Origin: Gammaproteobacteria bacterium
Lineage (GTDB): Bacteria > Pseudomonadota > Gammaproteobacteria > Pseudomonadales > Halieaceae
Direction of reading: 5' to 3'
Length of the DNA: 55,351 nt
NCBI GenBank assembly: GCA_030426545.1
Contig: JAUHYL010000022.1
Span: forward strand, 1-55,351
The position numbers were made by a program, and so were the translations under genes. A model generated the notes under the pieces. It made no database searches. It was not told the DNA's origin and saw only the letters and a program-made list of their open reading frames with translations. Of the stretch, positions 1-55,351 are shown piece by piece. Every line of letters starts with the position of its first letter. Within the stretch, counting starts at the first letter, position 1.

Positions 1-12
1 TAGCCTAACCCC

Positions 13-58
13 ACCAACAAAAAAGCCCACCCCTGATGGGGTGGGCTTTTTTGTTGGT
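13..58. terminator. Perfect 21-bp inverted repeat, bidirectional intrinsic terminator
   Basis: Arms 13-33 and 38-58 are exact reverse complements around a 4-base loop (TGAT), with a GC-rich stem and six-base A and T runs on either side. It can work in both directions. Read on the minus strand it lies just beyond the 3' end of tRNA-Val as it would have been before insertion, so it is probably the displaced native tRNA terminator. Its right arm overlaps the att repeat at 54-58. Confidence 0.85.
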
Positions 59-68
59 AGGACTACCC
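54..68. repeat. att direct repeat, distal end of element
   Basis: TTGGTAGGACTACCC is identical to 8915-8929. It duplicates the last bases of tRNA-Val (acceptor strand, discriminator and CCA) plus neighbouring tRNA sequence, as expected for a tRNA-targeting tyrosine integrase. Confidence 0.9.
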
Positions 69-130
69 TCTAACGTCAAATATTCTTAACTAGTTGATAT
101 ATATAGTATTTAATCTACAACGATTCATAT

Positions 131-151
131 ATACCCCCATTTATACCCCCA
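131..151. promoter_or_regulatory. Candidate integrase arm-type sites, distal side
   Basis: ATACCCCCA occurs twice (131-139 and 143-151) with a 12-bp period, about 65 bp inside the att repeat. A matching pair with the same 12-bp period sits inside the opposite end (8783-8803). Paired repeats near both att cores are the usual layout of tyrosine-integrase arm sites; the assignment is inference. Confidence 0.5.
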
Positions 152-281
152 ACTAAGGTCTCACACCCCCGAAATCCACCGCCCCGGAAGGCTATAGTTT
201 CTTGAACCGCATCAAAGGCGCCGAGTCCTTGGGAACCTCGCAACTCTTGGAAATTCGTGAATCTTCAATGATTACTTGAAA

Positions 282-331
282 TTGGGTAATAAATACCTAA
301 TATTGAATTTGGGTATTTTATACCCTATACT
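282..331 (+). promoter_or_regulatory. Promoter with two operator palindromes for the toxin-antitoxin operon
   Basis: A -35 element TTGAAT (303-308) and a -10 element TATACT (326-331) are 17 bp apart. A perfect inverted repeat, GGGTAT-TTT-ATACCC (311-325), fills the spacer exactly. A related imperfect palindrome (282-300, GGTA...TACC core) lies just upstream. A protein bound at 311-325 would block RNA polymerase, which fits autorepression by the HTH protein encoded at 703-1155. Confidence 0.6.
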
Positions 332-376
332 CCGATGCCCGCCGGCAGGGAGGTTCAGCTTCCGGCTGATTAAAGA

Positions 377-700
377 ATGCAAGGAAACGTCCACAATTTA
401 GCAGACCACCCTAAGCAAATTAGGGCTTTGGTTGCGGAACTGACGGCAGATTTGTCTTGTGTCGACTTTTCCGAAAACCTTAACGATCTCGTTCAGGCAC
501 GAAAGGTGAGCATGCGGGCCATTTGGCACGTGCTTGAGGATGGTGAAATTGTTGACGAGCATACCAGCCGGAATGACAACGGACTCTATCTCAAAATGTA
601 CGACGTTGTTGCAGGTATTCATATTTATGTTGACTTGGTGGTTGAGCCAGGAGAGCAAAGAATTGTTGTCTTATGGGCTGAAGAGGAAGAGGAGGAGTGA
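377..700 (+). CDS. Small protein upstream of HTH antitoxin, probable toxin
   Basis: This is a 107-residue acidic protein that I do not recognise with certainty. Its central part (about residues 45-103) alternates charged and hydrophobic residues, with HVLEDGEIVDEH followed by beta-strand-like segments. It loosely resembles small DUF4258-type proteins that occur as toxins. The C-terminus is a run of glutamates, and the DNA encoding them (GGAGG at 691-695) doubles as the ribosome binding site of the next gene. It is the first gene of an operon driven from 303-331, with a palindrome between -35 and -10. The ATG at 377 has only a weak ribosome binding site. Its toxin role is inferred from the small size, tight coupling and HTH partner. 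Confidence 0.6.
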   Translation: MQGNVHNLADHPKQIRALVAELTADLSCVDFSENLNDLVQARKVSMRAIWHVLEDGEIVDEHTSRNDNGLYLKMYDVVAGIHIYVDLVVEPGEQRIVVLWAEEEEEE

Positions 701-702
701 CC

Positions 703-1155
703 ATGAAATCTGAAAAGCTCTTTCGCTACGCTGCGAGCGGCCTTCCAGACGTTTGGTTAGCTGGAGGAGTTACTGAGCGCACAACTCAAAATGGCACGGT
801 ATTCCACATTGATCAGGTGAAAGATTTACACCAGGCGATCGGACTTAATCTCGTCCAAAAAGAGGGGATACTGACGCCTGACGAATTTCGATTCTTAAGG
901 ACGGAGATGCACTTTTCTCGTCGAAATCTAGCCGAGCTAATGGATGTATCTGGCGAAACTATAAAGTCATGGGAGTCAGGCAAGTCCGACATCCGAAAAA
1001 TGGCCGATGCTTGTCTAAGAAATCTTTATTTGGACCATATTCATAACGACAAGATTAGATCACTAATCTCTAAAATCAATCATGAGGAGCGACAAGCAGT
1101 AAAACTTTGCCTGTCTAAAACAACCCAGGGCTGGCAGAAAACCGTTGCCAACTGA
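703..1155 (+). CDS. XRE-type HTH protein, probable antitoxin/autorepressor
   Basis: This 150-residue protein has an N-terminal YAASGLPDVWLAGG segment followed by a conserved-looking LHQAIGLNLV region. A helix-turn-helix lies at about residues 70-100 (SRRNLAELMDVSGETIKSWE), followed by a helical tail. The N-terminal module plus HTH is typical of antitoxin-type regulators. ATG 703 is preferred over an upstream GTG at 697 because GGAGG at 691-695 lies 7 bases before it. The start lies 2 bases after the upstream stop codon, so translational coupling is likely. It probably binds the palindromes at 282-325. An intrinsic terminator follows at 1175-1198. Confidence 0.75.
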   Translation: MKSEKLFRYAASGLPDVWLAGGVTERTTQNGTVFHIDQVKDLHQAIGLNLVQKEGILTPDEFRFLRTEMHFSRRNLAELMDVSGETIKSWESGKSDIRKMADACLRNLYLDHIHNDKIRSLISKINHEERQAVKLCLSKTTQGWQKTVAN

Positions 1156-1174
1156 TCAATAGTCTTTAGAAGTT

Positions 1175-1198
1175 ACCCCGCTTCGTGCGGGGTTTTTT
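1175..1198 (+). terminator. Intrinsic terminator of the toxin-antitoxin operon
   Basis: The hairpin ACCCCGC-TTCG-TGCGGGG is followed by six T, 19 bases after the antitoxin stop codon. The UUCG-type tetraloop makes it very stable. Confidence 0.9.
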
Positions 1199-1292
1199 AT
1201 GCCTGGACAGTTTGCCCTTATGCTCGATCGATTCAATTTTCCTTCAATAGTCGTTTGTCGGGGCTCCGTTGACGAACGGCTCATTGATTACC

Positions 1293-1359
1293 CCCCCGGG
1301 GTCTTTTTGAAATCGGGTCTTGTATATGTGACCTGGGTGCCCGACAAATTTTGGAAATT
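1293..1359. repeat. 67-bp perfect repeat, copy 1
   Basis: It is identical to 3262-3328 over all 67 bases and sits in an otherwise gene-free stretch (1199-1415). It contains a TCGGG...CCCGA dyad and an A/T-rich end (AAATTTTGGAAATT). With copy 2 it brackets the cargo module at 1416-3257. Its nature is unknown; no integron attC core is evident. Confidence 0.9.
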
Positions 1360-1415
1360 TCTGAACCCCAACTACAGCCGAGCCATAATGCGTCATAACA
1401 AGGGTAGCTGGTGGT

Positions 1416-1901
1416 TCACTTCTGCCCAACCACTCTCAACATCATATCGTTGAGCATATTCGAGTATTCCGCTTCTGAACCACAGACTTCTATCGTGGCC
1501 CTTGCTTTCTCCTCAAAATCTTCCGGCTCGAGTTCAAGCATGCCCAAAACATAGGTCTTCGATGTGTCGCGCAACGAGTCAGCTCTATTTTTCCAAATTT
1601 CATACGCTTCCTGAGTCGAGTCCATGCCCTCGGTCATAAACGTTTCATTCACTTTGACCGCTAGTGCAGACGTCCAAAAATTGCCCCCCAGATTGCTGAC
1701 ATGCTCTGCGAGATTAGGTTTGCCCGACGCGTCATAAAGTTCACTCAGGGCCTCCATGAACCCAGCACAGGCACCGAAAAATTCTTGTTGTTTCTCAACT
1801 GGTTCCAACATAATTTCTGGTCCAGCTTTGGTCACTAGGCTTTCGGCCAAAACCCAGGTAGCAAGTAACATTGCGATCAAAACAGTCGCCACTTTTCTCA
1901 T
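1416..1901 (-). CDS. Exported hypothetical protein
   Basis: This is a 161-residue protein with a clear signal peptide. The positively charged MRK start is followed by a hydrophobic stretch and a likely cleavage after WVLA-E, near residue 20. The mature part is acidic and helical with two cysteines (CAGFMEAL and VCGSEAEY) that could form a disulfide in the periplasm. ATG 1901 is chosen because AGAGGG lies 8 bases upstream; an in-frame GTG at 1910 lacks that spacing. I do not recognise the family. It is the only minus-strand gene inside the repeat-bracketed cargo module. Confidence 0.65.
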   Translation of the reverse strand: MRKVATVLIAMLLATWVLAESLVTKAGPEIMLEPVEKQQEFFGACAGFMEALSELYDASGKPNLAEHVSNLGGNFWTSALAVKVNETFMTEGMDSTQEAYEIWKNRADSLRDTSKTYVLGMLELEPEDFEEKARATIEVCGSEAEYSNMLNDMMLRVVGQK

Positions 1902-2170
1902 CGACCACACCCTCTAAACCAGCCTAGTAGTTCCAGATTATTTGCAACATCGAAGAACCTCAACCTAACTTGGATACTAGCAAAAGGGGGCAGATTATAT
2001 ACTGGTCCCCAACTAGGCATGCCCCACCCACGCCACCAGTCTTGGATTGCGGGCTTGAACTGGGTGTGGAAACTGGCCATTGCCCTTACAATAGCAGTAA
2101 CGCCGTCATCCATTAGGAAGCCCGACAGCGTTGCCCCGGAACTCCTATAGTCTCCTTAGGAGGAGAACCT

Positions 2171-2515
2171 ATGACCGGCATATATATATTGTTTGCTTGG
2201 ACACTCTTATTCGCGACAGTTGCTTGGGCTGATACGGTTGAACTGTACTGCAGAGATTCGACCGGTGCCGAAAGTTTCGCGGTAGTCGTCGACCAAGTGA
2301 GCGAATCGCTTGTTTTGAACGGTGAAGCTGTTGGCGCCAGAAATGATGGTGGGGGAAGCCCTCAATACATCTGGCGATGCGGTCATGTAGATGCAAGTAT
2401 AAGGTACCGCCTCCTATTGGATCGCCAAACATTAGAGTTTGATTACTGGGAATTATCGGAAGGCAGCAAGATCACCAGAAGTGGAGTTTGTCAGAAACTC
2501 GAATTAAAAATATGA
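2171..2515 (+). CDS. Small exported hypothetical protein
   Basis: This 114-residue protein starts with a signal peptide (hydrophobic residues 4-19, then AWA-D at the probable cleavage site). The mature part contains three cysteines and looks beta-rich, suggesting a small secreted or periplasmic domain. A strong AGGAGG ribosome binding site lies just before the ATG. No known family is recognised. It is followed by another exported-protein gene (2575), probably in the same transcript, inside the module between the two 67-bp repeats. Confidence 0.65.
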   Translation: MTGIYILFAWTLLFATVAWADTVELYCRDSTGAESFAVVVDQVSESLVLNGEAVGARNDGGGSPQYIWRCGHVDASIRYRLLLDRQTLEFDYWELSEGSKITRSGVCQKLELKI

Positions 2516-2574
2516 CCGCAGCAGATAGTTTAAGTGGGGCAGTGAATAGCAAGTATGATCTTTGGAGGCTATGC

Positions 2575-2988
2575 ATGCGCTGGGCGTTTTTTTTCTTTGT
2601 TATGCTCATTGTTGACCCCGTGACCGCTTCTAATCTCAAGTGCACCACTAGGGACGCTGTCTACCTCGAAGAAGATGGCACCTTCCATGCACATCCATCG
2701 CGAGAGCGCAATTTGAGGAAGGTATTTTTCGTGGATACCTTAACCGGCGAGATGACCGGCGAACTGACCAACGTCATTGGCACGCTAGGGAAACCGGTAT
2801 TGCTGGATAAAGATGTGCCTGAGTATGGGCCACTGAAGGTGCTAACTTTTTTAAACCCCGGAGACAATCCCGGTTCAATCTACTACTTGCAGATCAACTG
2901 GCTACACAAGAAAGAGAAACCCTTCATGTACCTAACAAGCGACTTCGGAATTGTCACCGGCACTTGTGTAGATACTCAGTTACCGTAA
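2575..2988 (+). CDS. Small exported hypothetical protein
   Basis: This 137-residue protein has a signal peptide (MRW, a hydrophobic FFFFVMLIV core, then VTAS-N near residue 18). The mature part carries two cysteines, one at each end (LKCTTRD and GTCVDTQ), which could pair. ATG 2575 is chosen over two upstream in-frame starts because GGAGG (2563-2567) lies 7 bases before it and because this start gives a normal signal peptide. It probably shares a transcript with the gene at 2171. The family is unknown. Confidence 0.62.
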   Translation: MRWAFFFFVMLIVDPVTASNLKCTTRDAVYLEEDGTFHAHPSRERNLRKVFFVDTLTGEMTGELTNVIGTLGKPVLLDKDVPEYGPLKVLTFLNPGDNPGSIYYLQINWLHKKEKPFMYLTSDFGIVTGTCVDTQLP

Positions 2989-3089
2989 GAATTGCAAAAT
3001 ATCCAACCAAGAAATCACAGCATTGGGGACAGGCCCAAGCTTGCAAAGCTGTCGATTAGAAAGATGCACTCACTTTGGAGGCTGTCGCA

Positions 3090-3257
3090 TTGGAACTAAC
3101 GGAGCAGGGATTACTCTTACTCATTCTAATAATCACAGGCTGGTCACATCTGAGCCAAGAGCGTCGCGCAGAGAGATTTGAGCGTGAGATTACTAACCAA
3201 CTCGATAGGATCGAGTCCCAGATCGAGCTTTTGCATACCAGGGACGATTCCTTCTAA
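3090..3257 (+). CDS. Short single-span membrane protein with coiled-coil tail
   Basis: This 55-residue protein has one hydrophobic span (LLLLILIITGW, about residues 8-19). A charged amphipathic segment rich in E, R and Q follows, which could form a coiled coil. The start is TTG 3090, with GGAGG at 3077-3081 and an 8-base gap. The same TTTGGAGGCT context precedes the gene at 2575. The stop lies 4 bases before the second 67-bp repeat. Its role is unknown; the architecture resembles small membrane-anchored accessory proteins. Confidence 0.5.
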   Translation: MELTEQGLLLLILIITGWSHLSQERRAERFEREITNQLDRIESQIELLHTRDDSF

Positions 3258-3261
3258 CCCA

Positions 3262-3328
3262 CCCCCGGGGTCTTTTTGAAATCGGGTCTTGTATATGTGA
3301 CCTGGGTGCCCGACAAATTTTGGAAATT
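3262..3328. repeat. 67-bp perfect repeat, copy 2
   Basis: It is identical to 1293-1359 and begins 4 bases after the stop of the small membrane-protein gene at 3090. Homology ends abruptly on both sides (3261 and 3329 both differ from copy 1), so the copies have defined borders. Confidence 0.9.
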
Positions 3329-3393
3329 CCCTAGGCCATGGCAGCAAAGCCAAATTAGATGGGTTCACTGAAAGGAAGAAGAGAGAACAAAGG

Positions 3394-3942
3394 TCAAGAT
3401 TCGGCTCGCCACAACGACTCTAGGTACTCATGAGCTTTTGTCGAAAGTTGGTTGTGCAGGTCCCACCACTTCAATACGCGTGACTGCAGTTCTTCCTTAT
3501 CGTACTTGAGCAGCATATTGACTGAGCTGGCCAGCAATACTTGGTCATATGTGCTAGTTATCAATGGCGCAAACTCCTTCGGGAATACAAGCCTTGCTTC
3601 GTTGTACGCCTTTAGCAACTCAACATTGACCCTATCCAACCGTGCTACAGCCTCCTTTTGGTCCGTTTCGGAGGGATCTGTGCCAGCTTCATCCATCAAC
3701 AACTGCTTAGTTGCTATCGACGTATCGCCAGCTTCATGACAAGTACCCAAGAAGTTGACGATAGCTCTTCGAGCCTCGTCATATCTCTTATCTGCCCGTG
3801 TGGCTTGAGTCCTTAGTCGGAATTGCTCATCTTCCCGCCAAGCAGCCCACCAAGCTCCCGATATGGCTCCAACAAGAGGGCCAACAGCGCCCCATATTGC
3901 CGCCCATGGCAGCGACTTCACCTCACTCCAAAATGATGACAT
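3394..3942 (-). CDS. Membrane-anchored helical hypothetical protein
   Basis: This is a 182-residue protein. Residues 11-33 (AAIWGAVGPLVGAISGAWWAAW) are a likely single membrane span, followed by a long, charged, mostly helical domain. No catalytic motif is apparent. It lies outside the repeat-bracketed module, between the second 67-bp repeat and the terminase-like gene. I do not recognise the family. The layout of one anchor plus a cytoplasmic helical domain recalls small phage-exclusion or effector proteins, but nothing in the sequence proves this. Confidence 0.6.
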   Translation of the reverse strand: MSSFWSEVKSLPWAAIWGAVGPLVGAISGAWWAAWREDEQFRLRTQATRADKRYDEARRAIVNFLGTCHEAGDTSIATKQLLMDEAGTDPSETDQKEAVARLDRVNVELLKAYNEARLVFPKEFAPLITSTYDQVLLASSVNMLLKYDKEELQSRVLKWWDLHNQLSTKAHEYLESLWRAES

Positions 3943-4073
3943 GGCACAGCCTATTTGCTTAAAAGGCCAAAGATACCGCCTTTCTCGCCAGTTGATTCAT
4001 TGACGCTATTGACTGCATGTAGCATATAGCTACACACTATGGAAATACAACAACCTGCATTGGTGCATTAGTA

Positions 4074-4526
4074 ATGCCAGATATAGATGATTCAGTACAT
4101 CACTTGAATGAGTTAAAGCTCACACGTCGCAGGCCCGGCTTAAAGCCTGGTCAAAAGCATTCTGGGAGCTTCAGAAAGGGCCATGATCCTCGAAGAAATA
4201 CCCACGGCAGTCGAATGCTCAGCAAGGAATTCCTGACGCTCGTGCGGGAAAACTCTGAGCAGGCCGTGGAGGTTGTGGTCCGCTGTATGAATGATGAACA
4301 AGCGTCCTGGCGGGACAGAACGGCGGCGGCTGGACTGATTATTAGCTACGCGCATGGCAAGCCAGTAGACCGCCTGGCGGTGACCTCAATGGATGAGTCT
4401 CAGCGTAGCAGTGGCTCAAGGCCATCAATGTCTGAGCTGATGGCGAGAGTCGAGGGCTACATGGAACGACAAGAAGCACTCGAGGGGGAAGCAGTCGAAA
4501 CACCCCACGACGCCCAACCTGATTAA
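4074..4526 (+). CDS. DUF5681-like protein, resembles phage small terminase subunit
   Basis: This is a 150-residue protein. The basic N-terminus has the glycine-rich FRKGHDPRRN motif (about residues 37-46) typical of DUF5681 and related small-terminase-like proteins. It is followed by a helical region ending in AHGKPVDRL, another hallmark of these proteins, and a low-complexity acidic tail. Phage TerS proteins recognise the packaging site; in satellites a private TerS redirects a helper phage's packaging. A symmetric CCGAT array starts 35 bases after the stop. It is the only plus-strand gene in this half of the element. The family call is from motif memory; the role is inferred. Confidence 0.6.
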   Translation: MPDIDDSVHHLNELKLTRRRPGLKPGQKHSGSFRKGHDPRRNTHGSRMLSKEFLTLVRENSEQAVEVVVRCMNDEQASWRDRTAAAGLIISYAHGKPVDRLAVTSMDESQRSSGSRPSMSELMARVEGYMERQEALEGEAVETPHDAQPD

Positions 4527-4561
4527 TCACTGCGTTTTTTTCAACACACCCATCCACCCAC

Positions 4562-4601
4562 CCGATAAAACCGATAAATTCGAATAAATCGGTAAAATCG
4601 G
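4562..4601. promoter_or_regulatory. Symmetric array of four CCGAT boxes (candidate origin or packaging site)
   Basis: CCGAT occurs at 4562 and 4571, and its complement ATCGG at 4588 and 4597. Each pair has a 9-bp period, and the four are placed exactly symmetrically about a central TTCGAA (4579-4584). The linker A runs are not complementary, so this looks like a protein-binding array rather than an RNA hairpin. It lies between the convergent ends of the small-terminase-like gene and the primase-like gene. A role in element replication or packaging is inference; a terminator is less likely. Confidence 0.55.
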
Positions 4602-4628
4602 TACGGCATATGTGCATTCTGAAAAAAT

Positions 4629-6158
4629 TCACTCTTCGATATCGTGTGGATTCTTGTAATAAACGCAGCGAGGTTTAGTGCCCGTCTTAACCTCAAGCGC
4701 ACCAATATAACCGTGATCGACTAAAGCTTTTAGAGCGGTATCTATCTCATCGGCGCTGGCCAGGCCAGACCACCCCTTATTGTTGAAATCTGATTTAGTA
4801 AACGGGTTTGGGAGCGTATCGAATCGCTTTAGGAGGCTACGTGCGCCATGGTACTGGTCAGACGCGAGCGCATAGATACGCCGAGCATGTGCCTCTAGAA
4901 AGTCACACCACACCGTTGCACGGGTTGCGGCTATATCCCCTATTTCACCCTCGGCACCATCAGCTAGATGGAAGATCAGCGCCAATGCAGGCATTAGGCT
5001 ATGCATTTTGACGAGGTGTGCCTCGACATGTGTATCTCGCTCCGTTGCCTCCTTGACGAGCATAGCCTCATACCATTCATCAAAGACAATCTGAGCGTCA
5101 GGGTCGAACCCCATACCAGCCTCGCTGCCGTCAAAATCAGGTAGTTTATCGATGCTCTCAAATAGGTCCGCTACTCGCCGCTTAGCCGCCTCGTTGGGTT
5201 TCCTGTCGACGCGGGCAGGCGGTAAAGGGTCAGGCCAAACCATTAATTGAAAGCGCTGCAACAAGCCGTCGTCGCCGTTACCTGACGCCATGGATCGAAG
5301 ATAGGGCCGGACTTTTGCAGGCTGAATGCCGCCTACAATGCCTAGACAAAGGCTGGGTACATGGATACTACCCCGGCCAATACGGTCCCATGAAAATGAA
5401 GCATTACCGTTCCATGCTTCCAGAAAGAATGCCCGGTCCTGCTCGCGTCCGACCTGATCCAACGAAGCCAACCATCCCGTTAATTCATCACGATAAAGCA
5501 GCAAACCGTTTGGGTTTTCTCGTAGCAACTCGCCGGCTTTTTCTATGGTCGAATCGTTCAGAACGTACCGCTTTTGCGCTGGCGGCTCAGGTTCCTCCCG
5601 GTCTATTGCTTCGAGCATACTACGAGCCTCTGCGATGTCTCGCTTAGCGGCCTTTTTAAGATCGACTTCTTGTGCTTTGCGGTACACCTTCGCTGCTTCA
5701 ACACTAATTGCGTGGTCTTTACTTTCAAGCTCGAACCGATGCCGTGCGTCGTTTTCTAGTGATTTGGTAAATGACAGTGCAGCACCCAGAGCTGGAGACT
5801 TTTTGGTTGATGGGCCGCCAATACACGCTCCCCAGAGGTTAGGCACCACCACCCACTCACTTTCCTCCCGTTTAGGCCGTACCGCCAGACGTCGGCCAAT
5901 AAGACTGCCCAAGGCGCACAGTACGCCCACTGCAACAAAGTCCAGGGGCATACGATCCATGCGCTCTGCTGTGTCCTGTACCCAGTCTCGAAGTGCATTC
6001 GGCAACATGTCTGCCTTTAGTTCCGGTACGGGTAGTAGGTCTCTCCCTAGCGGTTTGGGATCATGCCAGGCTAGTGGGTCTAACAGGATTTCGTGGGCGC
6101 TAAATTCTTCAGCACGTTGCTCGAGTTCAAGCGCTTCCATACGACGCCCCCGTCGCAT
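4629..6158 (-). CDS. DUF3987 primase/helicase-like replication protein
   Basis: This is a 509-residue protein. A P-loop-like GGPSTKKSP sits at residues 114-122, and the hydrophobic strand GLLLYRDELTGWLASLD (about 218-234) is the Walker-B-like segment usual in DUF3987. The NDSTIE motif at 201-206 and the GIVGGIQP segment are also typical. The last ~100 residues look like a winged-helix domain. DUF3987 proteins are common replication proteins of satellites and islands. The P-loop has T-K-K-S rather than G-K-S/T, as in many members. The start overlaps the upstream small gene by 32 bases; an internal ATG (6140) would reduce this to 14. It probably acts on the CCGAT array just beyond its 3' end. 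Confidence 0.85.
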   Translation of the reverse strand: MRRGRRMEALELEQRAEEFSAHEILLDPLAWHDPKPLGRDLLPVPELKADMLPNALRDWVQDTAERMDRMPLDFVAVGVLCALGSLIGRRLAVRPKREESEWVVVPNLWGACIGGPSTKKSPALGAALSFTKSLENDARHRFELESKDHAISVEAAKVYRKAQEVDLKKAAKRDIAEARSMLEAIDREEPEPPAQKRYVLNDSTIEKAGELLRENPNGLLLYRDELTGWLASLDQVGREQDRAFFLEAWNGNASFSWDRIGRGSIHVPSLCLGIVGGIQPAKVRPYLRSMASGNGDDGLLQRFQLMVWPDPLPPARVDRKPNEAAKRRVADLFESIDKLPDFDGSEAGMGFDPDAQIVFDEWYEAMLVKEATERDTHVEAHLVKMHSLMPALALIFHLADGAEGEIGDIAATRATVWCDFLEAHARRIYALASDQYHGARSLLKRFDTLPNPFTKSDFNNKGWSGLASADEIDTALKALVDHGYIGALEVKTGTKPRCVYYKNPHDIEE

Positions 6159-6309
6159 AGCACACTGCCTGGAAGGCTAGAAACCGCTTGTTCTGCTGCT
6201 CTGTAGGTCTCCCCCCTGCCCTAACTAAATGACGGTACTGCATGCACCAGCGATGCATGGCGAGTAGCTCAGATCGGGAAAAATTGGCTGTCGGATGGTC
6301 TATAAGCAT
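6127..6309 (-). CDS. Small hypothetical protein in the replication operon
   Basis: This 60-residue, mostly helical, basic protein (YRHLVRAGGRPTEQQNKRFLAFQ) has no recognised domain. It overlaps the preceding gene (6300-6509) by 10 bases and the primase-like gene by up to 32 bases. It is therefore likely co-translated in an AlpA-small-small-primase operon. Short overlapping genes of this sort are common between alpA and the primase in satellites and P4-like islands. It could be a DNA-binding or accessory replication factor, but nothing shows this directly. Confidence 0.55.
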   Translation of the reverse strand: MLIDHPTANFSRSELLAMHRWCMQYRHLVRAGGRPTEQQNKRFLAFQAVCYATGASYGSA

Positions 6310-6509
6310 CGGCCAAACCTCACAGACTCTTTGCGAGCATGATTGAGCGCGATTAGGTCAATAAGCCGCCTCCTCTGCTCTGGGCTTTGCTTGCTCAGCG
6401 GTATAGCGGCCAGTTCATTTATAGCTTCATGCTCATGGTTGCCCGCTGTGTTCTTCTGATGCAATTTCTCTCTGCGCTTTAATCGCGCAGTCTCGATTTG
6501 CACAATCAT
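6300..6509 (-). CDS. Small basic hypothetical protein in the replication operon
   Basis: This is a 69-residue protein rich in arginine, lysine and glutamine (RLKRREKLHQKN...SPEQRRRLIDLIALNHARK). It looks all-helical. ATG 6509 is preferred because GGGGA lies 5 bases before it; a TTG at 6521 is also in frame. It is the first of two tiny overlapping genes downstream of the AlpA-like regulator. No family is recognised. The basic character suggests nucleic-acid binding, which is inference only. Confidence 0.5.
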   Translation of the reverse strand: MIVQIETARLKRREKLHQKNTAGNHEHEAINELAAIPLSKQSPEQRRRLIDLIALNHARKESVRFGRCL

Positions 6510-6561
6510 CACATTCCCCAATGCAAATTGATCTCTCTAAGGCTTGCTGTGGCGGCAAGCC

Positions 6562-6816
6562 CTAGTCCAATTTAGGTGCTGAAGTAACCCACTTTTCAGC
6601 TACTTCCGAGTCTGCGCGCGACAGCGCTACACGTTCGGTCAGCCAGAGATTTATTTCTGATTTGAGCCAACCAGATGCACGGGGGCCTAGCTTTATAGGC
6701 TTTGGGAATTTCCCATCAGCCGCTAATGCATGCGCATGACTTCGGCTGATGGGTACGATCTTGGCCACTTCAGGCCAGCGTAATACAGGATCAATGGTTA
6801 CTGTTTGCTTTGCCAT
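6562..6816 (-). CDS. AlpA-family transcriptional regulator (MerR-like HTH)
   Basis: This 84-residue protein has the AlpA layout: a helix-turn-helix with VAKIVPISRSHAHALAADGKFP (about residues 17-38), then the KPIKLGPRASGWLKSEINLWL segment that matches the 'RxxxWxxxEIxxWL' ending of the family. AlpA proteins switch on excision or replication genes of P4-like prophages and islands. It is the first gene of the operon leading to the primase-like gene. AAGGAG lies 10 bases before the ATG. It may act on the dyad in its own upstream region (6863-6892) or on the integrase promoter. Confidence 0.88.
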   Translation of the reverse strand: MAKQTVTIDPVLRWPEVAKIVPISRSHAHALAADGKFPKPIKLGPRASGWLKSEINLWLTERVALSRADSEVAEKWVTSAPKLD

Positions 6817-6851
6817 GCCTTTCGCTCTCCTTGGGCGTTATCGACACCTAT

Positions 6852-6892
6852 AGAATAGGAGGCGTGAGAGGGATTAGTAACCGTCACTCACG
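6852..6892 (-). promoter_or_regulatory. Candidate alpA promoter and overlapping dyad
   Basis: On the minus strand TTACTA (6875-6880) and TATTCT (6852-6857) are separated by 17 bp. An inverted repeat CGTGAG/CTCACG (6863-6868 and 6887-6892) spans the -35 region and could bind a regulator. The -35 match is weak. Confidence 0.35.
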
Positions 6893-6968
6893 TTAGAAGC
6901 GCGTAAAACGAGCGAATAGAGGCAAAAATTAGAAGTGTTAGAGTTTGTTCGGACTGGTTCCGGACTAA

Positions 6969-7433
6969 TTAGCTGAATCGACCTTCCTTTCTCCAGTCAT
7001 AGAAAGAGGACTTTTTTAGCGCAGGTGCCATTCTTGGATACTTGAATCTCATCTTTTCATGGGCCTTCTTGAAGGAGAGATTGCCCCATGCCTCATCTTT
7101 GATGATTCGGATAAGCTCTTGGGAAACATCTCCTTTACCTCGCGTCATCAATTGAACGCGGTAAAGCTCCCTGTAAAGCTCATCAATCTTATCTCGTACT
7201 TGGAAAACGTCGTACACCATTTCTAGGTCGGCTCGGATGCTATCTTTACCGCCGCACTCAGCGTACTTTGTGGCCACGCTCTCCAGTGCTCCTCGAATTT
7301 CAATCACCATACATCGAGCCTTCGAATGACGTACGCCCGTAAGCTCGACATCGTCTGGAAGATCGTTGAAAGCCTTCGCGACCAAATCAGGAATGCGAGG
7401 GCAATCGCCCCCATTTTCATGGATTCTTCTCAT
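6969..7433 (-). CDS. Hypothetical protein next to integrase
   Basis: This 154-residue, largely helical and charged protein carries no recognised motif. The C-terminal part (KKAHEKMRFKYPRMAPALKKSSFYDWRKEGRF) reads like a DNA-binding helical bundle and resembles the ends of small satellite regulators, but I cannot name a family. It lies between the integrase (55 bases away) and the AlpA gene, all on one strand. It may be a directionality or regulatory factor; this is inferred from position only. Confidence 0.55.
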   Translation of the reverse strand: MRRIHENGGDCPRIPDLVAKAFNDLPDDVELTGVRHSKARCMVIEIRGALESVATKYAECGGKDSIRADLEMVYDVFQVRDKIDELYRELYRVQLMTRGKGDVSQELIRIIKDEAWGNLSFKKAHEKMRFKYPRMAPALKKSSFYDWRKEGRFS

Positions 7434-7487
7434 TGGTCAGCCCGCCCTACTTCCTTAACCGCTCAAATTTAGCCGCCAGTCTCGCCC

Positions 7488-8717
7488 CTAGCTTGCTCCA
7501 AAGCTCGCCGTGACAACGTTATCTGCCGTATCCTGCGCTTTTAGGTCGTCAAGATAATTGGCCCACTGCTGCATCATTTTCTCGCGCTCTTTCAAATGGG
7601 TTGTGCGGTTATAGGCGCGCCCATTCGTATCTTTCACAGCGTGGGCTAGCTGATGCTCGATATAATCCACTCGAAAGCCAAGTTCTTCATCCAGCAGTGT
7701 ACGGGCCATGGCCCTAAATCCGTGGGCAGTCATCGTGTCGTTGTCATAGCCCATTGTGCGCAGCGCGACCCTAACGCCGTTGTCACTCAAGGGCCGATGA
7801 TTCCCTCTGGCGCTGGGGAGCACATAACGTCCTCGCCCCGTACTGCGTTTTAGTTCTTTCAACAACGTAATTGCTTGTTTCGGTAAAGGCACAACATGCG
7901 GCTGCTTCATTTTCATTTTCTCCGCGGGCAACTCCCAAATTTTCTTCTCCCAATCAATCTCACTCCATTCCATAGCTCGAATCTCCCCAGGGCGCTGGAA
8001 TAGGATTGCGGATAACTTGAGAGCAGTTTTCACTATAGGAGTGCCTTCATAGGCATCAATGGCAATCAATAGCTTGCCCACGCTCTTGGGGTCAGTAATC
8101 GCAGCAAAGTGCTTCTTGTTGGTCGGCTGGAGTGCCCCCTTCAAGTCTGCAGCCGGATCACGGTCACAACGCCCGGTAACGATGCCATACCGGAACACTT
8201 GCCCGGCTGATTGTTTAACGCGGTGAGCCATATCCACAGCGCCACGCGATTCCACCTTTCTGAGTGCCGCCAGTAACTCCTGCGCGGTGATCTGGTTGAT
8301 GGGACGATGCCCAAGAGCGGGGAACAAGTCATTCTTCAAGCCCCGCCAAGTGCGATCCTGATATCCCTGCGCTTTATTCTGCATCTTGGTCTGGAACCAC
8401 TCAGTGGCAATAACCTTGAAGCTATTCCCACCTTCTTCCTTCTGTGCCTGCTTGCGGACCCGTTTAGCTACGGAAGGATCAATCTCATTCGCTAGCTGGC
8501 TGCGCGCTTCGTCACGTTTATCCCGCGCACCGGCCAAAGACAGATCAGGGAACACACCAAGGGCGAGCAGCTTTTCCTTACCGCCGAAGCGGTACTTCAA
8601 GCGCCAATACTTTGAGCCATTTGGATTGACCAGCAAGAACATCCCCTTCTCATCAGAGAGCTTGTACGGCTTCTCACGGGGCTTTGCCTGTTTAACCGCT
8701 GTAGCTGTTAGCGCCAT
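7488..8717 (-). CDS. int: P4-type tyrosine site-specific integrase
   Basis: This is a 409-residue integrase. The N-terminal DUF4102 arm-binding domain (MALTATAVKQAKP...KLSDEKGMFLLV) is typical of integrases that insert in tRNA genes. A SAM-like core-binding domain follows, then the catalytic domain with Arg242 (RPGE), His332-Arg335 (HGFR), His359 (LAH) and the nucleophile Tyr369 (AYNR). All catalytic residues are present, so it should be active. ATG 8717 is chosen because AGAGGG lies 7 bases upstream; a GTG at 8738 is in frame but lacks this. The gene reads away from the tRNA and in the same direction as it. It recombines the 15-bp att cores. Confidence 0.96.
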   Translation of the reverse strand: MALTATAVKQAKPREKPYKLSDEKGMFLLVNPNGSKYWRLKYRFGGKEKLLALGVFPDLSLAGARDKRDEARSQLANEIDPSVAKRVRKQAQKEEGGNSFKVIATEWFQTKMQNKAQGYQDRTWRGLKNDLFPALGHRPINQITAQELLAALRKVESRGAVDMAHRVKQSAGQVFRYGIVTGRCDRDPAADLKGALQPTNKKHFAAITDPKSVGKLLIAIDAYEGTPIVKTALKLSAILFQRPGEIRAMEWSEIDWEKKIWELPAEKMKMKQPHVVPLPKQAITLLKELKRSTGRGRYVLPSARGNHRPLSDNGVRVALRTMGYDNDTMTAHGFRAMARTLLDEELGFRVDYIEHQLAHAVKDTNGRAYNRTTHLKEREKMMQQWANYLDDLKAQDTADNVVTASFGAS

Positions 8718-8755
8718 TGATACGCCCTCTATGCTCACTGTGAGGAACGTCTGTC

Positions 8756-8812
8756 GGGGGTATCGCGCTGAAGCGCTTGGATATACCCCTACAAATACCC
8801 CCTATGGGGGTA
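8756..8812. promoter_or_regulatory. Candidate integrase arm-type sites, tRNA side
   Basis: ATACCCCTA (8783-8791) and ATACCCCCT (8795-8803) repeat with a 12-bp period, matching the pair at 131-151. Inverted copies are present at 8756-8763 and 8804-8812. They lie between integrase and att core, where a tyrosine integrase binds its arm sites and can also regulate its own promoter. The stretch 8739-8915 otherwise holds no gene and no obvious terminator. Confidence 0.5.
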
Positions 8813-8915
8813 CCATATTGGCAGACAGTATCAGGCACTACAAGAACGAAAACAGATGAAAATCGCTATTTTTATAGGGCATGAAGCCATTATCGGATGT
8901 TGCCGGAAGGGAGTT

Positions 8916-8992
<77 letters not shown>

Positions 8993-9017
8993 GTCATACT
9001 TGAAACGAGGGGGAGCG

Positions 9018-9046
9018 ATTATAAGTGCCCGCCGGGGAATGCTCAA
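9018..9046 (-). promoter_or_regulatory. sigma-70 promoter of tRNA-Val
   Basis: On the minus strand TTGAGC (9041-9046) and a consensus TATAAT (9018-9023) are 17 bp apart, with the tRNA starting about 25 bases downstream. Because the tRNA's terminator is now at 13-58, transcripts from here could read into the integrase. Confidence 0.8.
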
Positions 9047-9079
9047 CTGTCCCGGCGCGGGCCAAAACGGACCAGGTAG

Positions 9080-9967
9080 ATGGCAGATGACTGGCGGGCG
9101 ATAGAAGAGGCGATTAGCGGGGTCACGGGCGAGCCTTTCAGGGTGGCAAGCGCCGCCACCGTGGCCGGGGGGGACATCAATCGAGCGTTCAGGATCGAGG
9201 GCAGCGGGCAACGCTATTTCCTGAAGCTCAACAACCCCGGTATGGGCGACATATTCTGCGCTGAAGCCGAGGCATTGCGCGCCATTGATCGCGCACGGGC
9301 GGTACGCACTCCCCTGCCCCTGACTGCCGGCGAAGATGCTCAGCAAAGCTGGCTGGTGCTGGAGTGGCTTGATCTGCAGCCCGGGGGCAAAGCGGACGCC
9401 GCGCTGCTGGGTGAACAGCTTGCCCGCATGCACCGCAGCGTGTCTGAGACCTTTGGCTGGCATCGCGACAACACCATTGGCCGTACGCCGCAGATCAACA
9501 CGCCCGGTGAGGACTGGGTGAACTTCTATGGCAGGCATCGTCTGGGATACCAGTTGGAACTGGCCGCCGCCAACGGCGCCGGGAGCGCATTGAGCGACAG
9601 CGGGGCGCGGTTGCTGGAGGTGCTGGGCACGCTCTTCACCGATTATCGGCCACAACCCTCGCTGCTACACGGCGACCTGTGGGGTGGCAACTGGGCCTGC
9701 ACCGTGGACAACGGGCCGGTTATTTTCGACCCGGCCAGTTACTATGGCGATCGCGAGGCAGACCTTGCCATGACGGAGTTATTCGGCGGTTTCGATGAGC
9801 GATTTTATCAGTCATACGTGAGCGCCTGGGCCATTGATCCCGGCTACAGTACGCGTAAAGTGCTGTACAACCTGTACCACGTTCTGAACCATTTCAACCT
9901 GTTCGGTGGTGGCTACGCCGGGCAGGCGCAGCGCATGATTGGCAGCCTGCTCGCGGAGATTACCTGA
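9080..9967 (+). CDS. Fructosamine/ketosamine-3-kinase family protein
   Basis: This 295-residue protein has the aminoglycoside-phosphotransferase-like fold of fructosamine kinases. It has a nucleotide-binding lysine (about residue 49, YFLKL), the catalytic loop HGDLWGGN (197-204) and the metal-binding DPASYYGDREAD segment (217-229). The family phosphorylates sugar amines on glycated proteins or small molecules so that they decompose, a cytoplasmic deglycation repair. The length matches the family. It is the first gene of a forward run with the LLM oxidoreductase 25 bases downstream, but no functional link to the acyl-CoA genes there is evident. Confidence 0.93.
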   Translation: MADDWRAIEEAISGVTGEPFRVASAATVAGGDINRAFRIEGSGQRYFLKLNNPGMGDIFCAEAEALRAIDRARAVRTPLPLTAGEDAQQSWLVLEWLDLQPGGKADAALLGEQLARMHRSVSETFGWHRDNTIGRTPQINTPGEDWVNFYGRHRLGYQLELAAANGAGSALSDSGARLLEVLGTLFTDYRPQPSLLHGDLWGGNWACTVDNGPVIFDPASYYGDREADLAMTELFGGFDERFYQSYVSAWAIDPGYSTRKVLYNLYHVLNHFNLFGGGYAGQAQRMIGSLLAEIT

Positions 9968-9992
9968 GCGACCCCACCCGGGAGACCAGCGG

Positions 9993-11003
9993 ATGAAAGT
10001 CAGCGGCATGCTCACTGCCGACCTCGACATGGCACCACTGTCCATAGCGCAGCTTGAAGACTGCGGCTACGACGCCGCCTTTTCCGCCGAGATCAACAGC
10101 GATCCGTTCTTCCCGCTGGTGCTGGCGGCAGAGCACTCGGAAAAAATCGCCCTGACTACGTCCATCAGCGTGGCCTTCGCGCGCAACCCGATGACCATGG
10201 CCAACCTCGCCTGGGACCTGAACCAGTACTCACAAGGGCGGTTCACGCTGGGTCTGGGTTCACAGATCAAGCCGCACATCACGCGGCGCTTTTCGATGCC
10301 GTGGTCCAGCCCGGCTGCACGCATGCGCGAGTACATCGAGGCGATGCGCGCAATCTGGGCCTGTTGGGAGCACGGCGAGGAATTGAACTTCAACGGCAGG
10401 TTTTATCGTCACGACCTGATGACACCCATGTTCACACCACAGAACAAGGCGTTCGGCGCACCGCGGGTGAACCTGGCCGCCGTGGGGCCGCTGATGACAC
10501 AGGTTGCGGCGGAAGTTGCCGATGGCCTCATCGCGCACGGCTTCACCACGGCAAAATACCTCGCCGAGGTCACATTACCCGCCGTAGAACAGGGCCTGAA
10601 AGATGCCGGGCGAAAACGCACAGACTTTGTCGTCAGCGCACCGGTAATGGTGGTAACGGGCGTTGACGCCGCAGCCTTTGCAGCGTCCAAACAGGCGGTG
10701 CAGGCACAACTCGGTTTTTATGCGTCCACCCCCGCCTATCGCCCGGTACTGGAATTGCACGGGTGGGGTGACCTGCAGACCGAGGCTCACAAACTCACGC
10801 GGGAAAACCGCTGGGGAGACATCGGCGAGTTGATCACCGACGATATACTCGATGCCTTCGCGGTTGTGTGCGAAAACATCAATGAAGTACCCGGCGAATT
10901 GTCACAGCGTTACGGTGCTCTCGTCGACAACTGGCTGTGCACCGTGGTAACAGGCGATACCGAAATTCAACAGAAACTGGTCGCGGCGGTGCAATCCGCC
11001 TGA
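9993..11003 (+). CDS. LLM-class flavin/F420-dependent oxidoreductase (TIGR03617-like)
   Basis: This is a 336-residue TIM-barrel protein of the luciferase-like monooxygenase family. Typical segments are SISVAFARNPMTMANLAWDL, GRFTLGLGSQIKPHI and RRFSMPW. The close similarity to the protein at 51511-52521 (GLGTQVKAHIERRFSMPW) puts both in the same subfamily, which in actinobacteria is predicted to use coenzyme F420. The substrate is unknown. The ATG at 9993 follows a GGAGA-type site; an upstream in-frame ATG (9939) lies inside the kinase gene and is less likely. It precedes two acyl-CoA dehydrogenase genes, suggesting a role in fatty-acyl or steroid-type catabolism. Confidence 0.88.
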   Translation: MKVSGMLTADLDMAPLSIAQLEDCGYDAAFSAEINSDPFFPLVLAAEHSEKIALTTSISVAFARNPMTMANLAWDLNQYSQGRFTLGLGSQIKPHITRRFSMPWSSPAARMREYIEAMRAIWACWEHGEELNFNGRFYRHDLMTPMFTPQNKAFGAPRVNLAAVGPLMTQVAAEVADGLIAHGFTTAKYLAEVTLPAVEQGLKDAGRKRTDFVVSAPVMVVTGVDAAAFAASKQAVQAQLGFYASTPAYRPVLELHGWGDLQTEAHKLTRENRWGDIGELITDDILDAFAVVCENINEVPGELSQRYGALVDNWLCTVVTGDTEIQQKLVAAVQSA

Positions 11004-11074
11004 AGAATGATGCATGGTATGGGGCGGGCTTGACGCCGGCCCCTCACTACCGGGAAAAGGAGAAGCACAAGGGC

Positions 11075-12256
11075 ATGAACATAGAGCTAACGCCACAACA
11101 AAAGGCGCTGCAGCAGGAAGTGCGGGACTACATGAAGACAGTCATGACGCCCGAGCTGCTGGAAGAAATGAAAAATGACGAACTCAAGGAGGGTGGCGGC
11201 CCGGAGTTTCGCAAACAGTACGCGCGCATGGGCGCCGACGGCTGGATAGGGCTGTCCTGGTCGAAAGAGCTGGGCGGCAAGGAAATGTCGCACCTGGAGC
11301 AGTACATTTTCACCGACGAAGTGGTGCGCTCGGGTTTTGCCTACCCGTTTCTGACCACCGAGGCAGTAACACCGGTGATCGCGGCCAACGCCAATGCCGA
11401 AGTGCGTGAAGAAGTTGTCGGCGGCGTGAAACAGGGCAAGGTGGTGATCGCAATCGGCTACTCCGAACCCAGCGCCGGCACCGACCTGGCCAGTTTGAAA
11501 ACGCGCGCGGTGAAAGACGGCGATGACTGGATCATCAACGGCCAGAAAATGTGGACCAGCCTTGCCAACTACGCCGACTACGTGTGGCTGGCGGCGCGCA
11601 CCGACCCGGATGCGTCGAAAAAGCACAAAGGCCTGACCATGTTCCTGGTGCCCACCGACTACGAGGGCTTTTCAGTAACACCCGTACACACGCTGGGTGT
11701 GCGCACCAATGCCACGTACTACAACGACGTGCGACTGCCGGACAAGTACCGCGTGGGCGAAGTCAACGCGGGCTGGAAACTGATAACCGGGCAGCTCAAT
11801 ATCGAGCGCCTGTCACTGTTCACCCACGGCCAGGTGGATTCACTGTTCGTCGACACCTGCAAATGGGCAGCGGAGACAGACGCCCCCGGCGGCGGCAAAG
11901 TGATAGAGCAACCCTGGGTACAACACAACCTGGCGCGGGTAAAAAGCGGGTTGGAAGTGGTCAAGCTGATCTGCTGGAAGCAGGCCTGGGCCATGGACCA
12001 GGGCCCGCTGGACATGGCCGATGCCTCCATGGCGAAGGTGTACAGCAGTGAGTTCTTCGTGGAACTGTACCGGCTGCTGCTGGAAGTACTGGGCAGCGCA
12101 GGCACCATTGCCGCCCATTCACCGGGCGCGGTACTCAAGGGCCGCATCGAGTTTCGCTGGCGCGTCGGTTCCATCCTCACCTTCGGTGGCGGCGCCAACG
12201 AGATTCAACGAGACATCATTGCCATGGCGGGGCTGTGGATGCCCCGCACGCGCTAG
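11075..12256 (+). CDS. Acyl-CoA dehydrogenase, larger subunit-type
   Basis: This is a 393-residue flavoenzyme oxidising acyl-CoA to enoyl-CoA. The N-terminal helical domain is followed by the YSEPSAGTDLASLKTRA signature (about residues 130-146) and the C-terminal GGGANEIQRDIIA motif. ATG 11075 is the family-like start, preceded by AAAAGGAGAAG; longer in-frame starts run into the LLM gene. A second, divergent acyl-CoA dehydrogenase starts 12 bases downstream. Such adjacent pairs in steroid side-chain degradation (ChsE/FadE type) form alpha2beta2 heterotetramers. The pairing here is inferred. Confidence 0.95.
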   Translation: MNIELTPQQKALQQEVRDYMKTVMTPELLEEMKNDELKEGGGPEFRKQYARMGADGWIGLSWSKELGGKEMSHLEQYIFTDEVVRSGFAYPFLTTEAVTPVIAANANAEVREEVVGGVKQGKVVIAIGYSEPSAGTDLASLKTRAVKDGDDWIINGQKMWTSLANYADYVWLAARTDPDASKKHKGLTMFLVPTDYEGFSVTPVHTLGVRTNATYYNDVRLPDKYRVGEVNAGWKLITGQLNIERLSLFTHGQVDSLFVDTCKWAAETDAPGGGKVIEQPWVQHNLARVKSGLEVVKLICWKQAWAMDQGPLDMADASMAKVYSSEFFVELYRLLLEVLGSAGTIAAHSPGAVLKGRIEFRWRVGSILTFGGGANEIQRDIIAMAGLWMPRTR

Positions 12257-12268
12257 GGAGGAATCAAC

Positions 12269-13402
12269 GTGGATTTTACGATTTCAGAAGAACTGAAAAG
12301 TGTGCAGCAACTGGCGGCGCAGATCCTCGGTGATTTCACCGAGGTAGACAAATTGAAGGCTGTGGAAGCGCAGGAAGAACGCTTTGATCCCGCGCTGTGG
12401 CAGGCACTGGCAGAAGCGGGCTTGCTGGGGTTGGATATAGAGGAAGCGCACGGCGGCATGGGGATGGGCTTTTTCAGCCTCACTACCCTGTGCGAGGAAG
12501 TGGGCCGATGCGTTGCCCCGGTACCGGTGGTGCCGGTGCTGGTTGGCGCGGCCGGCGTGCTACGACGTTTTGGCACCGATGCGCAGAAGGATCAGTGGCT
12601 ACCCGGTATTGCCAACGGCAGCCACCGTGTCAGCAGCGCGCTGGAAGAGTACGGCAATGAGAATCCTCAAGCCCCGGCTGCTACCGCGCAAAAAGAGGAT
12701 GGCGGTTACGCCATCAGCGGCACCAAGGTCTGCGTCGTGGGTGCATCGTCCGCGACGCGCGTACTGCTCTCGGCTAAAAACGACGAGGAATTGCTGGTAG
12801 CGCTGATCGACCCCCAGGCTGCCGGCGTTACCCTGAATCCGCAGCTTGTCACCAGCGGAGAAACTCGCTTTGAGCTGGTGCTGGACAACGTACAGGTACC
12901 CGCCGGGGACATCGTCGCCACCGGCGGCGCGGCGCGAGAGGCAATGAACTGGGCGCAACAGGCAACGCAGACGGCATTGGCTGCAACGGCTGTCGGCCTG
13001 AGTGACAAGATGATGCGCATCACCGGCAGCTATACGTCGGAGCGGGAACAGTTCGACCGGGCCATCGCTACTTTCCAGGCAGTCAGCCACCGTGTGGCCG
13101 ACTGCTACATCGATGTGGAATGCCTGCGGCTGGTGACACAGCAGGCCGCCTCCCTGATCGATCAGGGCAGGCCTGCAGGGGACGCCGTTACCATGGCCAA
13201 GATCTGGTGTGGTGATGTTGCACACCGCGTCAGCCAGGCCGCGCAACACTGCCACGGCGGCACCGGCGTAGACAGGGATTATCCGCTGTTTCGCTACTGC
13301 CTGATGGCGCGGCAGATTGAGCTGGAGGCAGGTAACAGCGCGCGTATGACCGGACTGCTGGGAGAACAGATCGCGGCGGAGTATCTTTCCGCAACGGGCT
13401 GA
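12269..13402 (+). CDS. Acyl-CoA dehydrogenase, smaller partner-type
   Basis: This 377-residue acyl-CoA dehydrogenase-fold protein has EREQFDRAIATFQAVSHR (FAD/acyl contact helix) and HCHGGTGVDRDYPLFRY near the C-terminus. The central 'SEP.AGTD' type signature seen in its neighbour is replaced by a divergent SALEEYGNENPQAP segment. This is common in the non-catalytic or half-site partner of heteromeric acyl-CoA dehydrogenases. It has a GGAGG ribosome binding site within 12 bases of the upstream stop. It converges tail to tail with the membrane protein gene at 13422. Confidence 0.92.
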   Translation: MDFTISEELKSVQQLAAQILGDFTEVDKLKAVEAQEERFDPALWQALAEAGLLGLDIEEAHGGMGMGFFSLTTLCEEVGRCVAPVPVVPVLVGAAGVLRRFGTDAQKDQWLPGIANGSHRVSSALEEYGNENPQAPAATAQKEDGGYAISGTKVCVVGASSATRVLLSAKNDEELLVALIDPQAAGVTLNPQLVTSGETRFELVLDNVQVPAGDIVATGGAAREAMNWAQQATQTALAATAVGLSDKMMRITGSYTSEREQFDRAIATFQAVSHRVADCYIDVECLRLVTQQAASLIDQGRPAGDAVTMAKIWCGDVAHRVSQAAQHCHGGTGVDRDYPLFRYCLMARQIELEAGNSARMTGLLGEQIAAEYLSATG

Positions 13403-13421
13403 CGAAACCCGCTGTCGCCTG

Positions 13422-15146
13422 CTAGCGCAGGTGGCTACTTGGGAAGTAACCCAGGCATTCGCGCAGTACGTTCAGCGCTTCCTCGTTGCGCCCCTCCCTG
13501 CGGTAGCCATAGATCACGTATTCGCAGGCAGTGCGATGCCAGGGCATCACTTGCCGCGCCTGTTCGGCGCGCTGTCTCATCGGCAGCAGTTGCCCCGCGC
13601 GCCCGGCGCCCCAGGCAGCCGAGAGGCTACGCCACGGTGAGTCCTCTGAACGCACGGGTGCGGCGGGTAACGCCAGATCACTGCGCGCCAACAGCCAGGC
13701 TGATGAATCCTGGTACACGGGCCGCCACTTGCCGGATTCCGTCAGCGTTGAAAATTTCACCTGGCCCGCTCCGCGCTGGTGCGGCCACAGGATAAAATCG
13801 GGTTCTGTTGCTTCCAGCCGCTGCCGCCAGTCACTGTTATGTTTCAGCACCGCAACATAGTTGTTGTAGGTAGCGGCGTCGTAAAGCGTGTCCGCGCGAC
13901 CATCGATGTAGACTTTCAGGTCGCCGTCCGTGCGCCAGTGCACGTAACCACCCCAGTTGTAGTACGCAAACACCCTGCCCTTCAGAGCGTTGGCGCGGAT
14001 GAAGTTGAGCATATCCACTGGATAGGTGTACTCGGCGACGAGATAGTGAAAGGCAGGCGCAGCTTGCAGTGGGTAGGGATACAGGCGCCAGACCGCAATG
14101 GCCAGCATGAAGACCCCAAGCACAACCCCCGACAATGTTTTCCGTGCATAATTCCAGAGCCAGCCCAACAGCACACCCAGCAACGGTGCGAGCAGTACCG
14201 CGAGAGAAATGCCAAACAGGGGGATAAAGCGCCGACTGGTTAACGCCATGGCAAGAGTCAAACCCGTCAGACACAGCCCCTCCCAGGGTATGCCCCCGGC
14301 TCGCTTGCGCACAGCCGGCAGCGCGTACAGCAGCGCCGCCAATGGCGCCCACTGGAAATAGAAGAACAGCGGCGCCTGAATGCCTCCAGGCGCGGAGGGC
14401 GGCAACCATTCGCCCAGCGTGCGAAACGGTGAGCTTTCGTCAAAAGCGTACTTCAACGGGTAGAAAAAAGTGTTGATACCCGACGGGTTAAGTACCGCGA
14501 AAGCGGCACAGCCAAGCCCGGTGAATACGGCGACTTTCAAGGTCTGTGTGTTTAACTCGCGCCACGGGAACAGCAGAATGCCCAGCGCCATCAGCCCGAA
14601 GAAAAACCCGCCATGCAGATTCACCCAGACAACAAACAGAAGGGCCAGGATCCACAGTCGCGCGCTACGCCCAAGTAGCAGAAACAACAGCAGAGAATAA
14701 TTCAGCAGGGAATACAGGTGTGGGCGCACATCCAGAAACGGCGCCGCAATCACTACCGCCATCGCGGCACACAAAAAACCGGCGAGATGGCTGCCGCTGA
14801 TTCGCGCCAGGGTGAGCTGCAACAGGAGATAGCAGGCCACGATGACCAGCCACTTCCAGTAAACCAGCGCCTCGATGCCAAACAGGGACGCCCAGCCGTA
14901 ATAGATCAGGTCCGCCAGCCATTCGTGGTTCAACCACTCGCTGCCCAGCGCGGTGTAGGACCAGTCGTCTACCATCCACAGGGTGCCGGTTTGCACCAGC
15001 TCGCGCCCCGCCGCCACATGCCACCACATATCGGAGCCCGCCATTTCGGTATAACCAAAGGACAGGTACAGCAGCGCTCCGGCAATCAGCAGGAGCCACG
15101 TGATGAGGCGCTCGATGTCGGCAGGCTGGGTCTGATGCTGGGTCAC
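13422..15146 (-). CDS. Polytopic membrane protein, glycosyltransferase GT-C-like
   Basis: This is a 574-residue protein. About ten hydrophobic spans occupy residues 15-390, interrupted by a periplasmic-type loop with SDMWWHVAAGRE and LNHEWLADLIYY, where acidic residues sit as in GT-C enzymes. The C-terminal ~180 residues are soluble and include YYNWGGYVHWRTDGDLKVYIDGRADTLY, a segment seen in uncharacterised membrane proteins related to O-glycosyl or oligosaccharyl transferases. The end is TPR-like. The start is GTG with GGAGA upstream. It lies 26 bases after the GT39-type gene, so the two are probably one operon for glycan or lipid modification. Confidence 0.7.
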   Translation of the reverse strand: MTQHQTQPADIERLITWLLLIAGALLYLSFGYTEMAGSDMWWHVAAGRELVQTGTLWMVDDWSYTALGSEWLNHEWLADLIYYGWASLFGIEALVYWKWLVIVACYLLLQLTLARISGSHLAGFLCAAMAVVIAAPFLDVRPHLYSLLNYSLLLFLLLGRSARLWILALLFVVWVNLHGGFFFGLMALGILLFPWRELNTQTLKVAVFTGLGCAAFAVLNPSGINTFFYPLKYAFDESSPFRTLGEWLPPSAPGGIQAPLFFYFQWAPLAALLYALPAVRKRAGGIPWEGLCLTGLTLAMALTSRRFIPLFGISLAVLLAPLLGVLLGWLWNYARKTLSGVVLGVFMLAIAVWRLYPYPLQAAPAFHYLVAEYTYPVDMLNFIRANALKGRVFAYYNWGGYVHWRTDGDLKVYIDGRADTLYDAATYNNYVAVLKHNSDWRQRLEATEPDFILWPHQRGAGQVKFSTLTESGKWRPVYQDSSAWLLARSDLALPAAPVRSEDSPWRSLSAAWGAGRAGQLLPMRQRAEQARQVMPWHRTACEYVIYGYRREGRNEEALNVLRECLGYFPSSHLR

Positions 15147-15172
15147 GGTGGCCGTCTGTTCTCCGTTGCGCG

Positions 15173-16885
15173 TTAGCGCTCAATGCGCAGGATGTGGATG
15201 TCTCCGACGAACAGCTGGAAATTGCCATACAGGGTTCGGTGTAGCAACAGTTCAGGCATGAAGCTGTTCACCCTGAGGGTCTTCACCGGCACAAGGTACG
15301 GGTGCTCTCCCGCCAAAGCCTGACGATAAAAAGCCGCATAGGCGGGCCTGGTTTTTATGAGCCGCTGCAGATCGTGCACCAGCGGGCCATTGAGCTCATT
15401 GGCATAGGCGGTGTCGTACCAGTTTTCGCTGAGTACGAGATAGTGCCCCGAGCGCAACTGCGCCGCATCGCCTGCGGCATACTCCGGCCAAAACAACACG
15501 TTCCGTCCCGCGGGCGGGTTAACGTAGTAGCTATAAAATATATGGTCATCGCGGTGTTCCGCATACCACTGGCGCAGGGCGATTCGCGGATCGTGATGGT
15601 AGTCGCTCACCAGGTCCCAGGCCAACACGGCCGGCCAGGCAAGAAACAGCAGCACAGCCCACCTGCGCCCGCCCGCCGCACTGGCGTACAACCCCCAGGC
15701 CGCCAGAATAGCCGCAAGGGGAACCAGCGGCAGGTAATGCCGGTAGTAGGTTATCGGCGAGACGAAGGCCATAAACAACAAAAAGGCAAAGAACGGCAGC
15801 ATGACGCACCACAGTCTCACAGCGCCTTCACCGCGCAGCAACGCACGCACTCCCAGGGGCAGCAACGCAAGTGCAGGCAGGCCCAGTGCAACCAGCAACA
15901 ACAATGGCAGGTTAAGCAGGTTGCGTGGCCACTTGTGCCAACCGATAGCCGCATAGCCCGAACCAAAACGACCCGCTTCGCCGCTTAAGGTAAAACGCGT
16001 CACCACATCGATCTCGCTGATCAGGTAGACCGCGGGCGGCACCAACAGCCAGAACAGGATCATGGGCCGTCGAACGCGACGCCAGGGCACCAACAGGTAG
16101 AAAAGCGCGAGCGCGGGATAGTAACCGCCGCTACGAAAATCACTGATGCTCATAAGGCCGAAGAGCATCGCGGCTGCCACCGGCAACGCGATGACCTGCC
16201 AGCGCGACAACCCGGCACTGAGGTACTCCCACAGCCGCGACGGCAAGCAGGCGAAATAGGCGAGCGCTGCAAACACCCAGTACTTGGCCCAGACGGCGAA
16301 GAGCAGAAAGGCGGGGCTCATCACCAACAGCGGACCACTGCGCCGCGCCAGCGCAAGCACCACGATGAGCGCAAACAGATAGATGAAAAAAACCGAGGGG
16401 ACATCAGCGGTACCGCTGTGTGACTCGCTGAGGTGAAATCCGGAAAGCGCCAACAGCGCGCCGGCCGTCCAGCCCACCGCCGGCAAGTGTGGCACCAACA
16501 AAAGACCCAGCGCCACGGTGACTACGGTTGTCAGCGCGCCGGTTACCGCGGAATAGCTGCGCGCAACCAGCAGATGCTGCGGGCTGTGGCAGTAGGCTTT
16601 GACGGCGCGCTCATCACCTGCAACGTCCGGCGGTGGCGGGTTGCCCAACAGCGAGGCAACAGCGATGGTTTGATACCCCACAAAGCCCGTGTAGTCGAAC
16701 CCCTGCAACGCTGCGCGGCAGGAACCGCCTTCATCAAAGTTAACGAGGGTAAAACTGCCCGGATGATCCCAGTGCCAGCCCAGTGTCTGTGCGCTGTAGA
16801 GCCGAGGCAGCAGTGCAACGAGAAACAGCAGGCCAAACAGGAGCAGTGACCTTGCAAGCGGTGGGCGGGCAGTGGCTTCCGACAT
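15173..16885 (-). CDS. GT39-type membrane glycosyltransferase
   Basis: This 570-residue integral membrane protein begins with an arginine-flanked first span. The first periplasmic loop contains HPGSFTLVNFDEGG, the acidic-pair region typical of the PMT/ArnT-like GT39 group that uses polyprenyl-phosphate sugars. Roughly ten spans follow, then a soluble C-terminal domain (about residues 430-570). The family transfers a sugar to lipid or protein on the periplasmic face; the acceptor cannot be told here. It is upstream of a second polytopic protein (13422-15146). Confidence in the exact family is moderate. Confidence 0.75.
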   Translation of the reverse strand: MSEATARPPLARSLLLFGLLFLVALLPRLYSAQTLGWHWDHPGSFTLVNFDEGGSCRAALQGFDYTGFVGYQTIAVASLLGNPPPPDVAGDERAVKAYCHSPQHLLVARSYSAVTGALTTVVTVALGLLLVPHLPAVGWTAGALLALSGFHLSESHSGTADVPSVFFIYLFALIVVLALARRSGPLLVMSPAFLLFAVWAKYWVFAALAYFACLPSRLWEYLSAGLSRWQVIALPVAAAMLFGLMSISDFRSGGYYPALALFYLLVPWRRVRRPMILFWLLVPPAVYLISEIDVVTRFTLSGEAGRFGSGYAAIGWHKWPRNLLNLPLLLLVALGLPALALLPLGVRALLRGEGAVRLWCVMLPFFAFLLFMAFVSPITYYRHYLPLVPLAAILAAWGLYASAAGGRRWAVLLFLAWPAVLAWDLVSDYHHDPRIALRQWYAEHRDDHIFYSYYVNPPAGRNVLFWPEYAAGDAAQLRSGHYLVLSENWYDTAYANELNGPLVHDLQRLIKTRPAYAAFYRQALAGEHPYLVPVKTLRVNSFMPELLLHRTLYGNFQLFVGDIHILRIER

Positions 16886-16997
16886 TGATTATCCGGGCGG
16901 TTGGCTTGCGTCAGTATCCAACCGGTCCGGGCGAAAAGAAAGTCGCGGCGCTATATTAAGTTGCCGTGTTACTGGCATCGCCCGCGCAGGCGCGGCC

Positions 16998-17993
16998 TCA
17001 GGCGTAGCCGTGCTGCCGGAACCACTCGATGGAATCCTGCACGGCGGTTTCGATGGGCGTTTGTGGCAGGCCCAGTTCTTCAATGGCCTTGGTTGGATCG
17101 ACGTAGCCGTGTTGCAGCGCGTACATCGTGTTCTTGTAAGTCGTGACCGGAGCGCGGCCGGTGAGGCTGGACCACATCTCAGCCGCTTTCGCCACGCGCA
17201 GCATGACCTTGCCCGACACCTCGGTCTGCGCAACCTTGTCCACGCCGGCAATCCCACCAATCAGGGTGAGAAATTCCCGGTTCGTCATATTGCCGTCGCG
17301 ATTGGCGAGAATATACGATTCGCCGATACGCCCCTTCTCCATGGCCAGCACATGGCCTGCAGCCACGTCGCGCACATCAACTGCACACACACCACCGTCC
17401 CAGTAGTTTTTCATCTGCCCCTTCAGCGTCCGCAGAATCATCGTGCCGGTTGGCGTTGGTGCACGGTCTCCGGGACCGAAAGGCAGGCCGGGGAGCACCA
17501 TAGAGACCGGAAGGCCCTCACTCACAAGGCCCTTCACCATCTGGTGGCTGATGAATTTCGACAGGATGTACTCACTGGCCCAGGGCCAGGCATTGAATGC
17601 CGTTTCCTCAGTGGCCCACTTGCCGTCGCCTTCCACTCCGATGGCGGCAACACTGCTGGTAAACACCACCTTTTCGACGCCCGCTGCCATTGCCGCCAGC
17701 AGCATGGCACGGGCACCATCGACGTTAATCTTGTAGTGCAGATCGGGGTCTTTCGTCCAGATCGCGAACATGGCGGCCAGGTGGTAGAGCTGTTCCACGC
17801 CCTGCACAGCGGCGCGCAGGGACTCGGGGTTTAGCAGATTGCCCTCGACAAACTCTACATCCATGCCATCGAGGGGTGAGCGGTCCTCTCCCGGCATCAC
17901 CATCACGCGCACCGAATCACCCTTCTCCAGGCACAGCCGGGTGACATGGTTGCCGATAAATCCGGTAGCGCCGGTAATCAGTACTTTGCTCAT
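16998..17993 (-). CDS. NAD-dependent epimerase/dehydratase (extended SDR)
   Basis: This 331-residue extended short-chain dehydrogenase has the nucleotide motif GATGFIGNHV (about residues 8-17), TSSVAAIG, and the catalytic YILSK (YxxxK) near residue 140. The sequence resembles dihydroflavonol-reductase-like and hopanoid-associated sugar-epimerase-like SDRs. The ATG at 17993 gives the standard MSKVLITGATGFIG start; the upstream in-frame extension has no family features. It is divergent from the exported methyltransferase gene. The substrate is unknown. Confidence 0.88.
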   Translation of the reverse strand: MSKVLITGATGFIGNHVTRLCLEKGDSVRVMVMPGEDRSPLDGMDVEFVEGNLLNPESLRAAVQGVEQLYHLAAMFAIWTKDPDLHYKINVDGARAMLLAAMAAGVEKVVFTSSVAAIGVEGDGKWATEETAFNAWPWASEYILSKFISHQMVKGLVSEGLPVSMVLPGLPFGPGDRAPTPTGTMILRTLKGQMKNYWDGGVCAVDVRDVAAGHVLAMEKGRIGESYILANRDGNMTNREFLTLIGGIAGVDKVAQTEVSGKVMLRVAKAAEMWSSLTGRAPVTTYKNTMYALQHGYVDPTKAIEELGLPQTPIETAVQDSIEWFRQHGYA

Positions 17994-18137
17994 AAGGGGG
18001 CTCCCGCCAGGTTTGCTCTCGTTATTGCAACTAATGTGCGCGCAGTGTTCCGTGTTCAGTTGGGGTAAACCAGCGGCCCGCCCACAACGGCGACCGAAGA
18101 CAACGATTTGCTGTGAACCGGTCTGCCGCATTGCTGT

Positions 18138-18166
18138 CTGACGGACGACGCCATTGTATCTATACT
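18138..18166 (+). promoter_or_regulatory. Candidate sigma-70 promoter for exported methyltransferase gene
   Basis: CTGACG (18138-18143) and TATACT (18161-18166) are 17 bp apart, about 70 bases upstream of the ATG at 18238, which is preceded by GGAGAG. Confidence 0.5.
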
Positions 18167-18237
18167 GTCGTACACCGCGCGGCGCACCGGTATACCATGG
18201 TGTTCCACCGAACGTAAATTACCCGGAGAGCTCGATC

Positions 18238-19101
18238 ATGAAAAACCTGGCCATTCGCCTGTTCCTGCCTTTGTTGATTGCACTGGGCGCCGCCCAAAGC
18301 ACCAGCGCAGACACCCACACGGGCGCGCTGGAGAAGGGCATCGCCACGCGCAGCGAAGAAGACCGAAGCCGTGACAGTGCACGCCACCCCGTCGAGACGC
18401 TCAACTTCTTCCGTGTAGAACCGGGTATGACCGTGGCCGAGGGCCTGCCGGGCAGCGGCTGGTACACGCGGATTCTGGCACCTTACCTCGGTGGCAAGGG
18501 CAAACTGTTCGGCGTGAACTACGCCGACCGCATGTGGCCGATGTTCAGTTGGGTCACCGAGGAAGTCGCCGCACAGCGCATCGCACTCACGGCGAAGTTT
18601 CCAGCGCAGGTGGCCTCTTACACTGACAACGGTATTGAAGCGCGCGGGTTCACGTTTGAATCAGTGCCTAAAGACGTCAAGGGCACCGTCGATCGCGTGT
18701 TGCTCATTCGTGCTTTACACAACCTCAACCGTTTTGAAGAAAAGGCCGGTACGCGCAGTGCGGCATTGGCAGCAGTGCACGACATGTTGAAGGACAACGG
18801 CCTCGTTGGCGTTGTGCAGCACCGCGCGCCGGAAAACGTCAGCGCTGCGAGCGCCCAGGGCCAGCGCGGCTACCTGAAGCAGTCTGCAGTCATTGCCATG
18901 TTTGAGGAAGCGGGGTTCGAACTGGTTGCCAGCAGTGAGATCAACGCCAACCCCAAAGATCAGCCCGGCGAGGAGGCCATTGTCTGGCGGTTGCCGCCCA
19001 GCCTGCGCGGCAGTGAAGACGACCCGGAACAACGCGCCGCACTGCAGGCCGTTGGCGAATCAGATCGTATGACGCTGTTGTTCCGCAAAGCCGCCAAATA
19101 G
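18238..19101 (+). CDS. Exported class I methyltransferase-like protein
   Basis: This 287-residue protein has a clear signal peptide (MKNLAIRLFLPLLIALGAAQSTSA-D). A Rossmann-type methyltransferase domain follows, with VEPGMTVAEGLPGSGWYTR as the SAM-binding loop and later strands DRVLLIRALHNL and NGLVGVVQHRAPE. It resembles the 'predicted methyltransferase' group COG4798, which is unusual in carrying a secretion signal. SAM is not normally available in the periplasm, so a non-methyltransferase role is possible. A promoter lies at 18138-18166. It is followed by the convergent Tat-type SDR gene. Confidence 0.82.
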   Translation: MKNLAIRLFLPLLIALGAAQSTSADTHTGALEKGIATRSEEDRSRDSARHPVETLNFFRVEPGMTVAEGLPGSGWYTRILAPYLGGKGKLFGVNYADRMWPMFSWVTEEVAAQRIALTAKFPAQVASYTDNGIEARGFTFESVPKDVKGTVDRVLLIRALHNLNRFEEKAGTRSAALAAVHDMLKDNGLVGVVQHRAPENVSAASAQGQRGYLKQSAVIAMFEEAGFELVASSEINANPKDQPGEEAIVWRLPPSLRGSEDDPEQRAALQAVGESDRMTLLFRKAAK

Positions 19102-19168
19102 CGCTGCTGCCCACGACGGTTGCTCGCAACGGATTGGCGTTGTGGCAGGGCTTGCCGCGAGGAAAAGC

Positions 19169-20188
19169 TCAAACCAGATAGGCAGCCGTCATCTCCTGCG
19201 CCTCCTGCCACAGGCGGGAGGCCATCGTGGCGTCGAACATGTGATGCTCACCGCCGATTTGCACCGGGTTACAGTCCTCGAAGTAGGCACCGCTGACGCC
19301 CTGCAGCGCCGGCTGGGTAGCAACGTAAACCTGCGTGGCCGCGCCCTGCGCGGGAGACTTGGCAATGGCGCCGCCAAACAGGTCGAAGGCTGTGCGAATC
19401 AGCCCGGGGGCAGTGCGTGCAATATTGGTTTTCACCAGCCCCGGGTGAATCACATTGGAAGTGACGCGGGTGCCCGTCAGGCGCTCGGCCAGTTCCAATG
19501 AAAACAGCGCATTGGCAAGCTTGGATCGGCCATAGGCCTCCTGTGCATCAAAGTGCTTCTCGCCGCGCAGGTTGTCGAAGTCGATGCCGTGCGCTGGCGC
19601 CTGTGTGTAACCCGACGAACTGCCCACATGCACAATACGGGCGGAGTCCTTTGCCTGCATTGCTGGCAGCAAGCGATTGACCAGCACGAAATGGCCGAGA
19701 AAGTTAACCACGAACATCTTCTCGATACCGGCCACCAGCTCCAACTCGCCAAAGGTGTTGATGCCGGCGTTACAGATCAGCATGTCCGGAACCAGTCCCG
19801 CGTCGATCACTTGCCGGGCACAATCGACCGCCGACTGAAAGTCGGATAGCTCCAGTGCCACGGGCGTGGTTGCGCCGTCCACGCTGTCGCAGGCAACCTC
19901 GGCCTTTTCCAGCGTGCGTCCGGTGCCGACAACGTGGGCGCCACGCAGGGCCAGTACACGCATGGTTTCGTAGCCGAGGCCGGAGTTGCACCCGGTCACA
20001 AGGGCCGTACGTCCGCTGAGATCCAGCCCCGCTGTCACCTCCTCCGCGGTGCTGGCCTTGCCGAACGGCCCTACAGGCAGGGAAGTGTCGATGCTTACCC
20101 TAGAAGCGCTGTCGCCACAGCCGGCAAGCCAGGGCAAGGTGGCTGCCGTGGCGGAGAATTGCAGAAACTGCCTGCGTTCCAGTGTCAT
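19169..20188 (-). CDS. SDR oxidoreductase with Tat/lipoprotein signal
   Basis: This 339-residue short-chain dehydrogenase has an N-terminal twin-arginine motif (RRQFLQF, residues 5-11), a hydrophobic stretch and the lipobox LAGC. It is therefore predicted to be folded with its cofactor in the cytoplasm, exported by Tat and lipid-anchored. The dinucleotide motif TGCNSGLGYE, NAG (CNAGIN) and YGRSK (catalytic YxxxK) are all present. It resembles WW-domain oxidoreductase/retinol-dehydrogenase-like SDRs. The substrate is unknown. Confidence 0.88.
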   Translation of the reverse strand: MTLERRQFLQFSATAATLPWLAGCGDSASRVSIDTSLPVGPFGKASTAEEVTAGLDLSGRTALVTGCNSGLGYETMRVLALRGAHVVGTGRTLEKAEVACDSVDGATTPVALELSDFQSAVDCARQVIDAGLVPDMLICNAGINTFGELELVAGIEKMFVVNFLGHFVLVNRLLPAMQAKDSARIVHVGSSSGYTQAPAHGIDFDNLRGEKHFDAQEAYGRSKLANALFSLELAERLTGTRVTSNVIHPGLVKTNIARTAPGLIRTAFDLFGGAIAKSPAQGAATQVYVATQPALQGVSGAYFEDCNPVQIGGEHHMFDATMASRLWQEAQEMTAAYLV

Positions 20189-20311
20189 TTCAGCTGATGC
20201 CTCCTGGGCCGGGAAAAGGCGCAGTTTAGCGCCACCCGGCCGCTGCTGGAAACCAGCGTGATATTCTATATTGGCATTTCATATTATAAGTAAATATCAT
20301 GAGGTTATTTC

Positions 20312-20339
20312 TTGAGTAATCAAAGGCGCTGAATATACT
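20312..20339 (+). promoter_or_regulatory. sigma-70 promoter of candidate small RNA
   Basis: TTGAGT (20312-20317) and TATACT (20334-20339) are 16 bp apart. The predicted start, 7 bases later at about 20346, coincides with the first base of a 9-bp hairpin stem. Nothing else is seen in the preceding 20189-20311. Confidence 0.65.
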
Positions 20340-20345
20340 GAAGTT

Positions 20346-20540
20346 GTGGCGGTTATTGGTTGACTACCAATTGAGGGCAACCGTCACATTTCAGGGGATG
20401 CTGGCAAACATTTGTCAGAGGTGTTTGTCGCCAGGGGACGTTTTCCGGTTTGCGGGCCGGGAATTGAAATCTGGGCAGAGAACAAAAGCTATTTCCCTAA
20501 CAACGCCGTCGCTACCTGCCTTGCGACGGCGTTTTTTTTT
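20346..20540 (+). ncRNA. Candidate structured small RNA, about 195 nt
   Basis: The transcript would begin with a two-tier hairpin: outer arms GTGGCGGTT/AACCGTCAC (20346-20354 and 20379-20387) and inner arms ATTGGT/ACCAAT around TGACT. A second hairpin has CTGGC..GCCAG and AAACA..TGTTT arms (20401-20434) and is flanked on both sides by GGGGA (20394-20398 and 20434-20438). A third, smaller CCGG hairpin follows, then a strong terminator. No reading frame of note or ribosome binding site is present. The GGGGA motifs could be CsrA/RsmA-type binding sites. It does not match 6S, tmRNA, SRP or RNase P RNA as I know them. Confidence 0.6.
20502..20540 (+). terminator. Intrinsic terminator of the small RNA
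   Basis: The perfect 11-bp stem AACGCCGTCGC/GCGACGGCGTT (20502-20512 and 20523-20533) is followed by a run of nine T (20532-20540). The stretch from 20541 to the gpsA start holds nothing recognisable. Confidence 0.93.
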
Positions 20541-20714
20541 GCCCGTTGATCAGGCTCGATCATGCTGCAGCCTGCCCGCGTACCCCACCACCCCGGAGAA
20601 TGCGATAAGCTTGGCCCCAATAAAGCCAGTTGGGTGCACGCGCTATTGAGGGTGCGCTTGTCGCTTCGCACCCACGGCGCTGTTAAGAACGGGTAAAAGC
20701 CAGGGGGCTACAGC

Positions 20715-21719
20715 ATGGAAACTCCAAGAGTAGTAGTGCTGGGCGGCGGTTCCTGGGGAACCACCGTGGCGGCGATGGTGTGCCGCAATGCGCCGGTCAC
20801 GCTGTGGGCGCGCAATCGGGCAACCGTCGACGAGATCAATACAAGCCACAGCAACAGCGCCTACCTGCCGGACGCCGAACTGCCGGAAAAACTGCAGGCA
20901 ACGGACGATCTCGCCGCTGCCGTGGCCAGTGCCGATGTGCTCATTATGGGCATTCCCTCGCAACACTTTCGCCAGGTGCTCGTCCAGGCCCAGCCTCACC
21001 TGGCAGACGGCGTCCCGATTGTCAGCCTGACCAAGGGGCTGGAACTGGGCACACACCTGCGCATGACAGAAATTATCGGCGAGTTGCTGCCACAACACCC
21101 GGCGGCGGTACTCACCGGGCCCAATCTTGCCCGCGAAGTCATGGCCGGCAAGGCGGCGGCGAGCGTTGTCGCGACCGACAACCCCGACATCCAGCGGCAG
21201 CTGCAAACCCTGCTCGGCAATAGCCTGTTTCGCGTGTACACCAACAGCGACATCGTGGGCTGCGAACTGGGTGGTCTATTGAAAAATATCATCGCCATCG
21301 CGGTCGGTATGGGCGACGGCCGTGGCGCCGGTGACAACACGCGCGCCGCGCTGATGACCCGGGGTCTGGCAGAAATGACGCGGCTGGGCGTAGCCATGGG
21401 GGGCGAGAAGGAAACGTTCGCCGGCCTCGCCGGTATGGGCGACCTGATCGCCACCTGCACCAGCCCGCAGAGCCGCAATCACCACGTCGGGATTGAACTG
21501 GGCAAGGGCCGGGACCCCGCAGAGATACTCGGCGAAATGCGCATGGTGGCCGAGGGCGTCAAGAGTGCGCCTGCGGTGATCGAGCTGGCAGCGCAGCACG
21601 GAGTGGAGATGCCCATCGCCTGCGAGGTACAGCGGGTGCTATCGGGCGATTCCAACATAAGTCGCGCTTTTCGCGGCCTGCTACGCGAGGTGGCCGGGGC
21701 AGAATCAGAACCGGGTTGA
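20715..21719 (+). CDS. gpsA: Glycerol-3-phosphate dehydrogenase [NAD(P)+]
   Basis: This 334-residue enzyme reduces dihydroxyacetone phosphate to sn-glycerol-3-phosphate, the backbone for phospholipid synthesis. The N-terminal Rossmann motif GGGSWGTT (residues 10-17), TKGLE, TGPNLAREV and the catalytic-lysine segment LGGLLKNIIAIAVGMGDG are all present at the expected places. Length matches GpsA. It lies downstream of the small RNA terminator. A catabolic counterpart (GlpD-like) is encoded at 38287. Confidence 0.97.
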   Translation: METPRVVVLGGGSWGTTVAAMVCRNAPVTLWARNRATVDEINTSHSNSAYLPDAELPEKLQATDDLAAAVASADVLIMGIPSQHFRQVLVQAQPHLADGVPIVSLTKGLELGTHLRMTEIIGELLPQHPAAVLTGPNLAREVMAGKAAASVVATDNPDIQRQLQTLLGNSLFRVYTNSDIVGCELGGLLKNIIAIAVGMGDGRGAGDNTRAALMTRGLAEMTRLGVAMGGEKETFAGLAGMGDLIATCTSPQSRNHHVGIELGKGRDPAEILGEMRMVAEGVKSAPAVIELAAQHGVEMPIACEVQRVLSGDSNISRAFRGLLREVAGAESEPG

Positions 21720-21996
21720 ACGACCAGACAGAGCTCGATGTGCGCGGCCGGGGAATACCTGCAGCCGCAGTTTGCCACAGTTGCACACCAAACCCGCCGC
21801 TTTAGCGACATATCCACACAAATGACTACCGCTGCCAAAAGTTCGACTTTTCGCGGATCGCGGCTAGTGCTGGCCGTGCATCTGGGGCAGAATGTTGCTT
21901 ACTGCGGCACACGGGCCGTTCAGTGGCAGCTGAACAGGCAATTAAAAAAAGGCCCGGGCACAGCAACAAGAAAAACAATGCAGGGGCGGGGCAAGC

Positions 21997-22833
21997 ATGT
22001 CTTATTCAAGGGCATTTTCCTTTGTGCTGGCGCTGTGTGCGCTGCACAGCATGGCGTGGGCCAGTGATTCCAGATTCAGTGAACTGACGGGCAGCCCTGA
22101 ACTGCGCTCAGCGTCGGTGCTGGTGCTGGACGCCGAAGGCAACCAGATTTACGGCAAAGACGTGGACACGATTCGTCCCATCGCCTCCATCACCAAGCTG
22201 ATGACCGCCATGGTGGTGCTGGATGCAGGGCTGGACCTCGACGAGCAGATCACCATCACCCCCGCCGACCGCGACACGGTTAAACGTACGGGTTCGCGAC
22301 TGAACTACGGCGCCACGCTGAGCCGCAAGGAACTGATTCTTCTGGCGTTGATGTCTTCGGAAAACCGCGCCGCCGCCGCACTGGGGCGCACCTACCCGGG
22401 TGGCAGCGAAGCCTTCGTCCGCGCTATGAATCGCAAAGCCGACGACCTTGGCATGTTTTACAGCTATTTCGCCGACGCCGCAGGACTGCGGGCCGAAAAC
22501 GTCTCTACTGCAGCCGACCTGGGCAAAATGCTCACCGCCGCCGAGGACTACTCACTCATTCGCGAATCGACTACCACCGCGCGCATGGAGGTTTACCCCT
22601 TTCGTGGTCGCGGCCCGGTGGTCTACGGCAATACCAATCGCCTGTTGAAAAACGAAAACTGGGAGATTGAACTCAGCAAAACCGGCTACATCAACGAGGC
22701 CGGCCGCTGCCTGGTGATGCAGGCCACCATCGATGGCGAAGAAGTTTCCATTGTATTGCTCAACTCGTTCGGTAAGCTGACACCTTTCGGCGACTCCAAT
22801 CGCCTACGCAAATGGATGCTGGCCAGCAGTTAG
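21997..22833 (+). CDS. pbpG: D-alanyl-D-alanine endopeptidase, PBP7-like (S11)
   Basis: This is a 278-residue exported serine peptidase. A signal peptide (residues 1-23) is followed by the three penicillin-binding motifs: SITK (Ser64 nucleophile, Lys67), SEN (121-123) and KTG (228-230). The short length without a C-terminal anchor matches PBP7, which cuts D-Ala-meso-DAP cross-links in peptidoglycan, rather than PBP5/6. The 276-base gap after gpsA contains no other gene and no clear promoter. Confidence 0.93.
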   Translation: MSYSRAFSFVLALCALHSMAWASDSRFSELTGSPELRSASVLVLDAEGNQIYGKDVDTIRPIASITKLMTAMVVLDAGLDLDEQITITPADRDTVKRTGSRLNYGATLSRKELILLALMSSENRAAAALGRTYPGGSEAFVRAMNRKADDLGMFYSYFADAAGLRAENVSTAADLGKMLTAAEDYSLIRESTTTARMEVYPFRGRGPVVYGNTNRLLKNENWEIELSKTGYINEAGRCLVMQATIDGEEVSIVLLNSFGKLTPFGDSNRLRKWMLASS

Positions 22834-22871
22834 GTCACCTCCAACTATTGGCAATTGCGCTCAACGGCGCC

Positions 22872-22917
22872 CCAGGGCATTTTCGTCACCACTGAGTCAG
22901 TGCAGAAAATTCCCTGG
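22872..22917 (+). promoter_or_regulatory. Long interrupted hairpin in the leader of the outer-membrane gene
   Basis: Outer arms CCAGGG/CCCTGG and ATTTTC/GAAAAT (22872-22884 and 22905-22917), with one mismatch between them, enclose a second hairpin CACTGA-G-TCAGTG (22890-22902). It ends 14 bases before the ATG at 22932, which lacks a Shine-Dalgarno match. There is no T run, so it is more likely a leader structure or protein site than a terminator. Confidence 0.5.
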
Positions 22918-22931
22918 CAACCAACCTGGTA

Positions 22932-23642
22932 ATGATGCGAACTACAACAATCACTGCGGTGCCGGTGTTGGCCGGTCTGCTCCTGACGACATCGGCGCAT
23001 TCGCTGGCGCAGAGCTACGACGATACAGACACCGGCAATTTCCAGGTGTTTCTGGGCGTCCTCGAGCTTGATAGCCAGACCGGCGATTCGCCCGACGCAT
23101 CCGTCTCGGACCCGGAAGTAACGTTTGGCTCACTGCCCAGCCTGGGCATTGAAAGCGAGCATACGTTCTACCGCGGCTGGGTACACGCGGGATTGAACTC
23201 AGGCGGCAGTGTTGCCTGGAAGAACGACGGCACTCGAATCACCGCTGGCTTTACCGGCGAAGACGGTGCCGTTATCAGGGTTGAAGCAGACAATTCCTTC
23301 CTGCTCGCCGAATTCCACCTTGGTGCCTACGTTCGTGGTCGACTGCAGGACAGAATTACCGCCTACGCTGCCGGCGGCCCCATGCTGATTTACGGCTATC
23401 ACGAAGTGAAGGACGGGTTTATCGATGGCGAAGGCGGCGACCTCGATCTGCCCGCGGACGACGCTTCTGATATTAATCTCGGCTTCTATGCACGTGCCGG
23501 CATCGATTTCGAATACAGGGACAACCGACACATGGGCCTGGGCGTGCGCTACCTGTACAGCGAACTCGACTTCGACGACACGGTTGGCAAGATCGATATA
23601 GAAGGTCTGCAGTGGATGTTCACTTTCTCACGCCGCTTCTAG
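22932..23642 (+). CDS. Outer-membrane beta-barrel-like protein
   Basis: This 236-residue protein has a signal peptide (cleavage near AHSLAQ-S). The mature sequence has alternating-hydrophobicity strands and ends in WMFTFSRRF, a C-terminal aromatic strand as needed for barrel insertion by BAM. Segments such as GLGVRYLYSELDF fit the strands of small 8-10-stranded barrels. No specific family is recognised; a ligand-binding or structural role is possible. The gene follows the PBP7-like gene and is preceded by a long leader hairpin. Confidence 0.78.
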   Translation: MMRTTTITAVPVLAGLLLTTSAHSLAQSYDDTDTGNFQVFLGVLELDSQTGDSPDASVSDPEVTFGSLPSLGIESEHTFYRGWVHAGLNSGGSVAWKNDGTRITAGFTGEDGAVIRVEADNSFLLAEFHLGAYVRGRLQDRITAYAAGGPMLIYGYHEVKDGFIDGEGGDLDLPADDASDINLGFYARAGIDFEYRDNRHMGLGVRYLYSELDFDDTVGKIDIEGLQWMFTFSRRF

Positions 23643-23750
23643 GGGGCCATTCCCCGCCATCTCTTCCCGCTTCGCAAGCAACGGTGCACGACACCTTGAC
23701 CACCCGCACCGGGGCTGAAACACTGCGCTGAAACCTGTGGAGATTTCCGG

Positions 23751-24704
23751 ATGATTAAACGTCGGCAGCTTGTTCAATTGGGCGGCGGCGCTCTCGCGCT
23801 GCAATCGCTTGGGCTGGGCGCTGCTGAGCACACGATGGCTCAGCAGGCTCCTGCGCAGGGAAAGGCCGGGCTTGCGCTGATCGAGCGCAGCATTCCCAGC
23901 AGCGGTGAAAAGCTCCCCGTTATCGGAATGGGCACCTCACGCACCTTCGATACCGGCGATGACGCCAAGTCGCTGTCCGGACTAACAGCTGTCATGCAGG
24001 CCTTCACTTCGGGTCAGGGCACGATTATCGACACCTCTCCCATGTACGGCCGCGCTGAATCACGCGTGGGCGACGTACTGCGCGCAACGAACCCGCGCCC
24101 CGACATATTCGCCGCCACCAAGGTGTGGACCGAGGGCAAAGAGCAGGGGATTGCGCAAATGGAGGAGTCTGCGCGACGCATGGGAGTAAAGCGATTCGAC
24201 CTGATAGCGGTGCACAACCTGAAGGACTGGAAAACCCATCTGGCCACGCTGAAAGACTGGAAGGCTTCGGGACGGGTTCGCTACATCGGCATTACCACCT
24301 CCCACGGACGCTACCATGACGAGCTTCTTGAGATCATGCGCACCGAACCGCTGGATTTCGTACAGTTCACGTACAACATGAAAGACCGCGTGGCCGAGCA
24401 ACGCCTGCTGCCCCTGGCGCAGGAACGGGGCATTGCCACCATGATCAATCGTCCGTTTCAGCGCGGCGCACTGTTTAAAGACAGCCGCGATAAAGCCTTC
24501 CCGGAATTCGCACGGGAGTTTGACTGCTCAAGTTGGGGGCAGTTCTTCCTCAAGTTCATCCTCGGCCACCCGGCGGTGACCTGCGTCATCCCGGCCACGT
24601 CAAAGCCCGGGCACATGGCGGATAACATGGGCGCAAACGTTGGTCGCGTGCCAAACGCTCCTGAACGCATCAAAATGCTGCGTTACCTCTACCCGAGTTT
24701 CTGA
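23751..24704 (+). CDS. Aldo/keto reductase with Tat signal
   Basis: This is a 317-residue protein. The N-terminus MIKRRQLVQLGGGALALQS has a twin-arginine motif and hydrophobic segment, so the enzyme is probably exported folded. The aldo/keto-reductase tetrad is visible as Asp and Tyr (DTSPMYG), Lys (AATKVW) and His (AVHNLKDW). C-terminal NADPH contacts (PATSKPGHM) are present. The substrate is unknown. It ends one base before the start region of the transporter gene at 24706, so the two are translationally close. Confidence 0.9.
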   Translation: MIKRRQLVQLGGGALALQSLGLGAAEHTMAQQAPAQGKAGLALIERSIPSSGEKLPVIGMGTSRTFDTGDDAKSLSGLTAVMQAFTSGQGTIIDTSPMYGRAESRVGDVLRATNPRPDIFAATKVWTEGKEQGIAQMEESARRMGVKRFDLIAVHNLKDWKTHLATLKDWKASGRVRYIGITTSHGRYHDELLEIMRTEPLDFVQFTYNMKDRVAEQRLLPLAQERGIATMINRPFQRGALFKDSRDKAFPEFAREFDCSSWGQFFLKFILGHPAVTCVIPATSKPGHMADNMGANVGRVPNAPERIKMLRYLYPSF

Positions 24705-24705
24705 C

Positions 24706-26022
24706 ATGAGCAAATCCGACTCACCCAATCCGCTACAGCGATTCCTGCATATGGCCAGCAACGTTCGTCCTGAGGAAGCTCGTGCCACACTGGCCTCGTT
24801 CAGCCTGGTGCTGATGATGATGGGCTCGTACTACATACTGCGCCCGGTGCGCGATGCGATGGCCTCCGACTGGAGCGACGCCGAGGTCAGCTGGTTATGG
24901 ACAATGACGTTTGTCTTCAGCTTTATCGCAGTTTCCGTTTATGGCGCAGCGATCACGCGGATGCGCTTTCAGCGCCTGGTGCCCGCTGTCTACGGGTTCT
25001 TTGCACTCAGTTTCGTGCTGTTCTACGTCGGCACGCAAACGCTGGACGGGCGCGCGCTGCTGGACAAGTCGTTCTACGTTTGGATCAGTTTGTTCAGCCT
25101 GTTTCATATCTCCGTGTTCTGGAGTTTCATGGCAGACACGTTCTCCAAGACGCAAGCAACGCGGCTGTTCGGTTTTATCGGCGCGGGAGCCAGTATCGGC
25201 GGTCTCGCCGGCCCCGCGGTGGCCGCCTTGCTTGCCGACGACGTGGGCACTGACAGTCTGATGCTGATCGCCGCGGCCATAATGGTGCTGGCGTTACCGC
25301 TGGTGAAATGGGTACAACACTTGAAAGTCACCGACCTGCGCAATGACAGTATCGGCATTACCGCCTCGGAGTTGGAGTACATCGGGGGCAATCCGCTGGC
25401 CGGTTTTGCAGATTTTGTGAAGAGTCCCTACCTGCTGGGAATCGGTTTGTTTATTTTTCTCTACACGGCGATCAGTTCCTTCGTCTACTTCGAACTGAAA
25501 AACCTGCTGGCCGATTTCGACAGGGAAACGCGCTCGCAGATCTGGGCGGGCATGGATCTGGCGGTCAACTCCCTCACGGTACTGGTAGCCGCCTTCGCCA
25601 CCGGGCGCATTGCCGAGCGCTTCGGCCTGCCGACGACGCTGGCATCGGTTCCGATCCTGATTTGCACGGGCATGATGATTCTCGCGGCAATGCCATTGGT
25701 ATCTGTGGTGGTTGCCGTACAGGTGGTACGCCGCGCGGGCAACTACGCCGTGACACGACCGGCCCGGGAAATGCTGTTCACCGCGGTAGATCGGGAGACG
25801 CGCTTCAAGGCCAAGCCGGTTATCGACATCGTGATCTATCGCGGAGGCGACATGCTCAACGCCTGGGCATTTACTGCGCTTACACAGGGGCTGGGTCTGG
25901 GCCTTGGCGCAGTCGCCGGCGTAGGCGCAGGCATCGCTGCCGCGTGGGCGCTGGTTGGCGTCTACCTGGGCAGGCAGTTCAATGGCTTGAATCCCGCTGA
26001 AGATGACGCACAAGTTGAATAA
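24706..26022 (+). CDS. NTP/NDP-exchanger-like MFS-type transporter
   Basis: This 438-residue carrier has about 12 hydrophobic spans. The early segment YYILRPVRDAMASDWSDAEVSWLW is typical of the Npt1/Npt2 (ATP/ADP translocase-related) branch often found in free-living bacteria under the label 'MFS transporter'. FSKTQATRLFGFIGAGASIGGLAGP and RPAREMLFTAVDRE are further landmarks. The substrate is unproven; in intracellular bacteria this family imports ATP. ATG 24706 is chosen because it starts right after the upstream stop; longer forms would overlap the reductase. Confidence 0.8.
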   Translation: MSKSDSPNPLQRFLHMASNVRPEEARATLASFSLVLMMMGSYYILRPVRDAMASDWSDAEVSWLWTMTFVFSFIAVSVYGAAITRMRFQRLVPAVYGFFALSFVLFYVGTQTLDGRALLDKSFYVWISLFSLFHISVFWSFMADTFSKTQATRLFGFIGAGASIGGLAGPAVAALLADDVGTDSLMLIAAAIMVLALPLVKWVQHLKVTDLRNDSIGITASELEYIGGNPLAGFADFVKSPYLLGIGLFIFLYTAISSFVYFELKNLLADFDRETRSQIWAGMDLAVNSLTVLVAAFATGRIAERFGLPTTLASVPILICTGMMILAAMPLVSVVVAVQVVRRAGNYAVTRPAREMLFTAVDRETRFKAKPVIDIVIYRGGDMLNAWAFTALTQGLGLGLGAVAGVGAGIAAAWALVGVYLGRQFNGLNPAEDDAQVE

Positions 26023-26045
26023 TTGAGCCACCGCCGTGCGCTTTT

Positions 26046-26094
26046 CGGTATGGTCCGAACGGACGATACCGTTAAATGGCCTGCCGACTATACT
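26046..26094 (+). promoter_or_regulatory. 26-bp operator palindrome and promoter of Rieske oxygenase gene
   Basis: Arms CGGTAT-g-GTCCG and CGGAC-g-ATACCG (26046-26057 and 26060-26071) flank a central AA; only one pair in each half fails to match. A -10 element TATACT lies at 26089-26094, which places the -35 region on the right arm of the palindrome. The layout suggests repression by a dimeric regulator such as a TetR-family protein; none is encoded adjacent. Confidence 0.6.
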
Positions 26095-26133
26095 TGCCCC
26101 TCACGACAATTCAGAAAAAACAGGTGATCCACC

Positions 26134-27228
26134 ATGGCAAAAGCTACTGACTACGATCTGGGGCCGAACACATTCCCCCGCGGCTGGTTTATCGTTGCCG
26201 AGAGCAAAGATCTGGATGAAGGCCCAATGGCCCTGCGTTACTGGGGCAGGGATCTGGCGCTGTATCGCGGCGAAAGCGGTAAGCCGGTCATGCTGGATGC
26301 GTACTGCGCGCACATGGGCACCCACCTCACGGCGAGCACCAGTGCGATGATCGTCAAGAACGGCGAGCAAATTGAGGGCGATTCCATTCGCTGCCCTTAC
26401 CACGGCTGGCGTTACAACGAGCACGGTGATGTCGACGACATTCCCTACCACGACGGGCCCTGCCCCAAATCTGCCTCAATACGCTCTTACCCCGTGGTGG
26501 ATAACATGGGCTGCATCATGGCCTGGTTTGATCCCGATGGCCTTGAGCCCGAGTACGAGGCGCCTTTCCTGTCGGAGTGGGACGACCCACAGTGGGTGAA
26601 CTGGGAACTGGATCACCTGGGTGAACTGCCCATTCACCCGCAGGAAATTCTCGACAATATGGCAGACGTGCGCCACCTGGGCCCCACTCACGGGGCACCC
26701 AGCGAGTATTTTGAAAACGAATTTCGCGATCACGTCTGCATCCAGCGCCAGGGCGGCCCGATGCAGCTGTACCAGACTTACCTCTACACCACGACCTGGT
26801 ACACAGGTCCGGGCATACTGCTGTCCAAGCAGGTGTTTGCCGATAACGTTATCTTTGAGTTGATCGCCAACACACCGGTGGACGATGGCGTGTCGAAGTG
26901 CTTTCACGGCTGCCTGTTCAAGGGTAATGAAGGTGGCGCCACCGACGCGGATCGCGAAGCCCAGAAGCAGGCGCAGGCGGGCGCACTGGAAGCCTTTGGA
27001 GCAGACTTTAACGTCTGGCAGCACAAGCGCCCGGCGATAAAAATCATGCAACTGAAAACGGACGGGCCCTTCAAGCGCAACCGCCAGTGGTATTCACAGT
27101 TCTACGCGGCACCCGATGAAGTGGCATCGATTCGAGCCGAAACCAACGGCATCGTACTCACGGAGGGCATGCGGACGCCCGCAGAAGCCGATCACAATAT
27201 CGATGAAGGGCTGCCTATCTATAGCTAG
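26134..27228 (+). CDS. Rieske 2Fe-2S oxygenase, KshA-like
   Basis: This 364-residue terminal oxygenase component has the Rieske cluster ligands Cys58-His60 (CAHMGTH) and Cys87-His90 (CPYHGW), spaced as usual. The mononuclear iron site appears in NMADVRHLGPTH (Asp178, His181, His186). The FPRGWFIVAESKDL start and overall layout resemble 3-ketosteroid-9-alpha-hydroxylase oxygenase KshA. It needs a reductase partner, which is not encoded nearby. Substrate is a hydrophobic polycyclic or terpenoid compound by inference. Expression is probably controlled at the 26-bp palindrome upstream. Confidence 0.9.
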   Translation: MAKATDYDLGPNTFPRGWFIVAESKDLDEGPMALRYWGRDLALYRGESGKPVMLDAYCAHMGTHLTASTSAMIVKNGEQIEGDSIRCPYHGWRYNEHGDVDDIPYHDGPCPKSASIRSYPVVDNMGCIMAWFDPDGLEPEYEAPFLSEWDDPQWVNWELDHLGELPIHPQEILDNMADVRHLGPTHGAPSEYFENEFRDHVCIQRQGGPMQLYQTYLYTTTWYTGPGILLSKQVFADNVIFELIANTPVDDGVSKCFHGCLFKGNEGGATDADREAQKQAQAGALEAFGADFNVWQHKRPAIKIMQLKTDGPFKRNRQWYSQFYAAPDEVASIRAETNGIVLTEGMRTPAEADHNIDEGLPIYS

Positions 27229-27297
27229 TATAGCTAGGGTACTGAAGAAGCGCTGTTGCCCGGCCCTCACCGCTGCACAGTTCTACCCACTGCGGGC

Positions 27298-28074
27298 TCA
27301 GCGCTTTTCCATTGCAGTGCGTGACACTTTCAACAGTAGTTTGCGCGGCAGCAACGGCACTACGCCGCGCAGGGCGGCCGCAAGCACTTTCTGGTTAATC
27401 ACCAGCAGTTTGCCCTTCTCCATCGCGCGGTAGCCGCAACGCGCAACGGACTCGGCCGACACGGCGAGCTTCCACATGTCCACACCTTCCAGGTCACCCG
27501 CCTCCTGAAAACCGGTATCGACCGCACCGGGGCAGAGTGCAGTGACCGTAACACCGGTATCCTGTAATTCGTTTGCAATGGCCTGCGAAAAGGAATTCAC
27601 GTAGGCCTTGGTGGCATAGTAAACCGCCTGCAAGGGGCCGGGCATGAAGCCAGCTGTAGAAGAAACATTGAGTATTTTTCCGCTACCGTTCGCGACCATC
27701 CCCTGCACATAAAGGTGAGTGAGTTCGGTCAGCGTCACCATGTTCAACTGCATCATCTGTTGTTCGCGGGCGAGCGAGCGCTCATGAAACTTGCCGTGGC
27801 CGCCGAAACCGGCGTTATTGATCAGGATATCAATTTCCAGCCCCAGCGACTGGGTCTGTTCATACACACGCTGCGCGGCACCGGGTTGCGCAAGGTCCTG
27901 CACAATGACATCCACGGAAACACCGTGGGCCGCTACCAGCTCGTCTCGAAGCGCCTGCAGCCGGGTCTCGCTGCGGGCCACCAGTACAAGCTCGCCGCCC
28001 TCCGCTGCGTGAATGCGGGCCAGCGCCTCTCCAATACCTCCCGACGCGCCGGTCACCAGTGCTCTTCCCTGCAT
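27298..28074 (-). CDS. Short-chain dehydrogenase/reductase
   Basis: This is a 258-residue classical SDR. It has TGASGGIGEA (residues 8-17, cofactor loop), NNAGFG, a serine in LNVSSTAG and the catalytic YYATKAYV (YxxxK). A C-terminal extension rich in lysine and leucine (LLPRKLLLKVSR) may associate with membranes. It resembles the DltE/YqjQ-type or hydroxysteroid-dehydrogenase-like SDRs. ATG 28074 is favoured over the adjacent ATG 28077 because of the spacing to GGGGAG. It is convergent with the Rieske gene and divergent from the M48 protease. Confidence 0.9.
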   Translation of the reverse strand: MQGRALVTGASGGIGEALARIHAAEGGELVLVARSETRLQALRDELVAAHGVSVDVIVQDLAQPGAAQRVYEQTQSLGLEIDILINNAGFGGHGKFHERSLAREQQMMQLNMVTLTELTHLYVQGMVANGSGKILNVSSTAGFMPGPLQAVYYATKAYVNSFSQAIANELQDTGVTVTALCPGAVDTGFQEAGDLEGVDMWKLAVSAESVARCGYRAMEKGKLLVINQKVLAAALRGVVPLLPRKLLLKVSRTAMEKR

Positions 28075-28274
28075 CATTCTCCCCTTTCAGTACAGCCGGA
28101 CCACGGCGTCCTGCGCCGCTAACCGCGGCTGGCAAGCTTAGCGCCGCGCGCTGCGCGGTGCCAGCGTTTACAGGCATCTCACGTTAATGCCCGCGCCAAA
28201 AATCCCTGAACTATGGCGTGGGGGTCATAGTCTATTATTATGGCCATACTGCCTAAACCATCCGGGGACTAACC

Positions 28275-29090
28275 ATGTACCGCACCATCACGCTCACGCT
28301 GCTATTGCCACTATTGTTCGCGTGCGCCACCAGCCCGACCGGGCGCAGCCAGTTCATGCTGATCTCTCCGGAGTCGGCTATCGTTGAATCGAAGAAGGCT
28401 TACATCAGCACCGTTAGCGAACTGGACAAAGAAGACAAGCTGGTTGACGACCCGCTGCTGACTGATCGCGTGGCGCGTATTACCGGCCGGCTGGTGAGCG
28501 TGGCCGTGGATCGCTATCCGAACTCCGCCGACTGGGAATGGAGCGTGGCGATCATTGATGATCCCGAAACGGTCAATGCGTGGTGCATGGCCGGCGGCCG
28601 TATGGCGGTCTACACCGGCCTGTTTGAAAAGCTGAATCTCACCGATGCCGAGTTTGCGCACATTATGGGCCATGAAATATCGCACGCCCTGGCCAACCAC
28701 ACCGCCGAGCGCATGTCGCGCGCCATGGCAACCACGGTGGGCGTCATCGCCATCGGCGCCATGTCAGACCACCCTGCGATCGCCATGGGCGGCGCTGCGG
28801 CGGCGGCACAACTGGCGTTACAGCTGCCGAACAGCAGGACTGCGGAATCTGAAGCAGACCAGCTCGGCATGGAGTTGGCCGTTCGCGCAGGGTACGCACC
28901 CAACGCCGCCGTTACCCTGTGGCAGAAAATGGGCGCGCAGAGCGAGGGCAAGGCGCCACCGGAATTTCTCAGCACCCACCCGGCGCCCACCAACCGTGAA
29001 GCAGCGCTGAGTGCCATGGTTCCCGAGATGAGTCAGCTCAACCCTGGCGGCACCAAAGCGCCAATTCATCCCGTGACGATCGAACAGTAG
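28275..29090 (+). CDS. M48-family metalloprotease lipoprotein
   Basis: This 271-residue protein has a lipoprotein signal (lipobox LFAC, Cys17), so it sits in the periplasm on a membrane. The zinc site is HEISH (133-137), with the third ligand in ESEAD (about residue 193). It resembles the LoiP/YcaL type of periplasmic proteases that act in outer-membrane protein quality control. The length and motif spacing are normal. The ribosome binding site GGGGA lies upstream. No operon partner is evident. Confidence 0.93.
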   Translation: MYRTITLTLLLPLLFACATSPTGRSQFMLISPESAIVESKKAYISTVSELDKEDKLVDDPLLTDRVARITGRLVSVAVDRYPNSADWEWSVAIIDDPETVNAWCMAGGRMAVYTGLFEKLNLTDAEFAHIMGHEISHALANHTAERMSRAMATTVGVIAIGAMSDHPAIAMGGAAAAAQLALQLPNSRTAESEADQLGMELAVRAGYAPNAAVTLWQKMGAQSEGKAPPEFLSTHPAPTNREAALSAMVPEMSQLNPGGTKAPIHPVTIEQ

Positions 29091-29190
29091 GCTCGACAGA
29101 ACAGTGGGTATTCGCCGGCCAGCACAGGTTTAGCGCTCTGCAGAACCGTCTCTGGCGATAGGGCGCACATAAAAACAGGGAGGAAGGCCG

Positions 29191-29583
29191 ATGAACATCG
29201 TTAGCATAGTAGCAGCCGCTATCGCCGGCATGACGCTGGGCGCATTGTGGTACTCACCGTTGATGTTTGGCAGGGCGTGGATGGATGCCATCGGCAAAAC
29301 ACAGGACGAGCTGGGTTCTTCCACCGCGCCCATGATCGGCAGTATGGCGGCCTGTGTCGTCACCGCGGTCGCGCTGGCCATTGTACTGTCTGCGGCAGGA
29401 GTGGGCAGTGTTACCGAGGGCGTCACGCTGGGTGCAGTGATTGCGGTGGGCATTGTGTTCACCGCTTTTCTTTCTGACAGCCTGTTCTGTGGCTGGGGAA
29501 CACGCCTGCTGTTGATTCAGACAGGATACCGAGTGCTGTACATACTGGTTATGTCCGCGATCATTTCTGCCTGGCCTGCGTGA
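29191..29583 (+). CDS. DUF1761 membrane protein
   Basis: This 130-residue protein has four hydrophobic segments. The N-terminal AAIAGMTLGALWYSPLMFGRAWM is the hallmark of DUF1761, and SDSLFCGWGTRLLLIQTGYRV is the conserved second half. Its function is unknown across the family. A good AGGGAGGA ribosome binding site precedes ATG 29191. It is convergent with the carotenoid-oxygenase-type gene. Confidence 0.88.
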   Translation: MNIVSIVAAAIAGMTLGALWYSPLMFGRAWMDAIGKTQDELGSSTAPMIGSMAACVVTAVALAIVLSAAGVGSVTEGVTLGAVIAVGIVFTAFLSDSLFCGWGTRLLLIQTGYRVLYILVMSAIISAWPA

Positions 29584-29669
29584 CGTCAGCGCCAGCGCAT
29601 TTCCAGGGGTTTTATTTTCGACGGTGAATGTTCGCCCTCTCGGGCGCCCGGATTCCCCCGAACACTCCC

Positions 29670-31184
29670 CTAGTAAATATCTTGCCCGCGCGCCCAGGCA
29701 GCGTGAAAACCAAAGGGCACGCGGTGTGGCAACCGCACTCGCGCGACTGGCCCAGCCGCCACATCCGTCGCATCAAACACCAGTGCATGGGACTGCCAGG
29801 TATTACTGTCGGTTACCAGCGTGATCACATACCCGTCATCTTCACGCGAGGTGCGATCAGCACCGGGTTTGGGGGCAAACACCGCTTCACTGCCAAACAC
29901 GCCGGGGCCGTAATCCCACTGCGTCGATTGCCCGGTGTCATTGTCGTATTTCACCAGCCCGGTAAAACGCAGCGTATAGCCGCCTTCGTGCAGCAGCGGA
30001 ATTCGCTGATGGTAGGAGTATCGACTTTGCACGCCGTGGAAGATTGGATTCGACTTATTGAACTCGGTGTTCAAATCATCGATGTCGCCCTCCCGCACTT
30101 CCCCGGTGCGCAGGTTAAAACGCCAACGGTAGGCATTGGCCTCGAGGCGCATATAGGCCAGCATCGATGCCAGTTCGCCCTCGCCTTCCTGCGCATCCGG
30201 CATCGGATTGGTGGAACGACAGCCGTCCATAATCACCCAGTCACCCTGCTCCCAGCAATTGGTCACGTGCAGGATGTAGCAGGGCTCGCACTCAAACCAG
30301 CGCACATCGCCAGTGTCACCGCGCCGAGGGATAATACCGAAGCGCGTCGGAATATCGCGGTGGAACGTCAACACGCGATACTTGTGCCGCCGCAGTACGT
30401 CCAAATCGTGAAAGAAAGGCAGGTCGTGCAGAATCGCGTAGTTCGTCGTAAACCCGATATCGTGCGGCAGGCGCGCACCGGGCAGGTCTATCGGCACCTC
30501 GTGCACCAGCTTGCCGCTGGCATCCGCAACCCCGTAGGTCATGAACGGCGGTTCATCGCCGTAATCAAAAAACAACAACTCGCCGGTGGACCAGTCGACT
30601 TTGGAATGGGCTGACATACGCAACTGATCGCGACCGGCCAGTTCGAAATGCCCTTTGGTTTCCAGCGAGTGGGCGTCCAGGCGATAGGGGTGCCCCGCGT
30701 TGTACCACAGCGTCATGATGTCGCCGGCGTAGAAAAATAAATCCGTGTTGGATGTGTCCTTGATACCAAACGGCGAAATATCGTAATCGAACGGCCCCAT
30801 CACGCCCGGCGATTTTGACAGGCCCTGTTCACGTTCCTGCGCCATTGCAGCGGTTTGCACGTAGCGGTTGCGGTAACTGGCCTTGCCGCCGTGAAAATAC
30901 ACAGCGTGCACCATGCCGTCGCCATCGAAGGGATGGTGACGGTTGGCGCTCTGGTATACCGGGTTGGGACCGTTGCGCAGGTAAGCGCCCTCAAGGTCCG
31001 CCGGCAGTTCACCTTCCACCTCCAGGCCCTGGGCATGCAACTCATTCACGGTGGGCGCGTACACCCCGTGCAGATAGGGGTTGTCCAGCGTATAGATCCA
31101 CTGCGGCGCATCATCAAAATGCGCGACCGGCCCAACGCAATGCTCAGTGGTGGGGTACTCCATCATTGTCTGGGCTATTGCCAT
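29670..31184 (-). CDS. Carotenoid-cleavage-type oxygenase
   Basis: This 504-residue member of the RPE65/carotenoid oxygenase family carries the four iron-binding histidines: His193 (SAHSKVD), His241 (PHDIGF), His306 (LHVTN) and His494 near the C-terminus (FHAAW). The family splits double bonds of carotenoids, apocarotenoids, stilbenes or lignin-type aromatics with non-haem iron; the substrate here is open. ATG 31184 is chosen because GGGAG lies about 7 bases before it. It has its own promoter at 31344-31371 with an overlapping palindrome. Confidence 0.93.
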   Translation of the reverse strand: MAIAQTMMEYPTTEHCVGPVAHFDDAPQWIYTLDNPYLHGVYAPTVNELHAQGLEVEGELPADLEGAYLRNGPNPVYQSANRHHPFDGDGMVHAVYFHGGKASYRNRYVQTAAMAQEREQGLSKSPGVMGPFDYDISPFGIKDTSNTDLFFYAGDIMTLWYNAGHPYRLDAHSLETKGHFELAGRDQLRMSAHSKVDWSTGELLFFDYGDEPPFMTYGVADASGKLVHEVPIDLPGARLPHDIGFTTNYAILHDLPFFHDLDVLRRHKYRVLTFHRDIPTRFGIIPRRGDTGDVRWFECEPCYILHVTNCWEQGDWVIMDGCRSTNPMPDAQEGEGELASMLAYMRLEANAYRWRFNLRTGEVREGDIDDLNTEFNKSNPIFHGVQSRYSYHQRIPLLHEGGYTLRFTGLVKYDNDTGQSTQWDYGPGVFGSEAVFAPKPGADRTSREDDGYVITLVTDSNTWQSHALVFDATDVAAGPVARVRLPHRVPFGFHAAWARGQDIY

Positions 31185-31343
31185 CACACCACTCCCGAAT
31201 AGTTCAAAATCACTCAACCGATCGAAACGCGAACTGCACAACATGTGCCGGGCCTCAATGCCCGAACGAGGCAAGCATCGCCGACCCTTCCGCCTTTCAA
31301 GAAAGCTCTACCGGGAGACGCGTACCAGGCTCGCACCACCCTG

Positions 31344-31383
31344 ATTATAGATTTTTGGTTCTTTTATGCAAGTTATGTAAAAG
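31344..31383 (-). promoter_or_regulatory. sigma-70 promoter and operator palindrome of carotenoid oxygenase gene
   Basis: On the minus strand TTGCAT (31366-31371) and a perfect TATAAT (31344-31349) are 16 bp apart. A palindrome with CTTTTA/TAAAAG arms (31361-31366 and 31378-31383) overlaps the -35 element, suggesting repression. No other feature is seen in 31185-31391. Confidence 0.65.
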
Positions 31384-31391
31384 CCTTTGAA

Positions 31392-32597
31392 TCAGTCCAC
31401 CCGTTCAATCAACATTGCGCTACCCGACCCCCCGGCCCCGCTCGCCGCAACCAGTCCCAGCCGCAATTGTCGCCGCTCCAGTTCATCCAGCAACGTCAGC
31501 GCCAGAATGCCGCCCGTTGCGCCCATGGGGTGGCCCAGCGCGATCACACCACCATTGACGTTAACCCGGTCAAAGGGAATCGCCAGATCGCGCTCGGCCT
31601 TCACCATCGTCGCGGCGAACGCCTCGTGAATTTCGTACAGATCGATATCATCGCCAGTGAGGCGCTGCTCGCGCATCAGCTTATGGGTCGCGGCCACGCA
31701 ACCGCTGAGTACCTGGAGAGGATCATCCGCAGCCACCGTTGCCGCGCATATTCGCCCGCGCGGCTTCAAACCAAGCCCTGCACCAAAGGCATCGGAGCCG
31801 AGCAACAACAGCGCCGCAGCATCTGCCATGGCCGGCGAGTTGCCCGCGGTGTGAATATGTTCGATGGTTTCAAGCCCGGTATGTCGCGCCAACTGTATGG
31901 CGTCGGCGCCCTGTTCGCCGATGTCGGCGAAGGCCGGCGGCAGTGCCGCCAGGCTTTCCAGCGTCGTCTCGCCGCGCACACATTCGTCCGCAGTCACAAT
32001 GATTCCTTTCACCGCGTTCTCGATGGCAATAACGGAGCGAAAGCGACCTTCGTGCAGCGCCTGTGCCGCGCGCTGCTGACTGAGCAGCGCCACCCGGTCG
32101 GCCTGCTCTCGCGTTACCCCGTTCAGACTGGCAATCAGGTCGGCGCCACTGCCCATCAATAACATCTGGCAGCGCGCTGCGTAGGCAGGATCGGAAAACA
32201 CACTGGCTCGATCCGACAACATCGGCACGCGCGACATCATTTCCACGCCGCCGGCCACCGTGGCCTCCTCCTGGCCCGCGGCAATTTTCAGCGCGGCGAA
32301 GTTGATAGCATCGATACCCGATGAACAGAAGCGGTTTACCGTAACGCCGCCCACGCTGTCGGGCCAACCGGCATACAACGCTGAGGTTTTGGCGATATTG
32401 CCCGCCTGCTCACCGGCCTGCGTGACACACCCCAGGACGATATCCCCCACCCGGGACGTTTCGAGCCCGGTGCGCAGCTCCAACGCCGCATACAAGCGGC
32501 CAAGTAATTCGTGCGGCGTGAGATCGTGCAGACCGCCGCTTTCCTTCGCCCTGCCGCGCGGTGAACGCACGGCATCGTAGATAAACACCTCGCGCAT
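31392..32597 (-). CDS. Thiolase (acetyl-CoA acyltransferase) with altered active site
   Basis: This is a 401-residue thiolase. The nucleophile Cys91 (NRFCSSG), His324 (HEAF) and His356 (GHPMGATG) are all present. The second active-site cysteine, usually in a CxGGG motif near the C-terminus, is replaced by Ser386 (AASGAGGSG). This residue normally acts as acid/base, so catalysis may be slower or the enzyme may act on unusual acyl-CoAs. It is the last gene of an acyl-CoA ligase/thiolase/thiolase operon (5-base gap to the previous gene). Confidence 0.92.
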   Translation of the reverse strand: MREVFIYDAVRSPRGRAKESGGLHDLTPHELLGRLYAALELRTGLETSRVGDIVLGCVTQAGEQAGNIAKTSALYAGWPDSVGGVTVNRFCSSGIDAINFAALKIAAGQEEATVAGGVEMMSRVPMLSDRASVFSDPAYAARCQMLLMGSGADLIASLNGVTREQADRVALLSQQRAAQALHEGRFRSVIAIENAVKGIIVTADECVRGETTLESLAALPPAFADIGEQGADAIQLARHTGLETIEHIHTAGNSPAMADAAALLLLGSDAFGAGLGLKPRGRICAATVAADDPLQVLSGCVAATHKLMREQRLTGDDIDLYEIHEAFAATMVKAERDLAIPFDRVNVNGGVIALGHPMGATGGILALTLLDELERRQLRLGLVAASGAGGSGSAMLIERVD

Positions 32598-32602
32598 TGG
32601 GC

Positions 32603-33844
32603 TTAGTTACCTACACCCACAACGAAACTGACACAGGTCGTGGTGCTGCCACCGACATTAAACGTCAGCATGTTCTCGGCCTCGCTCAACTGGTAGCCAC
32701 CGGCGCGACCACTCACCTGCCGCGCGCAGTCCAGCAGCATGCGCACACCCGTCGCGCCTACCGGATGGCCCAGACCAATCAGTCCGCCACTGGGATTGAT
32801 GGGAAAATCGCCGTCCCGGGTGATGCGCCCCTCCTCTACCGCACGCCAACTCTCGCCGGGAGCCGTAAGGCCGGCGTGATCGATCGCCATGTACTCGGTC
32901 ATGGAAAAACAGTCGTGCGTTTCCAAACCATCCAGCTGCGCAACCTCCGCAAAGCCCGCACGATGCGCGGCTTCCGTCAGGCACTGATTGGCGTGGGGAA
33001 ATACCAGCGGTGCATCCTTGCTCAGCTCCAGTTTACGCTGTAGATGAATCGGCGCGGAGCGATGCCCCCAGCCCTTGATACGTGGAATATCGGACAGTGC
33101 CATGCCCTGTTTTGCCGCGTGTTCGCGCGCGGCTTTTTCGCTGGCCAGGATAACGCAGGCGGCCCCGTCTGTTATCTGGCCGCAATCCTGTTTGCGCACG
33201 CGGCCCTCAATCACCGGGTTGAGATTGTCGTCGCAGGTGAAGGCGCCCTCGGCGAACTGCCAGTCGCGCGTCTGCGCGCGCGGGTTAAGTTTCGCGTTGC
33301 CAAAGTTGATTTCTGAAATGCGATTCAGATAATCGGGTTGAATGCCGTAGCGGCGGTCGTATTCCGCAGTCAGTTGGTCGAATAGATGCGGCCACGGAAA
33401 GTCACAGTCCTCCGCCAACGCCTCGTGCCCCCACCACGCCGCCGAGCCAAGATACTCCGCACCGGTTTTGCCATCAACGTTGCGCATCAGCTCAAGGCCC
33501 AGCACACATGCGACGTCATAGTGGCCTGCTTCGATATCGCGCATCGCCGCCAGCGTCGCAACCGAACCCGAGGCACAGGCCGCCTCGTGTCTGGCGGTGG
33601 GCAGACTCGCAAGTTCCGGATACACCATGCCGAAGAACCCGCCGAGCAGACCCTGCCGAGTGAATAATTCGGCGACAAAGTTGCCCACGTGACCGACCTC
33701 TATCTGCGCCGGCTCGATACCGGCATCGTCCATAGCGTCGGTCAGCGACTCGGCAAACATGTCGTAGATTTCCAGCCCCTCCCGCGCCCAGTTACGTACG
33801 AAGTCGGTCTGGCTCCCACCAAGAATATAAATGTCCGCACTCAT
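32603..33844 (-). CDS. SCP-x-type thiolase/lipid-transfer-like protein
   Basis: This is a 413-residue protein of the thiolase superfamily, SCP-x/lipid-transfer branch. The Cys in EAACASGSVA, the HDCFSMTEY motif and GLIGLGHPVGATG are visible. Such proteins cleave beta-keto-acyl-CoA or, with a DUF35 partner, perform retro-aldol cleavage of steroid side chains. No DUF35 gene is adjacent. It overlaps the upstream acyl-CoA ligase by 4 bases (ATGA) and lies 5 bases before the next thiolase, so the three are co-transcribed. Confidence 0.9.
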   Translation of the reverse strand: MSADIYILGGSQTDFVRNWAREGLEIYDMFAESLTDAMDDAGIEPAQIEVGHVGNFVAELFTRQGLLGGFFGMVYPELASLPTARHEAACASGSVATLAAMRDIEAGHYDVACVLGLELMRNVDGKTGAEYLGSAAWWGHEALAEDCDFPWPHLFDQLTAEYDRRYGIQPDYLNRISEINFGNAKLNPRAQTRDWQFAEGAFTCDDNLNPVIEGRVRKQDCGQITDGAACVILASEKAAREHAAKQGMALSDIPRIKGWGHRSAPIHLQRKLELSKDAPLVFPHANQCLTEAAHRAGFAEVAQLDGLETHDCFSMTEYMAIDHAGLTAPGESWRAVEEGRITRDGDFPINPSGGLIGLGHPVGATGVRMLLDCARQVSGRAGGYQLSEAENMLTFNVGGSTTTCVSFVVGVGN

Positions 33845-35499
33845 GTTGTTTCCTCCATCATCCGGGCCACGCGCTGTTGTAGTTCAAAGCGCTGCACTTT
33901 TCCCAGTGGGTTGCGCGGTAGCGCGTCGAACACTTCGATGCGCTCCGGTAATTTGAATTTCGCGAAGCCCTGCTGCAACAGGTAGTCACACAGCGCAGAC
34001 AGGGTCGGAACCTCGCAGCCTGTGGCCACGACCAGACAGGCACAGATTTTTTCGCCGAGGCGCTCATCCGGATAGCTGCACACCGCGGCCTCGGAAAGCG
34101 CGGGGTGTTGTTCCAGCGCGATGTCCAACTCCGCTGGCGAGATCTTCATGCCGCCGCGGTTAATAATGTCTTTGCAGCGACCCACGATGCGGTAGTACTC
34201 GCCGGCATCGCCGCAGATCTCCACCAGATCACCGCTGCGAAAATAGCCGTCCGCGGTAAAAACCGTCGCATTATCGTGCGCATGATAGCCATCGAACACG
34301 GTCGCCCCACTGATCAGCAGTTCGCCCCGTTCACCGGTTGCATGACACGCTTCTCCCGAATCGGGATCGGCTACACGGGTGGCAATCATTCCGTCCGGCT
34401 CGGGACGTCGAAACTGCGCTGCCCTGACCGCTGCATCGGGCGCCGTTTCAGGCGTGGAGAAGAGCGCGATGCCCTCGTTAGAGCCGTAAAAATTCACCAC
34501 CTGTTTGCCGTAATCGCGTTCAAAGGTTTCGATCATCCACGGCGACAAAGGTGCCGAGCCTGAACCAATGCGGCGCAGCGCGCTGAAATCAAAGGCACGC
34601 CACGTTTCCGGCGACTTTGCCAGTTGATTGAGTAACGCAGGCGGCGCGATGGTAAAGGTGACCTGTTCCTGCTGCATCTGCTGCAGGAAGAGCGCCGGGT
34701 CCAGCGGATGATGCAGGATGATCGAGGCTCCCAGCAGCGCCGCGGGGAACAGGAAGCCACCCAGCGCCGCCATATTGACCAGCGGAAAGGGGTTTAACAG
34801 CACGTCGTCAGAACACATGCCGCCGGCAGCGATCGACGCCCGGGCAGTCGCCAGCCACATATTGTGCGAGCGCGGCACGCCTTTGGGCGTACCCGTGGTG
34901 CCGGACGTCCAGCAAATCGACAGGATGCGGTTGGCATCGTCGCTGACTTCTACAGCCGTCCGCGACGGGGCTGCCGACTCGAGCATCAACTCGCGACCAA
35001 ACACCAACACCTGTGCATTCGGAATTGCCTCTGCGGCAACGGCAGCGAGATCGGCGTCACGAAAGTTGGCCAGCGTCACCACGTACCGCGCGCCAAGTGC
35101 GTCACCCACCAGCTGCAATTCATGGCGCCCATACTGCACCGGAACCGGGGAGATGACCGCGCCAAGACTGCTCACCGCGTAATAAAGAACCAGCAGCTCC
35201 ACCACGTTGGGCAATTGCACAATAAGTGCATCGCCCTCTCCCAGGCCCGCTTCGCGCAATTGTGCGGCCAACTGGCCGCTGGCGGCGCCCAATGCCTGCC
35301 ACGTCAGTTCGCGCGGGCTGTCGCCGGTCAACGCTTTGCGATCAGCCGGGTCTTTCACCGCCAGACGCTGCGGCCGCTCCTCGACGTGGCTCGCCAACAG
35401 GCTGTGCAACGTCTCGCTGCCCCAGTGCCCGGCGGCAGTGAGCGCATCGATTCGTGCTTTGGGCGTGGTTAACATGGCAGGTTCTGGCGGTACCGCCAT
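33841..35499 (-). CDS. AMP-dependent acyl-CoA synthetase/ligase
   Basis: This 552-residue ANL-family enzyme activates a carboxylic acid to its CoA ester. The P-loop-like SICWTSGTTGTPKGVPRS, the YGSNEG motif and the C-terminal hinge RCKDIINRGGMKISPAELD are present. The final catalytic lysine region is LPRNPLGKVQR. It is the first gene of the operon with two thiolases, so its product probably enters beta-oxidation-like cleavage. An alternative start at 35475 (MLTTPK) is possible. It is divergent from the LLM gene. Confidence 0.93.
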   Translation of the reverse strand: MAVPPEPAMLTTPKARIDALTAAGHWGSETLHSLLASHVEERPQRLAVKDPADRKALTGDSPRELTWQALGAASGQLAAQLREAGLGEGDALIVQLPNVVELLVLYYAVSSLGAVISPVPVQYGRHELQLVGDALGARYVVTLANFRDADLAAVAAEAIPNAQVLVFGRELMLESAAPSRTAVEVSDDANRILSICWTSGTTGTPKGVPRSHNMWLATARASIAAGGMCSDDVLLNPFPLVNMAALGGFLFPAALLGASIILHHPLDPALFLQQMQQEQVTFTIAPPALLNQLAKSPETWRAFDFSALRRIGSGSAPLSPWMIETFERDYGKQVVNFYGSNEGIALFSTPETAPDAAVRAAQFRRPEPDGMIATRVADPDSGEACHATGERGELLISGATVFDGYHAHDNATVFTADGYFRSGDLVEICGDAGEYYRIVGRCKDIINRGGMKISPAELDIALEQHPALSEAAVCSYPDERLGEKICACLVVATGCEVPTLSALCDYLLQQGFAKFKLPERIEVFDALPRNPLGKVQRFELQQRVARMMEETT

Positions 35500-35513
35500 A
35501 GGCGGCCCGTAAC

Positions 35514-35541
35514 TTGTATAAAAAGACCTAAAGTCTATAAT
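35514..35541 (+). promoter_or_regulatory. sigma-70 promoter of LLM/HxlR operon
   Basis: TTGTAT (35514-35519) and perfect TATAAT (35536-35541) are 16 bp apart. A small dyad AGAC/GTCT (35524-35536) lies in the spacer. Because the ATG at 35540 is part of the -10 box, it cannot be the start codon; translation begins at 35573. Confidence 0.75.
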
Positions 35542-35572
35542 GCGCGCACTGCAAAGGTCCAGGCAAATTCCA

Positions 35573-36544
35573 ATGAAGCTCAGTGTGGTAACGCCCCTGT
35601 GGCAGGACAGGCCAGCGGCGGAGAATCTTCAGGTAGCGCAGCTCGCCGACGAGTTCGACTATCCCGAACTGTGGATAGGCGAAATGGCCACCTACGACGC
35701 GTTTGCCCTTGCCACCGCAGCGGGGCAATCCACCGCTAACATCGCACTGACGGTGGGCCCCCTGGCGGTATCGGTGCGCAGCCCGGCCACCATTGCCATG
35801 GGCATCGCGTCCGTGGCGAACCTCACCGGCCGTCAAACCAGTGTGGCGCTGGGCACATCCAGTGTTGTGGTGGTCGAGGAGTGGCACGGGCGCCAACGCC
35901 GGCGCAGCGCCAGACACCTGGACGAGACGGCGCAGGTGGTGCGCGGACTGCTGCAGGGCGAGAAAGTGAGCTTCGATGGAGAAATGGCGCGCTGCCGCGG
36001 CTATCGGCTGCGACTTGACGCCCCGCATTCCAGCATCGCCATTGCCGCCTTCGGCCCGGCGGCCGTCAAGGTTGCCGCGCGCAGGGCTGACCGCATGTTG
36101 CTCAACATGGTCACCCCCGATAGCCTCGCTGCGCTGCGCAGCCAGATGCTGACTGCCGTTCCTTCGAATTCAACCGCGCCCACAATATCCGTGTGGCTGC
36201 CAACCGCTGTCGACCCGGCGCGCGAAGACATCGACCAGATGAAGCGCGGCATCGTCGGCTACCTCGCCGCACCCGGCTACGGCGAGATGATGATGGCGGC
36301 GGGCTTTGCTGATCTGGTCGCGTTCGCGCGTACCCGGCCCCATCCGAAAGAACTGCTTGCCGCCATGCCCGACGAGTTGATCAGCGCGCTTGGATTGGTG
36401 GGCTCCGACTCGCAGATAGACGAACGCCTGGCCTTGTACCGCGAAGCCGGCGCCGACGAAATCTGCCTTGTGCCGGCCACCGCCAGTGATGCGGCCGGGG
36501 AGAAAACCCTGCGCGCGATGCGCGAACACGCCGGCTCTGGATGA
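35573..36544 (+). CDS. LLM-class flavin/F420-dependent oxidoreductase
   Basis: This 323-residue TIM-barrel protein resembles predicted F420-dependent oxidoreductases of the Rv3093c type. Landmarks are MKLSVVTPLWQDRPAAEN, WIGEMATYDAFALATAAG and TVGPLAVSVRSPATIAMGIAS. It belongs to a different LLM subgroup from the proteins at 9993 and 51511. The start ATG 35573 is set by the promoter at 35514-35541. The next gene, a tandem HxlR regulator, overlaps by 4 bases (ATGA), suggesting that the regulator controls this or the neighbouring catabolic operon. Confidence 0.85.
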   Translation: MKLSVVTPLWQDRPAAENLQVAQLADEFDYPELWIGEMATYDAFALATAAGQSTANIALTVGPLAVSVRSPATIAMGIASVANLTGRQTSVALGTSSVVVVEEWHGRQRRRSARHLDETAQVVRGLLQGEKVSFDGEMARCRGYRLRLDAPHSSIAIAAFGPAAVKVAARRADRMLLNMVTPDSLAALRSQMLTAVPSNSTAPTISVWLPTAVDPAREDIDQMKRGIVGYLAAPGYGEMMMAAGFADLVAFARTRPHPKELLAAMPDELISALGLVGSDSQIDERLALYREAGADEICLVPATASDAAGEKTLRAMREHAGSG

Positions 36545-37518
36545 GGCGCCCCACTGCACCCATGGCCAAGCCCGTCACCACGTTTACCACACGCGCCAGC
36601 TCCATCAACCGCGCCCTGGACCAGGTTGGCGACAAGTGGTGCCTGTTGATCCTTCAGGAAGTGTTCTGGGGGATCAACGCATTCAATGAGATGATGGAAA
36701 CGCTGGGCGTTTCGCGTGGCGTTCTCGCAGACAGGCTGAAGTGGCTGCAGTCCGTTGACTGCCTGGCCAAAGCCTCTGACGCAAGCGGGGGCAAGCGCCA
36801 GCGCTACTACCTGACGGAAAAGTCGCTGGACCTCTACCACAGCGGCTTGATGGCGATGGCCTGGGAGCATCGATTCTTTGAAACGCCAGCGCTCGATCAG
36901 GTAAGCCTGGTGCACCGGTCCTGCGGCAAGACATTCGATCCGGTGATGCGCTGCGCCGCATGCCGCGCGGACATCATCGTGTGGGACACCGACTACGCGC
37001 CCGGCCCCGGCGCGGCAAAGGATTCACGCGAGAAGAAAGTGCGCCGGCGATCGTCCATCCCGCTGGAAAACGTTCCAAGCAAACACAGCATCTATCGCAA
37101 CCTGGTGAACATTGTCGGCGAGCGCTGGACCGCGAACGTTATCGCACTGGCGTTTCACGGTCTCACCCGGTTTGACGAGTTTCACCGCGAGCTTCCGGTT
37201 GCCACCAATATTCTCGCGGACCGGCTGCGTTTTCTCACCGAGCAGGACCTATTCAGACAGGTTGAATACCAACGCAGCCCGCGTCGCCTTGAGTATCGCC
37301 TGACCGAAAAAGGTGAGGCGACCTACCCCTACTTTCTCGCGTTGCTGCAATGGGGCGACCGCTGGTGCGCACCCCCGGGGAACGAGGGCAAGCCCATGTT
37401 GTTGACGCACAAACCCTGTGCGCAACCTCTGGCGGGCGAAGTCTGTTGCGACCAGTGTGATGTTGCGCTGGATGCCCGGGCCGTGCTGTTTGAATACGGC
37501 AACTCGCCCGACACCTGA
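36541..37518 (+). CDS. Tandem HxlR-family transcriptional regulator
   Basis: This is a 325-residue protein with two HxlR winged-helix domains in one chain. The first spans about residues 20-115 (LDQVGDKWCLLILQEVFWG...GVSRGVLADRLKWL) and the second about 185-280 (VNIVGERWTANVIALAFHG...NILADRLRFL). Each is followed by a cysteine-rich tail (RSCGKTFDPVMRCAAC and CCDQCDV) that may bind a metal. HxlR proteins normally dimerise from single-domain chains; here one chain could bind as a pseudo-dimer. It overlaps the LLM gene by 4 bases. Confidence 0.9.
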   Translation: MRRPTAPMAKPVTTFTTRASSINRALDQVGDKWCLLILQEVFWGINAFNEMMETLGVSRGVLADRLKWLQSVDCLAKASDASGGKRQRYYLTEKSLDLYHSGLMAMAWEHRFFETPALDQVSLVHRSCGKTFDPVMRCAACRADIIVWDTDYAPGPGAAKDSREKKVRRRSSIPLENVPSKHSIYRNLVNIVGERWTANVIALAFHGLTRFDEFHRELPVATNILADRLRFLTEQDLFRQVEYQRSPRRLEYRLTEKGEATYPYFLALLQWGDRWCAPPGNEGKPMLLTHKPCAQPLAGEVCCDQCDVALDARAVLFEYGNSPDT

Positions 37519-37646
37519 GCCGTTCACGGCAGCACTGCCCCCCCACAAAAAAGAAAGGCTCAACAGGTCGATTTGACAAACCAGCCCGGTCTGCAATTTC
37601 GACTATGATGGGGACAACACGACCACGCGGACCAGAGGCAACCACA

Positions 37647-38228
37647 ATGAGCGAACGACAGGTTCTCAACAAGGCAAATATGGGTATAGCGGATGGCCTG
37701 CCCCTGCAGGCCAGCGACGGCGGCATTGAAGAATTGCGCGCGGACATTCAGCGCCTAATGGATATCGAGGCCATCAAACAACTCAAGCACGCCTACTTCC
37801 GCTGCGTGGATACGGCAAACGTCGAGGAACTCGCCACCCTGTTCCACGAGGACGTAAAGGTGCGTTTCAAAGGCGGCGGCTACGAATGGAACCTCGATGG
37901 CAGGGACGAGTACGTTAAAAATATCGGCGATGCCTTCAGCAAGGAGGCCATCGGCCAACACAACGCACACCATCCGGAAATACAGATTCTCAGCGAGACC
38001 GAGGCAACCGGCATCTGGTACCTGGCCGACAACATGTGGATTCTGAATCACAATGCGCTGACCACCGGCACGGCACTGTACTGGGATCGTTATCTCAAGG
38101 TTGACGGCAAATGGCTGATCAAGGACACCAATTACGAGCGCCTTTACGAGATCAACCGCCAGGTGGATGACCGTCCCTTTCTCAGTTCACACTACCTGGG
38201 CGCGCACGGCGGAGAGGCCCAGTTCTAA
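37647..38228 (+). CDS. SnoaL-like (NTF2-fold) protein
   Basis: This 193-residue protein has the NTF2/SnoaL_4 layout: DIEAIKQLKHAYFRCVDTANVEELATLFHEDV, then TALYWDRYLKVDGKWLIKDTNYERLYEI. SnoaL-like proteins are hydratases, cyclases, isomerases or ring-hydroxylating-enzyme accessory subunits acting on polyketides, steroids or aromatics. ATG 37647 is preferred because AGAGG lies about 9 bases before it; an earlier ATG (37605) gives an atypical extension. The context of Rieske, LLM and thiolase genes suggests catabolism. Confidence 0.83.
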   Translation: MSERQVLNKANMGIADGLPLQASDGGIEELRADIQRLMDIEAIKQLKHAYFRCVDTANVEELATLFHEDVKVRFKGGGYEWNLDGRDEYVKNIGDAFSKEAIGQHNAHHPEIQILSETEATGIWYLADNMWILNHNALTTGTALYWDRYLKVDGKWLIKDTNYERLYEINRQVDDRPFLSSHYLGAHGGEAQF

Positions 38229-38286
38229 CCTAGGCGTTTTCGATCGTCGGCAGGCCGGCGTTTCGTCCGTCGCGTGAAACGCCCGG

Positions 38287-39927
38287 TTATTTTCCAGCTG
38301 GTGTAGAGGATATCTGACTGGCCGGCGTCAGTTCGGCCAGGTACTCCTGCAGGCGCAATTCTGCCTCGTCACCAAACAGGATGTCGCAGGCCTCGCGCAG
38401 GCCCGGAGCATTCGCTATTTCTTCCTTGCTCACCACCTGCTCTATCTTGGAACGGCGGCGCATAAAATCTTCCAGCCTGACAATCATTTCACGCCGCGCT
38501 GCCAACTCGATTTCGCAGCGTGTGTACTCCGCGTTTTCTATCAGCAGCTGCACACACTGCTCATCTTCACGAATCCGTTCCAGCAGACCAAAGGCGGTTT
38601 CGCCGTAGCGCCGCCAGAAACGCTCCGAGAGCGGTTCGGACGAAGAAGGGTGTGTGAGGCTGTCCAGGTCCATGAGTCGCGCCTGCAGCATAAACTCGTC
38701 GCGCAACTCGTCACCGGGTTCGCCGTACCACCGGTTGTGTCTTGAAGGTACCGCAACGCCCAGGCGTTGCACCCATTGCGCCACCTCGTCACCAACATTG
38801 AGGCAATCCGTGAGCTTTCCACCGAAAATACTCAGGTGGCAGGTATCCTCGTTCACCTCAATCACGTGCTTGCGTGACAGCTGTACCCAGTCCGCCTCAC
38901 CACCTTCGCCGCTGATCGCCAGTGGTCGCACCGCGACGCGCTCGGCGATAATGTCCGACTGCGTAAACGGGGGATCGAGATCCGTCAGCGCGTTGACGTT
39001 ATCCAGTATGAACTGCCTGTCCTGGGCGGTAACGCCAACTTCGGGCTGCGCTACCTGCGTGTCGGTGGTACCGATACAGGTTTTCGGCCCCATCGGAATC
39101 ATAAAAAACAGGCGGCCGTCGCTGGCAAAAAAAGCAAGTACGCGCCGGTTGTCCGTAACGCGGTTAACGATCAGGTGTACACCCTTGGAGAACAAGTGGT
39201 GGTATTCGGTACTTTCAGCATTCACCGCGTTCAATGCATCAACATATGGGCCACAGGCGTTGACGATGACCTTCGCCCGAATATCGAAGTTGCGATCACT
39301 TTCCCTGTCATGCGCCTGCGTGACCCACACGCCCCCTTCCCTGCGACTGCCGCGGCTCTCAACGTAGTTCGCAGCGATGCAACCATAGTTCAAACTGCGG
39401 CGAATAAAGTTGAAAACAAAGCGTGCATCGTTGTCGTACAGGTAGCAGTCAGAGTATTCCAGCCCGCCGGCGGCGTTGCTGGTGTCGATGATAGGCTCTG
39501 CGTTTTCTATCGAACGAGCGGGAAAGTAACGCGGCGCGCGCGTTACACAGCGGCCCATGAACCAGTAGAGCACCGCACCAAGGTAGACAAGGAACGGCCA
39601 CACGCGAAAGCCGCGCTGTATCGTCGTCAGGAAGCGCACTTCCTTTACGGTGGAAGGATAGGCGCGCATCAGCTTGTTGCGCGATCGGCAGAGTTTGTTC
39701 ACCAGCCACAGCTCGCCACTTTCCAGGTATTTGATTCCACCCCATGCAAGATTCGATGAGTTGGAACTGACGCCGCCGGCAAAATCGCCCTTGTCGATCA
39801 GCGCGACGCTGACACCGCGCCCGGCCAGGGACGCCGCCGAGACAGCGCCATTAATGCCGCCACCGACAATCAGAACATCAAAGGTCTGCTCTGACAGTTT
39901 CTCTACGTTGCTCTGTCTAAGACTCAT
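38287..39927 (-). CDS. glpD: FAD-dependent glycerol-3-phosphate dehydrogenase
   Basis: This is a 546-residue flavoprotein of the GlpD/GlpA family. The FAD motif is VLIVGGGINGAVSAASLAGRG (about residues 19-39), followed by GDFAGGVSSNSSNLAWGGIKYLE and a C-terminal DUF-type helical domain. It oxidises sn-glycerol-3-phosphate to dihydroxyacetone phosphate at the membrane and feeds electrons to quinone. The N-terminal serine run differs from the usual 'ASATSSASTKLIHGGLRYLE' but the layout is preserved. Its start overlaps the upstream LysR gene by 4 bases, an unusual pairing. Confidence 0.9.
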   Translation of the reverse strand: MSLRQSNVEKLSEQTFDVLIVGGGINGAVSAASLAGRGVSVALIDKGDFAGGVSSNSSNLAWGGIKYLESGELWLVNKLCRSRNKLMRAYPSTVKEVRFLTTIQRGFRVWPFLVYLGAVLYWFMGRCVTRAPRYFPARSIENAEPIIDTSNAAGGLEYSDCYLYDNDARFVFNFIRRSLNYGCIAANYVESRGSRREGGVWVTQAHDRESDRNFDIRAKVIVNACGPYVDALNAVNAESTEYHHLFSKGVHLIVNRVTDNRRVLAFFASDGRLFFMIPMGPKTCIGTTDTQVAQPEVGVTAQDRQFILDNVNALTDLDPPFTQSDIIAERVAVRPLAISGEGGEADWVQLSRKHVIEVNEDTCHLSIFGGKLTDCLNVGDEVAQWVQRLGVAVPSRHNRWYGEPGDELRDEFMLQARLMDLDSLTHPSSSEPLSERFWRRYGETAFGLLERIREDEQCVQLLIENAEYTRCEIELAARREMIVRLEDFMRRRSKIEQVVSKEEIANAPGLREACDILFGDEAELRLQEYLAELTPASQISSTPAGK

Positions 39928-40850
39928 GTCGCCGTACTTCCATTGTTCGCTTTCTCGTCCTGCTCAATATTCCAGTAACGGCGGCACAACGCGATAAAGC
40001 TCTGCGCGCTGTCACCCAACAGCCGGCCTGTCCGGTAATACAGTCCAACTTCTTTATCGATGGTGCCAAAAGAGACATCGTCCATGATACGAAACTTCCT
40101 GCAGGTGGGATGCTCCTGCAGCAGCTTGCGATCGATGAAGGTCACACCCATGCCCTCATCTACCATGTGAATGCGCAGCGACAGACTGCTCACTTCCCAC
40201 ACGGTACTGAACTGGTCACGCAGGCGCTGGATGGACGGGCGCAGTTCAGGATTATCCAGTGCCGAAGTGATCAGCGGCGTCAGCTTGAGCGCACCCTCGT
40301 CGCCCTCGATCATCTCACGGTAACGCGGATGCCTGGGACTCACTACCAGGTGGCGGGAATCGCGGTACAGCGGCACCGTACCGAAAGCACCCATGTCCTT
40401 CTGGAACGGCCCCAGACCCAACTCCACCTGGCCTGACAGCACCGCGGAGATGATGCTGCGCGCCGGCAACTCGGACACCTTCATGCGCGTGTGCGGGTTC
40501 TCATGGTAATAGTTGCTGATCAGCTCCGGCGCATAGAAGCGATTGATCGAAGCACTGAGAGCCAGGTTGAGCGTCTCGCGCTTACCCTGCTTGAGCTGCG
40601 CGATATCCTCCAGGGTCTGCTGCTCTTCACGCAGCACGTCCACCGCGTGCTCGAAAAGGCGCCGTCCGATCTCCGTGAGTTGCAGATCTTTGCCGCGCTG
40701 CACCAGCGGTGCGTCCAGCTTGGTTTCCAGCCCGGCCACTGCCTGGCTGACCGCAGATTGACTGATATGCAGTGCCTCGGCCGCACGCTTGAAGCCGCCT
40801 TCTTCTATCACCGCACGAAACGCACGTAACTCACTGTTTTCAAAGCGCAT
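39924..40850 (-). CDS. LysR-family transcriptional regulator
   Basis: This 308-residue protein has an N-terminal helix-turn-helix (RAAEALHISQSAVSQAVAGLETKL, about residues 19-42) and a two-lobe effector-binding domain. It is divergent from the citrate-synthase-like gene and overlaps glpD by 4 bases. Two LysR-type palindromes (ATTAR-N5-CTAAT) in the divergent gap, one touching its own start codon, suggest that it activates the synthase and represses itself. The co-inducer is unknown. Confidence 0.95.
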   Translation of the reverse strand: MRFENSELRAFRAVIEEGGFKRAAEALHISQSAVSQAVAGLETKLDAPLVQRGKDLQLTEIGRRLFEHAVDVLREEQQTLEDIAQLKQGKRETLNLALSASINRFYAPELISNYYHENPHTRMKVSELPARSIISAVLSGQVELGLGPFQKDMGAFGTVPLYRDSRHLVVSPRHPRYREMIEGDEGALKLTPLITSALDNPELRPSIQRLRDQFSTVWEVSSLSLRIHMVDEGMGVTFIDRKLLQEHPTCRKFRIMDDVSFGTIDKEVGLYYRTGRLLGDSAQSFIALCRRYWNIEQDEKANNGSTAT

Positions 40851-40913
40851 ATTAGTTTCTCTAATAGATCAATAAGTATAATTAACTCTGCTAATCGTTT
40901 TCGAGTGTATACT
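40851..40913. promoter_or_regulatory. Divergent control region with two LysR boxes
   Basis: ATTAGTTTCTCTAAT (40851-40865) and ATTAACTCTGCTAAT (40881-40895) share the ATTAR-N5-CTAAT T-N11-A form and start exactly 30 bp apart, about three helical turns. The second overlaps the -35 region of a promoter whose -10 is TATACT (40908-40913), reading toward the citrate-synthase-like gene. A minus-strand -10 TATACT (40875-40880) between the boxes could serve the LysR gene. Confidence 0.68.
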
Positions 40914-40953
40914 GTGAAAAATTACCAATTAGACGCTTGGGGGAGGCTTCGCC

Positions 40954-42090
40954 ATGTCCACTACCACACCTGTACGCTCCGACGATCTGGACGGCATTAT
41001 TGTCGGGGAAACCGCCATTTCTGATGTCCAGGGCGACAAGGGCCTGCTCAGCTACCGAGGCTTCGATATCAATGAACTGGTCGATGTACCCTTTCTGCAC
41101 GTGGTGTGGATGGTGCTGTTTGGCGAGTGGCCGGCCGAGGCACAGAAAAGCCGACTGAAACAGTTCATGTGCAAGCACACAGAGCTCACCCACGCGGAGA
41201 TCGACCTGCTGAAACACGTGGATCGCGATCTGCACCCCATGCTGATGTTGCAGGGCCTGGTGCCGCTGCTGAAACTACCGGAAGAAATGACCATGGACAT
41301 CGATGAAGACGCCGAACACGGCCTGTTCATCGCCGCCAAGATCACCGGGCTGGTCGCCGCCCACTATCGCCTCAGCCAAAGCAAGGTGATTATGTCGCCG
41401 ACCCCCGGCCGCCTCTTCCACGAAAACTTCCTCAACATGTTCCACGGCAGCTACCCCACACCCGAACAACGCCACATGCTGGATGCAGCCCAGATTCTAC
41501 AGATGGAGCACAGCTACAACGCGGGCACCTTTGCCGGTCGCGTCTGTGCCAGCACCCTGGCGCCTGTTCAGTCGAGCATTTCCGCATCGCTGGGCACACT
41601 GTTCGGCAAACTGCACGGCGGCGCCGATCAGGCCGCGCTGGAAATGGCCATGGAAATCGGTAGCCCGGACAAGGCGGCGGCCTACGTTAAAGAAAGCCTC
41701 GCCAATAAAGTGAAGATCATGGGCATGGGTCATCGCGAGTACAGCGTGGTCGACCCGCGCGCCAAGGTGCTCAAGCCAATGGCGGTGGAACTGTGCCAGG
41801 ACGACGACAGCAAGAAACTGTTGCAGACACTGATTGCCGTTGAAGAGGCCTGCCAAACGGAGTTTGGCGCCAAGGGCAAGGAAATCTGGGCGAATGTTGA
41901 GTTCTATAAGGGCGCGGTATTCCACAGCCTGGGCATCCCGACACACTTCTTTACCGCCATGTTCGCCATGGCCCGGGTTTACGGCTACATCGCTCACTAC
42001 CTGGAGTTCAAGCAGAACAGCCGCCTGATCCGCCCACGGGCGCAGTATGTCGGCCACCCGGTAGGTTCCAGGGATCGCAGCGCGGCCTGA
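40954..42090 (+). CDS. Citrate/2-methylcitrate synthase family protein with Asp-to-Glu change
   Basis: This is a 378-residue citrate-synthase-family enzyme. The active-site histidines are His221 (LHGGAD) and His260 (GMGHREY). The position of the catalytic aspartate (normally NVDFYS) is Glu315 in ANVEFYKG. The family joins acetyl- or propionyl-CoA to oxaloacetate; the change may mark an altered reaction. The control region at 40851-40913 suggests LysR regulation. An intrinsic terminator follows at 42112-42138. Confidence 0.9.
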   Translation: MSTTTPVRSDDLDGIIVGETAISDVQGDKGLLSYRGFDINELVDVPFLHVVWMVLFGEWPAEAQKSRLKQFMCKHTELTHAEIDLLKHVDRDLHPMLMLQGLVPLLKLPEEMTMDIDEDAEHGLFIAAKITGLVAAHYRLSQSKVIMSPTPGRLFHENFLNMFHGSYPTPEQRHMLDAAQILQMEHSYNAGTFAGRVCASTLAPVQSSISASLGTLFGKLHGGADQAALEMAMEIGSPDKAAAYVKESLANKVKIMGMGHREYSVVDPRAKVLKPMAVELCQDDDSKKLLQTLIAVEEACQTEFGAKGKEIWANVEFYKGAVFHSLGIPTHFFTAMFAMARVYGYIAHYLEFKQNSRLIRPRAQYVGHPVGSRDRSAA

Positions 42091-42111
42091 TCCGCACGAT
42101 TGTTTACACGG

Positions 42112-42138
42112 AAAGCAGCCTCTACAGGCTGCTTTTTT
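42112..42138 (+). terminator. Intrinsic terminator after the citrate-synthase-like gene
   Basis: The hairpin AAGCAGCC-TCTACA-GGCTGC is followed by six T, 22 bases after the stop codon; the A run on its left allows some function on the other strand. Confidence 0.92.
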
Positions 42139-42225
42139 CGTTTCAGGGATCGGCGGGTAAATTGCATCCGCCAGTTCTCGCGCGTATAAACATCGGGGTA
42201 ACCACCACGGATCCCACACGCCGCG

Positions 42226-43170
42226 ATGTACAAAACGCTCCTCCTGATTTTCGTCCTCTGCGTGAGCGCCTGCAGCGAGCAGGCCGATAACCAGGCGCTG
42301 GGCACACTGGAGCGGGATCGCATTATCCTCAAGGCCACCGCCGACGAGATCATTGAGTCAGAGCCCGTACCGGAGGGCACCCCCGTCAGCGCGGGAACCG
42401 TGTTGGTGCAACTGAACGACAAACGACAACAGGCCGCAGTGGCGCGCGCCCGTGCAAAAGTTGCCGGCGCAAGGGCAAGGCTGGAGGAACTGACTAACGG
42501 CGCGCGGCCGGAAGACATCGCCGCCGCATCTGCCCGCGTGCAGGGCGCACGCGCCGAGCTGGTGGAGGCGAAGGCCTCGTTCAAACGTGCGCGCGAACTG
42601 CGCCAGCAGCAACTCGCCGCCGAAGCCACTCTGGATAGAGCAACGGCAAAGCGCGACGCGGCGGAAGCGGCGCTGGAGTCAGCTCAGGAAAATCTGCTGC
42701 GCCTGACCAATGGCACTCGGCAGGAACAACTGGACCAGGGCGCCGCCGCGCTGGAAGCCGCGCGCGCTCAGCTGGCCCTGGAAGAACACCGCCTGTCGGA
42801 ACTGACCGTGGTGGCAACGCGGGATGGCTACCTGGACAGCCTGCCCTGGCACGTGGGTGAGCGGGTTTCGCGCGGAGCCACACTGGCGGTGCTGCTCGCC
42901 GACGATACGCCCTATGCGCGTGTCTATGTGCCGGAGCCCTGGCGCGCGGGACTCAGCATCGGTGACAAACGCCTGGTACGGGTTGATGGCGTGGACAAGA
43001 CCTTCACCGGCGAGCTGCGCTGGATAGCGACTGATCCGGCCTTTACGCCCTACTACGCGCTCAATGCCTCCGACCGCGCCCGCCTGGTCTACCTGGCCGA
43101 GTTCAGCCTGCAGGACGGCGCCGGCTTACCCACCGGCGTGCCGGCGCAGGTGCTGCTGGCCGATGACTGA
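42226..43170 (+). CDS. HlyD/YbhG-type periplasmic adaptor lipoprotein
   Basis: This 314-residue protein has a lipoprotein signal (VSAC, Cys16), so it is likely anchored in the inner membrane facing the periplasm. Two biotinyl-lipoyl-like halves flank a long coiled coil (about residues 70-185, rich in A, R, E, Q) as in membrane-fusion proteins. It links an ABC exporter to an outer-membrane channel. The gene overlaps the ATPase gene (8 bases), followed by the permease, giving a YbhGFS-like efflux operon. The substrate is unknown. Confidence 0.9.
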   Translation: MYKTLLLIFVLCVSACSEQADNQALGTLERDRIILKATADEIIESEPVPEGTPVSAGTVLVQLNDKRQQAAVARARAKVAGARARLEELTNGARPEDIAAASARVQGARAELVEAKASFKRARELRQQQLAAEATLDRATAKRDAAEAALESAQENLLRLTNGTRQEQLDQGAAALEAARAQLALEEHRLSELTVVATRDGYLDSLPWHVGERVSRGATLAVLLADDTPYARVYVPEPWRAGLSIGDKRLVRVDGVDKTFTGELRWIATDPAFTPYYALNASDRARLVYLAEFSLQDGAGLPTGVPAQVLLADD

Positions 43171-44089
43171 CAGTGCCATTACCGCGCGCGGTCTGACGCG
43201 GCGGTTCGGCGACGTTGTAGCGGTTAACAATGTAGACCTGTCCATTCCCGAGGGACAGATCTACGGTTTCCTCGGCCCCAACGGCTCCGGCAAGACAACA
43301 ACCATTCGCATGTTGTGCGGCCTGCTGACGCCCAGCGAGGGCGATGTCTCCGTGCTCGGTATGGACATCCCGACCGAGGCTGAGGCGTTGCGTCATCGCA
43401 TCGGCTACATGACGCAGAAATTTTCGCTGTACGACGATCTTACGGTGGAGGAGAACATGGCTTTCATCTGCCGTGTTTACGGTTTGTCCCGCTCCCTGGC
43501 AGCCGAGCGAATCCGCTCCCGGCTCGATCGCTATGGCCTCAGCGCACTGCGCGAGCGGCGCGCCGCCGCCATGAGCGGTGGACAGCGTCAGCGCCTGGCA
43601 CTCGCGACAGCGACGCTGCACGAGCCGGATCTGCTTTTTCTGGACGAGCCAACCTCCGCCGTGGATCCGGAGAATCGCCGCGACTTTTGGGAGAAGCTGT
43701 TCGACCTGGTGGAAGACGGTTCCACTATTCTTGTCTCCACGCACTACATGGACGAGGCGGAACGCTGCCACCAACTGGCGATACTGGAAACCGGCACCCT
43801 GTGCAAACAGGGCAGCCCCGCGGAGCTGATGGCGGAGCTGGCCGGTAGAGTGGTCGAGATTCAGGGCCAGGGATTGCGCGACATCAAGGCGCGCGTGCTG
43901 GCGCTGCCCGGCGTACGCTCTGCGGCGCAACAGGGCCTGCACCTGAGAGTGTTGCTCAGTGACAATCACGACGACCCGGTCGCATTCCTGCGCGCGGGTC
44001 TGAGCAATCCCGAGCTGGGTTTTCAGTCCGCCAGGGCCAGCCTTGAGGATGTGTTTGTGGCATTCACCAACGGCAGCGGCGAACGATGA
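43163..44089 (+). CDS. ABC-2 type exporter ATPase (YbhF-like)
   Basis: This is a 308-residue ATPase. Walker A GPNGSGKT (about residues 34-41), the Q-loop YMTQKFSLYDDLT, the signature MSGGQRQRL and Walker B LLFLDEPTSAVDP are intact, as is the H-loop STHYMD. A C-terminal DUF4162-like extension is present. Only a single nucleotide-binding domain is encoded, whereas YbhF has two. ATG 43163 overlaps the adaptor stop codon. It powers the permease encoded at 44086. Confidence 0.94.
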   Translation: MTDSAITARGLTRRFGDVVAVNNVDLSIPEGQIYGFLGPNGSGKTTTIRMLCGLLTPSEGDVSVLGMDIPTEAEALRHRIGYMTQKFSLYDDLTVEENMAFICRVYGLSRSLAAERIRSRLDRYGLSALRERRAAAMSGGQRQRLALATATLHEPDLLFLDEPTSAVDPENRRDFWEKLFDLVEDGSTILVSTHYMDEAERCHQLAILETGTLCKQGSPAELMAELAGRVVEIQGQGLRDIKARVLALPGVRSAAQQGLHLRVLLSDNHDDPVAFLRAGLSNPELGFQSARASLEDVFVAFTNGSGER

Positions 44090-45192
44090 GCGCGTTGCAG
44101 CGCATCGGCGCCATCGCCGACAAGGAATTCCGTCAGCTCAGCCGCGATCGCATCACGTTCGGTATGGTCGTGATGATCCCGCTGATCTACCTGCTGTTAT
44201 TCGGCTACGCCATCAACCCCATGGTGCGTGGCGTGCCCGTTGGCATTGTTGATCTCAGCGGCAGCGCAGCGGTGCGCGGCATCGTGGAACAGGTGCGCGT
44301 TACACAGGTAGTGGACATCGTCACCAGTTACGACACACCCGCCGAAGCCGAGGAGGCGCTGGTGGCGGGTGATGTTCGCGCCGTGCTTATTTTTCCATCC
44401 GATCTCACCCAGCGACTCGCCGGCGGTGAATCCGTGGGCCAGTGGCTGGTGGATGGCTCCGACACGTCAATCGGCAATGCCCTGCTGGGGCTGCGCGACA
44501 TGCCGCTACAGGTCGAAGCGGGGGCGCCGCGCGGCGCCTACCGCGAGAGTGAGTCCAGCTTCGAGGTCGCACTGTTCTTCAACCCCGAACGCCGTTCCGC
44601 TGTGAATATCATCCCGGGGCTCGCGGCCATTACGCTCTCCATGACCATGGTGCTGTTCACCTCTATTGCGCTGGTGCGAGAGCGCGAGCGCGGCAATCTG
44701 GAACTGCTGATCACCACGCCCATTCACCCGCTGGAGCTGATGGTGGGTAAGTTGTTGCCCTACGTGCTGGCGGGGTTTATACAACTGGGCATCATTCTGG
44801 GCCTTGGCAGCATCGTATTCAGCGTGCCCTTCCAGGGTGCCTATCTCCAGTTGGCGATTATCACGCTGGTCTTCATCAGTGCCAACCTCACCCTCGGCCT
44901 GCTTATTTCCACCGTGGCGCAAACCCAGATGCAGGCCATGCAACTGACCATGTTCATTCTCATACCGTCGATTCTGTTAAGCGGCTTCATGTTCCCCTAC
45001 GAGGCGATGCCTGTCACAGCCCAGTACATCGCAGAGGCACTGCCTGCCACTCATTTCATGCGCCTCATACGTGGCGTCTACCTGCGCGGCGCCGACGCGC
45101 AGCAACTGGCAAGCGATATCACCTGGCTGCTGGTCTTCACCCTGATCATGCTGGCAATTGCCACCAAGCGTTTCACCAAAACGCTGGACTGA
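44086..45192 (+). CDS. ABC-2 type exporter permease (YbhS/YbhR-like)
   Basis: This 368-residue permease has one N-terminal span (GMVVMIPLIYLLLFGYAINP), a large periplasmic domain (about residues 45-175) and five or six C-terminal spans, with RERERGNLELLITTPIHPLELMVGK as the coupling loop. This is the ABC-2 layout. Only one permease gene is present, so the exporter probably uses a homodimer, unlike the YbhR/YbhS pair. It overlaps the ATPase gene by 4 bases. Confidence 0.93.
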   Translation: MSALQRIGAIADKEFRQLSRDRITFGMVVMIPLIYLLLFGYAINPMVRGVPVGIVDLSGSAAVRGIVEQVRVTQVVDIVTSYDTPAEAEEALVAGDVRAVLIFPSDLTQRLAGGESVGQWLVDGSDTSIGNALLGLRDMPLQVEAGAPRGAYRESESSFEVALFFNPERRSAVNIIPGLAAITLSMTMVLFTSIALVRERERGNLELLITTPIHPLELMVGKLLPYVLAGFIQLGIILGLGSIVFSVPFQGAYLQLAIITLVFISANLTLGLLISTVAQTQMQAMQLTMFILIPSILLSGFMFPYEAMPVTAQYIAEALPATHFMRLIRGVYLRGADAQQLASDITWLLVFTLIMLAIATKRFTKTLD

Positions 45193-45276
45193 AGGGCCAA
45201 ATTTGCTCAGGACGCTGGCCCGCGTCGCGGCGTTTACGGTACAGTACACCCGCAGTTTCGCAGGGAGTCAGCGGCA

Positions 45277-46920
45277 ATTACTTCGTTAAAATCTTTCTAC
45301 AGGACACTATTCGCAGCGTTGTTCACGCTGTTGCTGCTGGCCTGTGGCGCGGGTGAATCCAACGTGGAACGCGGCAATCGTGAGGGCGTTCTCCACTTCG
45401 GCAATGGCGCCGAGCCCCAGGGGCTTGATCCACACGTTGTGACCGGGGTACCCGAAAACAAGATTGTGCGTGCACTGTTCGAAGGTCTGGCGGTAAAAAA
45501 CCCCTACACGCTGGAGCCGGAACCCGGGGTCGCCCAAAGCTGGGAGATCAGCGACGACGGCCTGACTGTCACCTTCCACCTCAACCCCGAAGCACGCTGG
45601 TCAAACGGCGATCCGGTCACCGCCGGGGACTACGTGTGGTCCTGGCGGCGCGCCCTGCACCCCACCATGGGTAACCAGAATGCCTACATGCTGTACCCGG
45701 TCAACAATGCGGAGGCGTTCGCCACGGGCAAACTGGAAGATTTCAGCAAAGTTGGCGTGAAGGCCCTGGATGAACGCACCCTGCAGGTAACGCTAAAGGC
45801 ACCCACTCCCTACTTCATTCAACTGATGGATCATTACAGCACCTTCGCCGTGCACAGGCCGACGATAGAAAGGTTTGGCGCCGCGACAGACCGCTTTACA
45901 CCCTGGACGCGGGTAGAGAACATCGTCGGCAACGGGCCGTTTGTATTGAAGGAGTGGAAACTCAACCGCCGCATCAGGGTCGAGAAAAGTACAACCTACT
46001 GGGACAGGGACAACGTAAAACTCAACGGCGTTGTTTATTACCCGACGGAAAATACCTCCACGGAAGAGCGCATGTTCCGCGTTGGTCAGTTGCACTACAC
46101 GCAGACCGTACCCCTGGACAAGATGCCCGTATACCGTGAGCGCGGCGACTCTCGCTATGTCAACTCACCTTATCTGGGCACTTACTATTACCTGCTGAAC
46201 ACGGGCGTAGCGCCGCTGAACGACCGCCGCGTGCGCTGGGCGCTTTCACTGGCGGCGGATCGTCAGAAGCTGATGGATTCGGTGATGTACGGCGTTAACG
46301 TTCCCGCTTACAGCATCACGCCACCGAATACGCTGGGTTACTATCCACCGAAGCTGATTGATCACGATGTGGAACGCGCGCGCCAGTTGCTGGCAGAAGC
46401 GGGTTTCCCCAACGGCGAGGGCTGGCCGGGTGTGGACCTGGTCTACAACACGCATGAAGCCCATCGAAAAATTGCCGTCGCCCTGCAGCAGATGTGGAAG
46501 GACGCACTGAATATTGAAGTCACGCTGAGCAATCAGGAGTGGAAGGTTTATCTCAACTCCGTAGATAACATGGATTTCCAGATTGCGCGACGCGGCTGGA
46601 TAGGTGACTACGTGGACGCCAACAGCTTCCTCGATATGTTCGTCTGCGATGGCGGTAACAACAGCACAGGATTCTGTGACGCCAAGTACGACGAGATGAT
46701 TCTGCGCGAGGCGCCGCGCGCCAAGAGTCGTGAAGAGCGTTACCGCATTTTCCATGAGGCAGAGACCAGGCTTATGGAACAGATGCCGATCATTCCCATC
46801 TATACCTACACCAGCAATCACCTGGTACACCCCAGTGTTAAAGGACTGCCACCCAACTTAATGGATTCACTGAACCTGAAATATGTCTGGCTGGACGCGA
46901 GTGCGGAGGCCGGCCCCTGA
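45277..46920 (+). CDS. oppA: Oligopeptide ABC transporter substrate-binding lipoprotein (OppA-like)
   Basis: This is a periplasmic binding protein of ~547 residues. It has SBP_bac_5 landmarks: EPQGLDPHVVTG, LVEGL-type ALFEGL, AQSWEISDDGLTVTFHL and GNGPFVLKEW. A lipobox LLAC follows a normal signal peptide. No ATG, GTG or TTG lies in frame between the preceding stop (45190) and TTG 45319; a TTG start would give a signal peptide without positive charge. ATT 45277 has GGGAG 9 bases before it and restores the K/R-rich n-region, so an unusual ATT start is likely. It heads an oppABC-DF operon. Confidence 0.88.
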   Translation: MTSLKSFYRTLFAALFTLLLLACGAGESNVERGNREGVLHFGNGAEPQGLDPHVVTGVPENKIVRALFEGLAVKNPYTLEPEPGVAQSWEISDDGLTVTFHLNPEARWSNGDPVTAGDYVWSWRRALHPTMGNQNAYMLYPVNNAEAFATGKLEDFSKVGVKALDERTLQVTLKAPTPYFIQLMDHYSTFAVHRPTIERFGAATDRFTPWTRVENIVGNGPFVLKEWKLNRRIRVEKSTTYWDRDNVKLNGVVYYPTENTSTEERMFRVGQLHYTQTVPLDKMPVYRERGDSRYVNSPYLGTYYYLLNTGVAPLNDRRVRWALSLAADRQKLMDSVMYGVNVPAYSITPPNTLGYYPPKLIDHDVERARQLLAEAGFPNGEGWPGVDLVYNTHEAHRKIAVALQQMWKDALNIEVTLSNQEWKVYLNSVDNMDFQIARRGWIGDYVDANSFLDMFVCDGGNNSTGFCDAKYDEMILREAPRAKSREERYRIFHEAETRLMEQMPIIPIYTYTSNHLVHPSVKGLPPNLMDSLNLKYVWLDASAEAGP

Positions 46921-47852
46921 TGTGGCGCTTTGTTGGCATCCGCCTGCTGCAGGCTATACCGGTTATCCTCGCCGTCATTACCGTGACATTTTTCCTGGTG
47001 CGCGTTGCGCCCGGCGGCCCGTTTGATGGCGAGAAAGCCGTCGTCCCGGAAGTAAAAGCCGCGCTCGAAGCGCAATACCGGCTGGATCTGCCACTCTGGC
47101 AGCAGTACACGGCCTACCTGGGTGACCTGGCGCAGGGTGACCTGGGCCCGTCGTTCAAGTACCCGGGGCGCAGTGTGAACGAACTGATCGCCTCCGGTTT
47201 GCCCATCACGGCTGAGTTGGGATTTTACGCACTGCTGATCGCGGTATTGATTGGCGGCCTCGCCGGCGTCATCGCCTCGCTCAAACCCAATACCGCGCAG
47301 GATTACATCCCGATGTCTGCCGCGATGATCGGAATCTGCATGCCTTCGTTTCTCCTGGGGCCCATCCTGCTGCTGGTGTTCGGTATCTACCTGGAGTGGC
47401 TGCCAGTGTCCGGCTGGGGTGATCTTCCGGGCGACAAGATTCTGCCCGCAATCACGCTGGGCTCCACCTATGCTGCCTACGTTGCGCGCCTGAGCCGCGC
47501 CGGCATGCTGGAAGTATTGTCGCAGGATTACATTCGCACCGCCCGCGCCAAGGGCCTGCCGGAATGGCAGGTGGTTGTACGCCACGCCTTGCGCGGCGGC
47601 ATGATGCCAGTGGTAGCGTTTCTCGGACCGGCGTTTGCGGGCGTACTGTCCGGCTCCTTTGTGGTGGAAACCATTTTTGGCATACCGGGCCTGGGGCGCT
47701 TTTACGTGCAGGCCGCCTTCAATCGCGACTACACCATGATCCTGGGCACCACCGTTTTTCTTTCCACGCTGATCGTGCTGTTCAACCTGCTGTCGGACAT
47801 ACTCGCCGCGTGGATGAATCCCAGATTGCGCCAGCAATTCAGCAAGGGTTGA
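46920..47852 (+). CDS. oppB: Oligopeptide ABC transporter permease (OppB-like)
   Basis: This 310-residue inner-membrane permease has the OppB start MWRFVGIRLLQAIPVILAVITVTFFLVRVAPGGPFD and about six spans. The cytoplasmic EAA loop (EVLSQDYIRTARAKGLPEWQVVVRHAL) is intact and docks to the ATPase. The start codon overlaps the oppA-like stop codon by one base. It pairs with the permease encoded at 47862. Confidence 0.95.
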   Translation: MWRFVGIRLLQAIPVILAVITVTFFLVRVAPGGPFDGEKAVVPEVKAALEAQYRLDLPLWQQYTAYLGDLAQGDLGPSFKYPGRSVNELIASGLPITAELGFYALLIAVLIGGLAGVIASLKPNTAQDYIPMSAAMIGICMPSFLLGPILLLVFGIYLEWLPVSGWGDLPGDKILPAITLGSTYAAYVARLSRAGMLEVLSQDYIRTARAKGLPEWQVVVRHALRGGMMPVVAFLGPAFAGVLSGSFVVETIFGIPGLGRFYVQAAFNRDYTMILGTTVFLSTLIVLFNLLSDILAAWMNPRLRQQFSKG

Positions 47853-47861
47853 GGTAAACCA

Positions 47862-48752
47862 GTGCATAGCGAATCCGCTCTCACAGAATTGCAGCAGGCA
47901 GAGCCAGGCTCGTCCCTGTGGCGCGATGCCTGGCAACGCCTGAGGCAGAACAAGCTCGCGGTGTTCGGCCTGTGCCTGCTGACGCTGTTTATCGTTATTG
48001 CCCTGCTCACTCCCTGGATCGCTCCCTACGACTACGCGTCACAGAACCTCGATCTGGGCGCATCACCGCCCTCCGCCGCACACTGGTTGGGTACGGACGT
48101 ATTCGGCCGCGACCTGCTGACGCAGATCATGTACGGTGGCCGCGTGTCCCTGGCGGTGGGCTTTATCGCGACCAGTGTCGCCCTGCTGATCGGGGTAACC
48201 TGGGGCGCAATTGCGGGCTTCGTGGGCGGTCGCGTGGATGCCGTAATGATGCGCATGGTGGATATTCTGTACGCGCTGCCGTTCATGATTTTTATAGTGC
48301 TGCTGATGGTCGTCTTCGGTCGCAACCTGTTGTTACTGTTTCTCGCCATCGGCGCCGTGGAATGGTTAACCATGGCGCGCATCATGCGCGGGCAGGTGCA
48401 GACACTCAGGCAACAGGAGTTTGTTGAAGCGGCAGTGTCCATCGGTCTCTCGCCCGGCACCATCATTCGCCGCCACCTCGTGCCAAATGCGCTGGGCCCG
48501 ATCATTGTCTACACCACGCTCACCATTCCCAGCGTCATGCTGCTGGAAGCCTTTTTGAGCTTCCTGGGGCTGGGCATACAGCCGCCACAAACATCCTGGG
48601 GCCTGCTGATTTCTTACGGCGCGGAAACCATGGAAGAGTATCCCTGGCTGCTACTCTTTCCTGGGTTGGCGCTGACGCTGACGCTGTTCTCACTCAATTT
48701 CCTCGGTGACGGACTGCGCGATGCCCTCGACGTGCGCAGCGCCAGGGATTGA
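47862..48752 (+). CDS. oppC: Oligopeptide ABC transporter permease (OppC-like)
   Basis: This 296-residue permease has an OppC-type N-terminal tail and first span (LRQNKLAVFGLCLLTLFIVIALL), HWLGTDVFGRDLLTQIMYGGRVSLAVG and the EAA loop (QEFVEAAVSIGLSPGTIIRRHLVPN). It starts with GTG, 5 bases after GAGGT. It lies 9 bases after the OppB gene and 3 bases before the ATPase gene. Confidence 0.95.
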   Translation: MHSESALTELQQAEPGSSLWRDAWQRLRQNKLAVFGLCLLTLFIVIALLTPWIAPYDYASQNLDLGASPPSAAHWLGTDVFGRDLLTQIMYGGRVSLAVGFIATSVALLIGVTWGAIAGFVGGRVDAVMMRMVDILYALPFMIFIVLLMVVFGRNLLLLFLAIGAVEWLTMARIMRGQVQTLRQQEFVEAAVSIGLSPGTIIRRHLVPNALGPIIVYTTLTIPSVMLLEAFLSFLGLGIQPPQTSWGLLISYGAETMEEYPWLLLFPGLALTLTLFSLNFLGDGLRDALDVRSARD

Positions 48753-48755
48753 TCG

Positions 48756-50333
48756 ATGCTGACCGTCGAAAACCTCAGCGTCAGTTTTGTCACCCGCATG
48801 GGAACCACGCAGGCCGTGGACGATGTCAGCTTCAACGTTAAGTCGGGTGAGATCACCGCCATCATCGGCGAATCTGGCTCGGGTAAATCGGTGGCCTGCT
48901 ACAGCCTGCTCGGACTGGTGCCACAGCCGCCTGGGCGCATCGATAGCGGCCGTGCACTGTTCGAGGGAACAGACCTGCTGCAACTGGGCGAATCCGACCT
49001 ACGCAAAATCCGCGGGCGCGATATCGCGATGGTGTTTCAGGATCCGATGACCTGCCTGAACCCCTACATGACCATCGGCAAACAACTGATGGAGCCGCTA
49101 CGGCTACACGGCAAAGTGTCCCACGCCGACGCCCGGCATCGCGCGCTGGAACTATTGCAAGAAGTCGGTATACGCGACCCGGGTAGCACCTTCGATAACT
49201 TTCCACACCAGTTTTCAGGTGGCATGCGCCAGCGGGTAATGGTCGCCATGGCGCTGATCAACGAACCGAAACTGTTGATTGCCGACGAGCCCACCACCGC
49301 GCTGGATGTCACCATACAGGCCCAGATACTGAAACTGCTGGCGGAACTGCAGCAGCGCCGCAATATCGGGATCATTTTCATCAGTCACGATTTATCGGTC
49401 GTTGCCGACATCGCTGACCAGATCGTGGTGATGGAACAGGGGCGCGTGGTAGAGCACGGCAACCGCGAAGCAATTTTCGAGAATGCCAGCCATCCCTATA
49501 CACGCAAACTGCTGTCGGCCATTCCAACCGGCGCCAACCCGCACACGGTTGAGGGCGGCGACACCCTCATCCGCGTACAGAACCTGCACACGTGGTTTAC
49601 AGAAAACCGCGAGACAGTAAAAGCCGTGGACGATGTGTCGTTTGAAATTCGTCGCGGCGAAGTACTTGGTTTGGTAGGCGAGTCAGGTAGCGGTAAGTCG
49701 ACAATCGGCCGATCAATCCTGCGCCTGGTGCCTGTCACCTCTGGCACCGTCAGTTTCGATGGCACCAACTTGACGGCGCTGTCGCGTTCGGCCATGACCT
49801 CGATGCGTCAGCGCATGCAGATTATTTTTCAGGACCCCTTTGCCTCTCTGAACCCGCGCATGACAATTTTCGATACGCTGGCAGAGCCACTGCTGTTGCA
49901 CGGCATTGAAAATCGCCGCTCGGTAGCGCAGGCCGTGCTGCAGCTAATGGATAAAGTCGGTCTGGCGCGCCAGTTTGCACGCAAGTACCCGCATGAATTT
50001 TCTGGCGGACAACGCCAGCGTATTGCTATCGGCCGCGCACTGGCAACTCGACCGGAGTTTGTTGTCGCCGACGAGCCGGTGTCGGCACTGGATGTCACCA
50101 TACAGGCGCAAATTCTGGAACTGCTGCATGAGTTGGGCCGAGAGGAAGGGCTGACCATGCTGTTTATTTCACATGATCTCGCCGTGGTTCGGCAGGTTGC
50201 CGATCGTATTATCGTGTTGCACGAGGGAAAGATCGTAGAACAGGCACAAGCCGAAACACTTTTCCAGCAGCCACAGGAAAGCTATACACAGCAGTTGTTG
50301 AAATCGATACCGGGACGTTCGATCAGGACGTGA
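48756..50333 (+). CDS. Fused double ATPase of oligopeptide ABC transporter (OppD-OppF-like)
   Basis: This is a 525-residue protein with two ABC domains in one chain. Domain 1 has Walker A GESGSGKS (38-45), signature FSGGMRQR and Walker B LLIADEP. Domain 2 has Walker A GESGSGKS (about 306-313), signature FSGGQRQR and FVVADEP. This replaces separate OppD and OppF proteins. The oligopeptide-type C-terminal cysteine cluster seen in OppD/F is not obvious. It is followed by a GC hairpin at 50341-50357. Confidence 0.94.
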   Translation: MLTVENLSVSFVTRMGTTQAVDDVSFNVKSGEITAIIGESGSGKSVACYSLLGLVPQPPGRIDSGRALFEGTDLLQLGESDLRKIRGRDIAMVFQDPMTCLNPYMTIGKQLMEPLRLHGKVSHADARHRALELLQEVGIRDPGSTFDNFPHQFSGGMRQRVMVAMALINEPKLLIADEPTTALDVTIQAQILKLLAELQQRRNIGIIFISHDLSVVADIADQIVVMEQGRVVEHGNREAIFENASHPYTRKLLSAIPTGANPHTVEGGDTLIRVQNLHTWFTENRETVKAVDDVSFEIRRGEVLGLVGESGSGKSTIGRSILRLVPVTSGTVSFDGTNLTALSRSAMTSMRQRMQIIFQDPFASLNPRMTIFDTLAEPLLLHGIENRRSVAQAVLQLMDKVGLARQFARKYPHEFSGGQRQRIAIGRALATRPEFVVADEPVSALDVTIQAQILELLHELGREEGLTMLFISHDLAVVRQVADRIIVLHEGKIVEQAQAETLFQQPQESYTQQLLKSIPGRSIRT

Positions 50334-50340
50334 GCAGCGC

Positions 50341-50357
50341 GTGCCCTCATAGGGCAC
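50341..50357. terminator. Hairpin after the opp operon, weak terminator
   Basis: A 7-bp stem GTGCCCT/AGGGCAC around CAT lies 8 bases past the last opp stop codon. There is no T run, so it may be an RNA 3'-end structure rather than an intrinsic terminator. Confidence 0.4.
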
Positions 50358-50418
50358 ACCCTGCCTGCTAAACAGCGAGAACTCTATAGTGAGGTGGGCG
50401 ACTTAGCGGCAGGCGCCG

Positions 50419-50625
50419 TCAGACTACTTCACTGCGGGGCTGTGTCAGCTCCATTCCGGATTCGACCGCCCGAATGTAAGCCTCAAGTTGCGTGCAGGCC
50501 TCAAGTTTGTCCGCGAAGGGGCCAACATCACCCCCCTGGCGCGTCTTGAAAAACCACAGTCCGTTTTTCTGGTACATCCGACCTGAACGTGTGCCCGCGT
50601 ATTTATTTGAATCATCGCTTCGCAT
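50419..50625 (-). CDS. Small DUF6316-like protein
   Basis: This 68-residue protein contains WFFKTRQGGDVGPFADKLEACTQLEAYI, the tryptophan-rich core seen in small DUF6316 proteins of marine gammaproteobacteria. No function is known. It stands alone between the opp operon and a thioesterase-like gene, with no clear partner. The family call is from pattern memory. Confidence 0.7.
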   Translation of the reverse strand: MRSDDSNKYAGTRSGRMYQKNGLWFFKTRQGGDVGPFADKLEACTQLEAYIRAVESGMELTQPRSEVV

Positions 50626-50758
50626 AGCGCTACTTCTTGTTCCGACAGAACATTATGTGTCTACCTCAATTTATAAGGCAGTCGCGCGCTACGCGGAAAT
50701 GCAAATTGTGAGTAAGTTCGCAGTTCGATCCAATTTACCCATCTGGGTCAGTCGATCA

Positions 50759-51460
50759 TCAGGATTTCAGCAGGATCCAGGTGGAACGGGATGAGGCAAG
50801 CAGGGTGCCGTCGGCAGTGGCGATGGCCGTCCCGCCGAAGTACTTGCGACCCTCACTACCCAGCGGCCAGCAGTACACAATCAATGGGTTTCCCCCGGCA
50901 GCGGGGCCATTGAGCTGTGCCTCGAGTTGCCCCAGCACGGCGGGACGCAGTGTGTCACCCATGGCGGCAAAGTAACCCGGACAATCCAGTGCGGCCCACA
51001 TCACCTCGCTGCGCACCTGCCCGCCTTCATCCAGCAGATCTGCCTGCGGCCGCCATACACAGGCGAGCAGGCTCCAGTCGTGCACGGGGCCGGGATACAG
51101 TTCCAGACCATCGTGCGCGGGCCGGCTGGGACCACAGACGAAGCAAGTGTCGAAGAAGTGATTCTCGCGTGCAATGTAGCGCGACATCGCGTCCTCGGCC
51201 TCGGTCAGTGAAGGTGCCGCGGGTATGTCCAACGCGTATTCCACGGGCGCTCCGCTGCCAACCAGCGTGTCACCGTCAAACATGCGCACCACGCCGCCTT
51301 CACTGTGCACGGTGAGAGGCGTATCCAATGGCGGGGGCACATGCAAACGCACGCGCGCGGGGCCTTCGATCAACGCCGCGAGGACACCACAACTATAGCC
51401 GCCATTGCCCGAAACGGGTGGGCCGTTGTAACGCGCAGGGATACTGATTGAATGTTGCAT
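50759..51460 (-). CDS. Acyl-CoA thioesterase-like hotdog protein
   Basis: This is a 233-residue protein. It has the start SISIPARYNGPPVSGNGGYSCG and later GEVMWAALD-type segment SEVMWAALDCPGYFA, found in uncharacterised acyl-CoA thioesterase-like proteins with two hotdog domains. CFVCGPSR contains a CxxC pair. It could hydrolyse acyl-CoAs from the nearby catabolic genes; substrate unknown. It precedes the LLM gene on the same strand (50-base gap). Confidence 0.75.
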   Translation of the reverse strand: MQHSISIPARYNGPPVSGNGGYSCGVLAALIEGPARVRLHVPPPLDTPLTVHSEGGVVRMFDGDTLVGSGAPVEYALDIPAAPSLTEAEDAMSRYIARENHFFDTCFVCGPSRPAHDGLELYPGPVHDWSLLACVWRPQADLLDEGGQVRSEVMWAALDCPGYFAAMGDTLRPAVLGQLEAQLNGPAAGGNPLIVYCWPLGSEGRKYFGGTAIATADGTLLASSRSTWILLKS

Positions 51461-51510
51461 TCGGTCGCTCCCGGGTACTGTCTATGCAGGCAAATCGGCG
51501 CCAGTGTAGC

Positions 51511-52521
51511 TCACAACGCCGCCGCGATCGCCCCGCGCAGTTCCGTCAACAACGCGACATCCGGCTGGTACACCACCGGCGAGATACGATCCACTTTGCC
51601 CTGGAAGCGTTCAACCATTTTCTGTGCCACTTCGGTGGGCGTGCCGACAATTGCAAACGTGTTCAGTAACTCATCATCCACCAGGTCATTCAGTTCCACC
51701 CAGCGTCCCTGTTTGATCATGGCATTGGCCTCGCGCTGCAGCGTTTCCAGCCCGTGGCACTCCAGTACCGGCAGGTAGGCCGGCGTAGAAGCGTAAAAAG
51801 CAATCTGGTTGCGCGCCGACGCTACTGCAGCCTGCATACTCTCCTCATCAAGTCCCGTTGCTGTCATCACCTGCGCACTGATCGTATAGTCCGCGCGTGA
51901 CTTACCGGCTTTCTCGAGACCGCGACCGATAGCCGCCAGGGACAGTGCCTGCATGGACTGCTGCGTATTAAAGGGATGCAGAAAGTAGCCGTCACCCACC
52001 TCAGCCGCCACCTCGGTCATCACGGGGCCCACGCCGGCAATGAAAATCGGCGGTGCTGCATGGGCGCTCGGTTGCGGGCTGAATATAGGTGACATCAATG
52101 TGTGCTGATAGAACTCACCTTGAAAGTTAAGTTTTTCACCCGTCTGCCAACAGTCCCAGATTGCCCTGATCGCCAACACCATTTCCCGCATGCGTGACGC
52201 GGGCTTGCTCCAGGGCATGGAAAAGCGCCGCTCAATGTGTGCTTTCACCTGCGTGCCCAGTCCTAGAATGAAGCGCCCGCCGGACACCGTTTGCAGATCG
52301 TTGCCCAGGTAAGCGAGTGACATCGGGTTGCGCGCAAAGGCAACGGCAATCGACGTCATCAATGTCATATTCTGCGTGCGCATGGCAGCAACCGTGGAGG
52401 TGATAAAGGGATCGGACTGGCCTTCGAAGGTATAGGCACCATCAAATCCCGCCGCCTCCAACTCTGCAGCCATGGCGCCGGCACCGACGGGGTCAAACAT
52501 CAAGGAGGCATCAATTTTCAT
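51511..52521 (-). CDS. LLM-class flavin/F420-dependent oxidoreductase (TIGR03617-like)
   Basis: This 336-residue TIM-barrel protein is a close paralogue of the protein encoded at 9993. Shared stretches are FARNPMSLAYLGNDL, GRFILGLGTQVKAHI and RRFSMPWSKPASRMRE. Both are predicted to use F420 or flavin; the subfamily is best known from mycobacteria. The start ATG 52521 has AGGAG nearby. It is divergent from an HSL-type hydrolase and next to a ligase, again among acyl-CoA genes. Confidence 0.87.
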   Translation of the reverse strand: MKIDASLMFDPVGAGAMAAELEAAGFDGAYTFEGQSDPFITSTVAAMRTQNMTLMTSIAVAFARNPMSLAYLGNDLQTVSGGRFILGLGTQVKAHIERRFSMPWSKPASRMREMVLAIRAIWDCWQTGEKLNFQGEFYQHTLMSPIFSPQPSAHAAPPIFIAGVGPVMTEVAAEVGDGYFLHPFNTQQSMQALSLAAIGRGLEKAGKSRADYTISAQVMTATGLDEESMQAAVASARNQIAFYASTPAYLPVLECHGLETLQREANAMIKQGRWVELNDLVDDELLNTFAIVGTPTEVAQKMVERFQGKVDRISPVVYQPDVALLTELRGAIAAAL

Positions 52522-52610
52522 GTAAATAAACTCCTGTTACGGCCACACGAAGCGAGACGTGAGACGAACCCATCGCCGCGCCCAATACAGTGGCCGGAAG
52601 TATCCATTTT

Positions 52611-52647
52611 TATACTGTTGAGATACACATTCGGAAAGGACAGTATA
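52611..52647. promoter_or_regulatory. 8-bp inverted repeat at divergent promoters
   Basis: TATACTGT (52611-52618) and its exact complement ACAGTATA (52640-52647) are 21 bp apart. Each contains a TATACT -10-like hexamer on opposite strands. It could be a pair of back-to-back promoters or a regulator site between the LLM and hydrolase genes; -35 elements are weak. Confidence 0.4.
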
Positions 52648-52758
52648 CGCTGTCTTCTGCGCTCAAAATCGGACCCGAAAGCCCGTCTTTCTGACCGCCC
52701 TCATCATTGCGACCGCAGCCCCTTTCAGCCCAGTATGCAGCAACGGAGATCAGCAGAT

Positions 52759-53733
52759 ATGACTTACCACTTCGACCCGGAACTGGCTGCCGCCCTGGAA
52801 TTTCTACCCGAAGGTGGACTGGACCTGAGCAATCCCGAGGAGACCCGCAGGGGATTCCTGGAAATGGTGGAGGCAATGAATGCCGATATCGACCAGAGCG
52901 GCGTCACCACCGACAACCGCAACATCCCCGGCCCCGAAGGCGCACCCGAGGTGCCGATTCGCATTTATCGACCGGAGCAGCAATCCGGCAAGGTTGCCGG
53001 CATCCTGCACATTCACGGTGGCGGCTTCGTGGTCGGCAACCTCGACAGCGAGCTGGGTTCCTGTATCAACCTTTGCCAGGAGTTGGGCGTTGTCGTGGTT
53101 TCAGTGGATTATCGCCTGTCTCCTGAAACCGCATTTCCCGGCGGCCTGGAAGACTGTTACGCAGCACTGCAGTGGTTGCACGACAACAGCGACGAACTGA
53201 ACGTGGACGCCACCAGAGTTGCGGTCCTGGGCATGAGCGCCGGTGGTGGCCTGAGCGCCGCCACTGCACTACTGGCCAAGGAACGCGGTGGCCCGGCACT
53301 GTGCTTTCAGTACCTTGGCATCCCCGAGTTGGACGACAGACTGACCACCGTGAGTATGCAAACCTTCGTCGACACACCGATGTGGAACCGGCCCAATGCA
53401 GAACTGAGTTGGGATGCCTACCTCGGTGCAGATTACCGTCGCGGCGCCGACGATGTACCCCACCTCGCCGCACCTGCGCGCGCTACGGTGAAGGAACTCG
53501 CCGGACTGCCACCGGCCTACGTCAGCACGATGGAGTTTGATCCGCTGCGCGACGAAGGCCTCGAGTACGGCATGAAGCTCTTGCAGGCCAGTGTTTCCAC
53601 TGAAGTGCACAGCTTTCCCGGCACATTCCACGGCTCCAGTCTGTTCACCTTCGCGGCGGTCAGCCAGCGGGAGAGTCGGGAACAGCTGGCAGTGCTGCGT
53701 CGCGCGCTGCAGATCGATATGCCGGAACAGTAG
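52759..53733 (+). CDS. Alpha/beta hydrolase, hormone-sensitive-lipase type
   Basis: This is a 324-residue esterase-like enzyme. The oxyanion-hole motif HGGGF is at 86-90, and the nucleophile is Ser160 in GMSAGGG. The acid and base are probably in EFDPLRDE (Asp261) and FHGSS (His291). This is the HSL (family IV) layout, acting on short acyl esters or lactones. ATG 52759 is chosen with GGAG about 10 bases upstream; an earlier ATG (52618) would include the promoter dyad. An acyl-CoA ligase gene follows 65 bases downstream. Confidence 0.92.
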   Translation: MTYHFDPELAAALEFLPEGGLDLSNPEETRRGFLEMVEAMNADIDQSGVTTDNRNIPGPEGAPEVPIRIYRPEQQSGKVAGILHIHGGGFVVGNLDSELGSCINLCQELGVVVVSVDYRLSPETAFPGGLEDCYAALQWLHDNSDELNVDATRVAVLGMSAGGGLSAATALLAKERGGPALCFQYLGIPELDDRLTTVSMQTFVDTPMWNRPNAELSWDAYLGADYRRGADDVPHLAAPARATVKELAGLPPAYVSTMEFDPLRDEGLEYGMKLLQASVSTEVHSFPGTFHGSSLFTFAAVSQRESREQLAVLRRALQIDMPEQ

Positions 53734-53798
53734 CAGTTTCACCGAGAACCAACAGGTTTCGCCTAAGCACTTATTAAAAACATAGCCTTGGAGAGAAC

Positions 53799-55351
53799 AT
53801 GAGCAACGAAGCACTCTACGAACACCGATTAATGCCTCACCTGCTGATTGAAGGGCTCAATCGTTACAATGATGAACCCTGCCTTTTCCTCGGTGACAAA
53901 GTCGCCAGTTATCGCGATGTTCGTGAAAGCGCCAGCCAGATGTCACAGGCGTTGCAGTCGAAAGGACTGAGTGTGGGCAGCCGCGTGGCGGTGATTTCCG
54001 CCAACCGCCCCGAGGTGCTGGCTAACATTGCCGCCATGCAACTCACTGGCTGCATCGGCACCCCCCTGCACCCGCTGGGTTCACTGGATGACCATGCCTA
54101 CGTTCTGGAAGCCGCTGAGGTTGAGACACTGGTCTTTGACGCCTCCCTGTTTTCGGAAGTGGCGGCCGCACTGAAGGAACGCGTACCCAGCGTCAAAAAC
54201 TTTCTGGGCTTCGGCCCCAATGACGTCGGCGACGATTACATGGCGCTCGCCGCAGGCTTTGAGCCGAAGCCGCTAAAGGCACCCGACATCAGCGTAAACG
54301 ATATCGCCTCGGTCAATTTCACCGGCGGCACCACCGGCAAACCCAAAGGCGTAATGAGCCCTCACCGCGTCAGCTCCTACATGACACAAATTCAGATGGC
54401 GGAGTGGGAATTCCCCGAAGAGGTACGCATGCTGATGGCGACACCACTATCGCATGCAGCGGCGGCCTTTTTCATTCCCGTGCTGCAGAAGGGCGGTGCG
54501 TTCTATGTGATGCAGGGTTTCAGCCCCGACGAATTTTTTGACATGGTCCGGGATCACCGCATCACCTGCACCATGCTGGTGCCGGTAATGCTCTACTTCC
54601 TCCTCGACTCCCCGCGCGCCACCGACGGCAGTATGGACAGCATGGAGACGATCTTTTACGGCGCTTCCCCCATGAGCCCGGCGCGGCTGCAAGAAGGCCT
54701 AGAAAAATGGGGCCAGATTTTCTACCAGTTTTTCGGCCAGTCCGAATGCCCGATGGTCATTGCCAACATGACCAGGAAAGAGCACGACCTCGCCAAGCCG
54801 GAGCGCTTTGCCTCCTGTGGTCGCCCCTCCCCCTGGGTGCATGTGGCGCTACTCGATGAACAGGGCAACGAAGTTGATCGCGGTGAACCCGGCGAAATTT
54901 GTGTGCGTGGCCCGCTGGTGATGGGCGGTTACAAGGACATGCCGGAACAAACTGCAGAGGCCTTCGCCGGCGGCTGGCTGCATACAGGCGACGTGGGCAG
55001 GCTGGACGAGGACGGCTTCCTCTACATCGTCGATCGCACCAAGGACATGATTGTTACCGGCGGCTTTAACGTTTTTCCGCGCGAGGTAGAGGACGTCCTG
55101 ACCACGCACGACGCGGTTGCCCAGGTGGTGGTGATCGGCGTACCGGATGATCAGTGGGGTGAGGCAGTCAAAGCTGTCGTCGTGCCCAAACCTGGCGTTG
55201 AGGGTTCCGCTGAACTGGCGGCTGAATTGCAGTCGGAGCACGCTGAGGATCGCATCATGGCCGTGCAGGAAATGGTCCGCATGAACAACAAGCGAGCCGT
55301 TCCCTATCTGGTCAAAGCGCTGGAAGAAGAAACGCGCAGCAAACACGTCAT
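53799..55351 (+). CDS. AMP-dependent acyl-CoA synthetase, truncated by window end
   Basis: At least 517 codons are open with no stop before the window end. ANL-family motifs are FTGGTTGKPKG (174-184), YQFFGQSE, and LHTGDVGRLDEDGFLYIVDR (about 394-413) followed by KDMIVTGGFNVFP. The C-terminal catalytic lysine lies near or beyond the end. The start has GAGAG 5 bases before ATG 53799. It resembles fatty- or steroid-acid CoA ligases. It follows the HSL-type hydrolase gene, probably in the same transcript. Confidence 0.93.
   Translation, partial: MSNEALYEHRLMPHLLIEGLNRYNDEPCLFLGDKVASYRDVRESASQMSQALQSKGLSVGSRVAVISANRPEVLANIAAMQLTGCIGTPLHPLGSLDDHAYVLEAAEVETLVFDASLFSEVAAALKERVPSVKNFLGFGPNDVGDDYMALAAGFEPKPLKAPDISVNDIASVNFTGGTTGKPKGVMSPHRVSSYMTQIQMAEWEFPEEVRMLMATPLSHAAAAFFIPVLQKGGAFYVMQGFSPDEFFDMVRDHRITCTMLVPVMLYFLLDSPRATDGSMDSMETIFYGASPMSPARLQEGLEKWGQIFYQFFGQSECPMVIANMTRKEHDLAKPERFASCGRPSPWVHVALLDEQGNEVDRGEPGEICVRGPLVMGGYKDMPEQTAEAFAGGWLHTGDVGRLDEDGFLYIVDRTKDMIVTGGFNVFPREVEDVLTTHDAVAQVVVIGVPDDQWGEAVKAVVVPKPGVEGSAELAAELQSEHAEDRIMAVQEMVRMNNKRAVPYLVKALEEETRSKHV

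Follow-up and report, generated by a model that had tools for sequence, protein, structure and literature searches.

A putative phage satellite with an orphan small terminase subunit at a tRNA-Val gene of a Halieaceae bacterium

The phage-inducible chromosomal minimalist islands (PICMIs) of the Vibrionaceae sit at fis and, in the account given in PMC10803314, are reported never to occur without it; their prototype measures 6.1 kb and has six genes, and the word "terminase" is absent from the text of that paper. PICI and SaPI elements sometimes carry their own small terminase subunit (TerS), which redirects helper packaging (as outlined in PMC6092414). Capsid-forming PICIs (cf-PICIs, PMC10690885) encode their own capsid, portal, protease, TerS and large terminase subunit (TerL). 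The AH14b satellite of Pseudomonas, as presented in PMC4936722, resembles the island described here in having an integrase, an AlpA-like regulator and a primase and in lacking its own set of structural genes; it has no terminase that its authors could identify. We analyzed a window of 55,351 nucleotides from a Halieaceae gammaproteobacterium, in which the island at 54-8929 is probably a PICI/PICMI-type phage satellite in its integrated state, whose orphan TerS would steer the packaging motor of a helper phage.

The island is delimited by an exact 15-bp direct repeat (TTGGTAGGACTACCC), which occurs twice in the window and nowhere else in it. One copy (attL, 8915-8929) lies at the 3′ end of tRNA-Val(gac) (8916-8992, minus strand), the integration target, and the other (attR, 54-68), identical to this 3′ end, lies at the far end. 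In 1000 Markov resamples of positions 1-8900, no 15-mer from the tRNA region turned up. The intrinsic terminator of tRNA-Val is found as an inverted repeat at 10-61 on the minus strand (fold of 1-70, minus strand, z -7.9), and in congeners G014 and G015 the tRNA gene and its terminator are contiguous. Insertion at the 15-bp core at the tRNA-Val 3′ end displaced the terminator by about 8.9 kb to the far end of the island. The GC content is 49.8% within the island versus 59.9% at 9000-55351. The compact integrative unit proposed in an earlier note on this DNA is borne out by the repeat pair, the integrase and the tRNA-Val site, the combination of integrase and att repeats at a specific site that is general to phage satellites. 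A second unit was observed on contig C91, for which a mixed population, a tandem arrangement or an assembly effect are candidate explanations.

The core of the island reads, from the tRNA gene inward and on the minus strand, as a tyrosine integrase (7488-8738; Pfam Arm-DNA-bind_3, Phage_int_M and Phage_integrase; 61% identical to the G002:C152 integrase), a 154-amino acid ORF adjoining int, where PICMIs have their int-contiguous gene (6969-7433), an AlpA-family regulator or excisionase (6562-6816; PF05930, E 1e-14; phrog_2790, E 2.8e-9), two ORFs of 73 and 60 amino acids (6300-6521 and 6127-6309) and a DUF3987 replication protein (4629-6158; PF13148, E 4.3e-78); the three small ORFs have no match above cut-off. 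These HMM matches confirm the AlpA and DUF3987 assignments of the earlier note. In common with the PICMIs described in PMC10803314, the island is small, has the order int, one int-adjacent ORF, alpA, small ORFs and DUF3987-type primase, is flanked by direct-repeat att sites, and shows no capsid remodeling genes. The int, AlpA and DUF3987/DUF5906 primase genes whose co-localization typifies PICMIs are together here; unlike PICMIs, the island is integrated at tRNA-Val(gac) rather than fis, is 8.9 kb long, and carries TerS and a cargo arm. With the PICIs covered in PMC6092414 it shares int, AlpA (as in the Gram-negative members), a replication module and its own TerS. It differs from the E. coli PICIs with Pri/Rep in that its replication protein is classed as DUF3987, and from PICI/SaPI elements in general in that its TerS belongs to a lineage found in IMG/VR viral contigs and terS is convergent to the replication operon. 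DUF3987 occupies the place of the PICI replication module, and near-palindromic ATCGGT/ACCGAT repeats (4556-4612) in the gap where terS and the DUF3987 gene converge are a candidate origin or terminator (fold of 4527-4628, z -2.3 on the plus and -3.0 on the minus strand). The earlier suggestion of a new satellite family is too strong, since the core has the PICMI order and PICIs are already known to use a TerS of their own.

Cargo probably makes up the left arm, which runs to 3942. The arm begins with a 107-amino acid ORF (377-700, plus strand; no match above the curated cut-off and no PHROG match) that overlaps the gene of an HTH protein resembling MqsA-family antitoxins or regulators (697-1155, plus strand), which matches phrog_5119, a family of unknown function (E 4e-32), and TIGR03830 (E 1e-9) at 38.3 bits, under the model cut-off of 61.8; the two are predicted to form a toxin-antitoxin-like pair. 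A 67-bp exact direct repeat follows, with copies at 1293-1359, where it marks the cargo boundary, and 3262-3328. The cargo ORFs within 1416-3942 (1416-1910 minus, 2171-2515 plus, 2488-2988 plus, with translation from an internal ATG at 2575, and 3394-3942 minus) gave no Pfam match above cut-off and no PHROG or PADLOC match.

A PHROGs scan of 14 island proteins returned no capsid, portal, tail or TerL family, and no large terminase subunit, portal or capsid gene was recognized in the island, so that TerS alone represents the cf-PICI set. This agrees with the earlier description of integrase, AlpA and DUF3987 in a unit without capsid genes, and replication and regulation genes (DUF3987, AlpA) in the absence of a complete virion gene set are general to satellites. 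The TerS is of phage type, no TerL is left and the GC content is low, as might be expected of a provirus that lost its late genes and left terS behind. Such decay is nevertheless improbable: the island core is in satellite order with AlpA and DUF3987, its ORFs are open, terS stands alone and opposite to the replication operon without any scanned neighbor matching a late-gene PHROG, and in related islands as well no scanned protein other than TerS and TerL matched a head or packaging family.

The gene at 4074-4526 (plus strand) very probably encodes a small terminase subunit. This identity rests on the position of its homologs in viral contigs and related islands and on a profile that matches TerS proteins of solved structure. 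Homologs precede TerL in all seven IMG/VR viral contigs that carry the associated TerL (L012, L013 and L068-L072), directly in five and one ORF ahead in two, although these contigs include near-identical pairs and so represent few lineages only. In three of three related islands a homolog likewise precedes TerL. Identity to the three viral-contig homologs compared is about 41%, including 42% over 108 amino acids to the gene at the TerS position in L071 and 41% over 94 amino acids in L013. The viral-contig proteins share with the island protein the motif GxKPGQKHSGxFxKGxDPRRN, with slight variation in L013. Against the PDB, small terminases ranked first with a seven-row profile, A4 (6w7t, E 0.0038; 7joq, E 0.046), of which six rows come from sequences other than the island TerS; the island protein by itself retrieved from the PDB only artificial alphaRep proteins, matches that we take to reflect helical-repeat composition. 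The AlphaFold2 model built from the seven-row alignment is helical and of low confidence (pLDDT 55.7, pTM 0.31), and a tblastn search of named phages with the island TerS found no record. The earlier reading as a DUF5681/TerS-like protein survives in its TerS part, for which gene order and the PDB profile speak, and with it the private small terminase of a unit without capsid genes, an element known from PICIs that carry terS. The family name DUF5681 (PF18932) does not apply, as no Pfam match was found at E 0.1 or even at E 10. Profile A4 retrieves proteins in G800 and G677, one above the DUF5681 cut-off and that of G677 0.1 bit below it, so the label fits only distant kin. In a Salmonella phage, a DUF5681 protein is described as having been detected in the virions, which suggests that not all distant kin act as plain TerS.

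The three related islands encode TerS and TerL with no recognized portal or capsid; one is clearly bounded, and the limits of the L007 island are tentative. Their TerL matches phrog_38 and Terminase_6C, and that of L007 is 54% identical to the TerL of L013 and L071. It has to be considered that the window holds a static or otherwise mobile island in which the TerS-like protein is a DNA-binding regulator or a defensive decoy that jams phage packaging. The cargo of the island has no assigned function, and in G677 an integrase-bearing island has a TerS-like ORF, with no TerL seen, beside defense-like PADLOC Orf5/HEC-06. We regard this as unlikely, a little more so than prophage decay, because the same TerS family is paired in related islands with a phrog_38/Terminase_6C TerL, which argues for DNA packaging. 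Least probable is that TerS is hitch-hiking cargo unrelated to spread, with any transfer proceeding by generalized transduction or other routes; terS does border on the cargo arm and no pac site was identified in the island, but TerS recurs in islands whose replication gene differs (a RepB primase in L006, the Parahaliea maris island, AAA_25 in L007 and DUF3987 in the window), which suggests that it has been retained for an island function.

If the island is a satellite with its own TerS, helper infection would raise AlpA, AlpA and integrase would excise the island, and DUF3987 would replicate it to concatemers, perhaps from the 4556-4612 repeats. The satellite TerS would then bind a pac-like site on the concatemeric DNA and pass it to the TerL (phrog_38 kind) and procapsid of the helper, so that helper particles would end up carrying satellite DNA. 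We infer excision and packaging; neither an excised or circular form of the island nor a packaged one came to light. Unlike the island, the seven viral contigs are phage contigs: L071 has matches to a portal and a major head protein, and L013 to a portal. Its orphan TerS links this PICMI-like island with a TerS/TerL lineage of phages, which are potential helpers. The helper may be podophage-like, since the named TerL records nearest to the viral-contig TerL are CBW1004C-Prop1, phiAO1 and Pam1, and a P22-like portal lies beside a related TerL in G048. A search of the host assembly for phrog_38 TerL and PF05065 capsid genes found neither, so a helper of either type is not resident there. When IMG/VR was scanned by pattern with TerS and with DUF3987, phage contigs came up but no virome copy of the satellite; the DUF3987 alignment found no relative there, and neither did the L006 TerL or a 513-amino acid L006 protein. 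Ejection proteins behind TerL in L006 and L007 are not claimed: a 541-amino acid L007 protein weakly matched a Bradyrhizobium phage late region (E 2e-4), and the 513-amino acid L006 and 291-amino acid L007 proteins gave no match.

The closest DUF3987 protein (50-52% identity), encoded on congener contig G002:C73, lies next to genes for a prohead protease and a phage capsid protein and to an HNH gene, a neighborhood that resembles that of capsid-forming PICIs as presented in PMC10690885; none of these genes was recognized in the window island. It is conceivable, at somewhat less than even odds in our judgment, that the Halieaceae, the family of Parahaliea maris, hold a graded series of satellites built on one phage TerS/TerL lineage, with TerS alone in the window and TerS plus TerL without recognized portal or capsid in the three islands, beside satellites in the genus of the window that form capsids and have a related replication gene. 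If so, islands with both subunits would supply the helper procapsid with a complete packaging motor and would be intermediate between classical PICIs, which have TerS only, and cf-PICIs, which have motor and capsid; we found no published account of such intermediates in the literature searched. The three islands open the step from TerS-only to capsid-forming satellites to direct testing. Matches of profile A1 in G050 and G263 were short and weak and were left out of the count of family members. Kin of the island are few: DUF3987 was found in 3 of 145 genomes and TerS in 4 of 145, own genome included in both, and profile searches matched 3 of 390 and 3 of 369 genomes, again including its own, with the others weak. 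The signature GxKPGQKHSGxFxKGxDPRRN, either ahead of a phrog_38 TerL or with no such TerL, provides a search handle for more such islands.

Judged from its sequence, the unit at 54-8929 is a satellite-like element with clear boundaries. It carries an orphan gene, very likely for a terminase small subunit (TerS), and appears to combine a PICMI-like core with a PICI-like packaging gene. An exact 15-bp repeat bounds it on both sides, the right copy coinciding with the 3' terminus of tRNA-Val(gac), which is on the minus strand at 8916-8992. Outward of the left copy lies a strong hairpin with a T-run (10-61, fold z -7.9). In the congeners G014 and G015 such a terminator is found directly behind tRNA-Val, and the two sides of their uninterrupted site align to the left end and to the tRNA side of the window, respectively. 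By inserting here, the element has thus separated tRNA-Val from its terminator by about 8.9 kb. The GC content of the element is 49.8%, compared with 59.9% at 9000-55351. The window is the entire contig (G000:C138, 55351 bases).

From the tRNA inward, the minus strand encodes an integrase (Pfam match), a 154-aa ORF, AlpA (PF05930, E 1e-14), ORFs of 73 and 60 aa, and a DUF3987 protein (E 4.3e-78). Convergent to these genes is the 150-aa gene at 4074-4526. The left arm contains a toxin-antitoxin-like pair (377-1155), with an MqsA-type HTH scoring under the model's cut-off, and otherwise ORFs without assigned function. A 67-bp exact repeat (1293-1359 and 3262-3328) borders the cargo genes of this arm, as though cassettes were swapped there. 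A PHROGs scan of 14 element proteins gave no match to capsid, portal, tail or large terminase subunit (TerL) families.

Pfam does not recognise the 4074-4526 protein; gene order and profile comparison together make it very likely to be a TerS. Besides its own genome, relatives are encoded in three of 145 genomes (G085, G004 and G053, the last being Parahaliea maris with island L006, a member of the same family as the host and assigned by NCBI to Halieaceae, Gammaproteobacteria), and in each of them a TerL of 522-523 aa is encoded on the same strand 301-428 bp past the TerS gene, matching phrog_38 (E 4e-78 to 1e-91) and Terminase_6C. In the IMG/VR viral contigs L012 and L013, the gene for a 35% relative overlaps that for TerL, behind which a 718-aa portal is encoded (phrog_12082 match in L013). 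A scan with this TerL returned seven viral contigs, L012 and L013 among them; the TerS gene is upstream of TerL in all seven, directly in five and with one 228-aa ORF between in two. Because L012/L013 and L068/L069 are near-identical pairs, the seven contigs represent few lineages. The window TerS shares 42% identity with that of viral contig L071 (108 aa aligned), 41% with that of L013 (94 aa) and 41% with that of L072, compared with 29-38% with the TerS proteins of the islands. With a seven-row profile consisting of the window protein, that of L006 and five viral proteins (six of the seven rows thus not being the window's), 6w7t (E 0.0038) and 7joq (E 0.046), both small terminases, rank first and second among the PDB matches, followed by an artificial alphaRep (E 0.8). 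The window sequence alone matched only alphaReps, and an AlphaFold model of the TerS alignment was of too poor quality for use.

Three related islands, L006, L007 and L008, each encode a Phage_integrase match, TerS and TerL, and no portal or capsid match was found among the proteins scanned (small ORFs in part throughout, and five proteins in L008). L006 lies between copies of an 18-bp repeat (4267-4284 and 17862-17879) associated with the 3' end of tRNA-Leu; a further copy, of 17 bp, is present at 17793. L007 is tentatively bounded at 4788-17504 by a tRNA-Arg-like half near 4788 that has 20 bp in common with tRNA-Arg at 17478-17554, a match that could in part reflect conserved tRNA letters. 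No repeat of at least 13 bp was found for L008. The replication genes encode a RepB primase in L006 and an AAA_25 protein in L007. Four more genes lie behind TerL in both L006 and L007; for two of them the islands share 44% and 49% identity. The L007 TerL has 54% identity to its counterparts in L013 and L071. An HNH endonuclease match is present in L006, and the G004 island L008 carries as cargo behind TerL a UvrD/GajB-like helicase (12337-15309), possibly a defence gene.

Across this family, Halieaceae, a TerL profile at E 1e-20 matched five of 140 genomes at six places: the three islands, a phage-like region in G048 with a P22-like portal (PF16510, E 1e-98), and two TerL-like genes, in G051 and at a second site in G004, which are TerL by Pfam and are adjoined by ParB-like and recombinase-like ORFs, as read from the ORFs. 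A further island, L086 (G677:C61), encodes an integrase and a defence-like protein (PADLOC Orf5/HEC-06) together with a DUF5681-like ORF in the opposite orientation; no TerL was seen among its ORFs. A DUF5681 protein of a Salmonella phage is described as detected in virions (PMC8954984).

Relatives of the DUF3987 protein are found in three of 145 genomes, its own included. The closest (50-52% identity) is encoded in the same genus on a 7.9-kb contig, G002:C73, together with a prohead protease, a phage capsid protein and an HNH nuclease. This gene set is likely to be that of a capsid-forming, cf-PICI-like satellite cut by the contig end, beyond which TerS, TerL and portal genes, if any, would lie. 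Another contig of that genome, G002:C152, bears an integrase gene, whose product shares 61% identity with that of the window, and a DUF3987 match split in two.

In the host genome (97.85% complete, in 141 contigs), a search for two families, phrog_38 TerL and PF05065 capsid, found neither gene, so that a helper phage would more probably come from outside than be resident. The helper may be podophage-like: CBW1004C-Prop1 and Pam1, with DNA-transfer or needle proteins in their gene lists, are among the nearest named TerL records, although the same search matched 1792 records of many kinds.

Among known satellites, listed by family in a review (PMC11389934), PICMIs have int, AlpA and a DUF3987/DUF5906 primase in the order of the element, but are located at fis, and the word terminase is absent from the text of the PICMI paper (PMC10803314). 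Some PICIs carry terS, and one from Gram-negative bacteria is activated by AlpA (PMC6092414); the element resembles PICIs in its probable terS. Both motor and capsid are carried by cf-PICIs and Streptomyces satellites (PMC10690885), and no terminase was identified in the Pseudomonas satellite AH14b (PMC4936722). Judged from titles and abstract openings in a mostly open-access literature without the VEIME and tycheposon papers, no satellite with TerS and TerL and without a capsid was found, an absence that is weakly supported. Halieaceae are unmentioned among the matches listed on prophages, satellites or terminases, as far as their text was available.

The tRNA-Val site appears, by a limited test of 25 loci (up to 1.5 kb per side, five shortened by contig ends), to be used by different elements and to be mostly empty, since tblastn with seven integrase queries (window, G002:C152, L006, L007, L008, L016 and the host's C126) detected an integrase at the window's own locus alone, which is one of the 25, and an integrase-like ORF adjoins tRNA-Val in G050, a locus outside this set. 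The G050 locus, L016, has a gene set similar to the very small one of L017 (512-3119, G263:C69), which comprises an integrase-like ORF, two ORFs and a short TerS-like ORF, both as read from the ORFs; these sets are possibly mini-elements.

Another contig of the host genome carries the far end of a second, related unit (L049, G000:C91:1-1584), which has 84% identity to two window segments, 2207-3451 and 1-150, and lacks a match to most of 150-2207. Next come the same att and terminator, then a flank with homology to the G015 flank, and window 1-75 is identical to C91:1510-1584. This second unit may represent a tandem, a mixed population or an assembly effect. The 67-bp repeat recurs at C91:123-189, where it is 93% identical, compared with the exact match between the window copies. 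Two further integrase-like genes are present in the host, at the end of C73 (L062) and at C126:30041-31276 (L063); from the ORFs by eye, one, at a contig end, starts behind a guaA-like ORF, and the other lies near an AlpA-like ORF.
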